Shown here piece after piece: positions 1 through 64,000 of a stretch of 64,000 nt of DNA. Each line of letters starts with the position of its first letter. The first letter of the stretch is position 1. Origin of the DNA: Carboxylicivirga linearis (GTDB taxonomy: Bacteria > Bacteroidota > Bacteroidia > Bacteroidales > Marinilabiliaceae); contig NZ_JAGUCO010000013.1 in assembly GCF_018271995.1 (NCBI RefSeq), positions 1 through 64,000 on the forward strand, in the 5' to 3' direction. The notes under the pieces were generated by a model. The model worked only from the letters and a program-made list of their open reading frames with translations, was not told the origin of the DNA and made no database searches. Made by a program: the position numbers and the translations under genes.

Positions 1-2190
1 GTAGTAGCTGCATCAAAACCGTCAATTAAAGTACCGTCAACGTTGATTGCTGATAATGTAGCAATGTCTGAAAGAACCGTAATGTTAACGGTGTAGATCA
101 TCTCAGTACCATCTTCAGCCGTAACGGTAATTATTGCGGTTGCACTTCCTGATGTTACATCAATAGTTCCACTGTTTGTAATGGCAACAGAAGCTTTAGC
201 GTCGGTTGCTGTAGCAGTAATGCTTATACTTGTTGTGTTCGCTGCAGCAGTAACATTGTAAGTTGTTGTAGCCGCATCGAAACCGTCAATTAAAGTACCG
301 TCAACGTTGATTGCTGATAATGTAGCAATGTCTGAAAGAACCGTAATGTTAACAGTGTAAATCATCTCTGTACCATCTTCAGCCGTAACGGTAATGGTTG
401 CGGTTGCACTTCCAGATGTTACATTAATAGTTCCACCGTTTGTAATAGCAACAGAAGCTTTAATGTCGGTCGCAGTAGCAGTAATGCTTACACTTGATGT
501 GTTTGCGGCAACAGTAACATAGTAAGTTGTTGTAGCCGCATCAAAACCGTCAATTAAAGTACCGTCAACGTTGATTGCTGATAATGTAGCAATGTCTGAA
601 AGAACCGTAATGTTAACGGTGTAAATCATCTCTGTACCATCTTCAGCTGTAACGTTAATGGTTGCGGTTGCACTTCCAGCTGTTACATCAATAGTTCCAC
701 CGTTTGTAATGGCAACAGAAGCTTTAGCATCGCTTGCAGTAGCAGTAATGCTTACACTTGATGTGTTTGCGGCAACAGTAATATCGTAAGTTGTAGTCGT
801 CGCATCAAAACCAGAAATTAAAGCACCATTAATATTGATAGCGGATAGTGTAGCATCATTCGAAAGAACTGTAATGTTAATAGTGTAAGTCATAGATGAA
901 CCATCCTGAGCTGTAACAGTAATTTCGACTGTTGCGCTTCCGGAACTTACATCAATAGTCCCATTATTAGTAATTGCCAAAGTTGCATCAACATCATTAG
1001 CAGAAGCACTTACTAATACACTTGTAGTACCTGCAGCTACACTTACGTTATAATTAATTGTAGCTGGATCAAAACCAGCAATCATATCTCCATCGATGTA
1101 AAGGGTTGATAGTGTCGCATTATCAGAAAGAACAATGATATTAACCGTATAGGTGAGTTCAGTAGCATCTTCGGCTGTAACTGTTATGCTTACTGATCCG
1201 CTACCTGATGTAAGATCAACCACTCCATTATTAGGAATAACTAATGAGGCATTAGAATCATTAGTTGAAGCAGTAATTGTTGCACTAGTTGTACCTGCTG
1301 CAACCGTAATATTATAGCTAGTTGTATTAGCAGAAAAGCCGGTAATTAAAGATCCGTCAACGTTGATGGCTGATAAGGTAGCATCATCAGAAAGAACTTC
1401 AACAGTGATATTAACAGTATAAGTCTTTGTAGTTGCATCTTCAGCAGTAACGGTAATTTCAACTGTTGCACTACCGGATGTTAAATCAATTGTTCCATTA
1501 TCAGTGATTGCTAAACTGGACTTAGGATCATTAACAGAAGCTGAAACAGTAGTGCCACTTGTTCCTGCAGGAACAATAATATCGTAGCTTGTAGTTGCTG
1601 CATCAAAATCTGCAATCAAGACTCCATCAATATTAATGGCAGATAAAGTTGCGTCATTAGATAGAACTGTGATGTTAACAGTGTAAATCATCTCAGTTCC
1701 ATCTTCGGCTGTGACAGTAATGGTTGCCGTTGCACTTCCGGAAGTTACATCAATAGTTCCACTGTTTGTAATGGCAACAGAAGCTTTGGTGTCGTTTGCA
1801 GTAGCTGCAATACTTACACTTGTTGTATTTGCAGCAACAGATACATTGTATGTTGTTGTAGCAGCATCAAAACCATCGACCAAACTATCGTCTATATTAA
1901 TAGCCGATAGAGTTGCGTCATCAGAAAGAACTGAAATATTAACAGTGTACGTTACTTCGTCTCCGCTTTCAGCAGTTACTGTAATTGTAGCTGTACCACT
2001 TCCTGAGGTAAGGTCAATATTACCGTTGTTAGTAATGGCAATGGTTGAATTTGCATCGTTGGTAGAAGCTGTTATTACACTGCTTTCGGTGTTAGCAGGA
2101 ACGTCAATGTTGTAATTTGTAGTTCCCGAAGCGAACTCATCTATAAGGCTGCCATCAATATTAATAGCCGATAAAGTGGCATCAGATGAC
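1..2190 (-). repeat. Tandem 264-nt coding repeats (cadherin-like units)
   Basis: Nine direct repeats (the last one partial) encode cadherin-like units of 88 residues. Unit starts on the minus strand fall near 2190, 1930, 1666, 1396, 1132, 868, 605, 341 and 77. Spacing is 264 nt except one unit of 270 nt, which has two extra residues. The block GTCAATTAAAGTACCGTCAA occurs at 21, 285 and 549, exactly 264 nt apart. The units closest to the left edge are nearly identical at the DNA level, while the distal ones have diverged. That points to recent expansion from one end. Confidence 0.93.
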
Positions 2191-5100
2191 ACTTCGTACA
2201 TTTCCCAGTTATCGATATAACCTACGTTTCCACCTATTCCGTAGTTATTAAAATACATTAAACCATTATCGCCATATGTATCAGCTGTGGTAAAAACAAA
2301 ACTAATTTCTTCCCATTGGTTTGTTGTAGTGGTGCGTGTTTCTATAGGGCTGCTTGTTACATTATCAACACCAATCTGGAATTGACCTTCGTTCTCCACA
2401 TAAATCATTGCTTTCACCATGTATGAGGTACTAGCTTTTAGTAATCCAGTTAAATCAACATTTAATGAACCACCATTTGAGCCCCATACATAACCGCTAA
2501 CTGCACCGCAATAAACAAAATCTTGATTGTAATTTAAAGCTCGATTTCCCCAACCTGTATAATCATCTATAGTTGACATATATGGATCAGGAATAAGATT
2601 AGTGCGCCCATCATTAAATAATGGAACCAAACAGCTGTGATCATCAACTACAACGTTAATAATATAATCGTTTGTAAAATCAGTATCTTCTGCTGTTACA
2701 GTTATAGTTGTAGAAGCACTGCCTGATTGCAGATCAAGCGTTACTTCACCTGTTGATGTTGCAGCAGAACTGGTTGTTGTAGGTGTAATGGTTACACTTG
2801 TGGTTCCGTTTGGAGCAATAGCTTTGTATTCGTAGGTTTCAGAATCAAATACAGGTACAAGGTAAGTTGCATTGTCAAATGAAATTGCAGACAGACTGGC
2901 ATCTTTCGAAACAGAAGAAATAGAGACCGTATATGTCATTTCTCTTCCACTTTCAGCAGTAACTGTTATGTTAGCAGTTGCCTCGCCATTAACCAATGTA
3001 ATAGAGCCATCGCCAACAACGGAAGCACTGGCATCACTTAATACCGCACTTAAATTAACGCTGGCAGTTCCCTCCGGTACAATTAATTCGTATTCGGTGG
3101 TTTCGGTTGCAAAAGCAGGAGTAAGACTTCCTGTATTAACTGTTAAATCAGAAAGATTTGGATTGTTGTTTACCTCATACAATTCATAATTATCAATGAA
3201 TGCATTGTAGCCTGTTGCTCCTTGGTCAAGGTTATTAATGGTTATAAATGAAGCTGCCGGTGATGCAAAAGTTGTGAAGAAAGTATCCACCTGAACCCAT
3301 TCATTATTAGTGTCTATTAGTTCCATTCCAAATGGTGAAACACCGCTATTAGTTATAATACCCAAGCTACCGTCTGTAGTTTTGTATACAAAACGTACAC
3401 GATAGGTTGTATTGCCTTTCCATGCTGGTGTGAAGTCTAATGCTGCACCATCAGGCCAGCTATGAGTAGTTGCTGTGAATTTACAACTAGATGATCCGCA
3501 ATAAACTTCAGTAGGATCAGTTGTGACTGATTTGTGTCCCCAACCGCCATAATTTCCTATATCAAAGAATAAAGGGTCTGGTACTAGGTTTTCCCTGTCG
3601 GTAAAGAAAGGCTCATAACAGCTAGTGAAAATGATTGTGTATTCTTTGGTAGTAACTCCATTTTCGGCTGTAATAGTTATAGTCTCAGAAACTTCAGATG
3701 TAGATACATCAATAGCGCCACCTCCATTGGTAATTGTAGCATTAGATTCGTTTACTGTTGGAGTAACATTTATTGAAGTAACTCCATCAGGAATAGATAC
3801 AATGTAGCTTGTTATTTCCGGATCAAAAGCAGGAGCCAGGGTACCGTAATCTAAAGCAATGGCTGATAGTGTGGCATCCGATGAAACAGGTTTAATGTCG
3901 TATGTCAGGTAAATGTTGGCATTGCCATCAGTAACAGTAACATTTTCAGTTGACGTTCCACCATAAGTGTAAGTTACCTCACCAACTGTAAAGTCTGCTT
4001 TGTCATCTGTTGTGGCAGTATAGGTTTGTCCGGTTATTAGACCATCTAGATGTACATTAGGTAATTTTAATTCATTGGCATCTCCGTCAATGTAATGGAT
4101 TACTACAGCCTGAGCTTCGGATAAAGCATATTCACCATTTCCGTGATTAGAGGCTTTGTCACACCATAGCCTGTTTCCACTGGTATTGTTATCTGTAGCA
4201 ATGTAAGCACTACTTAAAACTCTAATTCTACCAGCTGTAAAATAATCACCACTTAAACCCCAGGTTGTATTATTACCATCTAAGGCAGTGGTGTAAGATG
4301 TGGTCCAACCACTTCCGCGCAAATAATTACCATCTCCATCTAGTATGCTATAAGTTTCATTTGCGCCAATAGCATCAAAACGGAAGACCTGACTGGCATC
4401 AGCCTGATCAATGGTCATTACTGCAGGATTATCGCTTCCATTATTACCAACGTAAAGAGAGGATGCAATATGACCAATGTGATAGTAAACACCTTCTGCA
4501 ATACCACTTTTACATGAGATTGTTTGGTCAGCATAATCAGGAGTTGATATTACGATGTCTCCATTTATGCCTGACTGAGTTGTTGCAGTTGCTGTAATGG
4601 TTACTGGGCCTGCATTGGCTTCAGCTGCTGTAATGCTTGTTTTGTCTAAGGATACACCAGTTGGTGGTGTTAGTGTAATATCGCTTATTAAATCAATACC
4701 ATTGATGCTAAAAGTTTGGGTCAGATTTTGGTAAGAAAAAATAAATGATGAAACACTTTTTGTCAGCATAACATTATAATATGAGCCACCATTTATTGTT
4801 CCAGTATTAGCATTCGATGTTAAATCTGTAGCTCCACTACCACTCATGTCATCAAAGTTATAATAAGCAACTAGTCCTGTTTCATTACCATTTAGAACAA
4901 GGCTTTTGTTGTCTTCCAATTCTTGAGCTGTTCTTTCTGTATTCCAAATACGGACCTCGTCAATCAATCCTTTAAAGGCTCTGTTTTCAGCTCCGCTGTC
5001 CCAACCTAAATACATATTGCCTGTTGAGAAATCATATGTGCTATAACTCCCATCTTGTTTGTATTCTACTCCATCTAAATATATAGTTCTGGAGGTTGAG

Positions 5101-5477
5101 GTTAAGGTCACAGCAATATGGTGCCAAGTGTCGGTTGTTACATTGTCGGAAACAACTCCATAATCACCTCCAATATTTGTCATGAAGCGGAGTTTACCAG
5201 ATCCCTGCCATGATGAACTGTACTGAATACCTGTATTGCCAGTTCCTCTATGGTAAATTATTCCGGTATTATCAATTTGAGTTCCATCAGGCTTAATCCA
5301 CATTTCTATTGTGTAAGGTAAGGTTGTGATGTTTAATCCTGAGATATCTACATTACTTGTGCTTCCGTTTCCGCCAGGTAATTGTAATGCATATCCGCTT
5401 TGGGCGCAGATGAGATTTGGTACCATTAATGACAATGTCATTAAAATGGTTAAAAAAGAAAATAAACTTCTTTTCAT
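1..5477 (-). CDS. Giant secreted LamG / cadherin-like beta-sandwich repeat protein (C-terminus beyond window)
   Basis: The frame stays open from an ATG at 5477 to the left edge, giving 1825 residues with no stop. It begins with a clear signal peptide (MKRSLFSFLTILMTLSLMVP, then a cut near CAQ). Domains in order: a LamG/concanavalin-A-like lectin fold (about residues 27-230; motifs YTIEMWIKPDG, WHHIAVTL, GLIDEVRIWN); an Ig-like segment (about 245-310); a ricin-like segment (GVYYHIGHIASSLYVGNN); then about 12 cadherin-like beta-sandwich units of the type DATLSAINIDG...TYTVNIT, interrupted by two carbohydrate-binding-like jelly-roll modules (NLVPDPLFFDIGNYGGWG near 3600; NLIPDPYMSTIDDYTGWG near 2600). 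The last units repeat every 264 nt and are almost identical. I infer a surface-exposed or secreted polymer-binding protein or adhesin, probably T9SS cargo, but the C-terminus is not visible. It is divergent from the TPR gene at 5859. Confidence 0.88.
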   Translation of the reverse strand, partial: MKRSLFSFLTILMTLSLMVPNLICAQSGYALQLPGGNGSTSNVDISGLNITTLPYTIEMWIKPDGTQIDNTGIIYHRGTGNTGIQYSSSWQGSGKLRFMTNIGGDYGVVSDNVTTDTWHHIAVTLTSTSRTIYLDGVEYKQDGSYSTYDFSTGNMYLGWDSGAENRAFKGLIDEVRIWNTERTAQELEDNKSLVLNGNETGLVAYYNFDDMSGSGATDLTSNANTGTINGGSYYNVMLTKSVSSFIFSYQNLTQTFSINGIDLISDITLTPPTGVSLDKTSITAAEANAGPVTITATATTQSGINGDIVISTPDYADQTISCKSGIAEGVYYHIGHIASSLYVGNNGSDNPAVMTIDQADASQVFRFDAIGANETYSILDGDGNYLRGSGWTTSYTTALDGNNTTWGLSGDYFTAGRIRVLSSAYIATDNNTSGNRLWCDKASNHGNGEYALSEAQAVVIHYIDGDANELKLPNVHLDGLITGQTYTATTDDKADFTVGEVTYTYGGTSTENVTVTDGNANIYLTYDIKPVSSDATLSAIALDYGTLAPAFDPEITSYIVSIPDGVTSINVTPTVNESNATITNGGGAIDVSTSEVSETITITAENGVTTKEYTIIFTSCYEPFFTDRENLVPDPLFFDIGNYGGWGHKSVTTDPTEVYCGSSSCKFTATTHSWPDGAALDFTPAWKGNTTYRVRFVYKTTDGSLGIITNSGVSPFGMELIDTNNEWVQVDTFFTTFASPAASFITINNLDQGATGYNAFIDNYELYEVNNNPNLSDLTVNTGSLTPAFATETTEYELIVPEGTASVNLSAVLSDASASVVGDGSITLVNGEATANITVTAESGREMTYTVSISSVSKDASLSAISFDNATYLVPVFDSETYEYKAIAPNGTTSVTITPTTTSSAATSTGEVTLDLQSGSASTTITVTAEDTDFTNDYIINVVVDDHSCLVPLFNDGRTNLIPDPYMSTIDDYTGWGNRALNYNQDFVYCGAVSGYVWGSNGGSLNVDLTGLLKASTSYMVKAMIYVENEGQFQIGVDNVTSSPIETRTTTTNQWEEISFVFTTADTYGDNGLMYFNNYGIGGNVGYIDNWEMYEVSSDATLSAINIDGSLIDEFASGTTNYNIDVPANTESSVITASTNDANSTIAITNNGNIDLTSGSGTATITVTAESGDEVTYTVNISVLSDDATLSAINIDDSLVDGFDAATTTYNVSVAANTTSVSIAATANDTKASVAITNSGTIDVTSGSATATITVTAEDGTEMIYTVNITVLSNDATLSAINIDGVLIADFDAATTSYDIIVPAGTSGTTVSASVNDPKSSLAITDNGTIDLTSGSATVEITVTAEDATTKTYTVNITVEVLSDDATLSAINVDGSLITGFSANTTSYNITVAAGTTSATITASTNDSNASLVIPNNGVVDLTSGSGSVSITVTAEDATELTYTVNIIVLSDNATLSTLYIDGDMIAGFDPATINYNVSVAAGTTSVLVSASANDVDATLAITNNGTIDVSSGSATVEITVTAQDGSSMTYTINITVLSNDATLSAININGALISGFDATTTTYDITVAANTSSVSITATASDAKASVAITNGGTIDVTAGSATATINVTAEDGTEMIYTVNITVLSDIATLSAINVDGTLIDGFDAATTTYYVTVAANTSSVSITATATDIKASVAITNGGTINVTSGSATATITVTAEDGTEMIYTVNITVLSDIATLSAINVDGTLIDGFDAATTTYNVTAAANTTSISITATATDAKASVAITNSGTIDVTSGSATAIITVTAEDGTEMIYTVNITVLSDIATLSAINVDGTLIDGFDAAT

Positions 5478-5566
5478 AGATAATGATTTAGATTAAAAAT
5501 TAATTAATAAAATGCCCCCAAGGAGGCCAGGTTAGAACTATAAAAACACCTTTAAAGGTTGTTAAA

Positions 5567-5574
5567 CAAAGTTA
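5567..5574 (-). promoter_or_regulatory. Bacteroidota -7 element for the LamG repeat protein
   Basis: The minus strand reads TAACTTTG, an exact match to the Bacteroidota -7 consensus TAnnTTTG, about 90 nt upstream of the ATG at 5477. I see no convincing -33 TTG at the right spacing. The leader between the element and the start contains a small palindrome (ACCTTTAAAGGT, 5549-5560). Confidence 0.4.
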
Positions 5575-5816
5575 ATTGAGGATGGAGGACTTGTTAGAAT
5601 GTATTAATATGATAAATGATATTTATTTGATAATTATAGAACGTAATCGACAAAAAATATCATGAAAACAACAATCGATATACTTACGTGCATTAAACGT
5701 TATTTGTAATGTTGAAAAGTTGTTAAATCCATCAATATTGACATTTGAATAAGATGTTGATGTACGAAATGACAGTATTCTGCATTTATCTACTATTAAT
5801 ATTTTTTAAAAGTGAT

Positions 5817-5824
5817 TACCTTTG
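5817..5824 (+). promoter_or_regulatory. -7 element TACCTTTG for the TPR gene
   Basis: TACCTTTG is an exact TAnnTTTG match 35 nt upstream of the ATG at 5859, a plausible distance for a short leader. The -33 region is AT-rich without a clear TTG. Confidence 0.5.
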
Positions 5825-5858
5825 AAATTGTAAAAATGAAATTAAAACATAAATTAAA

Positions 5859-6722
5859 ATGATAAGATCTATTGTAAGCTCCCTGTTTTTAGTACTGTGT
5901 TTGGGGGTAGGAGCACAAGAAATGAGTGATGAATTAAATGCCATTAAATCTACTTTTTTGGATGAAAAGTATGATGAGGTAATTGAAATGAGTTCTAAAG
6001 TATTAAGTGCTGAGGGAAAGGATAGTGTTGATATGGCAATGGCATATAGCTATGCCGGACTTTCGTACGAAAATTTGAATAAACCTGCAAAGGCAATTGA
6101 GAATTACAAGGGTGCTATTAGTTATAATGTGCCTCGATTGGATATTTACGATCAGTTAATAAATTTAACAAAAAGTGTAGATGATTCCGAAAATTATGAA
6201 TGGGCTCTTCATGCAAAAATGAAAGCTTTTCCAGATTTTAAAACCGAAATATCGCAAAGTCTGGCTAGTCATTATTCTCGTACTAAGCAATACGAAGCAT
6301 TGCTGAAAGAAGCCGCAGCTTTAAATGAGATTTACCCTGAGGATACAAAATATTTGTATTATCAAGGTATGGCTTATCAAAAATTGAAAGATGAAGATAA
6401 AGCTTATGAAGTTTTTTCTAAGATTTTAGAAATCGAGCCTGAGCATATTGGAGCCAACATGGGAGCCGGAATTTACTTGTATAAGAAAGGTTCGATCATG
6501 TTTAAAAAAGAGAAGGCAAAATATGAATCGAAAAAATCACCTAGTAGGGTAGACTATACTAACTACCTGAATTCGTTGGATAAAGCAAAGGGCGTATACA
6601 GTGAAGCCTTAAAATATTTGTTGGTAGCTTATAATGATGGTGGTAAAACTAGTTTAAAGCCAGCTATATCAAATATATATACGCGCCTAGGTGAGAAAGA
6701 GAAAGCCGAGCAGTTTAAATAA
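5859..6722 (+). CDS. Secreted tetratricopeptide-repeat protein
   Basis: 287 residues. The N-terminus has a short signal peptide (MIRSIVSSLFLVLCLGVGAQ), and no lipobox Cys is present. Two or three TPR motifs are readable: near residues 60-95 (AMAYSYAGLSYENLNKPAKA) and 165-205 (YLYYQGMAYQKLKDEDKAYE, then a second helix ending at IEPEHIG). TPR proteins act as periplasmic scaffolds, but no specific partner can be named. It is a single-gene unit: an exact -7 element lies upstream and a strong hairpin terminator follows 18 nt after the stop. The role is unknown. Confidence 0.85.
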   Translation: MIRSIVSSLFLVLCLGVGAQEMSDELNAIKSTFLDEKYDEVIEMSSKVLSAEGKDSVDMAMAYSYAGLSYENLNKPAKAIENYKGAISYNVPRLDIYDQLINLTKSVDDSENYEWALHAKMKAFPDFKTEISQSLASHYSRTKQYEALLKEAAALNEIYPEDTKYLYYQGMAYQKLKDEDKAYEVFSKILEIEPEHIGANMGAGIYLYKKGSIMFKKEKAKYESKKSPSRVDYTNYLNSLDKAKGVYSEALKYLLVAYNDGGKTSLKPAISNIYTRLGEKEKAEQFK

Positions 6723-6740
6723 AAAAACGAATAATAAAGA

Positions 6741-6780
6741 AAAGCCGGCGGATTAAATCTATTATTTCGCCGGCTTTTTA
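6741..6780 (+). terminator. Intrinsic terminator after the TPR gene
   Basis: A perfect 10-bp inverted repeat, AAAGCCGGCG (6741-6750) and CGCCGGCTTT (6768-6777), closes an AT-rich 17-nt loop and ends in a T-run. Confidence 0.9.
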
Positions 6781-7117
6781 ATGCGTTAACTCTTATCGTT
6801 TAAAAGATTCTTGTAAATAATATCAAACAATACTTATTAACATTGTTTTGCTTGTATACAATTGAATGTGTTTGTGTAAAAGGCAGATGTTGAGGATTTA
6901 ATGAGGTTTTGAAGTTTTGTTGTTGATATTAAAAAAGGAAAAATTTATACTATTTTTTTGATTTGTTAAAAGTTATTAAATGTGTGGAGTGTAATTTGCA
7001 CCCATGATAATTTTAAAAGAGTAAGCATTTTTAATTGACTTAGTCTGTTAATTGTATATGTTATCTTTAAAGATAAGGTAGGGAAGATAAATTAGTAACT
7101 AAAAACAAGTAATAATT
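6781..7117. other. Intergenic leader before the GH128-like gene
   Basis: AT-rich, with no gene visible. The nearest promoter-like sequence is TATCTTTA at 7062-7069, one mismatch from TAnnTTTG, with a TTG 24 nt upstream of it. This is weak evidence for a start site about 50 nt before the ATG at 7118. Confidence 0.4.
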
Positions 7118-10100
7118 ATGAAAAAACATTTACTGTCTGTTTTATTATCAACATGCATGTTGTTTGTTGGTAATAATATGGCAACCAGCCAGAATATAAT
7201 ATCCTCCTGGGATGGTGACGGAGTTATCGGAGCTAATTCCAAGCCAAATGATGTTAGTTGGGATAATACCGATGCAGATATTATACCTTGGGAAGTAGCC
7301 AATGGTAATGGAGGATGTCGTTTTCGCGATTATGATGTTACCGGTGGGCATACCGGCTATACCAATGAAGTTGATGGAAGCACATCAACTACGCGTCAAC
7401 TAATGTTGCGATACGATCATGATACCTATATGAATTCGGTATATAGCTATCCGGTTACATTGGAGCCCTGTACTTTCTATACTTTCTCATTTGATTTTTT
7501 AATAGGAGGTAGTGGCACTGCACCACAAAACTTAAAAGCTGGTATCAGTACTACCAAGGATGAGACTGGACATATAGCCTCACAAACCTTTACAACAACC
7601 AATAATACAACGGTGTATCGAAGAGGTGAATTGTCTTTTACTACAGATCAAACCGGAGGGCTGTATTACATTACTTTCAGTGGAGCAAGAGTATGGTATG
7701 GTATAACTAATTTATCCATTGAAGCTAACACAGAAGAGTCACTATCTGTTTCAGTGGCTGAAATAGAATTTTCAGCTTCAACTAAGACAAGTTCTTTTGT
7801 TGTAACAGGAAATTCTCTTCAGAATAATATCTCATTAACAGCGCCGGATGGAGTAGTGCTGGATGTTACATCGATCAGTGCCGCTGATGCTCAGTGTGGA
7901 GTTACTGTTACTGCTACCTATGAAGGTTCCAGTGATGTAATTGATCAGGATATTGTAATAACTAGTGGTTCATTATCGAAATCAATTTTCGTAACATACG
8001 ATTATCTTGCACCCAATGTTGAGACAGTAGTTCAGTTGGTTGATGAAGATAGGGTTTTGACAGATAATACGGAATTGCACATAACATCAGAAGATGCACC
8101 TTTTGTCAATAGTACTGTTTCGTTAGATCATGAGGATGCCTGGTTGTTTTTCGATAATATAAAACCGTCAGTTGTGGCCAATAATTATTTAGGTAGTGTA
8201 TTGGTAAATGGTTCTCCTTTTGTGAACGGAACCAATGGAAGAATTGCCATTTATGCGCATGGAGCTGTTTTGATGCCGCATTCATCTGTTTTTAAGCCGT
8301 TAACAGTTTATACCGGTGAAGAATTTACCGGAGAGTCAAATCAATACAGTATACATACCTATCATAATATCTTAGGTGATTTTGATAATGCCATCAAATC
8401 TTTCAAGTTAAAAAGAGGGTATCAGGCTACTTTTGCAAATAACGCAGATGGTTCAGGGTATAGTAGAGTTTTTATTGCTCACGAACAAGATCTTGAAATT
8501 GATATGCCTCAGGAGTTATCTGGTTCTGTTTCTTTTATACGTGTTTTTAAACACCAATGGGTAACTAAAAAAGGTAAAGCAGGATGGAATCCTAATGAAA
8601 TAAACGGTACAGCTTATTACGATTGGAATATTGGTGGTTCAAGTTCTTTAGATTATGAATATGCCGCTATTCGCCAGAATGGTGGATGGCCGGGATGGGA
8701 TGCCATTAATAATAAGCAGGATATTACTCATTTATTAGGCTACAACGAGCCTGATCAAAGCGATCAGTCGAATATGACTTATACCGATATGATTAATATC
8801 TGGCCGGGTATGTATGGTTCAGGTTTACGAGTTGGATCACCGGCTTATGCTAATGCCTGGTCTGGTAATACTGGTAAAAACCTTTTTGATTTTGTTGCAG
8901 CTTGTGAAGATTTAAATTATCGTACTGATTTTATTGCGGTACATAGTTATTGGGAGAATTCAGCATCAAGTTGGTATAGCTCATTAAAAGATTATCATGA
9001 GAGATGTGGAGGTCGTCCGATTTGGATTACTGAAATGAATAATGGGGCTAACTGGACATCTGAATGGTGGCCTGATAACGATACTCGTTTGGCAACAACT
9101 AATAATGTAAACAGACAATTGAATAATATGAAGGAAATACTTCATATGCTGGATACAACTTCGTTTGTTGAGCGCTATTATTTATATGACTGGGTTCAGG
9201 ACTGTCGTGCAATGGTTGTAACCATTAATGATACCTATTTAGGATGGGTAGAATCTGGAGATCAACGTGGAGATTGGATTGCTGATGCTCCGGTATTATA
9301 TCAAAATGGAGATGGATATGATGTGGTTTTAACTCCGTTTGGAGAATACTATCGCGACCATAATGCTCCAATTGCTTATAATGGGAAGTATGAAATAGTT
9401 CCAGTCTGGAACTACGTTTCACCTTCGCTTGACTCAAGACATTTATCTCTTTCAAATTCAATGCGTTTAGATTGGGATGATCCAAATGGAGAATTGAGTA
9501 AGGCATATAAAGTAGAAAAGAAGGTAAATGATGGTGCTTATGAAGAAATATATTACAGCGAGGATGTTAGTGTTACCTATTTTATTGATCCTGTAAATCC
9601 GGATAATAGAGGTAAAGTGACCTATAAGGTAAGCTTGCTTAAAAGTGATGGGGCATTTTTGTCATCCAATGAAGTTGTATATTTCCAGTCCGGTGGAACG
9701 GAATCTCTTCAAATTGGTCAGATGAAATTAAACAATTCAGACTGGACAACTTGTTATTTTTCAGAGAGATTTTCAACAACACCGCATGTTATTATGGGAG
9801 CTACATCATACAATAATGTACTTCCTATGACACAAAGAGTAAATAGTGTGTCTACTAGCTCATTTAAATTTCACTTTGAACCGTGGTCGTATTTGACAAC
9901 AGGCATCTCAAAAAGTGATGATGTAGCATTACTGGCAATAGAAGAAGGCACCTATGATTTTGGCGGTCTGAAAGGTGAAGTTGCACAGGTTACAGGTGTG
10001 CGTAGAGATTGGGTTTCGATTGAATTTACTCAAGCCTTTGATGTGGTACCTGTAGTTTTCTGCACACAGGTAAGCAATGGAACCATCTTTCCAACAACAG

Positions 10101-10732
10101 TAGGGATTCAAAATGTAACCACTACCGGATTTGAGGTCTGTTTATTGAGTGAAGAAAGCATAACTTCAACACCTTTTGGCGAAAAAATTGATTTCCTTGC
10201 CATTGAGCCTGGTGAAGGAGCTATTGGAGAAAAAAGAGTTACTGTTGGAGCTACTGCTGAAGGTTCAGGAATTGTTACTACACCAGTTTCGGTTGAATAT
10301 GATGAAACATATGAGGAGCCTGTTGTATTTACAACATTATTATCTGTTAATAACTCTTTCGCATCAACAGTTAGATATACTGCGGATGATGTAGCGAATG
10401 AATTTAAATTATCAAGGGTTCGTGAAATGTCAGCAGGTTTATCATCAACTACTCAAGATCAATTGGGATGGATGATCATGGATCAGTCCGACAATCAACC
10501 AACCGGAATAAATACAGGTGCAATTAAGAATGTTAATATTTATCCTAATCCAATACAAGACATATTGTATTTCGACTTGGAAAAAGAGGAGCTTATTGAG
10601 GTAATGAATATTTCAGGTCAAACAATAATGCAAGTAAAAGCGATGCGTTCTGTTAATCTGTCTCATCTTGGTAGGGGTGTTTATTTAATAAAAATTGGAG
10701 ATAGTACTCCGATCAAAATAGTGAAAGAATAA
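7118..10732 (+). CDS. T9SS-secreted GH128-like glycosidase (putative beta-1,3-glucanase) with lectin modules
   Basis: 1204 residues. Signal peptide about 1-24. Residues about 25-200 form a carbohydrate-binding-like sandwich. Residues about 205-300 are an Ig-like module resembling the one in the LamG protein at 5477. The catalytic part (about 440-760) carries LGYNEPDQ with E544 and IWITEMNNG with E639. These fit the acid/base and nucleophile of the glycosyl hydrolase catalytic core (PF11790) that includes GH128 endo-beta-1,3-glucanases. Residues about 865-1040 look like H-type-lectin modules (repeats of the type F..P..V...Q). The last 70 residues (NVNIYPNPIQDILYFDL to GVYLIKIGDSTPIKIVKE) are a T9SS type A sorting domain. 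It precedes the FAS1/SusCD block but has its own terminator. The substrate is inferred only. Confidence 0.85.
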   Translation: MKKHLLSVLLSTCMLFVGNNMATSQNIISSWDGDGVIGANSKPNDVSWDNTDADIIPWEVANGNGGCRFRDYDVTGGHTGYTNEVDGSTSTTRQLMLRYDHDTYMNSVYSYPVTLEPCTFYTFSFDFLIGGSGTAPQNLKAGISTTKDETGHIASQTFTTTNNTTVYRRGELSFTTDQTGGLYYITFSGARVWYGITNLSIEANTEESLSVSVAEIEFSASTKTSSFVVTGNSLQNNISLTAPDGVVLDVTSISAADAQCGVTVTATYEGSSDVIDQDIVITSGSLSKSIFVTYDYLAPNVETVVQLVDEDRVLTDNTELHITSEDAPFVNSTVSLDHEDAWLFFDNIKPSVVANNYLGSVLVNGSPFVNGTNGRIAIYAHGAVLMPHSSVFKPLTVYTGEEFTGESNQYSIHTYHNILGDFDNAIKSFKLKRGYQATFANNADGSGYSRVFIAHEQDLEIDMPQELSGSVSFIRVFKHQWVTKKGKAGWNPNEINGTAYYDWNIGGSSSLDYEYAAIRQNGGWPGWDAINNKQDITHLLGYNEPDQSDQSNMTYTDMINIWPGMYGSGLRVGSPAYANAWSGNTGKNLFDFVAACEDLNYRTDFIAVHSYWENSASSWYSSLKDYHERCGGRPIWITEMNNGANWTSEWWPDNDTRLATTNNVNRQLNNMKEILHMLDTTSFVERYYLYDWVQDCRAMVVTINDTYLGWVESGDQRGDWIADAPVLYQNGDGYDVVLTPFGEYYRDHNAPIAYNGKYEIVPVWNYVSPSLDSRHLSLSNSMRLDWDDPNGELSKAYKVEKKVNDGAYEEIYYSEDVSVTYFIDPVNPDNRGKVTYKVSLLKSDGAFLSSNEVVYFQSGGTESLQIGQMKLNNSDWTTCYFSERFSTTPHVIMGATSYNNVLPMTQRVNSVSTSSFKFHFEPWSYLTTGISKSDDVALLAIEEGTYDFGGLKGEVAQVTGVRRDWVSIEFTQAFDVVPVVFCTQVSNGTIFPTTVGIQNVTTTGFEVCLLSEESITSTPFGEKIDFLAIEPGEGAIGEKRVTVGATAEGSGIVTTPVSVEYDETYEEPVVFTTLLSVNNSFASTVRYTADDVANEFKLSRVREMSAGLSSTTQDQLGWMIMDQSDNQPTGINTGAIKNVNIYPNPIQDILYFDLEKEELIEVMNISGQTIMQVKAMRSVNLSHLGRGVYLIKIGDSTPIKIVKE

Positions 10733-10791
10733 AAATAGATAACTTATAGATTTTGGATGTAAGTTGAAACTTTCTGAAATCTACACCTTAT

Positions 10792-10832
10792 AAAAAGAAG
10801 AATTAGCTTAATGTTAATTCTTCTTTTTTTTA
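10792..10832 (+). terminator. Intrinsic terminator after the GH128-like gene
   Basis: A perfect 14-bp inverted repeat, AAAAAGAAGAATTA (10792-10805) and TAATTCTTCTTTTT (10815-10828), is followed by a T-run. It separates the glycosidase from the FAS1/SusCD block. Confidence 0.85.
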
Positions 10833-11349
10833 TAGAATAAATATGACTGCTAGTGGCTTCAGTGTAGATAATCACTTTCAAAAAATGGTAATATGAAGAA
10901 TTTGTCGGTGTTAATGACGAAAAAATGACAGTTGTTATTTGGCGAAACATCTAATATTGCTTTAACAAAAAATAACATTTTTAAACGCTGTATTGCATTG
11001 ATTTAAAGGTTTTGAAGGAATTAATTAATAAAAATTAAATAAAAAATGGGTATGTGTATTAAATATTTTATTTTTGCATCCTACTCAATTCTATCATTCA
11101 GATTGTATGGATGATCCAAAAGTGAAGAAAATCAATTAAATACAGTTGCTCCTGTAGGGTTGTTGAAAACATTTGTTCATCGAATTTTCAAATTTAGATT
11201 AGTAAAAATCGAAAAAATGTAACAAATGTTAACAGTCTTCGGGTAGTTTTGTTTTTGTTAAAATTAACAAAGTAAGCTGTCGCTTAAAAAAGTAAGAAAA
11301 TTAAATAATAGTCGTGTAATAACTGTCCGTAATTTTATGAAAGTGTATT
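10833..11349. other. Long leader region before the FAS1/SusCD block
   Basis: No gene is seen in about 500 nt after the terminator. Two exact -7 elements are present: TATTTTTG at 11069-11076 and TAGTTTTG at 11244-11251. The long AT-rich leader is typical of a regulated SusCD operon. No ECF-sigma, anti-sigma or hybrid two-component gene is adjacent. Confidence 0.5.
11244..11251 (+). promoter_or_regulatory. -7 element TAGTTTTG upstream of the FAS1/SusCD block
   Basis: An exact TAnnTTTG match about 100 nt upstream of the first FAS1 gene. A second candidate (TATTTTTG, 11069-11076) lies farther upstream, so the actual start cannot be settled from sequence. Confidence 0.4.
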
Positions 11350-13926
11350 ATGAAAGTAATTCAAAGGATGAAAAATAGATTTAAAAAATGGCAGTTCAGC
11401 AAAGCAGTGTTTTCTGCAATAATGTTGCTGATAGCCGTTAATTTTATGTCCTGTAATGATGACGAGCTCTTTTATGATAAAAATGAGCCCGAGTGGTTAG
11501 GGGCGAGTATTTATCAGTATTTAGAAGACGCTGGTAACTATGAGACATTTGTAAAGTTGATTGATGATGTTGGATATGATGAGGTATTGTCAAAAACAGG
11601 TAGTAAAACACTATTTGTTGCAAACGATGAAGCCTTCAGTCGTTTCTTTCAAAACAATCCTTGGAATGTAACTTCTTATAATGATTTGTCATTAGCTGAA
11701 AAGAAGTTGATTCTAAATTTTGGTATGATTGATAATGCTTATTTAATAGAAACATTATCTAATTACAATGATGGTGGTACGCTTGTATATGGTACTGCTA
11801 TGAGAAGACAAACAGCTAATACTGCCAGTGATAGTATTCTGTTTGATTCCTACCAGGATGTACCTAAATCTGGTCCTCTAGGGAATGTTTGGGAAAATAA
11901 TTTTAGAAATGGGATGTATGTGGTAAAAGATAATTCCGCATCTCCAATTGTGTATTTCTTCCAAAAGATGCTAACTACTAATGGTATTTCAAATGCCGAT
12001 TATAAGGTAATCAGTGGTAAGGATCGCAGTGGTGACGATGCTGATGTTTTTGATATCAGGGTGGTTGAAAGAGATATTGTTTGTAAAAACGGATATATTC
12101 ATGTGTTGGAGGATGTAATGATTCCTCGTGATAACATGGCAGAACATATTCATAAAAATCCAGAAACAACTATTTTTTCCGATTTACTTGATCGTTATAC
12201 GTGGTATCAGCCTGATTACGATCTTACAGAGGAATATAGTCTGGTTAATCCTGGTTTCTCCGATACCATTTATGTAAAGAGTTATCTGCAAAAGAATTTC
12301 TCTTACACGATGAATGGTCAACTGCTTGATTTAGATGATTATTTATTAAATTTTTCACCAGGAGCGAATGATTACTCACAATCAAGATTGCAAGCCGATA
12401 TGGGAACCATGATGGTACCAACTGATGCTGCAATGGATGAGTACTTTAACGAAGGTGCCGGACGTATTCTTAAAGAGAGATATGGTTCATGGGAAAATAT
12501 TCCGGATGATATTATCACTCTGTTTATGAACCGTCATTTAAGAAATTCTTTTATGGCTAGTGTTCCAAGTCAGTTTGATGACATGAAAGATACCGAGAAC
12601 TCTGCAGTGCCTATTACAACAGGTGATATAGAGAGTAGCTATATTGCGGTAAACGGTTTGGTGTATCATACCAATAGAGTTTATCCTCCAGATGATTATG
12701 TATCAATTTATGGACCGGTTTTATTTGGTGAAAAAGCCAAAGTGTTTAACTGGGCTATTCGTCAAAATGACTTTAGACTATACCTTAACTCTTTAGAGAA
12801 CTTATATTCATTCTTTGTTCCTTCAGATGATTTCTTCTCAAGGTATATCGATCCGTTTGCATTTGCTAAAGATGTAAAAGGGGCATTAAAGTATTGGTAT
12901 AACAATGAAACAAACACTGTAAATGCAACTGTTTATGCTTACGATGCAGCAACTGGAGAATTTGGTGATTCAATTAATGTAATTACCAATGCCAACTTCT
13001 TATCTAATCGTCTGCTTGATATGTTAGATAACCATATTGTGGTAGATGATGTTGAAAACGGAAAGAACTTTTACTTCACTAAAGAAAACAATGTTCTTAA
13101 GATTTCGGGTTCCGGAACTAATCTTAAAGTTCAGGCAGGTAATGATTTGGTAAATAATACAGATATTAGTGTACTAAGTGTTTTTGAACAGGCTAATGGT
13201 AATACTTATCTAATTGATAAACCATTACAAACGCCACTTCGATCAGTTTACAAAGTTCTTAGTGAGACACCACAGTTTAGTAAATTTTATGAATTATTAA
13301 ACGGATTTCCAAGTACATCTAACTCGGTTGTGTTTGTTAGAAGAACTAACTATTATGGTATTGATTATAATATCCGATTCTTTAATACCTTTAATTATAC
13401 AGTTTATGTTCCAACAAATGAAGCTATTCAGGAGTTAATCGACTCTGGCGAATTGAAGACATGGGAAGAGATTAATGCTATTGAAGATGCAACAGAGAAG
13501 TTGGCTGAGATTGAAAAAATGGAACGTTTCTTAAGATATCACTTCCAGGATAATTCAATTTTTATTGGTGGTCCTACTGTTAACAACACTTATCAGTCAT
13601 CAACCATTAACTTGGATAAACCAATTTATGATACCAGATATGGTACATACATTAATAAGTACTTCAAAATTGGGGTTGTACAAGATGGTAATGATTTGTT
13701 CTTAACAACTGAAAATCTTGATGATAATGAAAGTACAGCACAAGTTAAGAAAGATGAAGGATTATATAATATAATGGCTCGAGACTATGTTTTTAATGGT
13801 AATCCAAGTGCATATAGAGAAATAGACGGTTCAGGATCGGGTAGCAATAGCTTTACCTCTTCTGAAATTATTACCTCTTCTACTGCTGTTATTCACCAAA
13901 TAGATAGAGTCTTGAAGTTTGAATAA
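11350..13926 (+). CDS. Four-domain fasciclin (FAS1) lipoprotein
   Basis: 858 residues. The lipoprotein signal ends in NFMSC (Cys about residue 35), so it is predicted to be anchored in the outer membrane. Four FAS1-like domains can be read from their conserved C-terminal box: YIHVLEDVMIP (about residue 255), YHTNRVYPP (about 440), NHIVVDDVENG (about 565) and VIHQIDRVLKF (the C-terminus). FAS1 domains mediate adhesion or ligand contact in known proteins. Here it is the first gene of a block with SusC and SusD, and the SusC gene follows 7 nt after its stop. I infer a surface ligand-capture protein playing the part of SusE/SusF. The ligand is unknown. The ATG at 11350 was kept; M7 at 11368 is an alternative start. 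Confidence 0.85.
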   Translation: MKVIQRMKNRFKKWQFSKAVFSAIMLLIAVNFMSCNDDELFYDKNEPEWLGASIYQYLEDAGNYETFVKLIDDVGYDEVLSKTGSKTLFVANDEAFSRFFQNNPWNVTSYNDLSLAEKKLILNFGMIDNAYLIETLSNYNDGGTLVYGTAMRRQTANTASDSILFDSYQDVPKSGPLGNVWENNFRNGMYVVKDNSASPIVYFFQKMLTTNGISNADYKVISGKDRSGDDADVFDIRVVERDIVCKNGYIHVLEDVMIPRDNMAEHIHKNPETTIFSDLLDRYTWYQPDYDLTEEYSLVNPGFSDTIYVKSYLQKNFSYTMNGQLLDLDDYLLNFSPGANDYSQSRLQADMGTMMVPTDAAMDEYFNEGAGRILKERYGSWENIPDDIITLFMNRHLRNSFMASVPSQFDDMKDTENSAVPITTGDIESSYIAVNGLVYHTNRVYPPDDYVSIYGPVLFGEKAKVFNWAIRQNDFRLYLNSLENLYSFFVPSDDFFSRYIDPFAFAKDVKGALKYWYNNETNTVNATVYAYDAATGEFGDSINVITNANFLSNRLLDMLDNHIVVDDVENGKNFYFTKENNVLKISGSGTNLKVQAGNDLVNNTDISVLSVFEQANGNTYLIDKPLQTPLRSVYKVLSETPQFSKFYELLNGFPSTSNSVVFVRRTNYYGIDYNIRFFNTFNYTVYVPTNEAIQELIDSGELKTWEEINAIEDATEKLAEIEKMERFLRYHFQDNSIFIGGPTVNNTYQSSTINLDKPIYDTRYGTYINKYFKIGVVQDGNDLFLTTENLDDNESTAQVKKDEGLYNIMARDYVFNGNPSAYREIDGSGSGSNSFTSSEIITSSTAVIHQIDRVLKFE

Positions 13927-13933
13927 ATCCAAA

Positions 13934-16900
13934 ATGAATATGAAAATAAACTATATAATTGTCATATTACTGGCAATCGTGATGTTTCCATTCAATTCCA
14001 TGGCACAAGATATTGTGGTTAGTGGGAAAGTAGTTGATGCTGATGGGGAAGGCCTCGTTGGTGCCACGGTAGTTGAAACGGATAATCAACAAAGAATTAT
14101 TGCTGCTACCATTACCGATTTTAATGGGCAGTATGTGCTACAAGTTAAGAATACCAATAATTCTCTTGTATTTTCCTTTATTGGTTTTAAGAGTGTTACA
14201 CGTGCAATTGGTAATGAAACGGTAGTAAACGTAACCATGCAGGAAGACAAGCAGACCATAACTGAGGTGGCTATTGTTGCAGAAAAAAGGCATAGTGAAG
14301 GCTCTTTCTCTATTCCGCAAAGAGAGATCTCTGGTGCTGTACAGTCTGTTAGTATGGAGAAGTTGGAAGGTATGCCTACTACTTCTATTGATGATGCGCT
14401 ACAGGGACGTATTGCTGGTTTGGATATTGTGGCCAATTCAGGTGACCCTGGTTCAGGTTCTTCTATGCGTATTCGTGGTACTACATCTATTAATGCCAAC
14501 TCTGAGCCTTTAATTGTAGTTAACGATGTGCCTTTTGAAATGGATGTAGATCCAAACTTCGATTTTGCCAATGCTACAGAAGATGAATTTGCTACCTTAT
14601 TGAGTATTAATCCAGATGATATCGAGGAAATTACAGTATTGAAGGATGCGGCATCAACTGCTGTTTGGGGTGTGAAAGGTGCCAACGGTGTTTTGGTTAT
14701 CAAAACTAAAAAAGGGGTTAGAGGACCTACCCGTTTGCAATATTCATATCGCTTAACCGGTATTGTGCAGCCACAAGGATTAGATATGCTAAATGGGGAT
14801 GACTATACCATGATGATGAAACAAGCTTTGTTTAATCCTTATCAAAGTGAGATAGCAGCTAATGTAAGAGAGTTGGCGTATGATCCTAATTTTTCAGAAT
14901 ATCAGAACTTTAATAATAATGTTAATTGGGTTGATGAAGTAACACAAATCGGATTTAAGCACGACCACTTTTTAAGTCTTAGTGGTGGTGGCGAAAGAGC
15001 TCGTTATCGTGTATCTGGTGGTTTCTTAACTCAAACAGGTACTGTTATTGGTCAGCAGTTAGATCGTGTTTCTTCCAGGGCATATTTCGAGTACAATGTG
15101 TCGAACCGTATTAAATTTAGCTCTGATATTGCTTTTACCTTTACCGATAACGATAGAAATTATAGATATCCTGAACGTGATAGTAGAACTTCAATATTAG
15201 GGTTTGCCTATCAAAAGATGCCTAATGTGAGTGTTTATGAGCAAGATATTTATGGTAATAACACTGGTAGTTATTATAATATTGACCCTAATTCTGAACT
15301 AAATTCACAGCAGAAGAGTTTACCCAACCCGGTAGCTTTGGCTCGATTAGGAAAGAATAACCAAAAGAATTATCGTATTATTCCTAACTTCAGATTGTTC
15401 TACGATATTTTAAATCCGGAAACACAATATTTGAGATATGATGTAATTATGTCTTTCGATATTAATAATACCAGAACTAATATGTTCCTCCCAGGTGAGG
15501 CTACTAACTCAGTGTGGTCGGATAACCAGGTGAACAGAAGTTTTAATGAAGATTCGGAAACCATTGGTGTGTATCTTGAAAACAACATAACCTGGCAGTC
15601 ACGTTTTTCTAATCCTAATCATAATTTAATGATTCAGGGTAAAAATCGTATCAGAACAGGTAACGGATCCAGTCAGTCAATAGGTAAAACCAACTTACCA
15701 GGCGACTTTGTTAGTTCAACTATACCCGGATATTTTTTGCCAGGTGCTGACTATAATAGTTCTCGTTGGGCATACCGCAGTGTGTCTTTCTTAGGTAGGG
15801 CTCACTATACCTTTAAATCAAGGTATGTACTATCAGGAACGATTACCAGTGATGGTAGTACACAGTTTGGTAAAGATCGTAAATTCGGTACCTTCCCTGC
15901 TGTATCGGCTAAATGGATTATCTCCGATGAGCCTTTTATGCAAAGTACAAGCCGATGGCTAAGCTTCTTGGCATTTCGCCCAAGTTGGGGTATTGGAGGT
16001 AACACTCCGGGGCGTGAGTACTTGCACTATAGTATTTACCAAAATTATGGCAACTATATGGGAGAAACAGCCAGCCGCCCGGTTAATATGCGTTTAGATG
16101 ATTTAAGATGGGAAAAAACAACCCAATACAACCTGGGTATGGATATAGGTTTATTGAATGATAAGCTTGTATTCGACTTAAACTTATATAAGCGTCATAC
16201 CGAAGACTTGTTGTTTAAAGATTTGGCTGTGGCATCATCATCTGGTTACACAGGAGTAAGTTATCAAAACGTGGGTACAATGGATAACCAAGGGTATGAG
16301 ATTAATATTCAAACCAATAATCTTATTAAAACACAAGATTTGCGAGTTGATTTTAACTTCAATATTGCCAATAACCGAAATGTAATTGTAGAGCTGCGTG
16401 ACGACATCTTAAACAATACTAATGCAGACTTTAATTATGCTAACGGAACTTATTTGACTCGTATACAGGAAGGTCATGCTTTTGGATCTGTTTATGGATT
16501 TAAATATAAAGGGGTATACCAATACAACGATTACATCGAGGGTGTTCAGGAAAATGCTCCCGTAGCTCGTGATGGTAATGGAAATGTAATTACCGATTCT
16601 AGAGGTAATCCACTGCCAATGTATTATGCTTATGGCCAGGAAGGAATTCGCTACCAGTTCCGTGGAGGTGATGCTATTTACGAAGATGTAAACAACGATG
16701 GTACTATTGATGAATTGGATATTGTGTATTTAGGTAATACCAACCCTAAGTTAACCGGTGGTTTTGGTACAAATATCACATTTAAACAATTTGGTATGAC
16801 GGCGTTCTTTAATTTCCGTTATGGTAATAAGGTAATTAATAAAAACCGTATGAATGCCGAAAATATGTATAGCTACAATAACCAAAGTACTTCGGTAAAC

Positions 16901-17233
16901 TGGCGCTGGCGTAAAGACGGTGATGTTACCGACATGCCACGTGCATTGTATCAGCATGGTTACAATTGGTTAGGTAGTGATCGATATGTAGAAGATGGTT
17001 CTTTCCTTCGTTTTAAATATTTAAGCTTTAACTATTCGTTTAAAAAGCAAAAGCTTGAGAAGCTGAATATCGAAAACCTGAGACTGTTCTTAACATTTAA
17101 TAACCTTTTTGTTTGGACCAAATACACAGGTGTTGATCCTGAAGTGGGTTATGGTGCTATGGATATTAGTGAAGATTATGGTCAGACACCAAGATCCAGA
17201 GATTGTATGATAGGATTATCTGTAACCTTTTAA
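13934..17233 (+). CDS. SusC/RagA-family TonB-dependent outer-membrane transporter 1
   Basis: 1099 residues from the ATG at 13934. A TTG at 13919 would extend it into the preceding gene and is less likely. Signal peptide ends at SMAQ. A carboxypeptidase-regulatory-like domain follows (VSGKVVDADGEGLVGATVVE, about residues 25-105), then the TonB plug (LQGRIAGLDIV, MRIRGTTSINANSEPLIVVN, ITVLKDAASTAVWGVKGANG), then a long beta-barrel ending in an aromatic residue (GLSVTF), as in SusC proteins. It imports a polymer fragment bound by its SusD partner, using TonB energy. The partner SusD starts 11 nt downstream. A putative single-gene operator cannot be seen. Confidence 0.95.
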   Translation: MNMKINYIIVILLAIVMFPFNSMAQDIVVSGKVVDADGEGLVGATVVETDNQQRIIAATITDFNGQYVLQVKNTNNSLVFSFIGFKSVTRAIGNETVVNVTMQEDKQTITEVAIVAEKRHSEGSFSIPQREISGAVQSVSMEKLEGMPTTSIDDALQGRIAGLDIVANSGDPGSGSSMRIRGTTSINANSEPLIVVNDVPFEMDVDPNFDFANATEDEFATLLSINPDDIEEITVLKDAASTAVWGVKGANGVLVIKTKKGVRGPTRLQYSYRLTGIVQPQGLDMLNGDDYTMMMKQALFNPYQSEIAANVRELAYDPNFSEYQNFNNNVNWVDEVTQIGFKHDHFLSLSGGGERARYRVSGGFLTQTGTVIGQQLDRVSSRAYFEYNVSNRIKFSSDIAFTFTDNDRNYRYPERDSRTSILGFAYQKMPNVSVYEQDIYGNNTGSYYNIDPNSELNSQQKSLPNPVALARLGKNNQKNYRIIPNFRLFYDILNPETQYLRYDVIMSFDINNTRTNMFLPGEATNSVWSDNQVNRSFNEDSETIGVYLENNITWQSRFSNPNHNLMIQGKNRIRTGNGSSQSIGKTNLPGDFVSSTIPGYFLPGADYNSSRWAYRSVSFLGRAHYTFKSRYVLSGTITSDGSTQFGKDRKFGTFPAVSAKWIISDEPFMQSTSRWLSFLAFRPSWGIGGNTPGREYLHYSIYQNYGNYMGETASRPVNMRLDDLRWEKTTQYNLGMDIGLLNDKLVFDLNLYKRHTEDLLFKDLAVASSSGYTGVSYQNVGTMDNQGYEINIQTNNLIKTQDLRVDFNFNIANNRNVIVELRDDILNNTNADFNYANGTYLTRIQEGHAFGSVYGFKYKGVYQYNDYIEGVQENAPVARDGNGNVITDSRGNPLPMYYAYGQEGIRYQFRGGDAIYEDVNNDGTIDELDIVYLGNTNPKLTGGFGTNITFKQFGMTAFFNFRYGNKVINKNRMNAENMYSYNNQSTSVNWRWRKDGDVTDMPRALYQHGYNWLGSDRYVEDGSFLRFKYLSFNYSFKKQKLEKLNIENLRLFLTFNNLFVWTKYTGVDPEVGYGAMDISEDYGQTPRSRDCMIGLSVTF

Positions 17234-17244
17234 ACAATGACAGA

Positions 17245-18867
17245 ATGAAAAGAAGTAATTGTAAAAAAAACAGGTTAATGAAGATGAAAGAACCACAATA
17301 TAAAAGAACAATGAAAATACGAACAATCTATTCATTGTTATGGGGATTGATTTTATCAGTTAGTTTTACGTCATGTTCTAATTGGTTGGATTTAAAACCC
17401 GAAAGTGATCAGGTACTGGAAGATTTCTGGAAAACAGAATCTCAGGTAAACCAGGTGATGAATGCTTGTTATCGTTCAATGCTTGAATACGATTATCTTG
17501 ACAGAGCCATGGTATGGGGTGAATTGAGAAGCGATAATGTAACTTTTGGATCGCAAATGGAAGTGAATATGTATTTGATGATTAATGTGGATATTACATC
17601 ATCAAATGCATATGCAAGGTGGGCTCCTATGTATCGTACTATCAACTATTGTAATAACTGGTTGTATTTCGCGCCAGGCGTTATGGATTTAGATCCTAAC
17701 TTTACAAGTGCTAAATATCAGTTTGCCAGAGCGGAAGTGTTAACCATTCGTGCTTTGTCTTATTTTTACCTTGTTCGAACTTTCGAAAATGTTCCTTGGG
17801 TAGATACACCTAGTATTGACGATACTCAGGATTATAATGTACCACAATCGACAGAGGACGAAGTACTGGATCATATAACAGCTGATTTGGTAGATGCATT
17901 AAGAACGGCTCGTGAGTCATTTGATATTAGTGCTCAAAACAAAGGACGAATCACAAAAAATGCCATCAGAACTTTGTTGGCGGATATAGCGCTTTGGAGA
18001 AACGATTATGAAAGCGTTGTGAATTACTGTGATGAAGTAATTAATACTGAGAGGTATGAATTGGTTGAGGCAGAAGATGTGTTACAAGATGTATTTTATA
18101 TAGGTAATTCACAAGAAAGTATATTTGAACTTCAATTTCGATCATCCAACCTTGAAAATGGACCTGTAAGGACTAATATCGGATGGAGTGGTGCAGAACT
18201 TGGATCGTGGGCATTTCCTTTTAACTTAATGCAAGATGGTGGTCCGTTTACTTTTCAGGTTAGTGCCAATACAACCGAAGGAGAAAAAGATATACGAAAG
18301 TATGATTACATGATACAGAGATCAGCCGAAGCGTATTATCCATTTAAATATGCTGGATATAGAAGTACATTTGGAGATGACGAGGATGTTTCAGTCAATG
18401 ATTATTACTATACACTAGACTGGTCGAATTGGATTGTTTACCGTTATTCTGATGTATTATTAATGAAGGCTGAAGCCTTGGTTGAAATTGGTGGACGTGA
18501 GCAAGAAGCTTTAGATTTAGTGAATGAAACATTTTTACGTTCTAATCCAGAAGATGATCCATTGACACTTGCCAATTATCAGGGAGGTTTACTAAGAAAT
18601 CTCGTATTAAGAGAGCGTCAGCGTGAGTTTATGTGGGAAGGTAAACGTTGGTATGATCTTATGCGTTTGGCACGAAGAGCAGATTCAACAGACCCATTAT
18701 TAGGGTATGTTATGAATAAATTCTCAGGAGATGGAAATTATGCTGCTAAAATGTCTGTGATGGATGCGTTGTATATGCCAGTGCATATTAGTGAAATCAA
18801 TGCGAATCCTAATCTTGAGCAAAATCCATTTTATGAAATTAACTCTGGAAGTTCATCCGGTAATTAA
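17245..18867 (+). CDS. SusD/RagB-family substrate-binding lipoprotein 1
   Basis: 540 residues from the ATG at 17245. The ATG at 17311 (MKIRTIYSLLWG) gives a neater lipoprotein signal and may be the real start; an ATG at 17203 would overlap the SusC gene. The lipobox is SFTSC, followed by NWLDLKPES, the typical SusD opening after the anchor. The C-terminal part has the SusD hallmark REFMWEGKRWYDLMRLAR. It caps the SusC barrel and binds oligomer at the cell surface. The FAS1 gene at 18879 follows 11 nt after its stop. Confidence 0.93.
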   Translation: MKRSNCKKNRLMKMKEPQYKRTMKIRTIYSLLWGLILSVSFTSCSNWLDLKPESDQVLEDFWKTESQVNQVMNACYRSMLEYDYLDRAMVWGELRSDNVTFGSQMEVNMYLMINVDITSSNAYARWAPMYRTINYCNNWLYFAPGVMDLDPNFTSAKYQFARAEVLTIRALSYFYLVRTFENVPWVDTPSIDDTQDYNVPQSTEDEVLDHITADLVDALRTARESFDISAQNKGRITKNAIRTLLADIALWRNDYESVVNYCDEVINTERYELVEAEDVLQDVFYIGNSQESIFELQFRSSNLENGPVRTNIGWSGAELGSWAFPFNLMQDGGPFTFQVSANTTEGEKDIRKYDYMIQRSAEAYYPFKYAGYRSTFGDDEDVSVNDYYYTLDWSNWIVYRYSDVLLMKAEALVEIGGREQEALDLVNETFLRSNPEDDPLTLANYQGGLLRNLVLRERQREFMWEGKRWYDLMRLARRADSTDPLLGYVMNKFSGDGNYAAKMSVMDALYMPVHISEINANPNLEQNPFYEINSGSSSGN

Positions 18868-18878
18868 ATCAGTGAGTT

Positions 18879-20834
18879 ATGAAGAGTGTAAGGAAAAACA
18901 AAATGAAATTATTAAAGAGTAGCAATACTATTTACTTAGGAATACTTTTCCTGTTTACAGTAATGTTATCCTCTTGTTACGATGATAATGTAGGTAATAT
19001 ATATACCAACGAAGGACTTACAATTGGTCAGTATATTACTCAAAACCCTGAGCAGTTTTCAGAATTCTCTAGACTGCTAGATACAACTAAGGTTAAAGGT
19101 TTGTTAAATGCTTATGGTGTTTATACATGCTTTTTACCCGATAATGAGGCAATGAAAGCGTATTATCAAATGAGAGGGCGTACATCATTAGATCAGTTCC
19201 CTTTAGATAGTTTGCAAAAAATTGCTTACGATCATATTATCCAAAACTACGATATTCAAACCAGTGAGTTTGGGGTTGGATTTTTGGCGAGGTTAACCAT
19301 GAGTGGCCGTTATTTGAAAACAGATGTGGAAACTGGAGGTGGAAGTTTTGACTTCTATATTAATACCGACTCAAAAATTACTGAGAAAGATGTTGAAATG
19401 CATAACGGTATTATTCATGTACTCGACAAAGTATTAAACCCTACTGAAAATACTGTTGTAGAAGCTATCTCAGAAGATGAAAACTTTACTTTATTGAGCG
19501 AAGCTTTATTGCTTACCGGTGTAGCTGATCGATTAACTCCTATTAAAGATGAATCATATGTTCTGCCAAGTGATCTTGAAGAGCGTGAAGGTACAACTGG
19601 GGGTAATGGTTCTATTAACCGTGTACCATTTGAGAGAAGATATGGTTTTACCATTTTTGCTGAGAGCGATCAAACCTATCGCAATAATGGTATTAATAAC
19701 ATTGAAGATCTAAAGACTTTAGCAAGTACTATATATGATGCTACTTACCCTGAAGATGCCGGTATTACGGATGTTACAAATCCACGAAATAGTTTATATC
19801 GTTATGTAGCCTATCACTGTTTAAATAAAAAGGTACCACGTGCTTTCTTAATTGAAAGATATGATAATACAGGATCTACCTATGCAACAACCGGAGAAAC
19901 ACACTCGGTAAAAGCATACGATATGTTCGAATATCTCGAAACCTTGAATACAAATACTTTAATTGAGGTTAGAACTGACAGAACCCGAATTCAGGATCCT
20001 TATAATATTTTGAATCGTACCGCACCGGGTGTAGAAATTAATCTGACTGATAATTACGATAATGATGCAATTAACGGAGTTTATCACGAGATTGATAATA
20101 TTCTAGTTTATAGTCAGGAAGTTCGTCGATTGCTTTCAACTAAGCGTTTACGTATGGATGCGGCCAGTTTCTTCCCTGAGTTAGCCAATAACTCAATGAG
20201 GGTAGGACATGCAAGGGATGATTATCCTTACGAAAGCTGGAGGTTTACTGATGATTATATCGACAGAGTGAAAGTAGCTCCGGGTACCAGCTTCGGATAC
20301 TTATCATCTGACGATCGTTTCCTGGATTACCAGGGAGATGAAGTGTTTTTATCAGGATTATATGATTTTGAAATTACAACTCTACCGATTCCGGCCGGAA
20401 CATATGAAGTTAGATTTGGATGGCAGCCAACCATATGGAGGGGAGCAGCTCAAATTTACTGGGATGGCAAACCTTGTGGTATTCCATTAGATTTGCGTTT
20501 AACTGCTGATGATCCTAAAATTGGTTGGGAGAAACCTGGAGATAACTATAGTGACCCATTAGGTTACGAGAACGATAAAATGATGCGTAACCGTGGTTAT
20601 ATGAAAGGTCCTGCTTCGTTCAAGGTTATTAAAGATAGTCAAAATGGTGGATGGTATAACGGACCAGAAGCACGTAATAGTCCTAACTTCTTACGTAAAA
20701 TCTTAGGTATTTTTACTTTTGATAAGGATACAACCCATGTAATGGGGGTAAAAGCTGCCAGAGAAGGAGAGTTTATGTTTGATTTCTTAGAGTTTGTACC
20801 AATTGAAATTATAGAATCAGAAGGTATTGACTAA
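18879..20834 (+). CDS. Fasciclin (FAS1) lipoprotein with C-terminal beta-sandwich
   Basis: 651 residues. The lipobox is MLSSC at about residue 33. Two FAS1-like domains span about residues 45-190 (ending NGIIHVLDKVLNP) and 195-415 (ending NGVYHEIDNILVY). The remaining 235 residues are rich in aromatic and Gly residues (WRGAAQIYWDGKPCG, FMFDFLEFVP) and look like a beta-sandwich binding module. It sits between SusD1 and the next FAS1 gene, 25 nt upstream of the latter. I infer surface ligand binding for the adjacent transporters. I do not recognise a family with a known substrate. Confidence 0.82.
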   Translation: MKSVRKNKMKLLKSSNTIYLGILFLFTVMLSSCYDDNVGNIYTNEGLTIGQYITQNPEQFSEFSRLLDTTKVKGLLNAYGVYTCFLPDNEAMKAYYQMRGRTSLDQFPLDSLQKIAYDHIIQNYDIQTSEFGVGFLARLTMSGRYLKTDVETGGGSFDFYINTDSKITEKDVEMHNGIIHVLDKVLNPTENTVVEAISEDENFTLLSEALLLTGVADRLTPIKDESYVLPSDLEEREGTTGGNGSINRVPFERRYGFTIFAESDQTYRNNGINNIEDLKTLASTIYDATYPEDAGITDVTNPRNSLYRYVAYHCLNKKVPRAFLIERYDNTGSTYATTGETHSVKAYDMFEYLETLNTNTLIEVRTDRTRIQDPYNILNRTAPGVEINLTDNYDNDAINGVYHEIDNILVYSQEVRRLLSTKRLRMDAASFFPELANNSMRVGHARDDYPYESWRFTDDYIDRVKVAPGTSFGYLSSDDRFLDYQGDEVFLSGLYDFEITTLPIPAGTYEVRFGWQPTIWRGAAQIYWDGKPCGIPLDLRLTADDPKIGWEKPGDNYSDPLGYENDKMMRNRGYMKGPASFKVIKDSQNGGWYNGPEARNSPNFLRKILGIFTFDKDTTHVMGVKAAREGEFMFDFLEFVPIEIIESEGID

Positions 20835-20859
20835 CAGCTAAATTCAAATTGAAGAAAAA

Positions 20860-22449
20860 ATGAAATATACAATTTATAAAAACGCTTTAATCCTGTTAAT
20901 ATCTGTCGGGTTTGTATTTACTGCCTGCAACGATGAATGGGATAGTCATTATCAAGAAGATATCTATGACGGAGCTGAAACTTCTATGATGGAATATCTG
21001 GAAGCTAACAGCGATTTAAGCACCTTCACATCTCTGGTTAAACAAACCGGTTATGATGATATTTTAAATACACCGCAAGTCTTTACTGTATGGGCCCCTA
21101 ACAATGAGGCCCTTGCAGGAATAGATGTAAACGATGAATTGTTTGTTGAGAATCTGGTTAAAAACCATATCACTCGCGGTAGAATCGGAACATCTGGTAT
21201 AAGCCTTGACGCTATTAAAATGCAAAGCGGTAAGAATATCGATTTTGAAACCAATGGCGGAGGTTATATGTTTGGAGATGCTAATCTTACACAGCAAAAT
21301 GTACCTTTAAACAATGGTTTAGTGCATAAGTTGGATGGTTATGCTCCTTATTTGTATAATATTAAGGAATACATCGGAGAGACTGAAGGATTTGATTCTT
21401 TAAAAAATTACATTTTTGGTAAAGATAATTATGAATTTGATCCGATAAACAGTGCTGAAATTGATATTGATGAAAATGGACAAGTAGTTTATGACTCTGT
21501 TTTTATTTATACCAATGAAATTCTTAGTTGGATTGGAGAAATTTATAAAGAAGATAGTGTGTATACTGCTATTTTACCTACTAATACTGCTTGGCAGGAA
21601 GCTTATGATCGTATTAAACCGTATTTTAATCTCCCTATTGATTTAGGAAGTGAGAAGTATGCTGATGAATATACTAAGAACAGAATTGTTGAGAACATGA
21701 CCTTTATGGGTAAGATTGATAATCCTGCCCAATACGATTCTATTCAATCCAGAGCCTGGTACTATACTCCTTACAGTGTACCCAATAGTTATGCTTCAAC
21801 AACCATTAAGAAATTTTTTAATGTAGAGGATTTATTTGCCAATAAAGAGCAGGTAGAACTGAGTAATGGTTTGGTATATATTGCAGATCAAATGCCGTTT
21901 TTAGACTCTGTTTTTTATAAAAAAATACAGTTGGAGGCAGAATATTCTGATTCCAGAGAAAACTCAAATAGTGAAGTATACTATCGAAGTAGTTACGAAT
22001 CTGATTTAGATATTTCTAACAATTACTATTTATACGTTGAGCCTATCAGTACAAGTGCCAAGCCTAGCGTAACCTTTATGCTGAATGATATTTTATCAGC
22101 ATCTTACGATATATCTTGTGTATTTGTACCGGAATCAATTGCTGGTGATACTTTAGAGACCAAGGTCTCTTTTGTACTAACGTATATCAATTCAGAAACA
22201 GGGCGTGTACGTCGTCAAAGAGTAACTCCTGAAGATAATGTGGTAAAAGCGGATGGCCTGACAAAGATGCATGCTTTACGTTGGGACTTTGAATGGGCTA
22301 ATGTTCGCAATACCTATGAAAATATGGAGTTGCCGGTTCAGTTAGAAGTTATTAATGAAGTATCTGATGCAGAAGCTTCGGATCCGGAATTAAAACTAAC
22401 AAGAAGGATGCGAATTGACTGTATAATGTTAGAACCAGTTACAGAATAA
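20860..22449 (+). CDS. Fasciclin (FAS1) lipoprotein with C-terminal jelly-roll-like domain
   Basis: 529 residues. The lipobox is VFTAC at about residue 22. Two FAS1-like domains span about residues 38-170 (ending NGLVHKLDGYAPY) and 175-350 (YTAILPTNTAW; ending NGLVYIADQMPF). Residues about 355-529 form a separate beta-rich domain ending RMRIDCIMLEP, a strand pattern seen in galactose-binding-like folds. It lies 3 nt upstream of the second SusC gene, so it most likely serves that transporter. It is shorter than the other two FAS1 proteins and shares their two-part plan. Confidence 0.83.
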   Translation: MKYTIYKNALILLISVGFVFTACNDEWDSHYQEDIYDGAETSMMEYLEANSDLSTFTSLVKQTGYDDILNTPQVFTVWAPNNEALAGIDVNDELFVENLVKNHITRGRIGTSGISLDAIKMQSGKNIDFETNGGGYMFGDANLTQQNVPLNNGLVHKLDGYAPYLYNIKEYIGETEGFDSLKNYIFGKDNYEFDPINSAEIDIDENGQVVYDSVFIYTNEILSWIGEIYKEDSVYTAILPTNTAWQEAYDRIKPYFNLPIDLGSEKYADEYTKNRIVENMTFMGKIDNPAQYDSIQSRAWYYTPYSVPNSYASTTIKKFFNVEDLFANKEQVELSNGLVYIADQMPFLDSVFYKKIQLEAEYSDSRENSNSEVYYRSSYESDLDISNNYYLYVEPISTSAKPSVTFMLNDILSASYDISCVFVPESIAGDTLETKVSFVLTYINSETGRVRRQRVTPEDNVVKADGLTKMHALRWDFEWANVRNTYENMELPVQLEVINEVSDAEASDPELKLTRRMRIDCIMLEPVTE

Positions 22450-22452
22450 GGT

Positions 22453-25400
22453 ATGAACTGTAATATGAATAGAATGAAACAAATAATATCGTTAAAAACA
22501 GTACTATATAAAGCTCTTGCCGTGTCGGCAATGGCTGTAATATGTACCTTATTTGTAGGTAGCCCGGTATATGCTCAGGACGATCTGAGTGAAATGCTTG
22601 CAGAGATTGATGAGGTACGTTTTTTAACCGGTGTGGTTAGAGATGCTCAAACAAAAGAACCGATTGTGGCAGCTCAGTTATCAACACTAAACTATGAATC
22701 GGCAGCCACAACGGATGCTGAAGGTAAGTTCTCAATAGGTATTACCGAAGATACAGAAGTAATTTTGGTAAAAGCTTTTAATTATAATGCTCGCGAAGTT
22801 GCTGTTAGAGGTAATAACGATTTAGTTATCGAACTATACTCAGATAAATTTAACGAGCTATATTTCGAAAAGGAAAATCTGACTAAAAAAGAACGTACAT
22901 CAAAGGTGACTAATTCTGTTAGTACAATGGATGTTTTTACACCTCCTTCATTTGCTTCTGTTGATGAATTACTTCAATCGAATTTAGGCGGTGAAATGCG
23001 TTCCATTGGTCGTTCGGGATTAACCGGTATTGGTAATGCTATGTTTATACGTGGTTTAAATTCAGTAAATGCCAATGCACAACCACTATTTATTGTTGAT
23101 GGTGTAATCTGGAACAGTCAATATGATGTAGAGTCGCTACATGCCGGATATTTTGGAAACACATTGATGAATATTGATGTGAGTGATATCGAAAGTGTGA
23201 GTGTTGTCAAAGATGGTACTTCAATTTATGGAAGTAAGGGAAGCAACGGTGTGGTTATCATTAAAACCAAACGAGGAGAAAGTATGGCAACCAAAATTGA
23301 AGTTAATTCAATGTATGGTTACATCGATCGTCCCAATACCTTGCCGGTTATGAATGTAAATCAGTCGCGAAATTATGCTTCAGATTTGGTTTCTTCTATG
23401 ACTGAAACCGAAATGCGAAGCCGATTTGGGTTAAAACCAACGGAAGGGGCTAATGATTTACCTTTCCTGGATATTAATCCTAATACATCTACTTACGCTG
23501 ACTATAATAACAATACCAACTGGGAAGATCAGGTTTATCAGGAAGGTATGTACCATAGTAATAAAATTAGTGTAAACGGTGGTGATGATAAAGCATTATA
23601 TAATTTCTCGGTAGGATATACCGGAAGTAATGGCGTGGTTAAAACTACCGATATGGATCGTTTGCATTCTCGTTTTAATGCTGATATCTCAATATTAAAT
23701 GATGTTGATTTAGGTTTAAATGTAGGTTTTACCAATACCAATCGCACTTTATTAGACGATGGTGCTGTGTTTCATACTTCACCAACCTATGCATCTTTAA
23801 TTAAATCGCCTTATCTGTCACCTTTTTTATATACTAATTCAGGAACGCTTACTACAGATCCTGCTGACAGTGATATTTTTGGGGTTACCAACCCAACTGC
23901 ATTAATTGAAAATGCATTAAATACCAATAAGCAATATCGTTTTAACATGGCGATTAAGCCTACCTGGAGAATAAATGATAAATTAACTGCATCATCTATT
24001 TTTGATTACAGCTACGAAAAGGCCAGTGAAACTTTTTACCGTCCTATTAATGGTGTAGCTGATATTTATCTTGATAATGTAGGATGGTCGCAAAATATGT
24101 TCCAAGGCCAGCAACTGCGTAACATTTCTATGTATAGCGATACCCGTTTAGATCATCGTTATAAAAAAGGATTGCATCGTGTTAATTCTTTATTAGGTTT
24201 CAGATACCTTTCAACAGATTACGAATCTACGTTTGGTGAAGGTCACAATACAGGTACCGATCAAAGAAGGGATTTATTACCTGATATGATTGACAAAAAT
24301 ACCGTAGGTATTCATGATCAAATCAACTATCTGTCAACATATGCTAAGGTAGATTACAGTTTCGATAACCGTTATTTTGTAGGTGCATCAGTTGCTGTTG
24401 ATGGATCAAGTGTATTTGGAGCTGAAACACAAGAAGGATTTCAATTAGGAGATCATAGTTTCGGAGTATTTCCATCAGCAGAAGCAGCCTGGTTAATTTC
24501 ATCGGAAGAGTTTATGAGCAGTGCTTCTTTTGTAGATCAGTTAAAACTACGTGCCTCGTATGGTTTAACTGGTAATGATGATATTGACGCATATGCCGGG
24601 CGTACTTACTTTTCTTCAATACGTTATTACGAAAGAATGAATGGTTTGGTATTTGGTAATATTGGTAATAAAGAATTACAATGGGAGACAACGTCCAGAG
24701 TAAGTGCCGGGTTAGAAACTATTCTTTTTAACGATCGTTGGGCATTAAATGCTGACTTTTACAGAGGTTATACATCTAACCTGTTAATGTTAAAAGATTT
24801 ACCTGAAGTGGCTGGTAATGGAATGTACTGGTCTAACGAAGGAGAGATGTCAAACATGGGAGTAGAAGTATCAACCAATATAAAAGTATTGAACTTAAGT
24901 AGTTTTAAATGGGAAGCTGGTGGTTCGATTGGTCATTACCAAAATAAAATTGAAGCCTTACCGGGTGGAGATATGATTACTTCTATCTATGGAGCTGATG
25001 TATTAACGTCAGTAGGTAGCGCAGCAGGTGTTTTCTATGGTTATAAAACCAATGGAGTTTTTGCCACAGAAGCAGATGCTACTGCAGCCAACCTTAAAAT
25101 GGTTGATAAAAGTGGTACAGAGCATTATTTTGGTGCCGGTGACATGCATTTTGTTGATAATGGTGATGGTATTATCGATGAGAATGATAAGCAAATAATT
25201 GGAGATCCAAATCCTGATTTCTACGGATCTTTCTTTACCAATTTTACGGTTAAGAATTTTAGCATTAATGCATTGTTTACCTTCTCTTACGGAAATGATA
25301 TTTATAACTATCAAAGAGCGATGTTAGAATCGGGTAGCGATTTTATTAATCAATCTACAGCCATGACTAACCGTTGGTTCTATGAGGGACAACAAACCGA

Positions 25401-25701
25401 AATGCCAAAGGCTACATACGGAGACCCTATGGGGAATGCCCGATTCTCTGACAGATGGATTGAAGATGGTTCTTACCTGCGCTTTAAAACCTTATCACTT
25501 AATTATAAGGTGCCTATTAAAAGTAGTGTTGTGTCTGGTTTAAATTTCTGGGTTTCGGCCAATAACCTTTTTACCTGGACCAATTATCTGGGAGCTGATC
25601 CTGAATTCTCTAGTTCTAATAGTGTATTATATCAGGGAATTGATACTGGGTTGCTGCCGTATTCAAGAAGTTATTATGTGGGTGTTAAGATAAATCTATA
25701 A
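22453..25701 (+). CDS. SusC/RagA-family TonB-dependent outer-membrane transporter 2
   Basis: 1082 residues. Signal peptide ends at VYAQ, preceded by an N-terminal extension (MNCNMNRMKQ); the second or third Met may be the true start. A regulatory-like domain (LTGVVRDAQTKEPIVAAQLS) precedes the plug (SIGRSGLTGIGNAMFIRGLN, NAQPLFIVDGVIWN, VSVVKDGTSIYGSKGSNG) and a barrel ending VGVKINL. It differs clearly from SusC1 in the N-terminal domain and plug, so the pair is not a recent duplicate. Its stop codon overlaps the start of SusD2 by one base (TAATG), which implies translational coupling. Confidence 0.95.
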   Translation: MNCNMNRMKQIISLKTVLYKALAVSAMAVICTLFVGSPVYAQDDLSEMLAEIDEVRFLTGVVRDAQTKEPIVAAQLSTLNYESAATTDAEGKFSIGITEDTEVILVKAFNYNAREVAVRGNNDLVIELYSDKFNELYFEKENLTKKERTSKVTNSVSTMDVFTPPSFASVDELLQSNLGGEMRSIGRSGLTGIGNAMFIRGLNSVNANAQPLFIVDGVIWNSQYDVESLHAGYFGNTLMNIDVSDIESVSVVKDGTSIYGSKGSNGVVIIKTKRGESMATKIEVNSMYGYIDRPNTLPVMNVNQSRNYASDLVSSMTETEMRSRFGLKPTEGANDLPFLDINPNTSTYADYNNNTNWEDQVYQEGMYHSNKISVNGGDDKALYNFSVGYTGSNGVVKTTDMDRLHSRFNADISILNDVDLGLNVGFTNTNRTLLDDGAVFHTSPTYASLIKSPYLSPFLYTNSGTLTTDPADSDIFGVTNPTALIENALNTNKQYRFNMAIKPTWRINDKLTASSIFDYSYEKASETFYRPINGVADIYLDNVGWSQNMFQGQQLRNISMYSDTRLDHRYKKGLHRVNSLLGFRYLSTDYESTFGEGHNTGTDQRRDLLPDMIDKNTVGIHDQINYLSTYAKVDYSFDNRYFVGASVAVDGSSVFGAETQEGFQLGDHSFGVFPSAEAAWLISSEEFMSSASFVDQLKLRASYGLTGNDDIDAYAGRTYFSSIRYYERMNGLVFGNIGNKELQWETTSRVSAGLETILFNDRWALNADFYRGYTSNLLMLKDLPEVAGNGMYWSNEGEMSNMGVEVSTNIKVLNLSSFKWEAGGSIGHYQNKIEALPGGDMITSIYGADVLTSVGSAAGVFYGYKTNGVFATEADATAANLKMVDKSGTEHYFGAGDMHFVDNGDGIIDENDKQIIGDPNPDFYGSFFTNFTVKNFSINALFTFSYGNDIYNYQRAMLESGSDFINQSTAMTNRWFYEGQQTEMPKATYGDPMGNARFSDRWIEDGSYLRFKTLSLNYKVPIKSSVVSGLNFWVSANNLFTWTNYLGADPEFSSSNSVLYQGIDTGLLPYSRSYYVGVKINL

Positions 25702-27407
25702 TGGAAAGAATATTAAACATGCTACATGTAAGTGAAAAGATGAAAAGTATGAAAAAATTATATAACATAGTGGTAGGTATCGTAATGATAGGTATTACGC
25801 TAACCAGTTGTTTAGATACAAAGTCAGATCAGATACTACTGCCATCCGATTTAGATTTAAATTCTCCGGATAAGAATTTTTATTCGATGAATGGAGTTCT
25901 TAACCAATTGGAAAAACTAACCTTGCGTTATGTTATTTTGGGAGAGTTAAGAGGCGACCTTATGGAAACCACTTCCTATTCTGATGAAGAACTAAATGAA
26001 GTATATAACTTTGAGGCAGGGCCTGATAACAAGTTTAATAATGTAGGTGATTATTATTCAGTAATCAATCTTTGTAATTATATGATTGCCAATATTGATA
26101 CTGCTATAACAATGAAAAACGAGCAGGTTAATCTGAGAGATTATGCTGCTGCCAAAGGAATTAGAGCCTGGACCTATATGCAGTTAGCTTTAAACTATGG
26201 AGAAGCAAAATACTATACCAATGTAATTGAGGATGTATCTGATGCCAATAAAAATTATCCAAGTTATGGTATTGAAGAACTGGCTGGTGAGTTAATTGAT
26301 GATTTAATTGCCTGGAGAGATATACAGGCTCCGGATAAATATGAATCAGCCAATATGTTTTTTTCAATTCGTATGTTGTTGGGAGATATGTATTTGTGGA
26401 CCGGGCAATATGAAAGTGCGGCCAGAGAATATTATCATCTGATTAATAATAATCCTGCTACAACTCAAAATGCCTATTATATTGATGTAGATTATAATAA
26501 TAGGGCATATTTAGACAATAATACCATTATAGGTTGGAGAGCTAGTTGGCATAATTTATTTAGAGGTTTGGAGCACAATACCATTACATTGGTAAATGGC
26601 TCTTCAGAGTATAATGCCGAGGGATCACCGTTAGATTCATTAAACCAGTATATGAATGAATTGGCCCCATCTGATATTGCTCTGAATAATTGGGATAGTC
26701 AGATATATTATGTGACTAGTACCATTACTGATGAAGGTGATTACAGAGGTGAAACAGGAACCGCAGGTTCATACTCGCTATTATCGTCCAACACAGAAAA
26801 AGGTCAAATAGTTAAGTTTCAAAACTTGTCAACAGAAACCCGAAGATCGGTGGTGCTTTATCGTGCAGCACACTTGTATTTACGCTATGCTGAGGCAGTA
26901 AACCGTTTGGGTAAGCCAAATTTGGCATTTGCAGTATTAAAGAATGGATTAGGGCCTTATACTTTAGCAAACGATAACTTGGTGCCTCGTCACGAAAAGT
27001 ATAGTACCTATACTGATACTACCGGAACACTGATTGGTTATGTTGATTTTACCGCAAGCAATTATATTACTACCATAGTAGATGATGATGAAGTAGAACG
27101 CACCGTTCAGCGTAATATTGGTGTACATAAACGCGGTTGTGGTAATGTTGAACTAAGCGAAACTTTTATTATCCCAGAACAAGCTTCGTTAGAAGATTCA
27201 ATTCAATATGTTGAAGATAAAATTATTGAAGAACTAGCTTTGGAAACAGCCTTTGAAGGTAATCGTTTTCATGACCTGATGAGAATTGCAAAACGCAGAG
27301 GTAGCAATGCCTATTTAGCCGATAAAGTGGCAGAAAAATATACTAATGCAGACGCGATTCGTGCAAAATTGATGGAAGAAGCTAATTGGTACTTACCAAC
27401 TAAATAG
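25701..27407 (+). CDS. SusD/RagB-family substrate-binding lipoprotein 2
   Basis: 568 residues. The start overlaps the SusC2 stop. The lipobox is TLTSC at about residue 37, reached from an internal Met (MKKLYNIVVG) that may be the real start. A helix-rich SusD-like body follows (YAAAKGIRAWTYMQLALNYG; MLLGDMYLWTGQYESAARE) and ends with ELALETAFEGNRFHDLMRIAKRRG, the SusD C-terminal hallmark. It partners SusC2 at the outer membrane. It is the last gene of the block: a terminator hairpin begins 40 nt after the stop. Confidence 0.93.
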   Translation: MERILNMLHVSEKMKSMKKLYNIVVGIVMIGITLTSCLDTKSDQILLPSDLDLNSPDKNFYSMNGVLNQLEKLTLRYVILGELRGDLMETTSYSDEELNEVYNFEAGPDNKFNNVGDYYSVINLCNYMIANIDTAITMKNEQVNLRDYAAAKGIRAWTYMQLALNYGEAKYYTNVIEDVSDANKNYPSYGIEELAGELIDDLIAWRDIQAPDKYESANMFFSIRMLLGDMYLWTGQYESAAREYYHLINNNPATTQNAYYIDVDYNNRAYLDNNTIIGWRASWHNLFRGLEHNTITLVNGSSEYNAEGSPLDSLNQYMNELAPSDIALNNWDSQIYYVTSTITDEGDYRGETGTAGSYSLLSSNTEKGQIVKFQNLSTETRRSVVLYRAAHLYLRYAEAVNRLGKPNLAFAVLKNGLGPYTLANDNLVPRHEKYSTYTDTTGTLIGYVDFTASNYITTIVDDDEVERTVQRNIGVHKRGCGNVELSETFIIPEQASLEDSIQYVEDKIIEELALETAFEGNRFHDLMRIAKRRGSNAYLADKVAEKYTNADAIRAKLMEEANWYLPTK

Positions 27408-27446
27408 TAGGTGCTATATAGTCTGTTTATAATAGTTGAATAATTT

Positions 27447-27473
27447 AAAGGGGCCGTTTGGGTCCCTTTTTTT
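27447..27473 (+). terminator. Intrinsic terminator after the FAS1/SusCD block
   Basis: A 9-bp stem pairs 27447-27455 with 27461-27469 (one G-T pair), has a 5-nt loop, and ends in a run of seven T. Confidence 0.8.
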
Positions 27474-27738
27474 GTTGTATTGGCAGTTAGCTATTGCATG
27501 TAAAATCGTTTTATAGCTCTTAAACCGGCTGTTTCAAAACATGGATAGCCTATTGATTGGAAGTTTAAAGTGTTGTATATGGTATTACAAGCCTTTTTTA
27601 TTCGTGCATCCTATATTTCAAGGGTATCTTTATCTCATATGTATTGGATGAAAATAAGTTATTGTGGTTATGTCAATCGATTGGTTGCAATGCATTACTA
27701 GGCTTTACACGGTGCTTCGCAAATTGAAAGCACAATAA
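27474..27738. other. Convergent intergenic region
   Basis: This stretch lies between the plus-strand SusD2 terminator and the minus-strand DUF3857 terminator. I see no gene, repeat or RNA in it. Confidence 0.5.
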
Positions 27739-27767
27739 AATACCCGTATCAAACTGACACGGGTATT
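27735..27767 (-). terminator. Intrinsic terminator of the DUF3857 operon
   Basis: A perfect 9-bp inverted repeat, AATACCCGT (27739-27747) and ACGGGTATT (27759-27767). On the minus strand it is followed by a T-rich tail. It lies 29 nt beyond the stop of the 27796-29703 gene. Confidence 0.75.
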
Positions 27768-27795
27768 AAACAGTTTTGATTATTATCTGTCAACG

Positions 27796-29703
27796 CTAAC
27801 TTTTAGGTTTAATAATGGCACTGGAAGCATCCGCTTTTGCCACTTTTTCAAGAAAATCTCTAAACTCATTGTATTTTTCCCGTGGATAGGTACCCTTATT
27901 TATTACAAGGTATCGATGGTAATAGATTGAATTTTCATCAATCTCAGTATGACTTTTATAAATGCCAAAATCGGAATTTATTTCTACTGGATCAGGGATA
28001 GCTTCAATTGCCATATCATCCTGAATTAAATATTGAATACTGTCTTTTTCACTATAATTACGTCCAATAAAAAGAGGTGTTTTTCTACCTCTTGAAAAAG
28101 GAGGGATATAAGTTTGTGTATTCAAAGTGTTAAGCTTAAACAGCATTCGTTCACCCATTTTGGTTACAAAGCTGAATAAATAAATATTTAAATCTTTCTG
28201 TAACTCAGGATTTCGGTCAAATTTGACTTTAATATCAAATGAATCTAATTCAAAATTAGGAGCATTAATAGATTGGGTAATCCTTTTTTTTCTGTCTTTC
28301 TCATCAAGCAGAGTTAGTGCAAACTGATCGGGGTACTGAGCTCCTTTATAGTTATAACTAATGTTGGCAATAGCATCTCCATGAGATCCAATCAGCACCT
28401 GGCCTTTTAAAATCTGTTGGTTATCATCAGATGAATACGACGGTGTTTTAACTATTTCAGATTGGTCTTCTTTTACAACTAAAACATACCTGTCATCAGT
28501 AAAGTCGCCTATAAATCCGCAAGGTGAATGAGAGTTGGTGCATTCTACCCATAAGGTATCCGACTCATTGGGAATAGACAAGAATACATGATTAAACCTA
28601 TCCATCGGAAAATCAGGTTTTACGCTGGATGTATTGCCTGCCTGTACTAATGTGTAATTACAATTAATATCCAGCGCTTTCAATAGCGACATAGTATAGT
28701 TTGTTAAAGCTTTACAGTCGCCATACGACAAACGATCCACTGTTTCTGCATCAAAAGGCTTAATACCACCTATCCCGGCCTGAACGCTAATGTATCGGTT
28801 TTTATTCTGAGCGTATTTGTGAATGGTACTTACTTTTTCGTATATGCTCATTGAATCTGTTAGAAGCGATCTAACCTTGTTAACCGTTTCTTCAGGTATA
28901 TTATTCTGACTTTCATTTAAGTGATAATAAAAGGATCCAAAAGATTCCCATGTACTTAAATCACCTTCATAATTATCGATTGAAAAGCGGGCAGGTGCAG
29001 TTAATACATGTGGAACCCATAAATCAGCAGGAGGAGACAATGGTTCATATTTAAACGCCTTAAAATTATCAACTTTCCATGTGTATATGTTTTGTCCTTC
29101 AGTATTTGAATGTTCAACTGATACGGGCATGTTGTTTTCACGATACCTTAGTTGGTAATCACTGGGGGTGATAACTATAAATTCTGAATGTTCAACTGAT
29201 AAATTAAAAGCATCAATAACATACCAGTTGGGAAAATGGTATGTTGAATTACTCTTCCTTGTGTAAGAATATTCTACAGTAAAAGGATAAGTTGAATATT
29301 TAGGATCGGCTACCTTTAGACGACTGTCTTCGTATATCGAAAAACCCGATATGGCACTTCGGTCGTAAATATCTTCATTCGAAATTTTCTTTACTTTGTT
29401 ACCCTCCTCATCATAAACCACCATTTCGATGTCAATAATCTTAGTAAAACTGTCGTAGTATTCGCTAAAAACCGACCTGTCAAGGGCACTTTCTTTAAGA
29501 ATGGTAATAGCCATACTATATCTTTCTTCAGCTTTGTTTACAGCCTGATACTCGTATGTATATGACGCATTTCGAATAACAGCATCAGCATTGCCAATTA
29601 ATTCCTTAGGTATTTCGGCAACAGGATATTTAGTTTTAGGTTTGGCGTAAATAATTATAACGCTAAAACATAAAAGAAATAGAAAGCTATAATGACGCTT
29701 CAT
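27796..29703 (-). CDS. DUF3857 / transglutaminase-like exported protein with intact Cys-His-acid site
   Basis: 635 residues. Signal peptide MKRHYSFLFLLCFSVIIIYA. The N-terminal half is a DUF3857-type beta-rich domain (about 60-230). The middle is a transglutaminase-like core: YGDCKAL with C330, FNHVFLSIP with H372 and WVECTNS with E387 at the acid position. A C-terminal beta-rich domain follows. The family often occurs in pairs in Bacteroidota; its substrate is not established. The start overlaps the end of the upstream gene by 17 nt, so the two genes are co-transcribed. The intact residues suggest cysteine peptidase or acyl-transfer activity in the periplasm. Confidence 0.85.
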   Translation of the reverse strand: MKRHYSFLFLLCFSVIIIYAKPKTKYPVAEIPKELIGNADAVIRNASYTYEYQAVNKAEERYSMAITILKESALDRSVFSEYYDSFTKIIDIEMVVYDEEGNKVKKISNEDIYDRSAISGFSIYEDSRLKVADPKYSTYPFTVEYSYTRKSNSTYHFPNWYVIDAFNLSVEHSEFIVITPSDYQLRYRENNMPVSVEHSNTEGQNIYTWKVDNFKAFKYEPLSPPADLWVPHVLTAPARFSIDNYEGDLSTWESFGSFYYHLNESQNNIPEETVNKVRSLLTDSMSIYEKVSTIHKYAQNKNRYISVQAGIGGIKPFDAETVDRLSYGDCKALTNYTMSLLKALDINCNYTLVQAGNTSSVKPDFPMDRFNHVFLSIPNESDTLWVECTNSHSPCGFIGDFTDDRYVLVVKEDQSEIVKTPSYSSDDNQQILKGQVLIGSHGDAIANISYNYKGAQYPDQFALTLLDEKDRKKRITQSINAPNFELDSFDIKVKFDRNPELQKDLNIYLFSFVTKMGERMLFKLNTLNTQTYIPPFSRGRKTPLFIGRNYSEKDSIQYLIQDDMAIEAIPDPVEINSDFGIYKSHTEIDENSIYYHRYLVINKGTYPREKYNEFRDFLEKVAKADASSAIIKPKS

Positions 29704-31570
29704 TTTGTGCAGGTTTTAGAATAATAGGTTCAGCTTGTTTTTTAATAATCTCGCTATATAAAGCTTTAAGCAATGGGTATTCTTTCGCCATATATCTCGA
29801 TTTGGCAAGATTAAGTTTGTAGGTAACATTTATGTTATTGCCAATTACACTATAGTTTATTAGAATGTTTGATTTTTTATCGGGTAGAAAAGCCTTAATA
29901 GGCTGAGGAGTTGATTCTATCTGGTACCCTTCGGGTATGGTTATTCTTGTAATAAGATACTTTGTTTTACAATAAGCAAAATCAACCGGATACTCTCGAT
30001 TTTCAAGTTTGAAAGGATTCTCTTCTACCTGTTCAAATAAAAAAGGATTCACCAAAATCATATTGTTTATCTTCTCCACCTTATTGCTTATTTTTATATC
30101 ATATTTTTCTTTGATGGGTTGATCCAGGTTAGAAAGGTTTTCAAGGTTATAGTCTTTGATTAATAAACCCGGGTTGCTCGCTTCAATAGCGGTTAAGAAA
30201 TCATCTTCGCTGGCAAATTCTTTATAGTTCTTTCTAAAATCATATGCAGCATAAGAATATCTGGCAAAAGATACATTTCCTTCCAGGTTTAATTCTTCAT
30301 CTAAGGTTAGATTGTACAATATGGTTTCCTGGTCTTTTTCTGAGGCTTCTAAATCTATCCATTTACCCGATTCGTTAGTAACCAACCGGCCTCTTTCATT
30401 CAGACATCTTTTAGGAAGCATACCTAAAGGCAACAATTCATCTGTAGCATCCAATAAGTATTGTTTACCATCTATTTCAGTCCAAACAATCACATAGTTT
30501 AGCTTTTCAAGACTTGGGTATACAATATGTAACATTCCATTATCCCGGGTGCTTAAAACAACAGGTAATGCAGGAAGATCTAGTTTTAGAAGGAGCTGCA
30601 TCAGCATCAGGTTGATGTCGGCAGAATTTGCTTCTCCTTCTTTGTAAGCCGAGCTTAGAGCTTCAGTAGATGTATAAACCGATTTATATTCATTCCATCT
30701 AATTTTTTTGATGGCATCATAGGCTGCCTGAACTTTTTCTAATGGCGTTGTATAATCTGCTTCTATGTCTTTTTTGATGGATGATAAGTAACCAGAGCCA
30801 CTAAAAATAGCATGTCCAAAAAAAGTATGTGAAGCCAGTCGATTGTTTACTGCTTCCCACGATGTGGTATAACTTCTGTAGTATCCCGGAACACTAATGT
30901 TTAAGATATCAAATTCAAACTTTGTTTTGTAATTTTCAGCTGAGTTGATAAATGGTTCTGGTTTGAAAGCTTCCATATTATCGCAATAATAGGTGTTCTT
31001 TCCATCGGATTGAATAGGCAGGAATCCCACTTTCCTTTTTCTGAATTCGATATAAGGCGATGTTTCAAGGTACAGTTCACTATGTAACACCGGTAAATCT
31101 TCCTGAAAGGCAAACTCTCCAGGTAAAAATTCATGGGTAACCTGAATGTCGTAAACAGTTCCTTCCTTAACATTAGGAAGTGCCACTCTTATTCGATAGT
31201 AGTCATCCGTAACACGTTCTTTAAAAATAGATTCTCTTTTTAGCTTGTCTTCAATAATTTCTCCATCAATAAGTTTGAAAACCTTGGCTTTAACCATTGT
31301 TCTGTTATCGCCGGAAAAGGTGAATTCAGAATATTCAGTACCTGCCTTTTTAAGAATCTTCACTCTGCGGGTTTCAGTAAAACTTAAGTCAGTACTGTTT
31401 AATTGACCATACTTACATAAAACAACCGCCACTGCAGAAGTGTCAAGGTCGTATTGTGTCATTTCCAGTTCTTCCTGAGTTACTTTTCCGAATTTAATTG
31501 GGGCTTTGGCATAGGTAATGGCAGTATTACAGGCAAGAATAGCCAGCAATAGAAATATAGATTTTTTCAT
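29687..31570 (-). CDS. DUF3857 protein with Cys-to-Ser transglutaminase-like site
   Basis: 627 residues. Signal peptide MKKSIFLLLAILACNTAITYA. It has the same overall plan as its neighbour: a DUF3857-type N-terminal domain, a transglutaminase-like core and a C-terminal beta domain. The core reads GEANSADINL, with S316 where the catalytic Cys of the fold normally stands. H348 (NGMLHIVYP) and an Asp (YLLDATDE) are kept. The protein is probably catalytically inactive or works as a binding partner of the active neighbour. It is the first gene of the two-gene operon. I see no exact -7 element upstream. Confidence 0.83.
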   Translation of the reverse strand: MKKSIFLLLAILACNTAITYAKAPIKFGKVTQEELEMTQYDLDTSAVAVVLCKYGQLNSTDLSFTETRRVKILKKAGTEYSEFTFSGDNRTMVKAKVFKLIDGEIIEDKLKRESIFKERVTDDYYRIRVALPNVKEGTVYDIQVTHEFLPGEFAFQEDLPVLHSELYLETSPYIEFRKRKVGFLPIQSDGKNTYYCDNMEAFKPEPFINSAENYKTKFEFDILNISVPGYYRSYTTSWEAVNNRLASHTFFGHAIFSGSGYLSSIKKDIEADYTTPLEKVQAAYDAIKKIRWNEYKSVYTSTEALSSAYKEGEANSADINLMLMQLLLKLDLPALPVVLSTRDNGMLHIVYPSLEKLNYVIVWTEIDGKQYLLDATDELLPLGMLPKRCLNERGRLVTNESGKWIDLEASEKDQETILYNLTLDEELNLEGNVSFARYSYAAYDFRKNYKEFASEDDFLTAIEASNPGLLIKDYNLENLSNLDQPIKEKYDIKISNKVEKINNMILVNPFLFEQVEENPFKLENREYPVDFAYCKTKYLITRITIPEGYQIESTPQPIKAFLPDKKSNILINYSVIGNNINVTYKLNLAKSRYMAKEYPLLKALYSEIIKKQAEPIILKPAQNEASL

Positions 31571-31793
31571 AGAGGTAGGTTTAAATATTCACTTATAAAT
31601 ATATAAAAGAATAACTATGTGTTATGTATCTTTATAAAGATATTTATCTATAGGATCTTATTTAGATTGATTTTACTTATTGCTTTTTGATGGATTTATG
31701 TATTATCTACCTGGAAATGAATGCTAAAATAATTTGGCTTTAGTATGTTGGTGTTGATGCTAGAACGTTATGATAGATGTGAAAGTATAATTG

Positions 31794-32486
31794 TTACAGT
31801 ATAAAAGGTAGTTCTTTGTGTATCTTTATTTCGTGGGGCGATACTGTAACCTGTAAGGGTATAACCTCTACACCGCTCTTATAGGCTTTTCGTAATGCAC
31901 GTGCATATGTAGGATCAATATCTTCTGCCGGACCAAAAGTGTCAACGTCCATTCGTTGAATGATGTACACCATTACAGCTCTAATTCCTTCCTTTTTTAG
32001 TTGAATTAATTCGTCCAAATGTTTTTTGCCACGTGTTGTAACGGCATCCGGGAATAAAGCCATGTTCTGTTCTTTCATCGTTACATTCTTAACCTCAATA
32101 AAGCAAGTTTCGTTGTTGCTCTGCGCCATAATATCAATGCGACTATTACCAACTTTTACTTCTCTTTGAACATGTTCATATCCTTGTAACTGTGGTATCT
32201 CATTATTTTTAATTGCTTCGTAAGCAATACGGTTTGGATGCATGGTGTTAATGCCAACCCACCGGCCGTTTAATTTAATCATCTCCCAGGTGTAACGTGT
32301 TTTTCTTTTTGGATCTTTAGCGGGTGATAGGTAAACTTCGGCATTTTCTTCCAAACAGGTTTTCATCGAACCACTATTGGTGCAATGGGCAATAACTATT
32401 TCTCCGTTGTCAAGTTGTATGTCAGACAGGAATCGTTTATACCTTTTTACTAATCTACCATGAATAAGAGGTGTGTCAAATATCAT
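31794..32486 (-). CDS. sfsA: SfsA family protein (sugar fermentation stimulation protein, putative nuclease)
   Basis: 230 residues, the normal length for SfsA. The sequence shows the family signatures: an N-terminal OB-like part (PLIHGRLVKRYKRFLSDI, HCTNSGSMKTC), then a restriction-endonuclease-like core (SRIDIMAQ, FIEVKNVTM, FPDAVTTRGKKHLDEL). The D and E-x-K residues in these motifs match the PD-(D/E)xK nuclease site. It stands alone, 223 nt downstream on the minus strand from the DUF3857 operon start. Its cellular role in Bacteroidota is unknown. Confidence 0.93.
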   Translation of the reverse strand: MIFDTPLIHGRLVKRYKRFLSDIQLDNGEIVIAHCTNSGSMKTCLEENAEVYLSPAKDPKRKTRYTWEMIKLNGRWVGINTMHPNRIAYEAIKNNEIPQLQGYEHVQREVKVGNSRIDIMAQSNNETCFIEVKNVTMKEQNMALFPDAVTTRGKKHLDELIQLKKEGIRAVMVYIIQRMDVDTFGPAEDIDPTYARALRKAYKSGVEVIPLQVTVSPHEIKIHKELPFIL

Positions 32487-32942
32487 TTTTCGTTAGTTAT
32501 TTCTTAGTGTGTGTACATCACTAAATTAATCAAAGCCACATTCTATTTTAACAGATATTGTATGATATAAATGATTAAGTGTTTATGTTGGTTCAGATCA
32601 ACACCTGTTTTTTAATAGTAAGAAATTCAGTATTTATATTTATTGATTAAATGTATCTGTTTGAGTAGTTATTCTCTATTTCAGTTTGATAGGTTGGTGG
32701 TTTTTTTAATTGCATTTGTTTAAAATAGTCTTTATTCGTCATTATGGACTAATCTTCGTCGAAATAATTACAAAAATTACACTGCACTTTTGTTTAGTTT
32801 GTATACAAGAATTAACATTTATCTGTTCATCGTGTTTAACTGGTAAATGAGTTTTATGATTTGCCTTGAAAAGTGTTGTTTTAGGTAATTTCATTTGGAA
32901 AGGGGATCAACACAAAGATTATTAACTTTATTTTAATTGTAT
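32487..32942. other. Divergent intergenic region, about 456 bp
   Basis: AT-rich region between sfsA and the metallopeptidase gene. No gene or hairpin stands out, and I found no exact TAnnTTTG element at a good distance from either start. Confidence 0.4.
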
Positions 32943-35900
32943 ATGAAAATATCTCGACTTTATTTGATTCTTATGGGGCTGTTTGCTTTTGTGGCAAATG
33001 GCTATTCTCAAGAACAAGGAGATAATGTAAGTTACGGCGGTGCAACTTATGTGCTGACCAGTGACAATTTAATTTCAAATCCTGGATTTGAAGAAGGTTA
33101 TACAGGCTGGACTGATGCAACTTCGTCGGCTGCAGAATTATCATCTAGTTATTTTTCACTTATTCAATCAGGAGGAATTGATGATTCGCAATACCTGGTT
33201 GGAACTACAAACCAAGGTTCTTCATCAGCCGGCTCTATCGGCACAGGATGGAGTATTGAGGCAGGTAAGACATACTATTTGTCTTACCATGTGAAGTATC
33301 TGGATGCAGCAGCAACGGCTGGATCAGAAGATTATCTTCGAATAAGTCTTACCAACGATAAAACAAGTGCTGAAGAACCATTAATTCTGATTGGTTCAAC
33401 TTCAGTTAACGGAGGTGGAGCATGGACACAGAATGCGGTTTGTTTCACAAATACATCTTATTCATATGTTGTTGCTCGTTTTAGGTGGTTAAGCAATCGG
33501 TTTGGATTTGATAATTTTGCATTGCATGAGGCAAGTGAAGTAGCCGATAATACAGCTTTACAAGCTCTAATAGAGGAAGCTCAGCAATTATATGACGAAA
33601 CAGCAGAAGGCGCTACGGAACTTATGGCGGCAATTACCACTGCTCAGAATTTTCTGGATAGTTCATCAGCTGCTGAAATAAGGCAGGCAGAGGAAGATTT
33701 AAAAGGTGCAATCTATGATTACATGCTATTAAATGCTACTACTGATAATCCGTTAGATATGACCAGCAACATTACCAACCAAAGTTTTGAAGATAACTTT
33801 GAAGGGTGGAACAATAATGGTATGCAAACACAAACCAATTCTGTTTTTACCGGAAAAGAAGGTGGTATATACATTGAAAAATGGGTAAACAGAGGATCTA
33901 ATGTTCCAAATGTAGATGTTAGCCAGCAATTAACAGGTCTGCCTAACGGAGCATATGTTTTAACAGTAGCTACGGGTAATATTCAGCAAGTAGCATCCGG
34001 AAGTACAGAAAATAACTCTTCTACACCTCAAACGGGTGTATACATATATGCTGGTGATAATCAAACAGCGGTTGATACCTTGAAAGATCGTTCAGTTAGT
34101 TTCGCTGTTTTTGACGGTGAAGTAGAAGTTGGATATAAAGCTGAAAATGCAACCGGTAACTGGGTAACTTGTGATAATTTCAGATTATTTTATCTAGGTT
34201 TTGATGTTGACGTAAGCAAGGAATATTTGGCTTCTAAAATTGATGTAGCAAAAACGCTTGCAGAGGGTAAGTTACAAGATGTTGTGAGAGCTGATCTTAC
34301 AACTGCCATAAATGCTGCCGAACAAGAGTATGCTGATGAAGCAGCCACAGAAGAATCGTTGGCGGGTGTAATCACTCAAATAGAAAATGCAATTAAAGAA
34401 GCTGAAGTATCTCAAGCTGCATATACTGAACTTCAAAACGCAATTGATGAAGCAACAGAACTTCTGGGAGATGGTCTTGGTAACGATGCTGCATCGTTAT
34501 CCGATGCTATTGATATTGCCAATGCTTCTGCAATAGATTATACTCTTACATTGGAAGAGATTAATAATGCAACTTTAGAATTAGAAAAGGCCATTTTTGT
34601 TTATCGTTTAGCAAATGCTTCAGGTACAGCCCCAACAGTAACAACCAATACTAATTATGCACGTGGATCAACCATGATTTTTGGAAGAAGTACAATTTCC
34701 GGTGTTATTATTGGATCGTTGCAAGAGCATGGATTTTGCTGGAGTACCAGTCCTGAGCCAACTATATTGGATAACCGTAGTACAAAATACTATTCTAATT
34801 CAGGATATGTATATGCAATAGAAAATTTACTGCCTTCAACAGAGTATTATATTCGCGCATATGCTTTAACTGCCGGTTATGATGTAGGATACGGTGATGT
34901 GATTAAGGTAATTACTTTACCTAAAGGAACAGTGAGTTATACTATACAGGATAATGTTACCGGTGATGATCGTGTACGAATTGGTGCAGCTATGGAATCA
35001 GCTGTTAACTATTTTAATAATCTTACAAGTATTAAAGGTCTATGGTTAAACGTTAATTTTGGTTCGGGAACGCCTACTGCAGAAGCTTCATATGGTGGTT
35101 ACATGCGATTTGGTCCAAATGCGTCTTATCAGCAAACCGGAACAGCTCTTCACGAAATGGGACATACCATTGGTGTGGGTACCCATAGTATGTGGTATGG
35201 TCCTTCATCGCCACTAAGAGAAACCGGATCAAGAGGTCTATGGCTTGGTGATCGTACCAAGAAATTAATGGAATTTATTGATAATGATCCGAATGCTTAT
35301 TTAACAGGCGATAATACACACATGTGGCCTTACGGTGTTAATGGTGCTAATGAGGATACTGGTAATGAATTTCTGTATATGGCAAATGCATTAATTCATC
35401 AGGCACTTGGTGAAGATGGATTACCACCAACAAGTGGATTTGCAACTCCAGCCTATAGTTTTGAAATAGCTGATGATACCAAATACTATATCAAAAGTGA
35501 AGAGGAACAAACAGGTTTATTAACATCATTTATTGTGCCTAGTGCTACAGGTGTTTTGATGAATAGAACTATGACTCCGGAAGAGGCATTGGCTAATGAT
35601 AGTGCTGCGTGGCAGATAGATTTTAATCCTGCTAACTCTTATTATACCATTAAAAATGTGGGAACAGGAAGATACTTCACTTATGTGTCGACCGGACTCA
35701 ATGGAATTAGAACTGTTTCAAGAGAAACACCAAGCAGTTCAGAGTACTTCCATGTGATGAAAGGGCGTGTTGATGTTGACCTTGAACCAATGACTAAAAG
35801 AGGTTATTGGATTATTCATCCTGAGTCTAAAAGTTCACCAACCTGTTTTTATGCAAGTTCTACAGCCACTACTTTAACAAGTAGTTTTAATATTGCAAAC

Positions 35901-36212
35901 TCTTCAACACGACAAAGGTGGTTGCTTTTAACTGATAATGAAGTAGGGCAGATTGAATTGCCAACTTCAATTGATGCACCTGAGGATGTAAAAGATGCTT
36001 CAAGTATTAAAGTGTATAGTAATAACATGCAAGTAACTGTTGATAATATTACAGCAGTATCGGATATAACATTCTATAATTTATCAGGTATGGCGGTGGC
36101 CACAGTTAAAAATGTTGTTTCAACATACTCTCATACACTTCCTAAAGGAGTTTATCTGGTAAAGGTTAAGTCAGTATCGGAGCAGGTAGTTAAGAAAGTA
36201 ATTGTACAATAA
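32943..36212 (+). CDS. T9SS-secreted zinc metallopeptidase-like protein with carbohydrate-binding and ricin-like modules
   Basis: 1089 residues from the ATG at 32943; a TTG at 32937 would add only two residues. Signal peptide ends at GYSQ. Two jelly-roll binding-like modules follow: NLISNPGFEEGYTGW at about 40 and ITNQSFEDNFEGWNN at about 275. They alternate with helical FIVAR-like segments (LQALIEEAQQLYDE; LQNAIDEATELLGDG). The peptidase-like core contains LHEMGHTIGVGTH with H737, E738, H741 and a third His at 748, one residue later than in the metzincin motif. A ricin-like segment (YYIKSEEEQTG, YYTIKNVGTGRYF) and a T9SS sorting domain (YSNNMQVTV to GVYLVKVKSVSEQVVKKVIVQ) complete it. I infer a secreted glycoprotein-degrading protease. 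Confidence 0.82.
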   Translation: MKISRLYLILMGLFAFVANGYSQEQGDNVSYGGATYVLTSDNLISNPGFEEGYTGWTDATSSAAELSSSYFSLIQSGGIDDSQYLVGTTNQGSSSAGSIGTGWSIEAGKTYYLSYHVKYLDAAATAGSEDYLRISLTNDKTSAEEPLILIGSTSVNGGGAWTQNAVCFTNTSYSYVVARFRWLSNRFGFDNFALHEASEVADNTALQALIEEAQQLYDETAEGATELMAAITTAQNFLDSSSAAEIRQAEEDLKGAIYDYMLLNATTDNPLDMTSNITNQSFEDNFEGWNNNGMQTQTNSVFTGKEGGIYIEKWVNRGSNVPNVDVSQQLTGLPNGAYVLTVATGNIQQVASGSTENNSSTPQTGVYIYAGDNQTAVDTLKDRSVSFAVFDGEVEVGYKAENATGNWVTCDNFRLFYLGFDVDVSKEYLASKIDVAKTLAEGKLQDVVRADLTTAINAAEQEYADEAATEESLAGVITQIENAIKEAEVSQAAYTELQNAIDEATELLGDGLGNDAASLSDAIDIANASAIDYTLTLEEINNATLELEKAIFVYRLANASGTAPTVTTNTNYARGSTMIFGRSTISGVIIGSLQEHGFCWSTSPEPTILDNRSTKYYSNSGYVYAIENLLPSTEYYIRAYALTAGYDVGYGDVIKVITLPKGTVSYTIQDNVTGDDRVRIGAAMESAVNYFNNLTSIKGLWLNVNFGSGTPTAEASYGGYMRFGPNASYQQTGTALHEMGHTIGVGTHSMWYGPSSPLRETGSRGLWLGDRTKKLMEFIDNDPNAYLTGDNTHMWPYGVNGANEDTGNEFLYMANALIHQALGEDGLPPTSGFATPAYSFEIADDTKYYIKSEEEQTGLLTSFIVPSATGVLMNRTMTPEEALANDSAAWQIDFNPANSYYTIKNVGTGRYFTYVSTGLNGIRTVSRETPSSSEYFHVMKGRVDVDLEPMTKRGYWIIHPESKSSPTCFYASSTATTLTSSFNIANSSTRQRWLLLTDNEVGQIELPTSIDAPEDVKDASSIKVYSNNMQVTVDNITAVSDITFYNLSGMAVATVKNVVSTYSHTLPKGVYLVKVKSVSEQVVKKVIVQ

Positions 36213-36234
36213 GGATTGATTCTGAATAAAAGTT

Positions 36235-36266
36235 AAGCCAGGTTATTTATTTAACCTGGCTTTTTT
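36235..36266 (+). terminator. Intrinsic terminator after the metallopeptidase
   Basis: A perfect 11-bp inverted repeat, AAGCCAGGTTA (36235-36245) and TAACCTGGCTT (36252-36262), plus a T-run. It lies between two convergent genes. Confidence 0.9.
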
Positions 36267-36283
36267 ATTAATCAATGGTTCTG

Positions 36284-36721
36284 TTATTCTTTTACTGTTG
36301 AGTGAAGAAAATCGATTTTCCATTCTCCATCAACCTTCTTAAATGTTGCACTTTCAATCCAGTCATAATTATCCTCAATGGTATCATTTAGTATCATATC
36401 CATATGATTGATGTAATACAGATTACCAATTTTATCATCTATACTTATTTTTAGAGGTGACAACGAAAAAGTGGCTGAATAGGGAGGTAAAGAATTTAGG
36501 AAATTATAAAGACTGTCGTTATTCCAGATCTTGCCATCTTCGAATAGGACAAAATCTTCTGATGTTACAGCATTCATTTTATCCAAATCTTTGTTTTTAA
36601 TCCCATCAAAATAGCTGATTAATACCTTTTCTAACACTTCAGGATTATCCAATTTTTTTTCACTTTGGCAGCTTAAAAGCATAGCAGTACCAATGACTAA
36701 TAGAAGATTTCTTGCTTTCAT
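36284..36721 (-). CDS. NTF2-like / DUF4440-type lipoprotein
   Basis: 145 residues. The lipobox is MLLSC at residue 18. The rest has the NTF2/SnoaL-like cone pattern: an N-terminal helix (EVLEKVLISYFDGIKNKDLDKM), then VTSEDFVLFEDGKIWNN and a C-terminal strand pair ending ATFKKVDGEWKIDFLHSTV. Such small proteins bind ligands or have unassigned roles. It stands alone on the minus strand, converging on the metallopeptidase gene. Confidence 0.8.
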   Translation of the reverse strand: MKARNLLLVIGTAMLLSCQSEKKLDNPEVLEKVLISYFDGIKNKDLDKMNAVTSEDFVLFEDGKIWNNDSLYNFLNSLPPYSATFSLSPLKISIDDKIGNLYYINHMDMILNDTIEDNYDWIESATFKKVDGEWKIDFLHSTVKE

Positions 36722-37236
36722 GACGATTTACCTTTTTATGGTTAATTAATGAGAAATATCTATGGCTATTATTAGAATTTATCCAGTCAACAAGCATATG
36801 AATTAAGTGATTTGTTCATCTTGTTTAGTTAGGCAGTTTATCGATCATAAACAACATCAGATAGTATAGGCATCTAAAATCATATTTACTGCATATGATT
36901 TGAATGAGGATCTTTTTTGCTAATATTATCACTATTCAATTAATTAGTGACAGTATCACCAAGTTAGGGTAATAAAATAATACATTCAAGTACTATTCAA
37001 CCCCAAAAGAAGTGCTATTTGTGTGCAAAATGCTCAATACTACCTTATAAGTAATATAATATCCATGGAGCAGATTTTGAGTTAGTCAATTATCACTTTC
37101 ATTACATAAATGAGGATTGTTAATGAATAGGTAGAGCCTACATGATAAAAAAAAGGAGAGAAATATTCATTAGAAGAGCAGAAAGCATGTATTAATGTAT
37201 TTATTTTGCAATGTGTTTAATCGTTTTTTGATTCAA
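36722..37236. other. Intergenic region, 515 bp
   Basis: AT-rich sequence between the NTF2-like gene (minus) and the YkgJ-type gene (plus). I see no further gene, RNA or strong hairpin. Confidence 0.4.
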
Positions 37237-37506
37237 ATGGAGTGCAGAAATAATTGTGGGGCCTGTTGTATTGTGCCGAGTATATCATCACCTATTCCTG
37301 GTATGCCGGAGGGGAAACCAGCCGGGGTGCGTTGTGTAAATCTCCGCGAAGATTTCTCCTGTGCTGTTTTTGGACAACCGGAAAGACCTGCTGTATGTGG
37401 AGGTTTTGCGCCAGAGAAAGTCATTTGTGGCGATAAACAAGAAGATGCCTTTCAAACCCTTGCCGATCTGGAAGGTATTGAAGTAAATGTAAATGATTTT
37501 AGATAA
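37237..37506 (+). CDS. YkgJ-type cysteine-cluster protein
   Basis: 89 residues from the ATG at 37237. An upstream ATG at 37195 would add 14 hydrophobic residues lacking family similarity, so it was not used. Cysteines are arranged as CRNNCGACC near the start, then CVNL, FSC, AVCGGF and VICG, the pattern of the YkgJ/UPF0153 zinc- or iron-binding family. The function is not known. The 3' end overlaps the convergent ferredoxin-nitroreductase gene by 8 nt. Confidence 0.85.
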   Translation: MECRNNCGACCIVPSISSPIPGMPEGKPAGVRCVNLREDFSCAVFGQPERPAVCGGFAPEKVICGDKQEDAFQTLADLEGIEVNVNDFR

Positions 37507-38326
37507 TGTTCACCTCAGGATCTTTTCGGTCTATTCTGTTGATGTATTTGTTTTTAGGATAGCCCATTAAGATAGCGCCATATATGGTGTGATCTTCAGG
37601 TATATTAATTATCTGCTTTAACTTTTTATTTCTTTTGGCTGCATTTATAATATATCCATTAGCACAGGTTGCTAAATCTAATGTTTGAGCGTATAACATT
37701 GCCATTCCAAGCCATATGTTAGCATCGCATTCAGGCATATTTGTTGGCGATTTTTTGGCATGTATCATTACAAGGGCAGGAGCATTATAGCAAATCATAT
37801 TCTCATCCATGGCTGCTTTACGAAGAAACTTTGATTTGGAGGTTTTCATTTCTTTATAAGTTGATTTGCCTAAGAATGAATTAATAAGATGTTTGGTTAA
37901 GGGATTAATAATTTGAAAGGTTTTGGTTAAGGTTTGAATGGTAATGTCATTCACGGCTTTAAGAGCCTTTTTATCTTTAACAATAGTGAATGATAGTGGC
38001 TGTGTATTACTGGCCGTTGGACTGAAACGCATTCGGTGAATAAATTCCTCGAGAAGTTCGGTTTTAACATCTTCATCCTTAAATATCCTTACACTTCTTC
38101 TTTGTTGAAGTAAAAGCTCGAAATCGAATGGCTGAACTCCATTTTGAAAATAGGGTCCGATTATTTCCACATCCGTTTCTTCGTTTCTAACCTCGCAAAC
38201 AGATAGGCATTGGTAGCACTTGATGCAATAATCTCCTTCTGTGTTATTATCAATATCAAGAGTTTGTGTAGGGCATACTTTTTCGCACTTTTTGCAGGAA
38301 GTACAATTTTCGGGAATGATGTTCAT
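37499..38326 (-). CDS. Ferredoxin-nitroreductase fusion protein
   Basis: 275 residues. The N-terminal 50 residues hold two 4Fe-4S motifs, CTSCKKCEKVCP and CIKCYQCLSVCE. The rest is a nitroreductase-family FMN domain (LLLQQRRSVRIFKDEDV, RFSPTASNTQP, ANIWLGMAMLYAQTL, YGAILMGYPK). Such proteins transfer electrons from the clusters to FMN and on to an acceptor that cannot be named here. The minus strand has an exact TATTTTTG -7 element 22 nt upstream of the start (38348-38355). Confidence 0.92.
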   Translation of the reverse strand: MNIIPENCTSCKKCEKVCPTQTLDIDNNTEGDYCIKCYQCLSVCEVRNEETDVEIIGPYFQNGVQPFDFELLLQQRRSVRIFKDEDVKTELLEEFIHRMRFSPTASNTQPLSFTIVKDKKALKAVNDITIQTLTKTFQIINPLTKHLINSFLGKSTYKEMKTSKSKFLRKAAMDENMICYNAPALVMIHAKKSPTNMPECDANIWLGMAMLYAQTLDLATCANGYIINAAKRNKKLKQIINIPEDHTIYGAILMGYPKNKYINRIDRKDPEVNII

Positions 38327-38347
38327 TGTGTTTTTATTAATTCATCA

Positions 38348-38355
38348 CAAAAATA
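38348..38355 (-). promoter_or_regulatory. -7 element TATTTTTG for the ferredoxin-nitroreductase gene
   Basis: An exact TAnnTTTG match on the minus strand, 22 nt from the ATG at 38326. No clear -33 element is seen. Confidence 0.4.
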
Positions 38356-38419
38356 GTGGAGTTGATTAAAAAATACTAACTAACTTTTTAATAGAATGAA
38401 ATTGTTGTGGCCAAATTTT

Positions 38420-38427
38420 TATTTTTG
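38420..38427 (+). promoter_or_regulatory. -7 element TATTTTTG for plsC
   Basis: An exact TAnnTTTG match 57 nt upstream of the ATG at 38485, with TTG triplets 13-16 nt upstream of it that could serve as the -33 element. Confidence 0.45.
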
Positions 38428-38484
38428 TTCATCGTTTTAAGTTAAATGTTGTTCCGATAATTTGAATCTTATCCTGTTAAACAA

Positions 38485-39219
38485 ATGAAAAAAATTGGCT
38501 ATTGGCTTTATCAACCTTATAAGTTTTTAGTTTTTATACCTTTATTTCTTGTTTTTAGTATTGTCTTTTCGTTGTTTGCAGCAGGATTCTCTATTATAGT
38601 AAATCCCAAAGTGGGGAGTTTTTGGGGGGCCACATGGGCTCGCTTTACTGGCTGTATTACCCCAATGTTCGTAAAAGTTAAAGGGCGGGAGAATATTAAT
38701 AAGAAACAATCTTATGTGATTGTAGCCAATCATCAAAGCGGGTACGATATTTTTACTTTATATGGTTGGATAGGTATTGATTTCAGATGGATTATGAAGA
38801 AGGAGCTGAGGAAAGCACCTGCAATAGGATACGCAAGTTATAAAGTAGGACATATATTTCTTGACCGTTCATCACCCAGAGCAGCTATTGAGTCAATTAA
38901 TGAAGCCAAGCAAAAGTTAATTAATGGTACTTCAGTAGTAATTTTTCCCGAAGGAACACGCAGTGGATCTAATACAATGGGAAGTTTTAAAAAGGGAGCT
39001 TTTAAAATAGCATTTGAGCTTGAGCTACCTATTTTACCTGTTACTCTCGTTAATACGCATAAAATCTACCGTAAAGGATTTCAACTTTTACCGGGTACTG
39101 TAGAAATGCATATACATCAGCCTATTAATACAGTTGAGTATATGAATAAGCAAGATGAACTTCGTGAAAAAACAAGAAATATTATAGCTTCATCGTTACC
39201 TCTGGAAGAAAACAGCTAA
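38485..39219 (+). CDS. plsC: 1-acyl-sn-glycerol-3-phosphate acyltransferase
   Basis: 244 residues. An N-terminal membrane segment (about 12-38) precedes the acyltransferase motifs: VANHQSGYDIF (the HX4D catalytic motif), IFLDRSSPRAAIESI and VIFPEGTRSG, then LPILPVTLVNTHKI. It acylates lysophosphatidic acid to phosphatidic acid at the inner membrane in phospholipid synthesis. It is a single-gene unit with its own promoter element and is divergent from the nitroreductase gene. Confidence 0.93.
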   Translation: MKKIGYWLYQPYKFLVFIPLFLVFSIVFSLFAAGFSIIVNPKVGSFWGATWARFTGCITPMFVKVKGRENINKKQSYVIVANHQSGYDIFTLYGWIGIDFRWIMKKELRKAPAIGYASYKVGHIFLDRSSPRAAIESINEAKQKLINGTSVVIFPEGTRSGSNTMGSFKKGAFKIAFELELPILPVTLVNTHKIYRKGFQLLPGTVEMHIHQPINTVEYMNKQDELREKTRNIIASSLPLEENS

Positions 39220-39279
39220 CAGTTGTGTATTAGTGCTATGGTTTAAGAGTATAAGTTTATACAAGTGCTATTCTTTTAT

Positions 39280-39287
39280 TAACTTTG
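39280..39287 (+). promoter_or_regulatory. -7 element TAACTTTG for the PorE-like gene
   Basis: An exact TAnnTTTG match 59 nt upstream of the ATG at 39347. The -33 region has no clear TTG. Confidence 0.45.
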
Positions 39288-39346
39288 ATTAGATGTAACA
39301 GATTTTAAACTGCAGATTGTTGTAGTTACATTTTAAGTTTCGTTGA

Positions 39347-41326
39347 ATGAAAAAGAGTATACTTTACCTGATACTGAGTTTTGTATTTATTTCCTTTACA
39401 CAAGCTCAATCAGGTAAAAAAGGTAAGTGGAGTTCACATACAAAATCAAAAAAGGCAGTGACTTTATATACTTTGGCTGAGGATGTATATGCAAAAGATG
39501 ATTTGGAAGCCGCTATTGGCTTTTTAGACAAAGCCATTGCAAAAGATGATAATTTTATAGAAGCCTATCTTTTAAAAGCAGATATCTATTTTCGAACCTC
39601 GCGTCATGAAAACGAAATTGAGTGCATTAAGAAAGCACTGGAGGTTGACAGTATGTATTTTGTTCCCTCATATTACAATATGGGCGTTGCACATTTTAAT
39701 ATTGGGGAGTACAACGCTGTTAAAGGATGGATGAACCGATATATTGAAAAAGTTAAAAGTGAAAAGTCGAAAGATAAGGCCCAGGTTTATATCAAAAAGG
39801 CAGAATTCGCAGCCAAGGCGGTGTCAGATCCGGTTGAGATAACTCCGGTTAGCATGGGTGAAAGGGTGAATAGTATATATGATGAGTATTGGCCCAGTAT
39901 TAGTGCCGATGGTCAGAAGTTGGTATATACCGTTTTAGTGCCCAGAGATACCTTAGCCTTTAAGAATAGAGATTTGCAGAAGAATTCCCTGAACTTTAGA
40001 GAAGACTTCTATACTTCGGAATATGTTGATAGTGTATGGACTATTCGTGATGCTGTTTCATCGATCAATACCGATGGTAATGAAGGAGCTCAAACACTCA
40101 GTGCCGATGGGAATTGGATGTTCTTTGCCGCTTGTAGTCGTAAGGATAGTAAAGGAAGCTGTGACCTGTATTTTTCAAAAAGAACGAAGGATGGATGGTC
40201 TACTCCGGTTAATTTGGGTTCACCCGTGAATACACCTTATTGGGAGTCACAGCCAAGTTTTTCTGCCGATGGACAAACCTTGTATTTTGTAAGTAGTAAA
40301 CCAGGTGGTATAGGTAAAAAAGATATCTGGAAAGCATCACTTATGGGATTTAAAAAGGATGGTACTCCCTATTTTGGAGATGTACAGAATTTGGGTGACA
40401 AGGTAAATACTACAGCCGACGAAAGTTCGCCTTTTATTCATCATGATAATAACACTTTGTATTTTTCATCAGAAGGATGGCCGGGCATGGGTAAGATGGA
40501 TCTGTTCCTAACTCGTCAGGATGAAGATGGCGAATGGTCTGATCCGGTTAATTTAGGGTATCCTTTAAATACAGAAGGAGATGAGACTGGGTTAGTGATC
40601 AATGCCAAAGGTGATGTTGGATACTTTTCATCAGATGGTGTTATGGATGGATATCAAAGTAAAGATTTATATCAGTTTGTAATGCCAAAGCGTATACGTC
40701 CCATTCCTTCGGCATACGTAAAGGGAAGGGTGTTTGATAAGGAGTCGAAGGAACAATTAAAGGCATTGTTGAAAGTTACCGATTTATCGAAAGGGAAAGT
40801 AGCTGTTCTGTCAGAATCAACAGACTATTCCGGAGAATTTCTTTTTTGCCTGCCATTGGGCAAAGAATATGGATTAAATGTTGAGAAAGAAGGGTATTTG
40901 TTTTATTCGAGTTATTTTGATGTTAACAATATTAGTACAGTTGACAATCCTCAAAAACTTGATATTTATTTGAGTCGTATAAAATCTGGTGAAAAAATAG
41001 TTTTACGAAATGTCTTTTTCGAAACCGATTCTTATGTGTTAAAAGAAGAGTCACATACCGAATTGGATAATGTGGTTCGATTACTTAAACTGAATGACAA
41101 CGTTAATGCAGAGATTGGTGGACATACCGATAATGTAGGAACATTGAGTTACAACAATGATTTAGCCCAAAAAAGAGCAAAGCAGGTGTACAATTATTTA
41201 ATTAACAATGGAATTGATCCTGCTCGACTGAGCTATAAAGGTTATGGCTATTCTCAGCCTATTGATACTAATGATACAGAAGAGGGAAGGGCTAATAATC
41301 GTAGAACAGAGGTAAAGGTGTTATAA
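39347..41326 (+). CDS. PorE-like TPR / PD40 / regulatory domain / OmpA protein
   Basis: 659 residues. Signal peptide MKKSILYLILSFVFISFTQA. Domains in order: TPR (about 38-130), a PD40/WD40-like propeller (about 165-440; repeats such as WPSISADGQKLVY, QPSFSADGQTLYFVSSKPGG), a carboxypeptidase-regulatory-like domain (about 460-545), and an OmpA C-terminal peptidoglycan-binding domain (EIGGHTDNVGTLSYNNDLAQKRA, SYKGYGYSQP, NNRRTEV). This order and length match PorE of the type IX secretion system, which ties the machinery to peptidoglycan. Other OmpA proteins of Bacteroidota share the order, so the T9SS assignment is likely but not certain. No lipobox Cys is present. Confidence 0.82.
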   Translation: MKKSILYLILSFVFISFTQAQSGKKGKWSSHTKSKKAVTLYTLAEDVYAKDDLEAAIGFLDKAIAKDDNFIEAYLLKADIYFRTSRHENEIECIKKALEVDSMYFVPSYYNMGVAHFNIGEYNAVKGWMNRYIEKVKSEKSKDKAQVYIKKAEFAAKAVSDPVEITPVSMGERVNSIYDEYWPSISADGQKLVYTVLVPRDTLAFKNRDLQKNSLNFREDFYTSEYVDSVWTIRDAVSSINTDGNEGAQTLSADGNWMFFAACSRKDSKGSCDLYFSKRTKDGWSTPVNLGSPVNTPYWESQPSFSADGQTLYFVSSKPGGIGKKDIWKASLMGFKKDGTPYFGDVQNLGDKVNTTADESSPFIHHDNNTLYFSSEGWPGMGKMDLFLTRQDEDGEWSDPVNLGYPLNTEGDETGLVINAKGDVGYFSSDGVMDGYQSKDLYQFVMPKRIRPIPSAYVKGRVFDKESKEQLKALLKVTDLSKGKVAVLSESTDYSGEFLFCLPLGKEYGLNVEKEGYLFYSSYFDVNNISTVDNPQKLDIYLSRIKSGEKIVLRNVFFETDSYVLKEESHTELDNVVRLLKLNDNVNAEIGGHTDNVGTLSYNNDLAQKRAKQVYNYLINNGIDPARLSYKGYGYSQPIDTNDTEEGRANNRRTEVKVL

Positions 41327-41329
41327 TAA

Positions 41330-41353
41330 AAAAGCTGCCCTAAGGCAGCTTTT
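41330..41353. terminator. Bidirectional terminator
   Basis: A perfect 10-bp inverted repeat, AAAAGCTGCC (41330-41339) and GGCAGCTTTT (41344-41353), with a 4-nt CTAA loop. It lies between convergent genes and carries a T-run on either strand. Confidence 0.9.
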
Positions 41354-41756
41354 ATTTATTTAAATATTTAGATAGCGTATCCATTAATATCTGGAGTCGA
41401 ATGGGTTTGGCCAGGTAATCATCGCAGCCGGCTTCCAAACATTTTTCTCGCTCTCCTGACATAACATGTGCTGTTTGGGCAATTACCGGTATTTCAGAAT
41501 TAATTAATTTAATCTCACGGGTAGCCGTATAGCCATCCATAATAGGTAATTGAAGATCCATTAATACTAAATCTATCTTATTCTCCTGAAATAGGGTAAT
41601 GGCTTCTTTACCATCTTTGGCCCATAAAATTTTTGCATTGGTTTTACGAAGAGCAGCATCGAAAAAGATTTTGTTTGTATCAACATCTTCAACAACTAAA
41701 ATAACTTTGTCTCCCCAGTCTTGAACCAACGAATTGTTTAATGCATCCGTACTCAT
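41352..41756 (-). CDS. Stand-alone response-regulator receiver protein
   Basis: 134 residues, a single CheY-like receiver domain. The acidic pair E23/D24 (VVEDVDTN), the phospho-acceptor D67 (LVLMDLQLPIMDG), T95 (AQTAH) and K117 (DYLAKPIR) are all present. There is no output domain. It probably receives phosphate from a hybrid kinase encoded elsewhere. Its stop lies at the edge of the shared terminator hairpin. Confidence 0.92.
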   Translation of the reverse strand: MSTDALNNSLVQDWGDKVILVVEDVDTNKIFFDAALRKTNAKILWAKDGKEAITLFQENKIDLVLMDLQLPIMDGYTATREIKLINSEIPVIAQTAHVMSGEREKCLEAGCDDYLAKPIRLQILMDTLSKYLNK

Positions 41757-42096
41757 AATGATTTCGGAATTTTTGAGTTTAGAATTCTAAATTATGGTTT
41801 GTTTGTTTATTTTCCAAACATGTTTCTTAAAAAGAATCAGGGAGTAAATCTAGTAATTAATTTTCAAATACGGGTTATTCAAAGCATAGTAAAAATATTT
41901 CTTGGTTTGCACCATGGCATAGTGTATGACAAAAAAAAGTATGATAAAATGTATAAATGGATTATGTTTTGGTTATAGCTATTTCATTTAATTCAAATAG
42001 TAGGTTTTATAAAATAAATTCTAACATAATTAAGAATAATCCATTGCCATTATTAATTGCATTTCTTAAATTACATAAGATTTAAATGAAAGCACT
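41757..42096. other. Divergent intergenic region, 340 bp
   Basis: AT-rich region between the receiver gene (minus) and the small outer-membrane protein gene (plus). I see no gene, RNA or exact -7 element in it. Confidence 0.4.
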
Positions 42097-42528
42097 ATGA
42101 AAAAAATTGTAATCTTAGCTTTGCTCGTATTTGGAGCAATTAGTATTTCTAATGCACAGGAAGTAGGTATACGTTTTGGTGATGTTACCGGGGGTAATGT
42201 TGCTATTGACGGAGTATTTTCGTTAGGTGAATTTACACGTGTTCATGCCGATGTTTCATTTGGTGATGGTTTAGGTATTGATGCCCTATGGGATTTCTTG
42301 TATCGACCTTTGGGCGGAGAAGCATTTAATTGGTATGTAGGTGCCGGACCTTACACGTTTATTGGAAGTGATTTTAAATTAGGTGCAGTTGGTGAAGTGG
42401 GACTAGAATATCACTTTAATGGTGCACCTCTGGCGATAGGAGCAGATTGGCGACCTTACCTGGAAATAATTGACAATACTAATTTTGGAGCCAATTCCTT
42501 TGGACTCAATGTCAGATTTTGCTTCTAA
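42097..42528 (+). CDS. Small outer-membrane beta-barrel-like protein
   Basis: 143 residues. Signal peptide MKKIVILALLVFGAISISNA, cut before QE. The mature part has alternating hydrophobic strands rich in Gly and aromatics (VGIRFGDVTGGNVAIDGVFS, FNWYVGAGPYTFIGSDFKLG) and ends in the aromatic residue pattern NVRFCF, typical of outer-membrane barrels. The function is unknown. It is a single-gene unit with a strong terminator. Confidence 0.75.
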   Translation: MKKIVILALLVFGAISISNAQEVGIRFGDVTGGNVAIDGVFSLGEFTRVHADVSFGDGLGIDALWDFLYRPLGGEAFNWYVGAGPYTFIGSDFKLGAVGEVGLEYHFNGAPLAIGADWRPYLEIIDNTNFGANSFGLNVRFCF

Positions 42529-42548
42529 TACACTATAAACGATATATT

Positions 42549-42580
42549 AAAAACGGGTAACTTTAGTTACCCGTTTTTAA
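42549..42580. terminator. Bidirectional terminator
   Basis: A perfect 13-bp inverted repeat, AAAAACGGGTAAC (42549-42561) and GTTACCCGTTTTT (42566-42578), with a TTTA loop. It is shared by the convergent small barrel gene and the diflavin reductase gene. Confidence 0.93.
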
Positions 42581-44232
42581 TATAAATCTTCGTGAAGAAT
42601 TCCATTTTCTTGCATACGTACAATTTCTTGATTGGATGCCTGTTTAGAAATACCTTTCTGATTCATAATAATGTTCGATAGAGCATCGCGAACATCGTGT
42701 CCCATATGTGTATGTCCGCATAAATAAATATGAGCTCCATTCATTATCCATTCATAAATTTCAGCTTGTTTTTCCATTACTATATTCTGAACATACCTTT
42801 TTTCTTCTTGATCTCTGGAAAAACTAGTGTCAAGATGATATAGGTATCCATCATCTTTGAATTGTTTCAATTCTTCTTCATAAATAAAGTCTTCATTTTG
42901 TTTTTTGTCTCCCCAAATTAGCCAGGTTCGATCCTTAATGTTTTCAACCATTCTATCCTGAAGAAATCCTCTGTAAGGAGCAATTCCGGTTCCCACACCA
43001 ATTAGGATAACAGGGGTATCTTTGTTTTCTGGTAAATGGAATGTGGGACTTGGGATAAAACGAAAATTAATATTGGTGCCTACTTTTAAATATTCGTTTA
43101 AGTATGTTGAAGCAGCTCCTTCGTACTGTCTTTCGCGGGCAGCAAATCGAATAGTTTTAATGGTTAAATGTATTTCATCAGGAAAAGCTTTATAGCCGGA
43201 TGCAATGGAGTAATATCTTGAATTCAGTGGAGCAAGAGTCTTAACAAACGATTCTCCATCAATGCTGGATGGATAATCTGTAATTAAATCAAGTACATCC
43301 TTATCGGCAATGTATTTATTTAATTCATCCTGATTGTTAATTAGCTCTAATAGATTGGGCTGTGATGTGGTTGTTTGATAATTTCGAACAACTTTTCTTG
43401 TTAGTTTGGTAAGTTCGTAATGATATTTTAGCAGGTCGAAAAGTGCTTTGCCACCACCATTAATGGGTTGTAGTGCATCAGCTTTTAGTACATTCAAAAC
43501 TTCTGTTACTAACTTATCTGGGTTTTCCGGGATAACCTCAATGCAATCACCACTTTCGTATTTAATATTACTATCCGAATTATCTAAAACAATATGATAC
43601 GTTGCAGTTGAATTCTCACCCTTAGTAATAATCTCTCGTTTGGTGAGTGTTGCCTCATCCAAATCAGGTAACTCGAGCTTAATGGTGGGTGTTTGATTTT
43701 GCGATTTTTCTTTTGAACCTTCACTTAAAAATAAAAATACTTTTTCTATCCAGTTCAGTGCGTCATCCTTAAAATCCACATCACAATCAATGCGAGGAAT
43801 GACAGATTGAGCTCCTAATGAATTTAACTTAGTTTCTATCAATTTACCGGCACCACAAAAATATTCATAGCTGGAATCACCCAAAGCTAAAATCGAATAG
43901 TTAAGGTGTGGTATCTGAGGAAAGTCCTTATGATTTAAATAGCCATAGAATTTGCGGCTATTGGGTGGTAATTCACCTTCTCCATCTGTACTCATTACAA
44001 TCAACAATAAGTTCTCTGATAAAATACGATTGATATCGTATTTCGAGATGTTAAAACATTCAGAGTCTATGTTATAATCTTGAAGTGTTTTATGTAGTTG
44101 TTGTGCAACTATTTGAGCATTACCTGTTTTGGTTCCATATACAATGGTGGCCGATGGGCAATTATATTTCTTTTGAATATCGAGTTGTAATGGTTTGGGT
44201 TCTCTCTTAAATATTGATGTTAAAAATCCCAT
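42577..44232 (-). CDS. CysJ-like diflavin NADPH oxidoreductase
   Basis: 551 residues. An N-terminal flavodoxin (FMN) domain spans about 25-165 (IVYGTKTGNAQ, STDGEGELPPN, LALGDSSYEYFCGAGK). The FAD domain carries RYYSIAS (about 345). The NADPH domain has IGVGTGIAPYRGFLQDR and WGDKKQNEDFIYEEEL, and ends in GHTHMGHDVRDAL. This is the CysJ/cytochrome-P450-reductase plan; E. coli CysJ is about 600 residues. No sulfite reductase hemoprotein gene is adjacent, so the electron acceptor is open. The name CysJ is therefore not assigned. Confidence 0.88.
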   Translation of the reverse strand: MGFLTSIFKREPKPLQLDIQKKYNCPSATIVYGTKTGNAQIVAQQLHKTLQDYNIDSECFNISKYDINRILSENLLLIVMSTDGEGELPPNSRKFYGYLNHKDFPQIPHLNYSILALGDSSYEYFCGAGKLIETKLNSLGAQSVIPRIDCDVDFKDDALNWIEKVFLFLSEGSKEKSQNQTPTIKLELPDLDEATLTKREIITKGENSTATYHIVLDNSDSNIKYESGDCIEVIPENPDKLVTEVLNVLKADALQPINGGGKALFDLLKYHYELTKLTRKVVRNYQTTTSQPNLLELINNQDELNKYIADKDVLDLITDYPSSIDGESFVKTLAPLNSRYYSIASGYKAFPDEIHLTIKTIRFAARERQYEGAASTYLNEYLKVGTNINFRFIPSPTFHLPENKDTPVILIGVGTGIAPYRGFLQDRMVENIKDRTWLIWGDKKQNEDFIYEEELKQFKDDGYLYHLDTSFSRDQEEKRYVQNIVMEKQAEIYEWIMNGAHIYLCGHTHMGHDVRDALSNIIMNQKGISKQASNQEIVRMQENGILHEDLY

Positions 44233-44431
44233 TTTGTAAGGCTTCTTGTGTGTGCTTGTTTATTAAATAACTGCTTTAAAACGCAGATGTTTAAATTTAG
44301 TTTAAAAATATGTTTTAAATGCCTGAATAGCCGATGTATAAAAATACTTTTCAGGAATAAATATTGGCACTAAAATCTGATTTCTGGCAATAACCTTCGT
44401 TTTTATTACATTTTGCTTTCATCATATTTTC

Positions 44432-44439
44432 TATTTTTG
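44432..44439 (+). promoter_or_regulatory. -7 element TATTTTTG for the BNR protein gene
   Basis: An exact TAnnTTTG match 19 nt upstream of the ATG at 44459. A TTTTG (44411-44415) lies 16 nt upstream of it and may be the -33 element. Confidence 0.5.
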
Positions 44440-44458
44440 ATTAAAAATTAGTTGACAG

Positions 44459-45757
44459 ATGAGAAAATTTATAAGTTTCGCACTACTTGTTTTATGTATT
44501 AGTTCCTATTTATCAGCTCAGAATATGATCAATGTAGCTGATGCCTGGGCTAATAATTCAGTAAATGCAGTTGTGTTCAGGCAAAATTCATTGGTAACTA
44601 TGGCTGACACCCAGTTTATAGCGTTTTATAATCCAGAAGGTAAACTTACATTGGGTAAACGTCACATTAAATCAAAACAGTTTGAAGTCCAGGTTACTCA
44701 ATACACGGGCAATGTAAAAGATGCTCATAACTGTATAAGCATTATGGTTGATGGTGAAGGTTATTTACATGTTGCATGGGATCATCACGGTCATCCCTTA
44801 AGATATGCTAAGAGTACCCAACCTTATGGATTAGAGTTAGGGCCTAAAATATCAATGGCAGGTGTTAAGGAGGATAACGTAACCTATCCTCAATTCTTTA
44901 AAATGCCTGATGGAAACCTTGTGTTTATGTATCGCGATGGAATGTCGGGAAGAGGAAATCTGGTTCTTCAGAAATATGATATTCAAAGTAAAAGTTGGAG
45001 TGTATTGCACGATAACCTTATTGACGGGGAAGGACAAAGAAATGCTTATTGGCAAGCTTGCATCGACTCTAAAGGTACTATTCATGTATCGTGGGTTTGG
45101 CGCGAGACCTGGGATGTTTCATCGAACCATGATTTATGCTACGCTCGTTCCACAGATGGAGGAGAAACCTGGGAAAAGACCAGTGGAGAAAAATATAATT
45201 TACCAATTAATGCTTCAACAGCAGAGTATGCTTGCCGAATACCTCAAAAAAGCGAGTTGATCAATCAAACATCAATGGTGGCTGATGCTAAAGGACAGCC
45301 TTACATTGCTTCATACTGGAGAGAGCAGGGTTCAGATGTTCCGCAGTTTCATTTGGTAAGTTTTCAAAATGGTGAATGGATGCATAAAAACCTTGGATTT
45401 CGTTCGACACCATTCTCTTTAAGTGGAGGAGGAACCAAACGAATTCCTATTTCTCGTCCGCAGATAGTAGCAAAATCAAAAGGGAAGAAAACCAAAGCTT
45501 ATGTAATTTTCAGAGATGAAGAGCGAGATTCTAAGGTTTCGATGGCGAAAGTAACCTTAGGCAAGAAATCAAAAGTGGAGGTTTCTGATATTACAGATTT
45601 TGGGGTTGGATTATGGGAGCCATCGTTCGATACTGAATTGTGGAAAGAAAAAGGAAAGCTACACTTATTTGTGCAAAAAGTAGATCAGGTAGATGGCGAA
45701 GGAGTAGCTAAAGCTAAGCCTACTATGGTTAAAGTATTAGAGGTGAAGGGGCTTTAG
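44459..45757 (+). CDS. Secreted BNR-repeat propeller protein (possible lyase or glycosidase)
   Basis: 432 residues. Signal peptide MRKFISFALLVLCISSYLSA. It shows BNR/Asp-box features (YARSTDGGETWEK) and repeated propeller strands (DGEGYLHVAWDHHGHPLRYA, DSKGTIHVSWVWRETWDVSS, DAKGQPYIASYWREQGSD). His and Arg residues cluster in these blades (AHNC, DHHGH). It resembles the BNR_4 family, which includes PL24/PL25 ulvan lyases and GH145; I cannot assign which. No T9SS sorting domain is visible, so it may be periplasmic. It stands alone. Confidence 0.78.
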   Translation: MRKFISFALLVLCISSYLSAQNMINVADAWANNSVNAVVFRQNSLVTMADTQFIAFYNPEGKLTLGKRHIKSKQFEVQVTQYTGNVKDAHNCISIMVDGEGYLHVAWDHHGHPLRYAKSTQPYGLELGPKISMAGVKEDNVTYPQFFKMPDGNLVFMYRDGMSGRGNLVLQKYDIQSKSWSVLHDNLIDGEGQRNAYWQACIDSKGTIHVSWVWRETWDVSSNHDLCYARSTDGGETWEKTSGEKYNLPINASTAEYACRIPQKSELINQTSMVADAKGQPYIASYWREQGSDVPQFHLVSFQNGEWMHKNLGFRSTPFSLSGGGTKRIPISRPQIVAKSKGKKTKAYVIFRDEERDSKVSMAKVTLGKKSKVEVSDITDFGVGLWEPSFDTELWKEKGKLHLFVQKVDQVDGEGVAKAKPTMVKVLEVKGL

Positions 45758-45814
45758 TTTATTGGATATGAGTTTTTAGCTTATAGTTTTAATTTCGATT
45801 TTTTATCAATATAA

Positions 45815-45850
45815 AAAAGGCTGAATCAACGTTCTGATTCAGCCTTTTAA
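45815..45850. terminator. Bidirectional terminator
   Basis: A perfect 14-bp inverted repeat, AAAAGGCTGAATCA (45815-45828) and TGATTCAGCCTTTT (45835-45848), with a 6-nt loop. It separates the BNR gene from the convergent exporter operon. Confidence 0.93.
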
Positions 45851-45873
45851 GTAACTATCAAATTATTCAACCA

Positions 45874-47055
45874 TCATTGCTTTTTTGTTGATAACTGCCA
45901 AAAGCGCAGGCCACTTCCTGTAAAAAATACAACAGTAAGCGCCCATAGAGCAGTTATGTGATTTTGGACTTCGGAGAGATTGGCTCCAAAAATCTGAATT
46001 TTCATAATTCCCTGAATTCCTTGTGTGCTTGGTAAAAGCTGCGAAAGCCACTTGAAGAAAGGAGGGAATGCTTCTACAGGCCAACTTATTCCGCTCAAAA
46101 ACAAAAAGATGAAGGAACTAAACAGAAAAAGCATCATCGATTGCACTCTGAAGTAAAAATAGGTTGATAACCACATGGCCAGGAAAATGGATGCTAACAC
46201 CATCGGTGTCATTAATATCAATACATCTGACGGATTACCGTGAATAGGAAATTCAAACCATTTAAATGTCAGAACAAACAGGTAGTAAGTTACCAACATG
46301 AAAATGATAAAATAGCTCAATGCTCGTCCCAGAAACCAATTGTCCCAACCACGTTCTTTTATTTCCTGCGAGATAATGTATTTACCGCCGTTGTTTTCGC
46401 GGTGTGTTCCACCAATCATTCCTATTCCAATCAAAAGTAACTGTTGTATAACCAATACCATAATGGGTGGCATCAGGTAAGTTCCGTATCCGCCAGTTGC
46501 ATTAAACAAAGGTTTTGATACCAGGTTAACAGGACTGATTTGTGCCATCAACTGCGATTTGGGAGTTCCTTTCATTAGTAGTTTTTTGGCTTGTACGCCC
46601 GCCCCAAATGTCAGACCTGTTTTTGTTGCAGCTGTTAGCACTGTTTTATAGTGCATAATGTAACTGCCGTCGCAATATACACCCAAATGTGCCTGTTCTC
46701 CTTTTAAAACTTGTTTCTCAAAATCATTGTCAATGGTTATGATTCCGTAGATTTTCTTATTCAGAAAAAGCTGTTCAGCCTGCTGAAAGTCGTTAATTTT
46801 TTCAGTAACGGATATATCCGATGAAGCATCAAGCATAGTAACCAGTTTTCGGCTGGTTTGAGTATTATCATCATCAATAACAGCTACCGGTAGTGCGTCA
46901 ATTGCCTCTTTCTGATACACAAAAGCATATAAGGCAGGATATAAAAGTGTTGCAACAAAAAAGATAAGTACAACACCCGAATCCTTCACAATATTGAGTA
47001 ACTCTTGTGAGGCAAAGTATATGATCTGTTTTAATTTATCTAAAATTGAATTCAT
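45874..47055 (-). CDS. ABC-2 type exporter permease B
   Basis: 393 residues. A first membrane segment (about 22-42) is followed by a large extracytoplasmic domain (about 45-190) and then about five C-terminal membrane segments (MPPIMVLVIQQLLLIGIGMIGG, YFIIFMLVTYYLFVL, VLASIFLAMWL, MLFLFSSFIFLFLSG). This is the ABC2_membrane_3 plan of YbhR/YbhS-like drug exporters. It is the last gene of the operon TolC, HlyD, permease A, permease B, 17 nt after permease A. The substrate is unknown. Confidence 0.9.
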   Translation of the reverse strand: MNSILDKLKQIIYFASQELLNIVKDSGVVLIFFVATLLYPALYAFVYQKEAIDALPVAVIDDDNTQTSRKLVTMLDASSDISVTEKINDFQQAEQLFLNKKIYGIITIDNDFEKQVLKGEQAHLGVYCDGSYIMHYKTVLTAATKTGLTFGAGVQAKKLLMKGTPKSQLMAQISPVNLVSKPLFNATGGYGTYLMPPIMVLVIQQLLLIGIGMIGGTHRENNGGKYIISQEIKERGWDNWFLGRALSYFIIFMLVTYYLFVLTFKWFEFPIHGNPSDVLILMTPMVLASIFLAMWLSTYFYFRVQSMMLFLFSSFIFLFLSGISWPVEAFPPFFKWLSQLLPSTQGIQGIMKIQIFGANLSEVQNHITALWALTVVFFTGSGLRFWQLSTKKQ

Positions 47056-47072
47056 AGTACTGATCTTTATAT

Positions 47073-48257
47073 CTACAAACGACCGTAGAATTTTGAATCA
47101 CTCATTACTTCCTTCATTCTGCGTATGGAAACCAATGGCAGAATAATAAAGCCACACATAATCCCCAATCTTGCCAGACCGGATATGGCAGGTGCACCAT
47201 AAAATGCCTGGTTTAGAAAAAGCTCCAGGTAATGGGTGAATGGAAACATGTGCGTTAGTGATTGAGCTATATCGGGCATTCCTGAAACAGGAAAAGTGAG
47301 ACCTGAAAAACTAAAAGCCAAGGCACCAAATATGGCTGAAATACTAATAGAGAAACGCATATTTCTCGACCACGCAACCAGGGTGAAAGAGATACCAAAA
47401 TAAGCTAATATCATAACTATCTGACCTGCTTCAACAATTAATCTGCTTCCGTTCATTGGTACATTCAGATAGTCGTATAGAACGCTATTGTAAGTAAATC
47501 CAACAATTGTGAAAATGGCTACGTAAGGAGTCATTTTACCGATAATTGCCTTTATAATGCTATTATCTGCATAAGTCAGCCATTCTTTACCTGTTCCGTT
47601 TCGTAGTTCTCTTCCGATTACAAAACCGCCAACCATCAAAACAAATATTTGAAGTAATGCCGGTAATATTCCCGAAACCAGAAAGTATAGGTAATTAACA
47701 GTTGAGTTAAACATTACCTGTGAATCGATAATTATAGGTTGGGCTTTTTTCAGTGCAGCATCGTAGCTATCACCCTTCATCATATTGCGTTTAATGTTGA
47801 TACCTGCTCCCATAGTGGCCGTTACTTTATTAACCGCTTTGCTGACTGTTCCTGCAGGAATCAGCAACTCGTTATTATATAACATAACCACATCAGCCTG
47901 TTCGCTTTTCATAACCGATCGTTCAAAATCATCGGGGATAGCTACTACTCCATATACAATACCTTGCTTTAACGCAGATTCAGCCGACTTCAAATCTGTA
48001 TATTTACGCACCAGTTTAAGTTCGGATGTTGCATCCAACATATTTACCAGTTTTGATGAGGTAGCGCTGTTATCTGTATCGATAATGGCAACAGGTAAAT
48101 TCTCTGGTTGCTGAGCCTTAAAAAACCAGGTAAAGAAGATGAGTGCGAGAAGTGGGAAATAAACCAAACACATACGGAGAGTGCGGTTTTCTAGTATTTC
48201 GTGCCACTCGCGAAGTATCAGCCCTTTAATTCCTTGATATTGTTCTTTATTCAACAA
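47073..48257 (-). CDS. ABC-2 type exporter permease A (TTG start)
   Basis: 394 residues with the same plan as its neighbour: one N-terminal membrane segment (about 28-46), an extracytoplasmic domain (VAIIDTDNSATSSKLVNMLD) and a C-terminal set of membrane segments (VGGFVIGRELRNGTGKEW at the turn). The two permeases are homologous (for example, AVIDDDNTQTSRKLVTMLD in permease B) and probably form a heterodimer. No in-frame ATG exists near the 5' end: upstream codons run to a stop at 48288-48290, so TTG at 48257 or 48254 must serve as start. Confidence 0.88.
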   Translation of the reverse strand: MLNKEQYQGIKGLILREWHEILENRTLRMCLVYFPLLALIFFTWFFKAQQPENLPVAIIDTDNSATSSKLVNMLDATSELKLVRKYTDLKSAESALKQGIVYGVVAIPDDFERSVMKSEQADVVMLYNNELLIPAGTVSKAVNKVTATMGAGINIKRNMMKGDSYDAALKKAQPIIIDSQVMFNSTVNYLYFLVSGILPALLQIFVLMVGGFVIGRELRNGTGKEWLTYADNSIIKAIIGKMTPYVAIFTIVGFTYNSVLYDYLNVPMNGSRLIVEAGQIVMILAYFGISFTLVAWSRNMRFSISISAIFGALAFSFSGLTFPVSGMPDIAQSLTHMFPFTHYLELFLNQAFYGAPAISGLARLGIMCGFIILPLVSIRRMKEVMSDSKFYGRL

Positions 48258-48268
48258 GGTAAATTCTT

Positions 48269-49252
48269 TTATTGAAACAATTCTGAATTAACAATCACAC
48301 TCATTCCCGGCAATAAACCGTCGATATTTTTAACCGGTTTCATGCGCACCTCAAAGGTTTTTAAATCGTAATCTCCTACTGATTTTGTTGCTGTATTGGT
48401 GGCAAAACTTCCCAATGAATTGATGAAAGTAACTTCAACCATCACATCATTCATACCTAAAGCTGGAATAGTAACCGGAAATTGTGATCCTTGCTTCACT
48501 TTGGGTAACCAGTCTTCGCGTATGTTAAAAGTCACCCATGCATCACTTAAATCGGTGATAGTAACCACTGGTAAGCCCGGTGTTACTAATTCACCTTCGT
48601 TAGGGATTACGGTTGAAATTTGTCCATTTATGCCTGCAATAACCTCGGTTTCTTTAATGTACGATTCTACTTCGGTAACAGCACCGTCGGCCTGATTTAC
48701 TAATGCTGCAGCTGCAGATTTATCTTCGGTACGAGCTCCGTTTTTAGCCATCACATATTGCGATTCAGCTGCTTTGGCTGTGAGCTGAGCTGCTTTCATT
48801 TGTGTTTCCACTTCATCGCGTTTTTGAGCTGGTACTACACCTTCTTCGTATAAGGTTTGTATGCGCTCAAAGGTTTTCTCCATCAGGTCTGAAGCTGCTT
48901 TGGCTTTCTCCCAAACGCTTTTAGCAGCTTGGATTTGTTCGTCACGAGCTCCTTTTTGGGCTTTGTTACTTTGGGCTGTTGCAGCTGCTTTAGCTGCTTC
49001 GGCTTGCATCAATTTAGCATACACCTCAGGACTGTCAATAATCATCAGTGTATCACCTTTTTTTACTTGTTGACCTTCTTCCACATCAAGACGTGATACA
49101 CGACCCACAATTTTGGTCGCTACACTTACTTGTTTGGCATCTACTTCGCCTCGAATTAAAACCGGATCGGGACTAACAAAAAACCATCCACAGATTGTTA
49201 TTAAGAGTAGTGCAGCTAGTATGATTAGCAGGCTATAGGCTTTTTTATTCAT
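48269..49252 (-). CDS. HlyD-family periplasmic adaptor of the exporter
   Basis: 327 residues. An N-terminal membrane anchor (about 6-26) precedes a lipoyl-like domain (VDAKQVSVATKIVGRVSRLDV, EEGQQVKKGDTLMIID). A long Ala/Gln-rich coiled-coil hairpin spans about 80-185, followed by a second lipoyl half (GINGQISTVIPNEGELVTPG) and a beta-barrel domain (VTITDLSDAWVTFNIRE). It bridges the inner-membrane permeases to TolC. It lies 12 nt upstream of permease A. Confidence 0.93.
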   Translation of the reverse strand: MNKKAYSLLIILAALLLITICGWFFVSPDPVLIRGEVDAKQVSVATKIVGRVSRLDVEEGQQVKKGDTLMIIDSPEVYAKLMQAEAAKAAATAQSNKAQKGARDEQIQAAKSVWEKAKAASDLMEKTFERIQTLYEEGVVPAQKRDEVETQMKAAQLTAKAAESQYVMAKNGARTEDKSAAAALVNQADGAVTEVESYIKETEVIAGINGQISTVIPNEGELVTPGLPVVTITDLSDAWVTFNIREDWLPKVKQGSQFPVTIPALGMNDVMVEVTFINSLGSFATNTATKSVGDYDLKTFEVRMKPVKNIDGLLPGMSVIVNSELFQ

Positions 49253-49414
49253 GATACTTTAATCTTTTGGTGTCAATAAAAGAGAGGGACATGTACCATC
49301 TTTGATTGACGTTATGTATTTTACTTTTTATTTCAGTTATAAGTCGGTAGTCAGTAGTTTCTTCGACAAGCTCAGAATACCAATTTCAACGTTTTAATTT
49401 TGCCTTTTGACTTG

Positions 49415-50830
49415 TTATCGGTATTGTTCAAATGTGTTGCTGGCTCCGCAATATTGAAGCATTGATGCTAAAGCTACATCGTAAGCGTATGCGGCTTGCA
49501 GTTTTGCAATTCGTACTTTCTCCATATTTAGTTGAGCATCCACTACATCGGTTGAAGTTGCCAATCCGTTGCTAAATGCTTTCTGACGAGCATCAAGATA
49601 TTCAGCAGCAAAAGCTTCGGTTGTTGTTAACGATTCATATTCATCGAATGCTTTCTCCATGGTTTGATACAACTTTTGAACCACCATTTTAATGTCGTCA
49701 GATGCTTTATCGTAATAATTATCAACCTGCAGAGCCTGACTCTTGGCGGCTTTTATTTTGTTACTTCGATCAAAACCATCGAATAGAGTGAATGAAACTC
49801 CAACTCCAACAAACCATTGAGGAGCCATTTCTGTAAGCTGGTAATCCAATAGGTTGGCACCTCCCATTAAAGCTACATCGGGTAGGTATTTCGATCGCTC
49901 TACTTTAAGTTTTTCATTTACCAGATTCTTTTTAGCATCAATCTGTCCTAATAAAGGACTGTTTTGTAAAGCCATTGATTGATAATGATCTAGAGGCTGT
50001 ATGTTCTGCGGAATGAAAAGCTCATCCATCGGAACTATTACCTGATCAGTACCTAAAGTGTTTTGAAGTCCTTTTTGAGTCATTTCTAAATCTTTGGCCG
50101 AAGACCTGTATTCGCGCGATGCATTGGCATACGCCACTTCAGCATGAAGACGTTCAACATGGGCTATTTGACCTTGCTCTTCCATCTTTTTTGCATTGTT
50201 CAGGTGATTTTCAATGTTGTTTAAAGCTTCGCTTCGAATATCCATCACTTTGTTGGTTAATTGTAAACCAAAATATCGTGTCACCAATTCAGTAATCTGT
50301 TGGTTAGTCACTTCTCTCAGGTTCTCCGACGCTTCAAATACTTTAGCTTCTGCTGCTCGATGGGCTGCGTTAATTTTACCACCTGTGTAAATAGGCATCG
50401 AGAAGGTTCCCATTAATACGCCCAGTTGTTGCTCCTGTATGGTCAGTCCCATGCTGTTTGGCATACTAATAGAAGGAAGGGATCCTGGAGGTAGCATTCC
50501 TCCTAAACCTTGAAGTAACTCTCCCAATGGTTCGGTTATACCAGATAGATCGGCATGCATCTCTATGTCATCATCCATGATGGCATAAGTACCCGTAATA
50601 CCAATGTGAGGCATACGATGCGAATTAGTAGCTTTTTTCTCGTGCTCGGTAGCTTCTTTCTGGTATGATGCAACTTGTATAGATTTACTGTTGCTGATTA
50701 AATATTGCAGTGATTCGTTAAAACCAAAATACAATGTATCAGCAGATGTTGCTTCCTGTTGCGCAAGTACATTTACTCCGAGCAATGGGAGTAGCATTAA
50801 GATAACGTATTTGTTCATATTATAATTCAT
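49415..50830 (-). CDS. TolC-family outer-membrane efflux channel
   Basis: 471 residues. Signal peptide ends near VLAQ (MNKYVILMLLPLLGVNVLA after a short N-terminal extension). It has two TolC-like halves with long helices (HEKKATNSHRMPHIGITGTY; KLKVERSKYLPDVALMGGAN; DVVDAQLNMEKVRIAKLQAAY). It is the outer-membrane conduit for the exporter. The adaptor gene lies 162 nt downstream; that gap holds no hairpin I would call a terminator. Confidence 0.92.
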   Translation of the reverse strand: MNYNMNKYVILMLLPLLGVNVLAQQEATSADTLYFGFNESLQYLISNSKSIQVASYQKEATEHEKKATNSHRMPHIGITGTYAIMDDDIEMHADLSGITEPLGELLQGLGGMLPPGSLPSISMPNSMGLTIQEQQLGVLMGTFSMPIYTGGKINAAHRAAEAKVFEASENLREVTNQQITELVTRYFGLQLTNKVMDIRSEALNNIENHLNNAKKMEEQGQIAHVERLHAEVAYANASREYRSSAKDLEMTQKGLQNTLGTDQVIVPMDELFIPQNIQPLDHYQSMALQNSPLLGQIDAKKNLVNEKLKVERSKYLPDVALMGGANLLDYQLTEMAPQWFVGVGVSFTLFDGFDRSNKIKAAKSQALQVDNYYDKASDDIKMVVQKLYQTMEKAFDEYESLTTTEAFAAEYLDARQKAFSNGLATSTDVVDAQLNMEKVRIAKLQAAYAYDVALASMLQYCGASNTFEQYR

Positions 50831-50858
50831 GTATTTTCATTGTATTTTTTTATTCAAA

Positions 50859-51347
50859 TTAAAGGGCGGTTTGGTTAATCGGGTTGGTTAGAATGATATG
50901 AGATTGAATATGGTTTTCTTTACCTTTTAGTAGTTCTATTTTTTCAGAAACAATGTAAGCCAGTTGATTGCTTCCGAAAAACTTATATTTGATTCGTTTG
51001 CGAAGACTACAATTTATTTCCAACTCAAGAATGCGTTGAATTGAATAAGCTGCATCTTCAGGAACCGATGAATTATATTTTATAAAATGAAGAATGAATT
51101 GTTGGTGAAACCGTTTTTGAAACGATTTCAATTCTTTTGAGAAGAGGATGTTATCAACTTTCTTATCATGTAAATAAATTACACTTACCATTGGAAGTTT
51201 TAATAGTAACTTCTTTTTTATTTCGTTGAAATGAATATGTAATCCGCTCTCATCAACAACGAAAATGTAATGCACACGGGGATGAAGGATCGTTTTAATT
51301 ACCCTTTTAAATGTGGATTTAAGTGCATTTGTTGATGTTGATTTCAT
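50859..51347 (-). CDS. Small uncharacterised protein, faintly like a ferredoxin-reductase NAD domain
   Basis: 162 residues, Lys-rich, no signal peptide. I do not recognise it with confidence. The order VSVIYLHDKKVDNILFSKEL, KSFQKRFHQQFILHFIKY and a late YKFFGSNQLAYIVSEKIELL weakly resembles the NAD-binding half of ferredoxin/flavin reductases (strand, FxxEL helix, then the CGP-like loop). The usual glycine-rich loop and CGP motif are missing. It lies 28 nt upstream of the TolC gene in the same direction and is probably the first gene of the exporter operon. It could be a degenerate reductase or a small regulator. Confidence 0.65.
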   Translation of the reverse strand: MKSTSTNALKSTFKRVIKTILHPRVHYIFVVDESGLHIHFNEIKKKLLLKLPMVSVIYLHDKKVDNILFSKELKSFQKRFHQQFILHFIKYNSSVPEDAAYSIQRILELEINCSLRKRIKYKFFGSNQLAYIVSEKIELLKGKENHIQSHIILTNPINQTAL

Positions 51348-51479
51348 TGTATCCCGTTTGTTGGATACAAAGAACTTTAGAAAAAAAGGGATATTTTTTG
51401 ACCTAAATCAAAAAGTGAGATTCACCTCTAAAATATGAACGGCGGAGTTGGATTTAATGAATAAGACTATTGTAAAGAT

Positions 51480-52037
51480 TTATTTAGTGCGGATACGACT
51501 CAACGTTTCTTGCGTAATACCAAGATAAGAGGCAACATGACCCAGAGAAACATGGAGTAATATGTCAGGATATTTTTCCATCATTGAATTATACCTGTCC
51601 TGAGCCGACTGAAACTGGATAAGATAATACTTATCGCTAAGTTGCTTAATGAATTTGGCCATTTCTAATTCGTATAAATGTGCCATTCGTGGGATGCGTT
51701 CCAGCATTAGCAATAAATCGGAATATTTAAAAGAAGTAAGTTGAAGATCCTCTTCGGCTTGCAAGCCATATTTTGTTGGGGCGTTAAAATATACCGCATC
51801 AACAGGCAGTGTGAAAGAGTTATCTTTCAGAAAGAAATAGGTAATGTCTTTCCCGTTTTTTTCGTAAAAATTACGGGCGTAACCTTTGTGTATATAATGT
51901 ATTTTTTGCGATTTGGTGTGAGGAGCTCTTATGATATCACCCTTGTGATAGAACTCCTTTTGTGTATGGGAATTAATAAAAAGCACATCTTCATCAGTTA
52001 AAGAAATATGTGACTTAATATAATTGACTAATTCCAT
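51480..52037 (-). CDS. Crp/Fnr-family transcriptional regulator
   Basis: 185 residues. An N-terminal cyclic-nucleotide-binding fold (about 20-120; FYHKGDIIRAPHTKSQKIHYIHKGYARNFY is cut here into its strands) precedes a winged helix with the recognition sequence LGHVASYLGITQETLSRIR at the C-terminus. The Cys residues of oxygen-sensing Fnr are absent. It is 132 nt upstream of the exporter operon and 28 nt downstream of mgsA, so it may control either. Its ligand is unknown. Confidence 0.9.
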   Translation of the reverse strand: MELVNYIKSHISLTDEDVLFINSHTQKEFYHKGDIIRAPHTKSQKIHYIHKGYARNFYEKNGKDITYFFLKDNSFTLPVDAVYFNAPTKYGLQAEEDLQLTSFKYSDLLLMLERIPRMAHLYELEMAKFIKQLSDKYYLIQFQSAQDRYNSMMEKYPDILLHVSLGHVASYLGITQETLSRIRTK

Positions 52038-52065
52038 TGTTGATAATAGATTAGGTTTTAATGAA

Positions 52066-52533
52066 TCACTTATTTAATCGATTAATATAGGATGAATAAT
52101 CTATGATGGCTGGTTTGTAATCTTTATGGAATAGTTCACTGGAGATAATAAAATCAGCGGTTGATCTGTTAGTTGCAGTAACCACATTGTAAAGAGCACA
52201 AATTCTTAACAGGGCTTTTACATCAACATCATGAGGCTGTGGTTGCATTGGATCCCATAGGAAAATAAAGATGTCTACTTTTCCTTCAGCTATTAACGCA
52301 CCCAACTGTTGATCTCCACCTAATGGGCCTGATTTAAACCGTGTAATTGATGGAGGTATAAGGTTATTGTCTTCACACTTTTTATCCATCACTTCTTTAA
52401 CCATAGAGCCAGTGGTTCCGGTACAAACCAAATTATGCTGAAATAATTCCTTCCAGTTGTATTCAACCCAGTCGATGAGGTCACTTTTTCTATTATCGTG
52501 AGCCACCAGGGCAATTGTTTTCTTTTTTCTCAT
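52066..52533 (-). CDS. mgsA: Methylglyoxal synthase
   Basis: 155 residues, matching the family length. Motifs: ALVAHDNRKSDL (H12), CTGTTGSMV, SGPLGGDQQLGALI with D74, and FLWDPMQPQPHDVDVKALLR with H101 and D104. These correspond with a constant +3 offset to the E. coli residues D71, H98 and D101. It converts dihydroxyacetone phosphate to methylglyoxal and phosphate, a glycolytic bypass under phosphate limitation or sugar overload. It is followed by the Crp/Fnr gene on the same strand. Two exact -7 elements lie upstream on the minus strand (52568-52575 TACATTTG; 52646-52653 TAACTTTG). Confidence 0.96.
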   Translation of the reverse strand: MRKKKTIALVAHDNRKSDLIDWVEYNWKELFQHNLVCTGTTGSMVKEVMDKKCEDNNLIPPSITRFKSGPLGGDQQLGALIAEGKVDIFIFLWDPMQPQPHDVDVKALLRICALYNVVTATNRSTADFIISSELFHKDYKPAIIDYSSYINRLNK

Positions 52534-52683
52534 TTAGTATTATTTAAAATTTTGATTTTAATGATTTCAAATGTAATAAAACACTTGAAGTATTCGCTGC
52601 CTGTTAGGAACTATTACAATCATTTTACATCATTTATAATAATTGCAAAGTTATAGTAGGGGGTAAAGTGATTAAATTATGAC

Positions 52684-52711
52684 TTTGAGTGGATTTTAGT
52701 TGTTACTTTTG
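52684..52711 (+). promoter_or_regulatory. Promoter TTTG-16-TACTTTTG for the ModF-like ATPase gene
   Basis: TTTG at 52684-52687 and an exact -7 element TACTTTTG at 52704-52711 are spaced 16 nt apart, 26 nt upstream of the ATG at 52738. Confidence 0.55.
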
Positions 52712-52737
52712 AATGATTTCATTCTAAAATAGTAAAA

Positions 52738-54111
52738 ATGCCATTTCCAATATCTATACATTCTCATTTGTTGGGCGAAGTTATTGTTGATGAAAATCAA
52801 TATATCGTTATACATACCAAAGATACGCAGTTGATTAGTGATTTTCTATTGTGGATTGAAGGAGCAAAAAGATTTGAAAATGATCAGGTGATTTATCAAG
52901 GGGAAGCAGGTAAAAGTTCAAGTCTGTATAAGTTGAAGAAACACCTTAAGGTACTTCGGTTTCAATTAAAAAGTAAGCTTGTGGGCGACTATTATCAGCA
53001 AAGGTACCACGCCACTGAAAATGATGATTTATTGTCGTTGGCTGAATTCTTAGGAGAAATTTCAGATGTATATCTGATATCGTTAATGCATAAGTTTGGC
53101 TTAGATAAACTGATGGATGAAAAGATAAATATGCTCTCGACGGGAGAGTTTAAAAAAGCACTGGCTATAAAGGCTGCTTGTGAGAATACTAAATTACTAA
53201 TAGTTGAAGAACCAGGTATAGGTGTGGATTCAGGGAGTAGAGAGCATCTGCATGAATTATTCAGACATTTGGCTCAACATGGAAAATCAGTAATTGTTTG
53301 TACAAGTACATCTAAATGGTCATTTAAATCAGATCAATTGATCGAACGCAATAGTTTACCGGAAACACCAAATACAAATTCAATTAATCATATCCATATT
53401 CCAGAACCTTCAGCTATAGCGGATTATACTAATGTTTTTGAGTTAAAGGATATAGTAGTGACATATAATAATAGAAATGTACTTGATGAGGTAAATTGGG
53501 CGGTTAAGAAGAATGATAAATGGGCCTTGTCGGGTAAAAACGGAGCTGGAAAATCCACTTTGTTAAGTGTTATCTATGCCGATAATCCGCAATCGTATAG
53601 TAACGAAGTTTATTCTTTTGGCAACAGAAGAGGTGCCGGGCAAAGTATATGGGATGTAAAAGAGCGTATAGGATTTTATTCTTCTGAATTACATCGTTAT
53701 ACTAATAAAAGGCAAATGGTAGAAGATGTTATACGTTCATTGGCAATTCAAAATCCATATAAGAAAAGACCTTTAAGTGAAGAGGAATTAAAATTTAGAG
53801 ATCAACTTCTAAGTTATTTTGGTATAGAAAAGTGTTTAAATGAGATGTTTTATGAGCTAAGTGTTGTGCGTCAGAAATTAGTTATATTATGTGGTGTGCT
53901 GGTGAAAAATGCTCCTCTTCTTATTTTGGATGAACCTTTTCAGGGATTTAGTGATGAACTGGTGTTAAAAGCACAATTATTAATAGAAAAATATACATCA
54001 AACCGTACTTTTATAATGGTTAGCCATGATAGGAGTTATCCTAAAAGTATTAACAGATGTTTTCATTTAGAGAATGGAGTAGGGAAAGAAATTTGCCTGC
54101 AAGAAAAATAA
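52738..54111 (+). CDS. ModF-like double ATP-binding cassette protein
   Basis: 457 residues, two ABC ATPase halves with no membrane segment. Half 2 (about 235-455) has Walker A SGKNGAGKSTLL, Walker B LLILDEPFQGFSD and the switch His (MVSHDRSY). Its signature is degenerate (LSVVRQKL). Half 1 (about 5-200) keeps a signature (LSTGEFKKALAIKAA) and Walker-B-like LLIVEEP, but no Walker A glycine loop is visible in the usual place. This is the ModF/PhrA plan, a family of soluble ABC proteins of uncertain role. The GH92 gene starts 4 nt after its stop, so the two are probably co-transcribed. Confidence 0.87.
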   Translation: MPFPISIHSHLLGEVIVDENQYIVIHTKDTQLISDFLLWIEGAKRFENDQVIYQGEAGKSSSLYKLKKHLKVLRFQLKSKLVGDYYQQRYHATENDDLLSLAEFLGEISDVYLISLMHKFGLDKLMDEKINMLSTGEFKKALAIKAACENTKLLIVEEPGIGVDSGSREHLHELFRHLAQHGKSVIVCTSTSKWSFKSDQLIERNSLPETPNTNSINHIHIPEPSAIADYTNVFELKDIVVTYNNRNVLDEVNWAVKKNDKWALSGKNGAGKSTLLSVIYADNPQSYSNEVYSFGNRRGAGQSIWDVKERIGFYSSELHRYTNKRQMVEDVIRSLAIQNPYKKRPLSEEELKFRDQLLSYFGIEKCLNEMFYELSVVRQKLVILCGVLVKNAPLLILDEPFQGFSDELVLKAQLLIEKYTSNRTFIMVSHDRSYPKSINRCFHLENGVGKEICLQEK

Positions 54112-54115
54112 TTGA

Positions 54116-56428
54116 ATGATGATCATATCAGATAGAAAAATATTGATTTATAGCCTATTCGCATTGTTAGTCTTTGTTTCATCATGTAAAGAGGTGAAAG
54201 AAACTAAATTATTCTATACCAAAATGGTTGTTCCAACTGTAGATACCGAAAACTCACGATGGTTTTTCTTTACTTCTGCATCAAGGCCATTTGGAATGGT
54301 AAATTTAAGTCCTGATACCGAAACAAAAGGAGCCTGGGGAAGTGGTTATCGGTATCAGGTTGATACTATAAAAGGTTTTAGTCATATACATGCCTGGCAA
54401 CTGGCAGGCCCAAGTGTTATGCCAGTAACAAGAGATGCTGATTGCAGTGATTATTACTCTCCTTTCAGTCACGATAAAGAAGAAATTACTCCGGGGTATC
54501 ACAGGGTATACCTCGAGAGATTTGGCATTACTGCAGAACTAACATCTACCAAACGTGTTGGTTTTCATCGTTATCAATTTAAAGCAGACGAAAATCCGGT
54601 TGTGCTTTTTAATCTCAATGGAGAGTTAGGCCCAAGCTTAATGAAAAATGGCTCTGTTGTTCTAAAGGATGGAATGCATCGAATGATAGGTGAGGTTACC
54701 AATGAAGCTACATTTCGGCGTCCTAAGGATTGTAAAGTATTTTTTATTGTCGATTTTAGTGCTCCTGTTGATAATATTGAAAAAGATACAATTACAGGAA
54801 ACTACCGTGTGTCGTTTCAAAGAATAAATGAACCACTTTTAATGAAGGTGGCTATTTCATATACTTCCAATGAAAATGCTGCTAAAAATATGGAAGAAGA
54901 GCTTCCCGGATGGGATTTTGATAAGGTAGTTAAGGATTCGCAAGAGGAATGGAATAATATGCTTTCCAGAATAAAAGTGGAAGGTGGAACAAGCGATCAA
55001 CAAAAAAGATTTTATACCGATTTATGGCATGCATTGCAAGGCAGAAGAATCATCAGTGACGTAAATGGCGATTATCCCGATAATACAGGTGAACTATTCA
55101 GAATAGGTCACTTGCCTGTAGACGAGAATGGCAAGCCATTATTTAATCATTACAATTCCGATTCATTTTGGGGTGCTCAATGGACTATTAATACACTTTG
55201 GGGGTTGGTTTATCCCGAAATTGCTGATGAGTTTGTACAATCGTTAATGCAATATTACAAAGATGGAGGTTTGGTGCCTCGCGGTCCATCTGGTGGCAAT
55301 TATACCTATGTAATGACAGGCGCATCATCCACTCCGTTTATTGTAAGTGCTATTCAAAAAGGTATTGTTAAGGATAATATCAAGCCAATATATGAGGCTC
55401 TGAAAAAGAATCATTTGCCTGGAGGAATTATGTCGAAGTCAGGTTATGAGCATAATACAAATATTGGAGGAGGATTAAATAACTATATAAAGGAGAACTA
55501 TATACCTTATCCTCTTGCAGAGGTTGAATATGGTGCTCATCAGGATGGTGTGAGTCAAACATTAGAAAATGCATATCAGGATTGGACATTGGCTCAGTTA
55601 GCACATAAGCTACGATATGTCGACGATGAAAGGTATTTTACTCAAAGAAGCTTCAACTATCAGAATGTGTTTGATAGTATTAGTGGTTGGATGCGTCCCA
55701 GAAATAAATGTGGCCAATGGAAGGCAGATTTCGATCCTTATCAGATAGATAATGGATTTATTGAAGCCAATGGAGCTCAGGCAACCTGGTTTGTGCCTCA
55801 CAATATTGAAGATTTAGCGACTTTGATGGGAGGAAAGAAAAAAGCAGCAGATAAACTACATCATTCTTTTATTGAGGCTGAACAATTAGGGTTTACTGCA
55901 GGAACTTCTCACGATAGAGAAACCCATCCCGAGTTCAGTCGCATTCCTATCAATTATGGAAATCAGCCTTCGATTCAAACAGCATTTATCTTTAATTATC
56001 TCGATAAGCCTTGGTTGACACAATATTGGTCGCGTAAAGTGGTTGAGACTGTTTATGAGGGAATTATTCCAGCCAGGGGCTACAATGGAGATGAGGATCA
56101 GGGACTGATGGGATCTTTAGCCGTTTTAATGAAGATGGGTTTGTTCTCAATGAAAGGAGGATGTTCTCTGGAACCACAATTAGAAATTGGTTCTCCAATA
56201 TTTGATAAAATTACCATTGAGCTTAATTCCAAATATTATACAGGCAATAAATTAATTATCAAAACAGAAGATAATTCGGATCAAAACGTTTTTGTGCAAT
56301 CTGCAGAATGGAATGGGAAAGAATTAAAGAATTGGTCATTACCGCAGAATGATTTGGTAAAAGGAGGTACTTTGATTTTAAATATGGGATCAGAACCCAA
56401 TAAACAGTGGACTTCTGAATTAAAATAA
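54116..56428 (+). CDS. GH92-family alpha-mannosidase-like lipoprotein
   Basis: 770 residues. The lipobox is FVSSC at about residue 23. GH92 features in order: the N-terminal sandwich (RPFGMVNLSPDT, GYRYQVDTIKGFSHIHAWQL), the central helical toroid (QQKRFYTDLWHALQGRR; DSFWGAQWTINTLWGLVYPE; YTYVMTGASSTPFIVSAIQKG), and the C-terminal YNGDEDQGLMGSLAVLMKMG and EIGSPIFDKITIELN, corresponding to the catalytic-acid region of the family. GH92 enzymes are calcium-dependent exo-alpha-mannosidases acting on N-glycans or mannans. It is a divergent member; the linkage is not inferred. It is the second gene after the ModF-like ATPase. Confidence 0.88.
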   Translation: MMIISDRKILIYSLFALLVFVSSCKEVKETKLFYTKMVVPTVDTENSRWFFFTSASRPFGMVNLSPDTETKGAWGSGYRYQVDTIKGFSHIHAWQLAGPSVMPVTRDADCSDYYSPFSHDKEEITPGYHRVYLERFGITAELTSTKRVGFHRYQFKADENPVVLFNLNGELGPSLMKNGSVVLKDGMHRMIGEVTNEATFRRPKDCKVFFIVDFSAPVDNIEKDTITGNYRVSFQRINEPLLMKVAISYTSNENAAKNMEEELPGWDFDKVVKDSQEEWNNMLSRIKVEGGTSDQQKRFYTDLWHALQGRRIISDVNGDYPDNTGELFRIGHLPVDENGKPLFNHYNSDSFWGAQWTINTLWGLVYPEIADEFVQSLMQYYKDGGLVPRGPSGGNYTYVMTGASSTPFIVSAIQKGIVKDNIKPIYEALKKNHLPGGIMSKSGYEHNTNIGGGLNNYIKENYIPYPLAEVEYGAHQDGVSQTLENAYQDWTLAQLAHKLRYVDDERYFTQRSFNYQNVFDSISGWMRPRNKCGQWKADFDPYQIDNGFIEANGAQATWFVPHNIEDLATLMGGKKKAADKLHHSFIEAEQLGFTAGTSHDRETHPEFSRIPINYGNQPSIQTAFIFNYLDKPWLTQYWSRKVVETVYEGIIPARGYNGDEDQGLMGSLAVLMKMGLFSMKGGCSLEPQLEIGSPIFDKITIELNSKYYTGNKLIIKTEDNSDQNVFVQSAEWNGKELKNWSLPQNDLVKGGTLILNMGSEPNKQWTSELK

Positions 56429-56444
56429 TGCAAGTATACAGTTT

Positions 56445-56633
56445 ATGAACGGCAATCAGATTCTTATAGTTTGTTTAATGTTGATCATAGCTTGTACTTT
56501 TCAAAAGAAAGAAACTACATCTGATAAAAATGATATTGACAGCAATCCAATAACTAATGGTTTTTGTCAGTTCGTACATTATTTAAGAAGCAGAAACCTT
56601 TTATGTCTATTAAAATGGTTTGGATAAATGCCA
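56445..56633 (+). pseudogene. Truncated lipoprotein / glycosidase remnant
   Basis: A reading frame of 60 codons starts with a lipoprotein signal (LMLIIACTF, Cys at residue 17) and continues DSNPITNGF, which resembles the start of GH43-type enzymes (NPI-NGF-DP). It then loses similarity and stops at 56627. In another frame a tail FKKQKPFMSIKMVWINAIG, ending at 56633, looks like a protein C-terminus. An internal deletion of a downstream glycosidase gene is one reading. It starts 16 nt after the GH92 stop. Low confidence. Confidence 0.35.
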
Positions 56634-56644
56634 TCGGGTAAAAC

Positions 56645-56672
56645 TAAAAAAAAAGGAGGTGTGAACCTCCTT
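56645..56672 (-). terminator. Intrinsic terminator of the HU gene
   Basis: A perfect 8-bp inverted repeat, AAGGAGGT (56653-56660) and ACCTCCTT (56665-56672), with a GTGA loop. On the minus strand it ends in a T-run of eight. It begins 9 nt after the HU stop. Confidence 0.85.
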
Positions 56673-56681
56673 AAATATATT

Positions 56682-56954
56682 CTAATTAATTGCTTCGTCC
56701 AGAGCCTTACCTGGTTTGAACTTTGCTACTTTCTTTGCTGCAATTTGGATTTCTTTTCCTGTTTGTGGATTTCTTCCGGTTCTGGCTGATCGTTCACTGA
56801 TGGAAAATGTTCCAAAGCCTATTAATTGAATGCTTTCTCCTTTTGCTAAAGCACTTTTAATGGCTTCTGTTGTTGCATTAAGAGCTTTTTCTGAATCAAC
56901 TTTTGATAATCCACTTTCCGATGCAATTGCACTTACAAATTCTGCTTTATTCAT
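56682..56954 (-). CDS. HU-family DNA-binding protein
   Basis: 90 residues, the standard HU length. The family signature is clear: MNKAEFVSAIASESGLSK, an IQLIGFGTFSISERSARTGR beta-arm and NPQTGKEIQIAAKKVAKFKPGKALDEAIN. It is a dimeric nucleoid protein that bends DNA. It is transcribed alone. Confidence 0.97.
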   Translation of the reverse strand: MNKAEFVSAIASESGLSKVDSEKALNATTEAIKSALAKGESIQLIGFGTFSISERSARTGRNPQTGKEIQIAAKKVAKFKPGKALDEAIN

Positions 56955-57306
56955 TCTTTTTAAATTTAGATTGAGTATTATTTATCAATGCAATTTAGTT
57001 AATTAATTTCTCATCTGTATTTTTCTAGGTATTAAAATATATTAAATTGGTTTTTAAATCTCAGGTTAGATTAGCTTACATATGTTATTAGTGGATAATA
57101 TTGTATTATAAGTACTCTCCTTTCTAAGCAAGTTAGTTGATGATTAGTAATCTATGAAACTTGCTTTTATATGTTCTTTAATGATGATATTAGGTTGATT
57201 GGTGGTTTAGAATTGGTAAATGTATATTGACTAAGGTGTCAGTACAAGGCGACTGAGCCATGCTTTATTCCTATTATTACAGGTTGTGTTTTATTTTAAG
57301 TATACC

Positions 57307-57399
57307 CTACAGCTTTTTCTTGTTGTTCACTAAATTTTCATTACGGACTATTAACTTTTTATTCTGTACGAGTAATTTATTGTTTGTCACCAACAATTT
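57307..57399 (-). repeat. Short 21-nt heptad-coding repeats
   Basis: On the minus strand, four imperfect 21-nt units encode KLLVTNN, KLLVQNK, KLIVRNE and NLVNNKK, closed by KL and a stop at 57307-57309. Leu/Val and Asn recur at fixed positions. The frame is preceded at once by a stop (57400-57402). It is a likely remnant of a coiled-coil or repeat protein. Confidence 0.4.
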
Positions 57400-57450
57400 T
57401 TAATAAATCACTGTTACTTAGTTAAAAGTTCATGGGGCGTAGTCATAATT

Positions 57451-57640
57451 TTATGGGGTAAAATAAAAAGTTGATGGTCCTGAAAAAAAATACAAGGTAC
57501 TTAATGAAAAGAATTTGGTAACAATTAAAGGCAACAGTCCGGTTGTAATAAAATCATAACCATCTGGAGTAGCAAATGCATTGGGTTCAAGTTTAGGAAT
57601 TAAATGAAATTGATATTCAAAAGAATTTATTGAAGTTAAC
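57451..57640 (-). pseudogene. Peptidase M48-like gene fragment
   Basis: The minus strand encodes FEYQFHLIPKLEPNAFATPD followed by GYDFITTGLLPL, then unrelated sequence and a stop at 57451-57453. This matches the conserved M48 segment that precedes the zinc motif (NAFA.PGGY.FVT.GLL). The HExxH motif that should follow within about 40 residues is absent. The typical GGY is DGY here. There is no start codon or signal sequence. It is a decayed fragment. Confidence 0.5.
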
Positions 57641-57651
57641 TGAAAATAAAG

Positions 57652-57683
57652 AAAGCGCTTAAAACGAATGTTTTAAGCGCTTT
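57652..57683 (-). terminator. Intrinsic terminator downstream of the tRNA 3' fragment
   Basis: A perfect 14-bp inverted repeat, AAAGCGCTTAAAAC (57652-57665) and GTTTTAAGCGCTTT (57670-57683), with a GAAT loop and a T-rich tail on the minus strand. It lies 21 nt beyond the tRNA-like 3' end, the normal position for a tRNA terminator. Confidence 0.85.
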
Positions 57684-57704
57684 TGGTTCTAGATGAATCC
57701 AGTT

Positions 57705-57723
57705 TGGTACCCGAGGCGGGACT
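57705..57723 (-). other. tRNA-Leu-like 3' end fragment (candidate attachment site)
   Basis: The minus strand reads AGTCCCGCCTCGGGTACCA: the T-stem 3' strand (CCCGC), the acceptor 3' strand (CTCGGGT), the discriminator A and CCA, as at the 3' end of bacterial tRNA-Leu. Upstream on that strand the T-loop and the rest of the tRNA are missing. A tRNA 3' end without the tRNA is the usual product of site-specific integration of a mobile element. Confidence 0.55.
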
Positions 57724-58368
57724 TTATTGAAGTCCACAACGCTTATAATTTCAGTGAGTTGTATTATCTCGTAAAATGTGTTCATCACTTGTTCACTCTT
57801 GAACCAAATGACTACAATCAAAGTTAAAATGATTTTAATTAGAAAACAATAGAATCTTAAATTTATAAGGAGTTCTTCCTTGGAAAAACTAAGTAACAAG
57901 GAAGCCTAAGGTGTTGCATGTGTGTTTTATAAAGGGATTTGTGTTTTTGTGTTAGTAATTGCAAGTTGTAGAGAATAAAATAATAGAAATCAGTTTGACT
58001 TTACACATGATAAATCGACTAATAAAATTATATTAAGGCTGAATGTACTATTCTGCTTAAAAGATTTGATGAAGCTGCTATAGTATTACAATCGATATAA
58101 CTATTCTTATTAATTAGAGCTATTTATTAATTTATAGAATGTAAATTAGAGAATCCATATTACTAGGTCTGCTTTAAATTATTAAGAAAGTTGTTATGAG
58201 ATATGTTAACTTTAGATATTGTTTGATGGATAAATGTGCCATAATACCAATGTGTTAACTTTATTTTGAATGAGATATTGTATTTAGAAAATATCCCAAT
58301 TTACAACTACAATATTCAAAATATTAACTCAAATTTGGCTTGAATTAGTTAATTGCAATTTTAACTAA

Positions 58369-60296
<1,928 letters not shown>

Positions 60297-60297
<1 letters not shown>

Positions 60298-62630
60298 TGA
60301 TTAAGATGAAAGTAAGAATCTGTTACCTGTTAGTAATATTTGGCCTACTAATATTTGAAAACAATATAGCTCAAAATCCAATCATTCACTCAGATGTGCC
60401 TGATATGTCTATGATCAGAAGAGGGGACACCTATTACATGAGCAGTACTACAATGCATATGAGTCCGGGAGTGCCCATTATGAAATCGAAAGATCTGGTT
60501 AATTGGGAAATCATCAATTATTGTTATGATGGACTGGATGATGTTGACGCGTTAAATTTAGCGAATGGAAAGAGTGCTTATGGAAAAGGATCATGGGCGA
60601 GTTGTATTCGGTTTTATAAAGGAAAATATTATGTGTCAACTTTTTCGGGCACAACAGGTAAAACATATATTTATTCAACAAAAGATATCGAAAAAGGCCC
60701 ATGGAAAAAAAAGGCATTTCAACCAATGTTGCATGATCATTCCTTGTTTTTTGATGATGATGGAAAAGCATATATGATTTATGGAGGAGGTAAAATTAAA
60801 CTAGTTGAGTTAACCAACGAACTTGATGGAATTAAACCGGAAACAGAACAGGTAATTATTGAAAATGCAGGTGCTCCCGCCGGAAAAGATTTGATGTTAC
60901 CTGCTGAAGGTTCGCAACTATTTAAAATAAATGGAAAATATTACCTTTTTAATATAACCTGGCCGCGGCAAGGTATGCGCACAGTAATTATTCATAGGGC
61001 AGATAATATAACCGGTCCTTATGAAGGACGTGTTGCATTGCAGGATAAAGGAGTAGCTCAGGGAGGTTTGATTGATACAAAGGATGGAAAGTGGTTTTCA
61101 TATTTGTTTCGCGATTATGGTTCGGTTGGTCGTATTCCATATATGGTGCCGGTTGAATGGAAAGATGGATGGCCGGTACTGGGAGTTGATGGCAAAGTAC
61201 CCGATCAGCTTGATTTACCAATGGCTAAAGGTTTGATACCGGGAATAGTAAATTCTGATGATTTTGACAGAGAAAAGAAAGATCCTGATTTACCTTTGGT
61301 TTGGCAGTGGAATCATAACCCTGACAATTCATTATGGTCAGTCAGGGAGCGCAATGGTTATCTTCGTTTAAAAACCGGAATGGTGGTGAATGACTTTGAG
61401 TTGGCTAAAAATACCCTTACTCAACGTACAATTGGACCCATATGCTCCGGATCAACATTGATTGAAATCGCAAATATGAAAGAGGGTGATTTTGCCGGTT
61501 TAGCCTTATTACAGCAAAAATATGGTTTGGTGGGTGTGAAGTATGACAATGGAGAGAAAAGGATTGTGATGGTTAGTGCTCAGAATGATAAGCCCGTTGA
61601 GATGGAAAAGATTCCTTTGAATCAACAAAAGGTGTATTTAAAGGCAGAGTGTGATTTCAGGAATAGAAAAGATAGAGCGTATTTTTACTATAGCTTGGAT
61701 GGTGAGAAATGGAACGCAATCGGATCAGAACTAAAAATGCAATATACCTTATCGCATTTTATGGGATACAGGTTTGGACTGTTTAACTATGCAAGTCAAT
61801 CGTCTGGAGGTTTTGTTGATTTTGATTATTTTCATGTCTCAGACACCATCTCGGCGGCTAAGAAAATGTATGTTTTTCTTAGCTTTGGACAATCAAATAT
61901 GGAAGGAAATGCACGTTTTGAGCCGCAGGATACGGTAGGTGTAGATGAGCGGTTTAAGGTGATGGCTGCTGTGGATTGTCCCGATTTGAACAGGGTGAAG
62001 GGCTTGTGGTACAAAGCCGTTCCTCCTTTATGTAGATGTTATACCGGGTTAACACCGGTTGATTATTTTGGAAGAAAAATGTTGGAATATGTGCCCGATA
62101 ATGTTGAAATCGGTGTTGTCAATGTCTCCGTTGGAGGTTGTAAAATAGAATTGTTCGATAAGGACAATTATCAGTCCTACGTTGAATCATCTCCTGATTG
62201 GTTGAAAAATATGGTAAAGGAATACGATGGCAATCCATACAAACGGTTGGTTGAAATGGCCAAACTTGGAAAAAAGGATGGTGTTATCAAAGGAATTTTG
62301 CTGCATCAGGGCGAATCCAATACAGGTGATACTCTTTGGACAAAGAAGGTAAAGGTGGTTTATGATCAGCTGATGGCAGATTTAGATCTGAATCCTGCTG
62401 ATGTGCCACTAATTGCCGGAGAAGTTGTATCAGCTGAAGAAGGAGGTAAATGTGCCAGTATGAACCCAATAATTGCAACGCTTCCTGAAGTGATTGCTAA
62501 TGCTCATGTGGTATCGTCAGCAGGCTGTCCCGCAGTTGCTGATCAGCTGCATTTTTCTGCTGAGGGGTATAGAATTTTAGGTAAGCGTTATGCTGATGTT
62601 ATGATTTCTCTTATGAAGAAATCTGAATAA
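60297..62630 (+). CDS. GH43 beta-xylosidase/arabinofuranosidase fused to a CE6/SASA esterase
   Basis: 777 residues. Signal peptide ends near NNIAQ. The GH43 five-bladed propeller spans about 27-310: HSDVPDMSM (base Asp region), LHDHSLFFDDDGKAYMIYGG (middle Asp) and PAEGSQLFKINGKYYLF (acid Glu). A beta-sandwich accessory domain spans about 320-515. The C-terminal 255 residues are a SASA/CE6-type SGNH esterase (SFGQSNMEG, ILLHQGESNT, ADQLHFSAEGYRILG). One protein thus pairs side-chain or xylose removal with deacetylation, which suggests acetylated xylan as substrate. The start codon overlaps the preceding stop (TAATG), indicating coupling. Confidence 0.9.
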
Positions 62631-62675
62631 TATTAAAATTGAATGAATTTCTGTTTAGATAGTAAATACTAATAA

Positions 62676-64000
62676 ATGATGAAGAATATTTTGGTACTAT
62701 GTTGGGTGTTTTTTTCAATAGTAAACCTTTCTGCAAAAGAACAAATTGTTAAAGGACCTGATGGTAAACTGATTGTTTCCGTTGAAATGAAAGAAGGTCA
62801 GCCTTATTATAGTGTCAGCTATAATCACAACGTATATCTCAAAGCATCTCCACTCGGACTTAAAACCACCTGGGGAGATTACACAAGCGGATTAGTAATG
62901 ATGGACGAAGTGATTACCAACGAGCTTAGTGAGAGTTATGAGCTGCCTAATATAAAATTCAGTAAAGTGGATTATAAAGCCAATGAGGCTGTTGTGTCTT
63001 TTACCCGTGATGGTAAGTTGGTGTATGATGTTATTTTTAGAGTGAGTAATAATGATGTTGCATTTAAATATAAACTGTATCCGTCAGGTGATCACTTAAG
63101 TTGCATTGTCGAGAATGAAGTTACTGGTTTTGTTTTACCGGAAGGAACCACTACCTTTTTATGTCCACAGAGTAAGGCAATGACTGGTTATGCCCGAACT
63201 GCACCCAGCTACGAAACATCTTATAATACAGATGAATCAATGGGGCAAAATGGCTTTGGAAACGGATACTCATTCCCATGCTTGTTTAAAGTGAATGATG
63301 GTTGGGTTTTAATATCCGAAACAGGTGTAGATAGCAGGTATTGTGCCAGTCGATTGATTGGACATAAAGAAGGGTTATACACGATAGGATTTCCGCAGCC
63401 TGAAGAGAACAATGGAAACGGTACCGCTTCTCCTGGAGTTTCTTTACCCGGAGAAACCCCGTGGCGAACGATTACCGTTGGTGGGTCATTGAAACCCATT
63501 GTTGAAACAACCGTGCCATTTGACGTTGTTAAACCCAAATATGAAGCATCTGGAAAATATAAATTTACCAAAGGATCGTGGAGTTGGATCATGAAGATGG
63601 ATAGTCATACCACCTTTCAGGTTCAGAAAGAATACATTGATTTTAGTGCAGCAATGGGCTATGAAACTATTCTGGTTGACGCTTTGTGGGACACACAGAT
63701 AGGGAAAGATAAAATAGCAGAACTGGCTGCCTATGGGAAATCAAAAAATGTGGGTTTGTATCTTTGGTACAATTCTAATGGATATTGGAATGATGCGCCT
63801 CAGGGACCACGAGGATATATGCACCTATCTTACTTCAGGCGTAAAGAAATGGAGTGGATGCAAGGTGTTGGTATAAAGGGAATAAAGGTTGATTTTTTTG
63901 GGGGAGATAAGCAGATAACAATGCAGTTGTATGAAGAAATTCTGGCTGATGCGAATGATTATGGTTTACAGGTTATTTTTCATGGATGCACCCTCCCAAG
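62676..64000 (+). CDS. GH97-family alpha-glycosidase (C-terminus beyond window)
   Basis: The frame is open from the ATG at 62676 to the right edge, 441 residues, with a signal peptide (MMKNILVLCWVFFSIVNLSA). The N-terminal beta-super-sandwich (PDGKLIVSVEMKEGQPYYSV, SPLGLKTTWGDY) leads into the catalytic barrel (TKGSWSWIMKMDSH, GYETILVDALWD, GIKGIKVDFFGGDKQ). D406 in KVDFF matches the nucleophile of retaining GH97 alpha-galactosidase-type members rather than the inverting SusB type. The acid/base lies beyond or near the edge. It is the third gene of the operon, 45 nt after the GH43 stop. Confidence 0.87.
   Translation, partial: MMKNILVLCWVFFSIVNLSAKEQIVKGPDGKLIVSVEMKEGQPYYSVSYNHNVYLKASPLGLKTTWGDYTSGLVMMDEVITNELSESYELPNIKFSKVDYKANEAVVSFTRDGKLVYDVIFRVSNNDVAFKYKLYPSGDHLSCIVENEVTGFVLPEGTTTFLCPQSKAMTGYARTAPSYETSYNTDESMGQNGFGNGYSFPCLFKVNDGWVLISETGVDSRYCASRLIGHKEGLYTIGFPQPEENNGNGTASPGVSLPGETPWRTITVGGSLKPIVETTVPFDVVKPKYEASGKYKFTKGSWSWIMKMDSHTTFQVQKEYIDFSAAMGYETILVDALWDTQIGKDKIAELAAYGKSKNVGLYLWYNSNGYWNDAPQGPRGYMHLSYFRRKEMEWMQGVGIKGIKVDFFGGDKQITMQLYEEILADANDYGLQVIFHGCTLP

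Follow-up and report, generated by a model that had tools for sequence, protein, structure and literature searches.

A conserved gene block of Carboxylicivirga linearis combining FAS1 lipoproteins with two SusC/SusD pairs, a candidate plant-glycan uptake system

In classical starch utilization (Sus) systems and other SusCD polysaccharide utilization loci (PULs), SusC and SusD family proteins are encoded near a hybrid regulator and glycan enzymes. The block described here (positions 11350-27407 of the window, i.e. the whole 64,000-nucleotide stretch of C. linearis DNA analysed) shares these elements, but three FAS1 lipoproteins take the place of SusE/F-type proteins in it, its two SusCD pairs are unlike each other, and the run contains no enzyme. 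FAS1 domains are known mainly as matrix or adhesion domains of animals and plants. The block proteins have the FAS1 fold and sequence in common with eukaryotic TGFBIp, periostin and fasciclin I, but they are bacterial lipoproteins, carry an added jelly-roll and are tied to SusCD.

The rhamnogalacturonan-I (RG-I) locus of Bacteroides thetaiotaomicron, as described in a review section (PMC8002723), likewise has two SusC/SusD pairs, accompanied by a surface protein that binds RG-I. As in the block, the surface protein (BT4167) is numbered between the pairs (BT4164/BT4165 and BT4168/BT4169). Orthologues of the second SusC of the block (C2; E <= 1e-150) were found in just 8 of 395 genomes of the phylum, that of C. 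linearis among them. For Gramella portivictoriae and other Flavobacteriaceae, a figure legend places a FAS1 domain protein together with SusD in a PUL of hemicellulose-like type (PMC4891872, Fig. 6). Unlike the block, that PUL has a GH5/GH9/GH26 setting, and the legend does not mention the seven-gene order. For arabinogalactan degradation by B. thetaiotaomicron and on gum arabic, the enzymes GH16, GH43, GH154/GH105 and GH145/PL27 have been reported (PMC12943147, PMC11107946). Several of these families flank blocks of the type found in the window, whereas the FAS1 double-SusCD block and a GH128-like enzyme set the present system apart, the latter not being named in the sections of those papers on degradation.

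Layout and products of the block

The genes of the block and its left flank are as follows.

3..5477, minus strand: laminin-G and cadherin-like repeat protein running off the left end of the contig (PF13385; PF12733 in 11 stretches)
5859..6722, plus strand: TPR protein (gene calls; locus of a relative)
7118..10732, plus strand: GH128-like (Glyco_hydro_cc) enzyme with H-type lectin domains and a T9SS sorting tail (PF11790, PF09458, PF18962)
11350..13926, plus strand: F1, lipoprotein with several FAS1 domains, 858 aa (PF02469 in three stretches; lipobox FMSC)
13934..17233, plus strand: C1, SusC/RagA TonB-linked outer-membrane transporter (TIGR04056, TIGR04057)
17245..18867, plus strand: D1, SusD lipoprotein (PF07980, PF14322; lipobox FTSC)
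18879..20834, plus strand: F2, lipoprotein with FAS1 and a C-terminal jelly-roll, 651 aa (PF02469 in one stretch; AlphaFold2; Foldseek)
20860..22449, plus strand: F3, lipoprotein with FAS1 and a C-terminal jelly-roll, 529 aa (PF02469 in one stretch; structure model; Foldseek)
22453..25701, plus strand: C2, second SusC/RagA transporter (TIGR04056)
25701..27407, plus strand: D2, divergent SusD lipoprotein (PF07980, 33.2 bits; lipobox LTSC)
27447..27469, plus strand: terminator-like stem-loop with a T tail, 40 nt past D2 (site scan)

The order FAS1-SusC-SusD-FAS1-FAS1-SusC-SusD and the tight spacing (gaps of 3-25 nt or overlaps) reported in an earlier note on this DNA were both recovered. The gaps as called are -8, -31, 11, 25, 3 and -1 nt; the open reading frames of C1 and D1 begin at TTG codons (13919 and 17203), and when counted from the ATG codons at 13934 and 17245 instead, the first two gaps are +7 and +11 nt. 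A promoter before the block and a terminator after it had also been proposed. The stem-loop is present, although terminator-like sites across the region (7, versus 8.9 in shuffles) were not above chance. Promoter-like sites were likewise no commoner than in shuffles (80 versus 76.4), and the promoter is therefore without support beyond chance.

Both transporters matched the SusC/RagA model TIGR04056 (C1 747 bits, C2 590 bits; cut-off 368), while the short signature TIGR04057 was passed by C1 (51.7) and missed by C2 (39.7; cut-off 46.2). The SusD family PF07980 was over its cut-off in D1 and weaker in D2 (33.2 vs 23.1 bits). With a SusD lipoprotein beside each transporter, and with glycan enzymes and a regulator linked to the block, the locus has the composition of a SusC/SusD uptake system. 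C1 and C2 share only 27.8% identity, and the pairs are therefore not the product of a simple recent duplication, in agreement with the earlier note. This low identity, the weak SusD match of D2, and the description of the B. thetaiotaomicron RG-I locus with two transporter complexes in the review section cited (PMC8002723) would all suit separate importers, just encoded side by side, that take up different fragments of one polymer and form no joint complex, an explanation given slightly less than an even chance. It is opposed by the conservation data below, in which no half-block was seen among loci with room for one, suggesting that the pairs depend on one another, but not that they are in contact.

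The Pfam Fasciclin family (PF02469) was over cut-off in F1, F2 and F3, and also in their paralogues. From the lipobox Cys onward (Cys35 in F1) the sequences read CNDDE (F1), CYDDN (F2) and CNDEW (F3). Acidic residues following the lipobox Cys mark surface export. Among homologues matched by a simple lipobox pattern (F1 55/72, F2 76/118, F3 63/82; some loci counted twice), at least two acidic residues in the five after the Cys were found in 45/55 for F1, 61/76 for F2 and 45/63 for F3, compared with 17/73 for D1 and 43/62 for D2.

Structure models of F2 (AlphaFold2, pLDDT 90.5) and F3 (pLDDT 88.9) both end in a jelly-roll, in line with the extra beta-sandwich parts noted earlier. The FAS1 proteins take the glycan-binding-protein position of the block. 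The FAS1 region of F2 is modelled as two FAS1 domains. In Foldseek searches F2 matched TGFBIp and fasciclin I, and its jelly-roll matched MiXBM, a xanthan-binding module, and GH87 enzymes; F3 matched TGFBIp, and its jelly-roll MiXBM, CBM35 and CBM22. Both C-terminal domains are predicted to be CBM-like in fold; the TM-scores of the matches to carbohydrate-binding modules (CBMs) were modest, and a fold by itself is no proof of binding.

Conservation of the seven-gene order

Exactly the same seven-gene order was found at 51 other non-redundant loci, and pairwise-distance correlations among all seven genes were 0.91-0.97. C2 follows D1 in 55/55 loci with at least 8.5 kb beyond D1, and C1 precedes C2 in 37/37 loci with at least 12.5 kb before C2; half-blocks were thus absent among loci with enough flanking sequence. 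A scan for C2 independent of FAS1 (E <= 1e-150, 395 genomes of the phylum) returned 10 places, spread over 8 genomes including that of C. linearis. The long F3 matches fell at exactly these places, with F3 adjoining C2 at all 10. The exact order spans Marinilabiliaceae, Prolixibacteraceae, Paludibacter, Dysgonomonadaceae and Prevotellaceae/Bacteroidaceae MAGs, and occurs in many gut and sediment bacteria; in Paraprevotella an F2-first order was seen. Conservation of the FAS1 and SusCD genes in relatives had been named beforehand as one of the checks on the earlier note, and these results show that the genes are inherited together as one conserved unit.

F2 occurred without any other block gene in 15/77 loci, four of which have about 10 kb visible on both sides, and FAS1 proteins can therefore act without this block. 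FAS1 is a known adhesion domain in the account given by PMC6032426, and the best structural matches were to TGFBIp, periostin and fasciclin I, as would be expected if the lipoproteins were adhesins to plant or matrix material with SusC/D as mere neighbours. Strict co-inheritance of seven genes in one order, the recovery of F3 beside C2 by a search for C2 alone, and the CBM-like C-terminal folds in the F2 and F3 models make this very improbable, and the data can be explained without adhesion.

Enzyme neighbourhoods and substrate

The absence of any enzyme or regulator inside the block, as claimed earlier, is literally true within the 16 kb but misleading, since the GH128-like gene ends 617 nt upstream and further enzymes and a regulator lie on a probably adjoining contig (C66); the enzyme- and regulator-free look arises from the limits of the block and of the contig. 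The final 187 bases of C66 match repeats of the 3..5477 gene, and in the closest relative, too, a TPR protein gene has the repeat gene on one side and the GH128-like gene on the other. By synteny with a relative and the shared repeats, C66 most likely adjoins the left edge of the window at the repeat gene. C66 carries BNR_4, GH88/105, GH43 and hybrid two-component regulator genes, and the flank content includes GH88 and L-fucose genes. In one relative (A049), the block shares its contig with GH43, GH88, BNR_4 and hybrid regulator genes.

The GH128-like protein scored 79 bits against PF11790 (cut-off 21) and contains N-E-P at 543 and I-T-E-M at 637, which we take to be the two catalytic Glu motifs. 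Its homologues lie directly upstream of F1 in 17/40 loci with an upstream ORF. Neighbourhoods were counted over 25 kb around F2 in 28 genomes, comparing 45 F2 genes of the window type (the F2/block subtype of the 11350-27407 block) with 34 of the paralogue or a third type. GH128-like genes were found near 20/45 window-type F2 (expected 0.79) and 1/34 others, bearing out the tie to the block. PL11 showed the opposite pattern, with 24/34 of the other types (expected 1.5) and 2/45 window-type (expected 2.35). The paralogous block in the same genome adjoins an RG-I set of GH88/105, GDSL, GH28 and PL11 genes. Block subtypes thus follow enzyme neighbourhoods.

Arabinogalactan markers near window-type F2 were above random expectation, yet in a minority (5 to 7 of 45 each): BNR_4 in 7/45 versus 1/34 others (Fisher 0.13, n.s.), DUF2264 in 5/45 versus 0/34 (0.067, n.s.), and exo-galactanase-like GH43 in 6/45 (expected 0.43) versus 1/34 (0.23, n.s.). 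Marker neighbours were matched to the PDB in one relative only. In its window-type flank the nearest solved structures were exo-beta-1,3-galactanases for GH43 and an L-rhamnose-alpha-1,4-D-glucuronate lyase for BNR_4, with other neighbours nearest to glucuronate dehydratase and beta-galactosidase structures, and a DUF2264 protein, presumably GH154, was also present. The window-type neighbours in a relative further include arabinofuranosidase, galactose-1-phosphate uridylyltransferase and GH88 family proteins.

GH128 is a beta-1,3-glucanase family, and uptake of a beta-1,3-glucan (laminarin or callose-like) made by the upstream enzyme, the ligand first proposed, would agree with the strong co-location of the GH128-like gene, with the Glyco_hydro_cc proteins nearest to its domain in the PDB (6uaq and 6ufl; E about 1e-12, about 100-170 residues covered), and with a GH16 in one flank whose nearest matches include many laminarinases. 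However, the GH43 and BNR_4 of that same flank point elsewhere, arabinofuranosidase, galactose-1-phosphate uridylyltransferase, GH88 and L-fucose genes are not expected for such a glucan, and the sister block is pectic, leaving this ligand quite unlikely. Because of the exo-galactanase-, rhamnose-glucuronate lyase-, DUF2264-, arabinofuranosidase- and GH88-type neighbours, type II arabinogalactan fits better, although the link is weaker genome-wide and, in the organism's own genome, crosses the contig gap.

Proposed function

Taken as a whole, the block is somewhat more probably than otherwise (roughly 0.58) a two-pore uptake machine for branched glycans of plant cell walls, in which the FAS1 and jelly-roll lipoproteins would act as surface glycan-binding proteins. 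The putative substrate is arabinogalactan for this block and RG-I for the paralogue. The outer membrane would hold two distinct SusC TonB-dependent pores, each paired with a SusD lid of its own, and F1-F3 would serve both. The first cut would probably be made outside the cell, in the window subtype by the T9SS-tailed GH128-like enzyme with its H-type lectin domains. F1-F3 would then capture the fragments for import via C1D1 and C2D2. The BNR_4 protein (rhamnose-glucuronate lyase superfamily), GH88/105 and exo-beta-1,3-galactanase-like GH43 encoded upstream may strip caps and side chains, and the hybrid two-component regulator would control the upstream enzymes. The substrate is likely type II arabinogalactan, from arabinogalactan protein or as an RG-I side chain, and the sister block may play the same role for the RG-I backbone.

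Of the earlier proposal of two-channel uptake with ligand capture by FAS1, the joint inheritance of the genes, the position of the FAS1 proteins and the link to the GH128-like gene are supported; the guess of beta-1,3-glucan is less so. Separate importers would oppose only the joint-machine part of the proposed uptake machine, and are compatible with its substrate reading. A bolder version, regarded as unlikely, joins C1D1, C2D2 and F1-F3 in an obligate mixed assembly that is specialised, according to subtype, for RG-I or for type II arabinogalactan, with the window subtype fed by a GH128-clan enzyme of new activity (endo on beta-1,3-galactan, not beta-1,3-glucan).

Here FAS1 domains are constant components of an apparent nutrient importer of bacteria. 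If the proposed uptake machine is correct, the block could serve as a sequence marker by which the use of RG-I and arabinogalactan is recognised in uncultured Bacteroidota. It would also point to a candidate enzyme family for opening up arabinogalactan with a first cut, and would allow a direct test of whether two unlike SusCD pumps can operate as one machine.

Composition and conservation of the block

The block comprises seven consecutive genes on the + strand (window 11350 to 27407), in the order F1, C1, D1, F2, F3, C2, D2. They encode three fasciclin (FAS1) proteins (F), two SusC/RagA transporters (C) and two SusD lipoproteins (D), and the matches to Pfam and NCBIfam profiles agree, for all seven genes, with the order given in the earlier note. 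The intergenic spacing inside the block is tight, and lipoboxes are present in F1, F2, F3, D1 and D2. A terminator-like stem lies 40 nt past the end of D2. Promoter and terminator scans over the region as a whole stayed at chance level; sigma-70 sites were no more frequent than in shuffled sequences and were discarded as evidence, leaving the promoter-like element previously proposed before the block without support beyond chance. The TAnnTTTG motifs at 11069 and 11244 were unpersuasive as promoter evidence, because they are only two among 45 on the + strand of the window. No RNA family above the Rfam gathering score and no tRNA was found in the window.

An F2 alignment was scanned against a collection with a single genome per species (84,980 species), which gave 225 confirmed stretches; the best 80 of these, corresponding to 77 loci, were used. 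The exact seven-gene order was present at 33 of the 77 loci and an F2-first order, as in Paraprevotella, at six. Partial blocks accounted for 21 more, mostly because a contig or flank ended or F2 was present in extra copies, and the last 17 were classified as F2 alone. F1 was also visible at two of the latter (L164, L195); the remaining 15 showed F2 without any other block gene, and at four of these about 10 kb was visible on both sides. No other block gene is visible around the F2 genes of L146, L184, L191 and L200. In two ruminant MAGs (L201, L206), F2 is present as three tandem copies. Among the same best 80 of 225 stretches, carriers of the exact order included Geofilum, Natronoflexus, Alkalitalea, Maribellus and Plebeiobacterium, as well as MAGs of Paludibacter, Prolixibacteraceae, Dysgonomonadaceae, Prevotellaceae and Bacteroidaceae.

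When loci from further genomes were included, the exact order was present in at least 51 non-redundant loci besides the window, and across such loci the pairwise distances of all seven genes correlated with one another at 0.91–0.97. In the loci gathered via FAS1 genes, C2 came after D1 in 55/55 cases with enough sequence, and C1 before C2 in 37/37. These distance correlations and constant orders exclude chance gene neighbours. As an independent check, C2 was searched against 395 genomes of the phylum (E <= 1e-150). The 10 places found, in eight genomes including that of C. linearis, coincided one for one with the long F3 matches, and at all of them C2 was adjacent to F3 and co-directional. The block is real, and the conservation of FAS1 with SusCD genes in other Bacteroidota is borne out, although it is not universal (8/395 sampled genomes at this threshold).

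Block subtypes and their neighbouring enzymes

A FAS1 search of the same genome revealed a second seven-gene locus with the same order on contig C115 (L009), which has an additional eighth, T9SS-tailed gene. The best partner of every window block gene was its positional counterpart in this block, with identities of 40% (C1), 37% (C2), 35% (D1), 29% (D2), 25% (F1), 29% (F2) and 30% (F3). C1 and C2 of the window are only 27.8% identical, and each is nearer to its C115 counterpart than to the other. A recent duplication of one SusCD pair is thus ruled out, in agreement with the earlier note, which held that the block is not a simple duplication. A rhamnogalacturonan-I set (GH88/105, GDSL esterase, DUF4450, GH28, PL11, GH28) lies divergent from the C115 block. 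The same family also contains a third group of blocks (L106, L107, L108, L109, L110; F2 about 530–575 aa), again with seven genes but more divergent.

Neighbours within 25 kb of F2 were counted in 28 genomes, 23 of which had been picked for bearing a window-type locus. The window type comprised 45 F2 rows (E <= 2e-51), including fragments and F2 copies without SusC/D, and the other 34 rows pooled the paralogue type (that of C115) with the third type. PL11 and the GH128-like enzyme (PF11790, Glyco_hydro_cc), whose gene lies upstream of F1 in the window, served as mutual controls.

Table. Genes near F2 in 28 genomes, with expected counts in brackets; Poisson and Fisher values are only nominal because the genomes are related.
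Gene; window-type F2 (of 45); other F2 (of 34); Fisher
PL11; 2 (2.35); 24 (1.5); 3e-10
GH128-like; 20 (0.79); 1; 2e-5
BNR_4; 7; 1; 0.13
DUF2264; 5; 0; 0.067
GH43 (exo-galactanase-like); 6; 1; 0.23

Left out before counting were the six weakest GH128-like rows (E >= 1e-4), seven PL11 rows that were weakest or fragmentary (106/113 used), two extra fragments of one gene and one second fragment in the GH43 count. PL11 marked the pooled paralogue and third types, and the GH128-like gene the window type. A PF11790 gene lay within 30 kb of a window-type F2 in 21 of the 24 genomes possessing one; of the four genomes without window-type F2, three had no PF11790 match (E <= 0.001) and the fourth (G442) had four. 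Of the 40 loci in which an ORF precedes F1, 17 carried a homologue of the window GH128-like gene in the position directly upstream; the aligned catalytic parts were 44–82% identical, some genes lying only partly within the flank.

Pfam tallies of flanking ORFs (>= 200 aa) agree with this split. Paralogue-type flanks in the family (88/91 proteins, 13 loci, three from L100 dropped) contained PL11 7, GH28 5, GH43 5, GDSL 5, GH42 3 and RhaT 3, together with rhamnose metabolism genes. Window-type flanks (all 68 proteins, 12 loci around four blocks) contained Laminin_G 16, T9SS tail 14, GH43 9, GH128-like 4, DUF2264 3 (two being, by position, pieces of one gene), BNR_4 3, GH16 3 and GH88 2. In the flanks of distant class-level blocks (100/105 proteins, 10 of 20 loci, five from L121 dropped), short-chain dehydrogenases ranked first, followed by GH2 5, GDSL 4, GH28 3, GH106 2, GH88 2 and RhaT 2. 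One flank tally used 119 of 122 ORFs; the three dropped came from L168, which is nearly a duplicate of L167.

The probable contig junction upstream of the block

The window starts at the left end of its contig (C44) in a genome of 6.05 Mb. The closest relative among the best 80 of 225 F2 stretches was the Marinilabiliaceae bacterium A049 (F2 69–70% identical), in which a single contig carries, upstream of the block, GH128-like, TPR, repeat protein, BNR_4, GH88/105 and GH43 genes and, further on, a hybrid two-component regulator, MFS transporter, kinase and L-fucose isomerase. The counterparts of its GH128-like and TPR genes are inside the window, and the genes from BNR_4 outward have same-order counterparts on another C. 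linearis contig, C66. Over its final 187 bases, C66 shows a match of about 80% to the left-end cadherin-like repeats of C44, the shared repeat array being window 1-5477 and the C66 end (L223 9854-10040). From this match and the synteny with A049, the assembly most likely broke inside the repeat array, with C66 adjoining the window. The block was called free of enzymes and regulators because the contig end hid what lies beyond. That description holds within the seven-gene run but not in context, with the GH128-like gene upstream and enzymes and a hybrid regulator on C66.

The GH88/105 gene, which encodes 693 aa in A049, reads as two pieces in C. linearis, perhaps because the gene is broken or because of a sequencing fault:
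C66:115325-117405 (L219 9326-11406), split GH88/105, two pieces of 432 and 201 aa

Pairs of DUF3857/DUF3858-type proteins adjoin both the block (window 27796-31570) and the C66 cluster (L218 7003-10899). Also in the window are a single-domain BNR_4 protein 17 kb downstream of the block (44459-45757) and a second glycan-enzyme set (54116-63998: GH92, double esterase, GH43 with SASA esterase, GH97). A 1091-aa protein (32937-36212), whose sole Pfam match is a weak T9SS tail, contains an HEMGH motif, suggestive of a metalloprotease.

Substrate and proposed function

AlphaFold2 models of F2 (52 homologues aligned; pLDDT 90.5, pTM 0.86) and F3 (46 homologues; pLDDT 88.9, pTM 0.80) had TGFBIp, periostin and fasciclin I as closest structural matches. 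Further matches, with modest TM-scores, were MiXBM, which we take to be a xanthan-binding module, for both models, GH87 enzymes for F2, and CBM35 and CBM22 for F3. Judged by secondary structure, these probably fall on C-terminal jelly-rolls.

In the window-type neighbourhood of Geofilum rhodophaeum (L088-L090), the GH43 protein matched 6eug (E 1e-145), deposited as a beta-glucanase and presumably a B. theta exo-beta-1,3-galactanase, as well as 7bys and 5flw, both named exo-beta-1,3-galactanase. The BNR_4 protein matched an L-rhamnose-alpha-1,4-D-glucuronate lyase (E 4e-61), and the DUF2264 protein, a family that we assume corresponds to GH154, had hits at E 1e-15 or weaker to entries bearing the names beta-galactosidase and glucuronate dehydratase. 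An alpha-L-arabinofuranosidase, GH16 and galactose-1-phosphate uridylyltransferase are also encoded there. GH16, GH43, GH154/GH105 and GH145/PL27 are listed for arabinogalactan in excerpts of a research paper and a review (PMC11107946, PMC12943147). Around window-type F2, BNR_4, DUF2264 and GH43 exceeded random expectation yet were found at a minority of loci, and singly none differed significantly from the other types (45 vs 34 F2).

These data argue for the block being a plant-glycan uptake unit (probability roughly 0.85), and they point, with moderate confidence, to type II arabinogalactan as the substrate of the window subtype. Uptake of beta-1,3-glucan, suggested in the earlier note, appears unlikely: many laminarinases are among the nearest solved relatives of the flanking GH16, which therefore does not help the galactan reading, but the G. 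rhodophaeum GH43 and BNR_4 match galactanase and rhamnose-glucuronate lyase structures.

This kind of system is already known, since the B. theta RG-I locus resembles the window block in combining a glycan-binding protein with two SusCD pairs, according to an excerpt of PMC8002723. A figure legend in PMC4891872 places a FAS1 protein inside a Gramella PUL. The FAS1 proteins of the block, the strict seven-gene unit and the subtypes tied to substrate were not found described in searches of open-access PMC full text. In the proposed mechanism for plant-glycan uptake, a secreted enzyme would release glycan fragments, the FAS1 and jelly-roll lipoproteins would hold them, and the two SusCD pumps, perhaps working jointly, would import them; further enzymes would complete the breakdown, and the hybrid regulator would sense the product.
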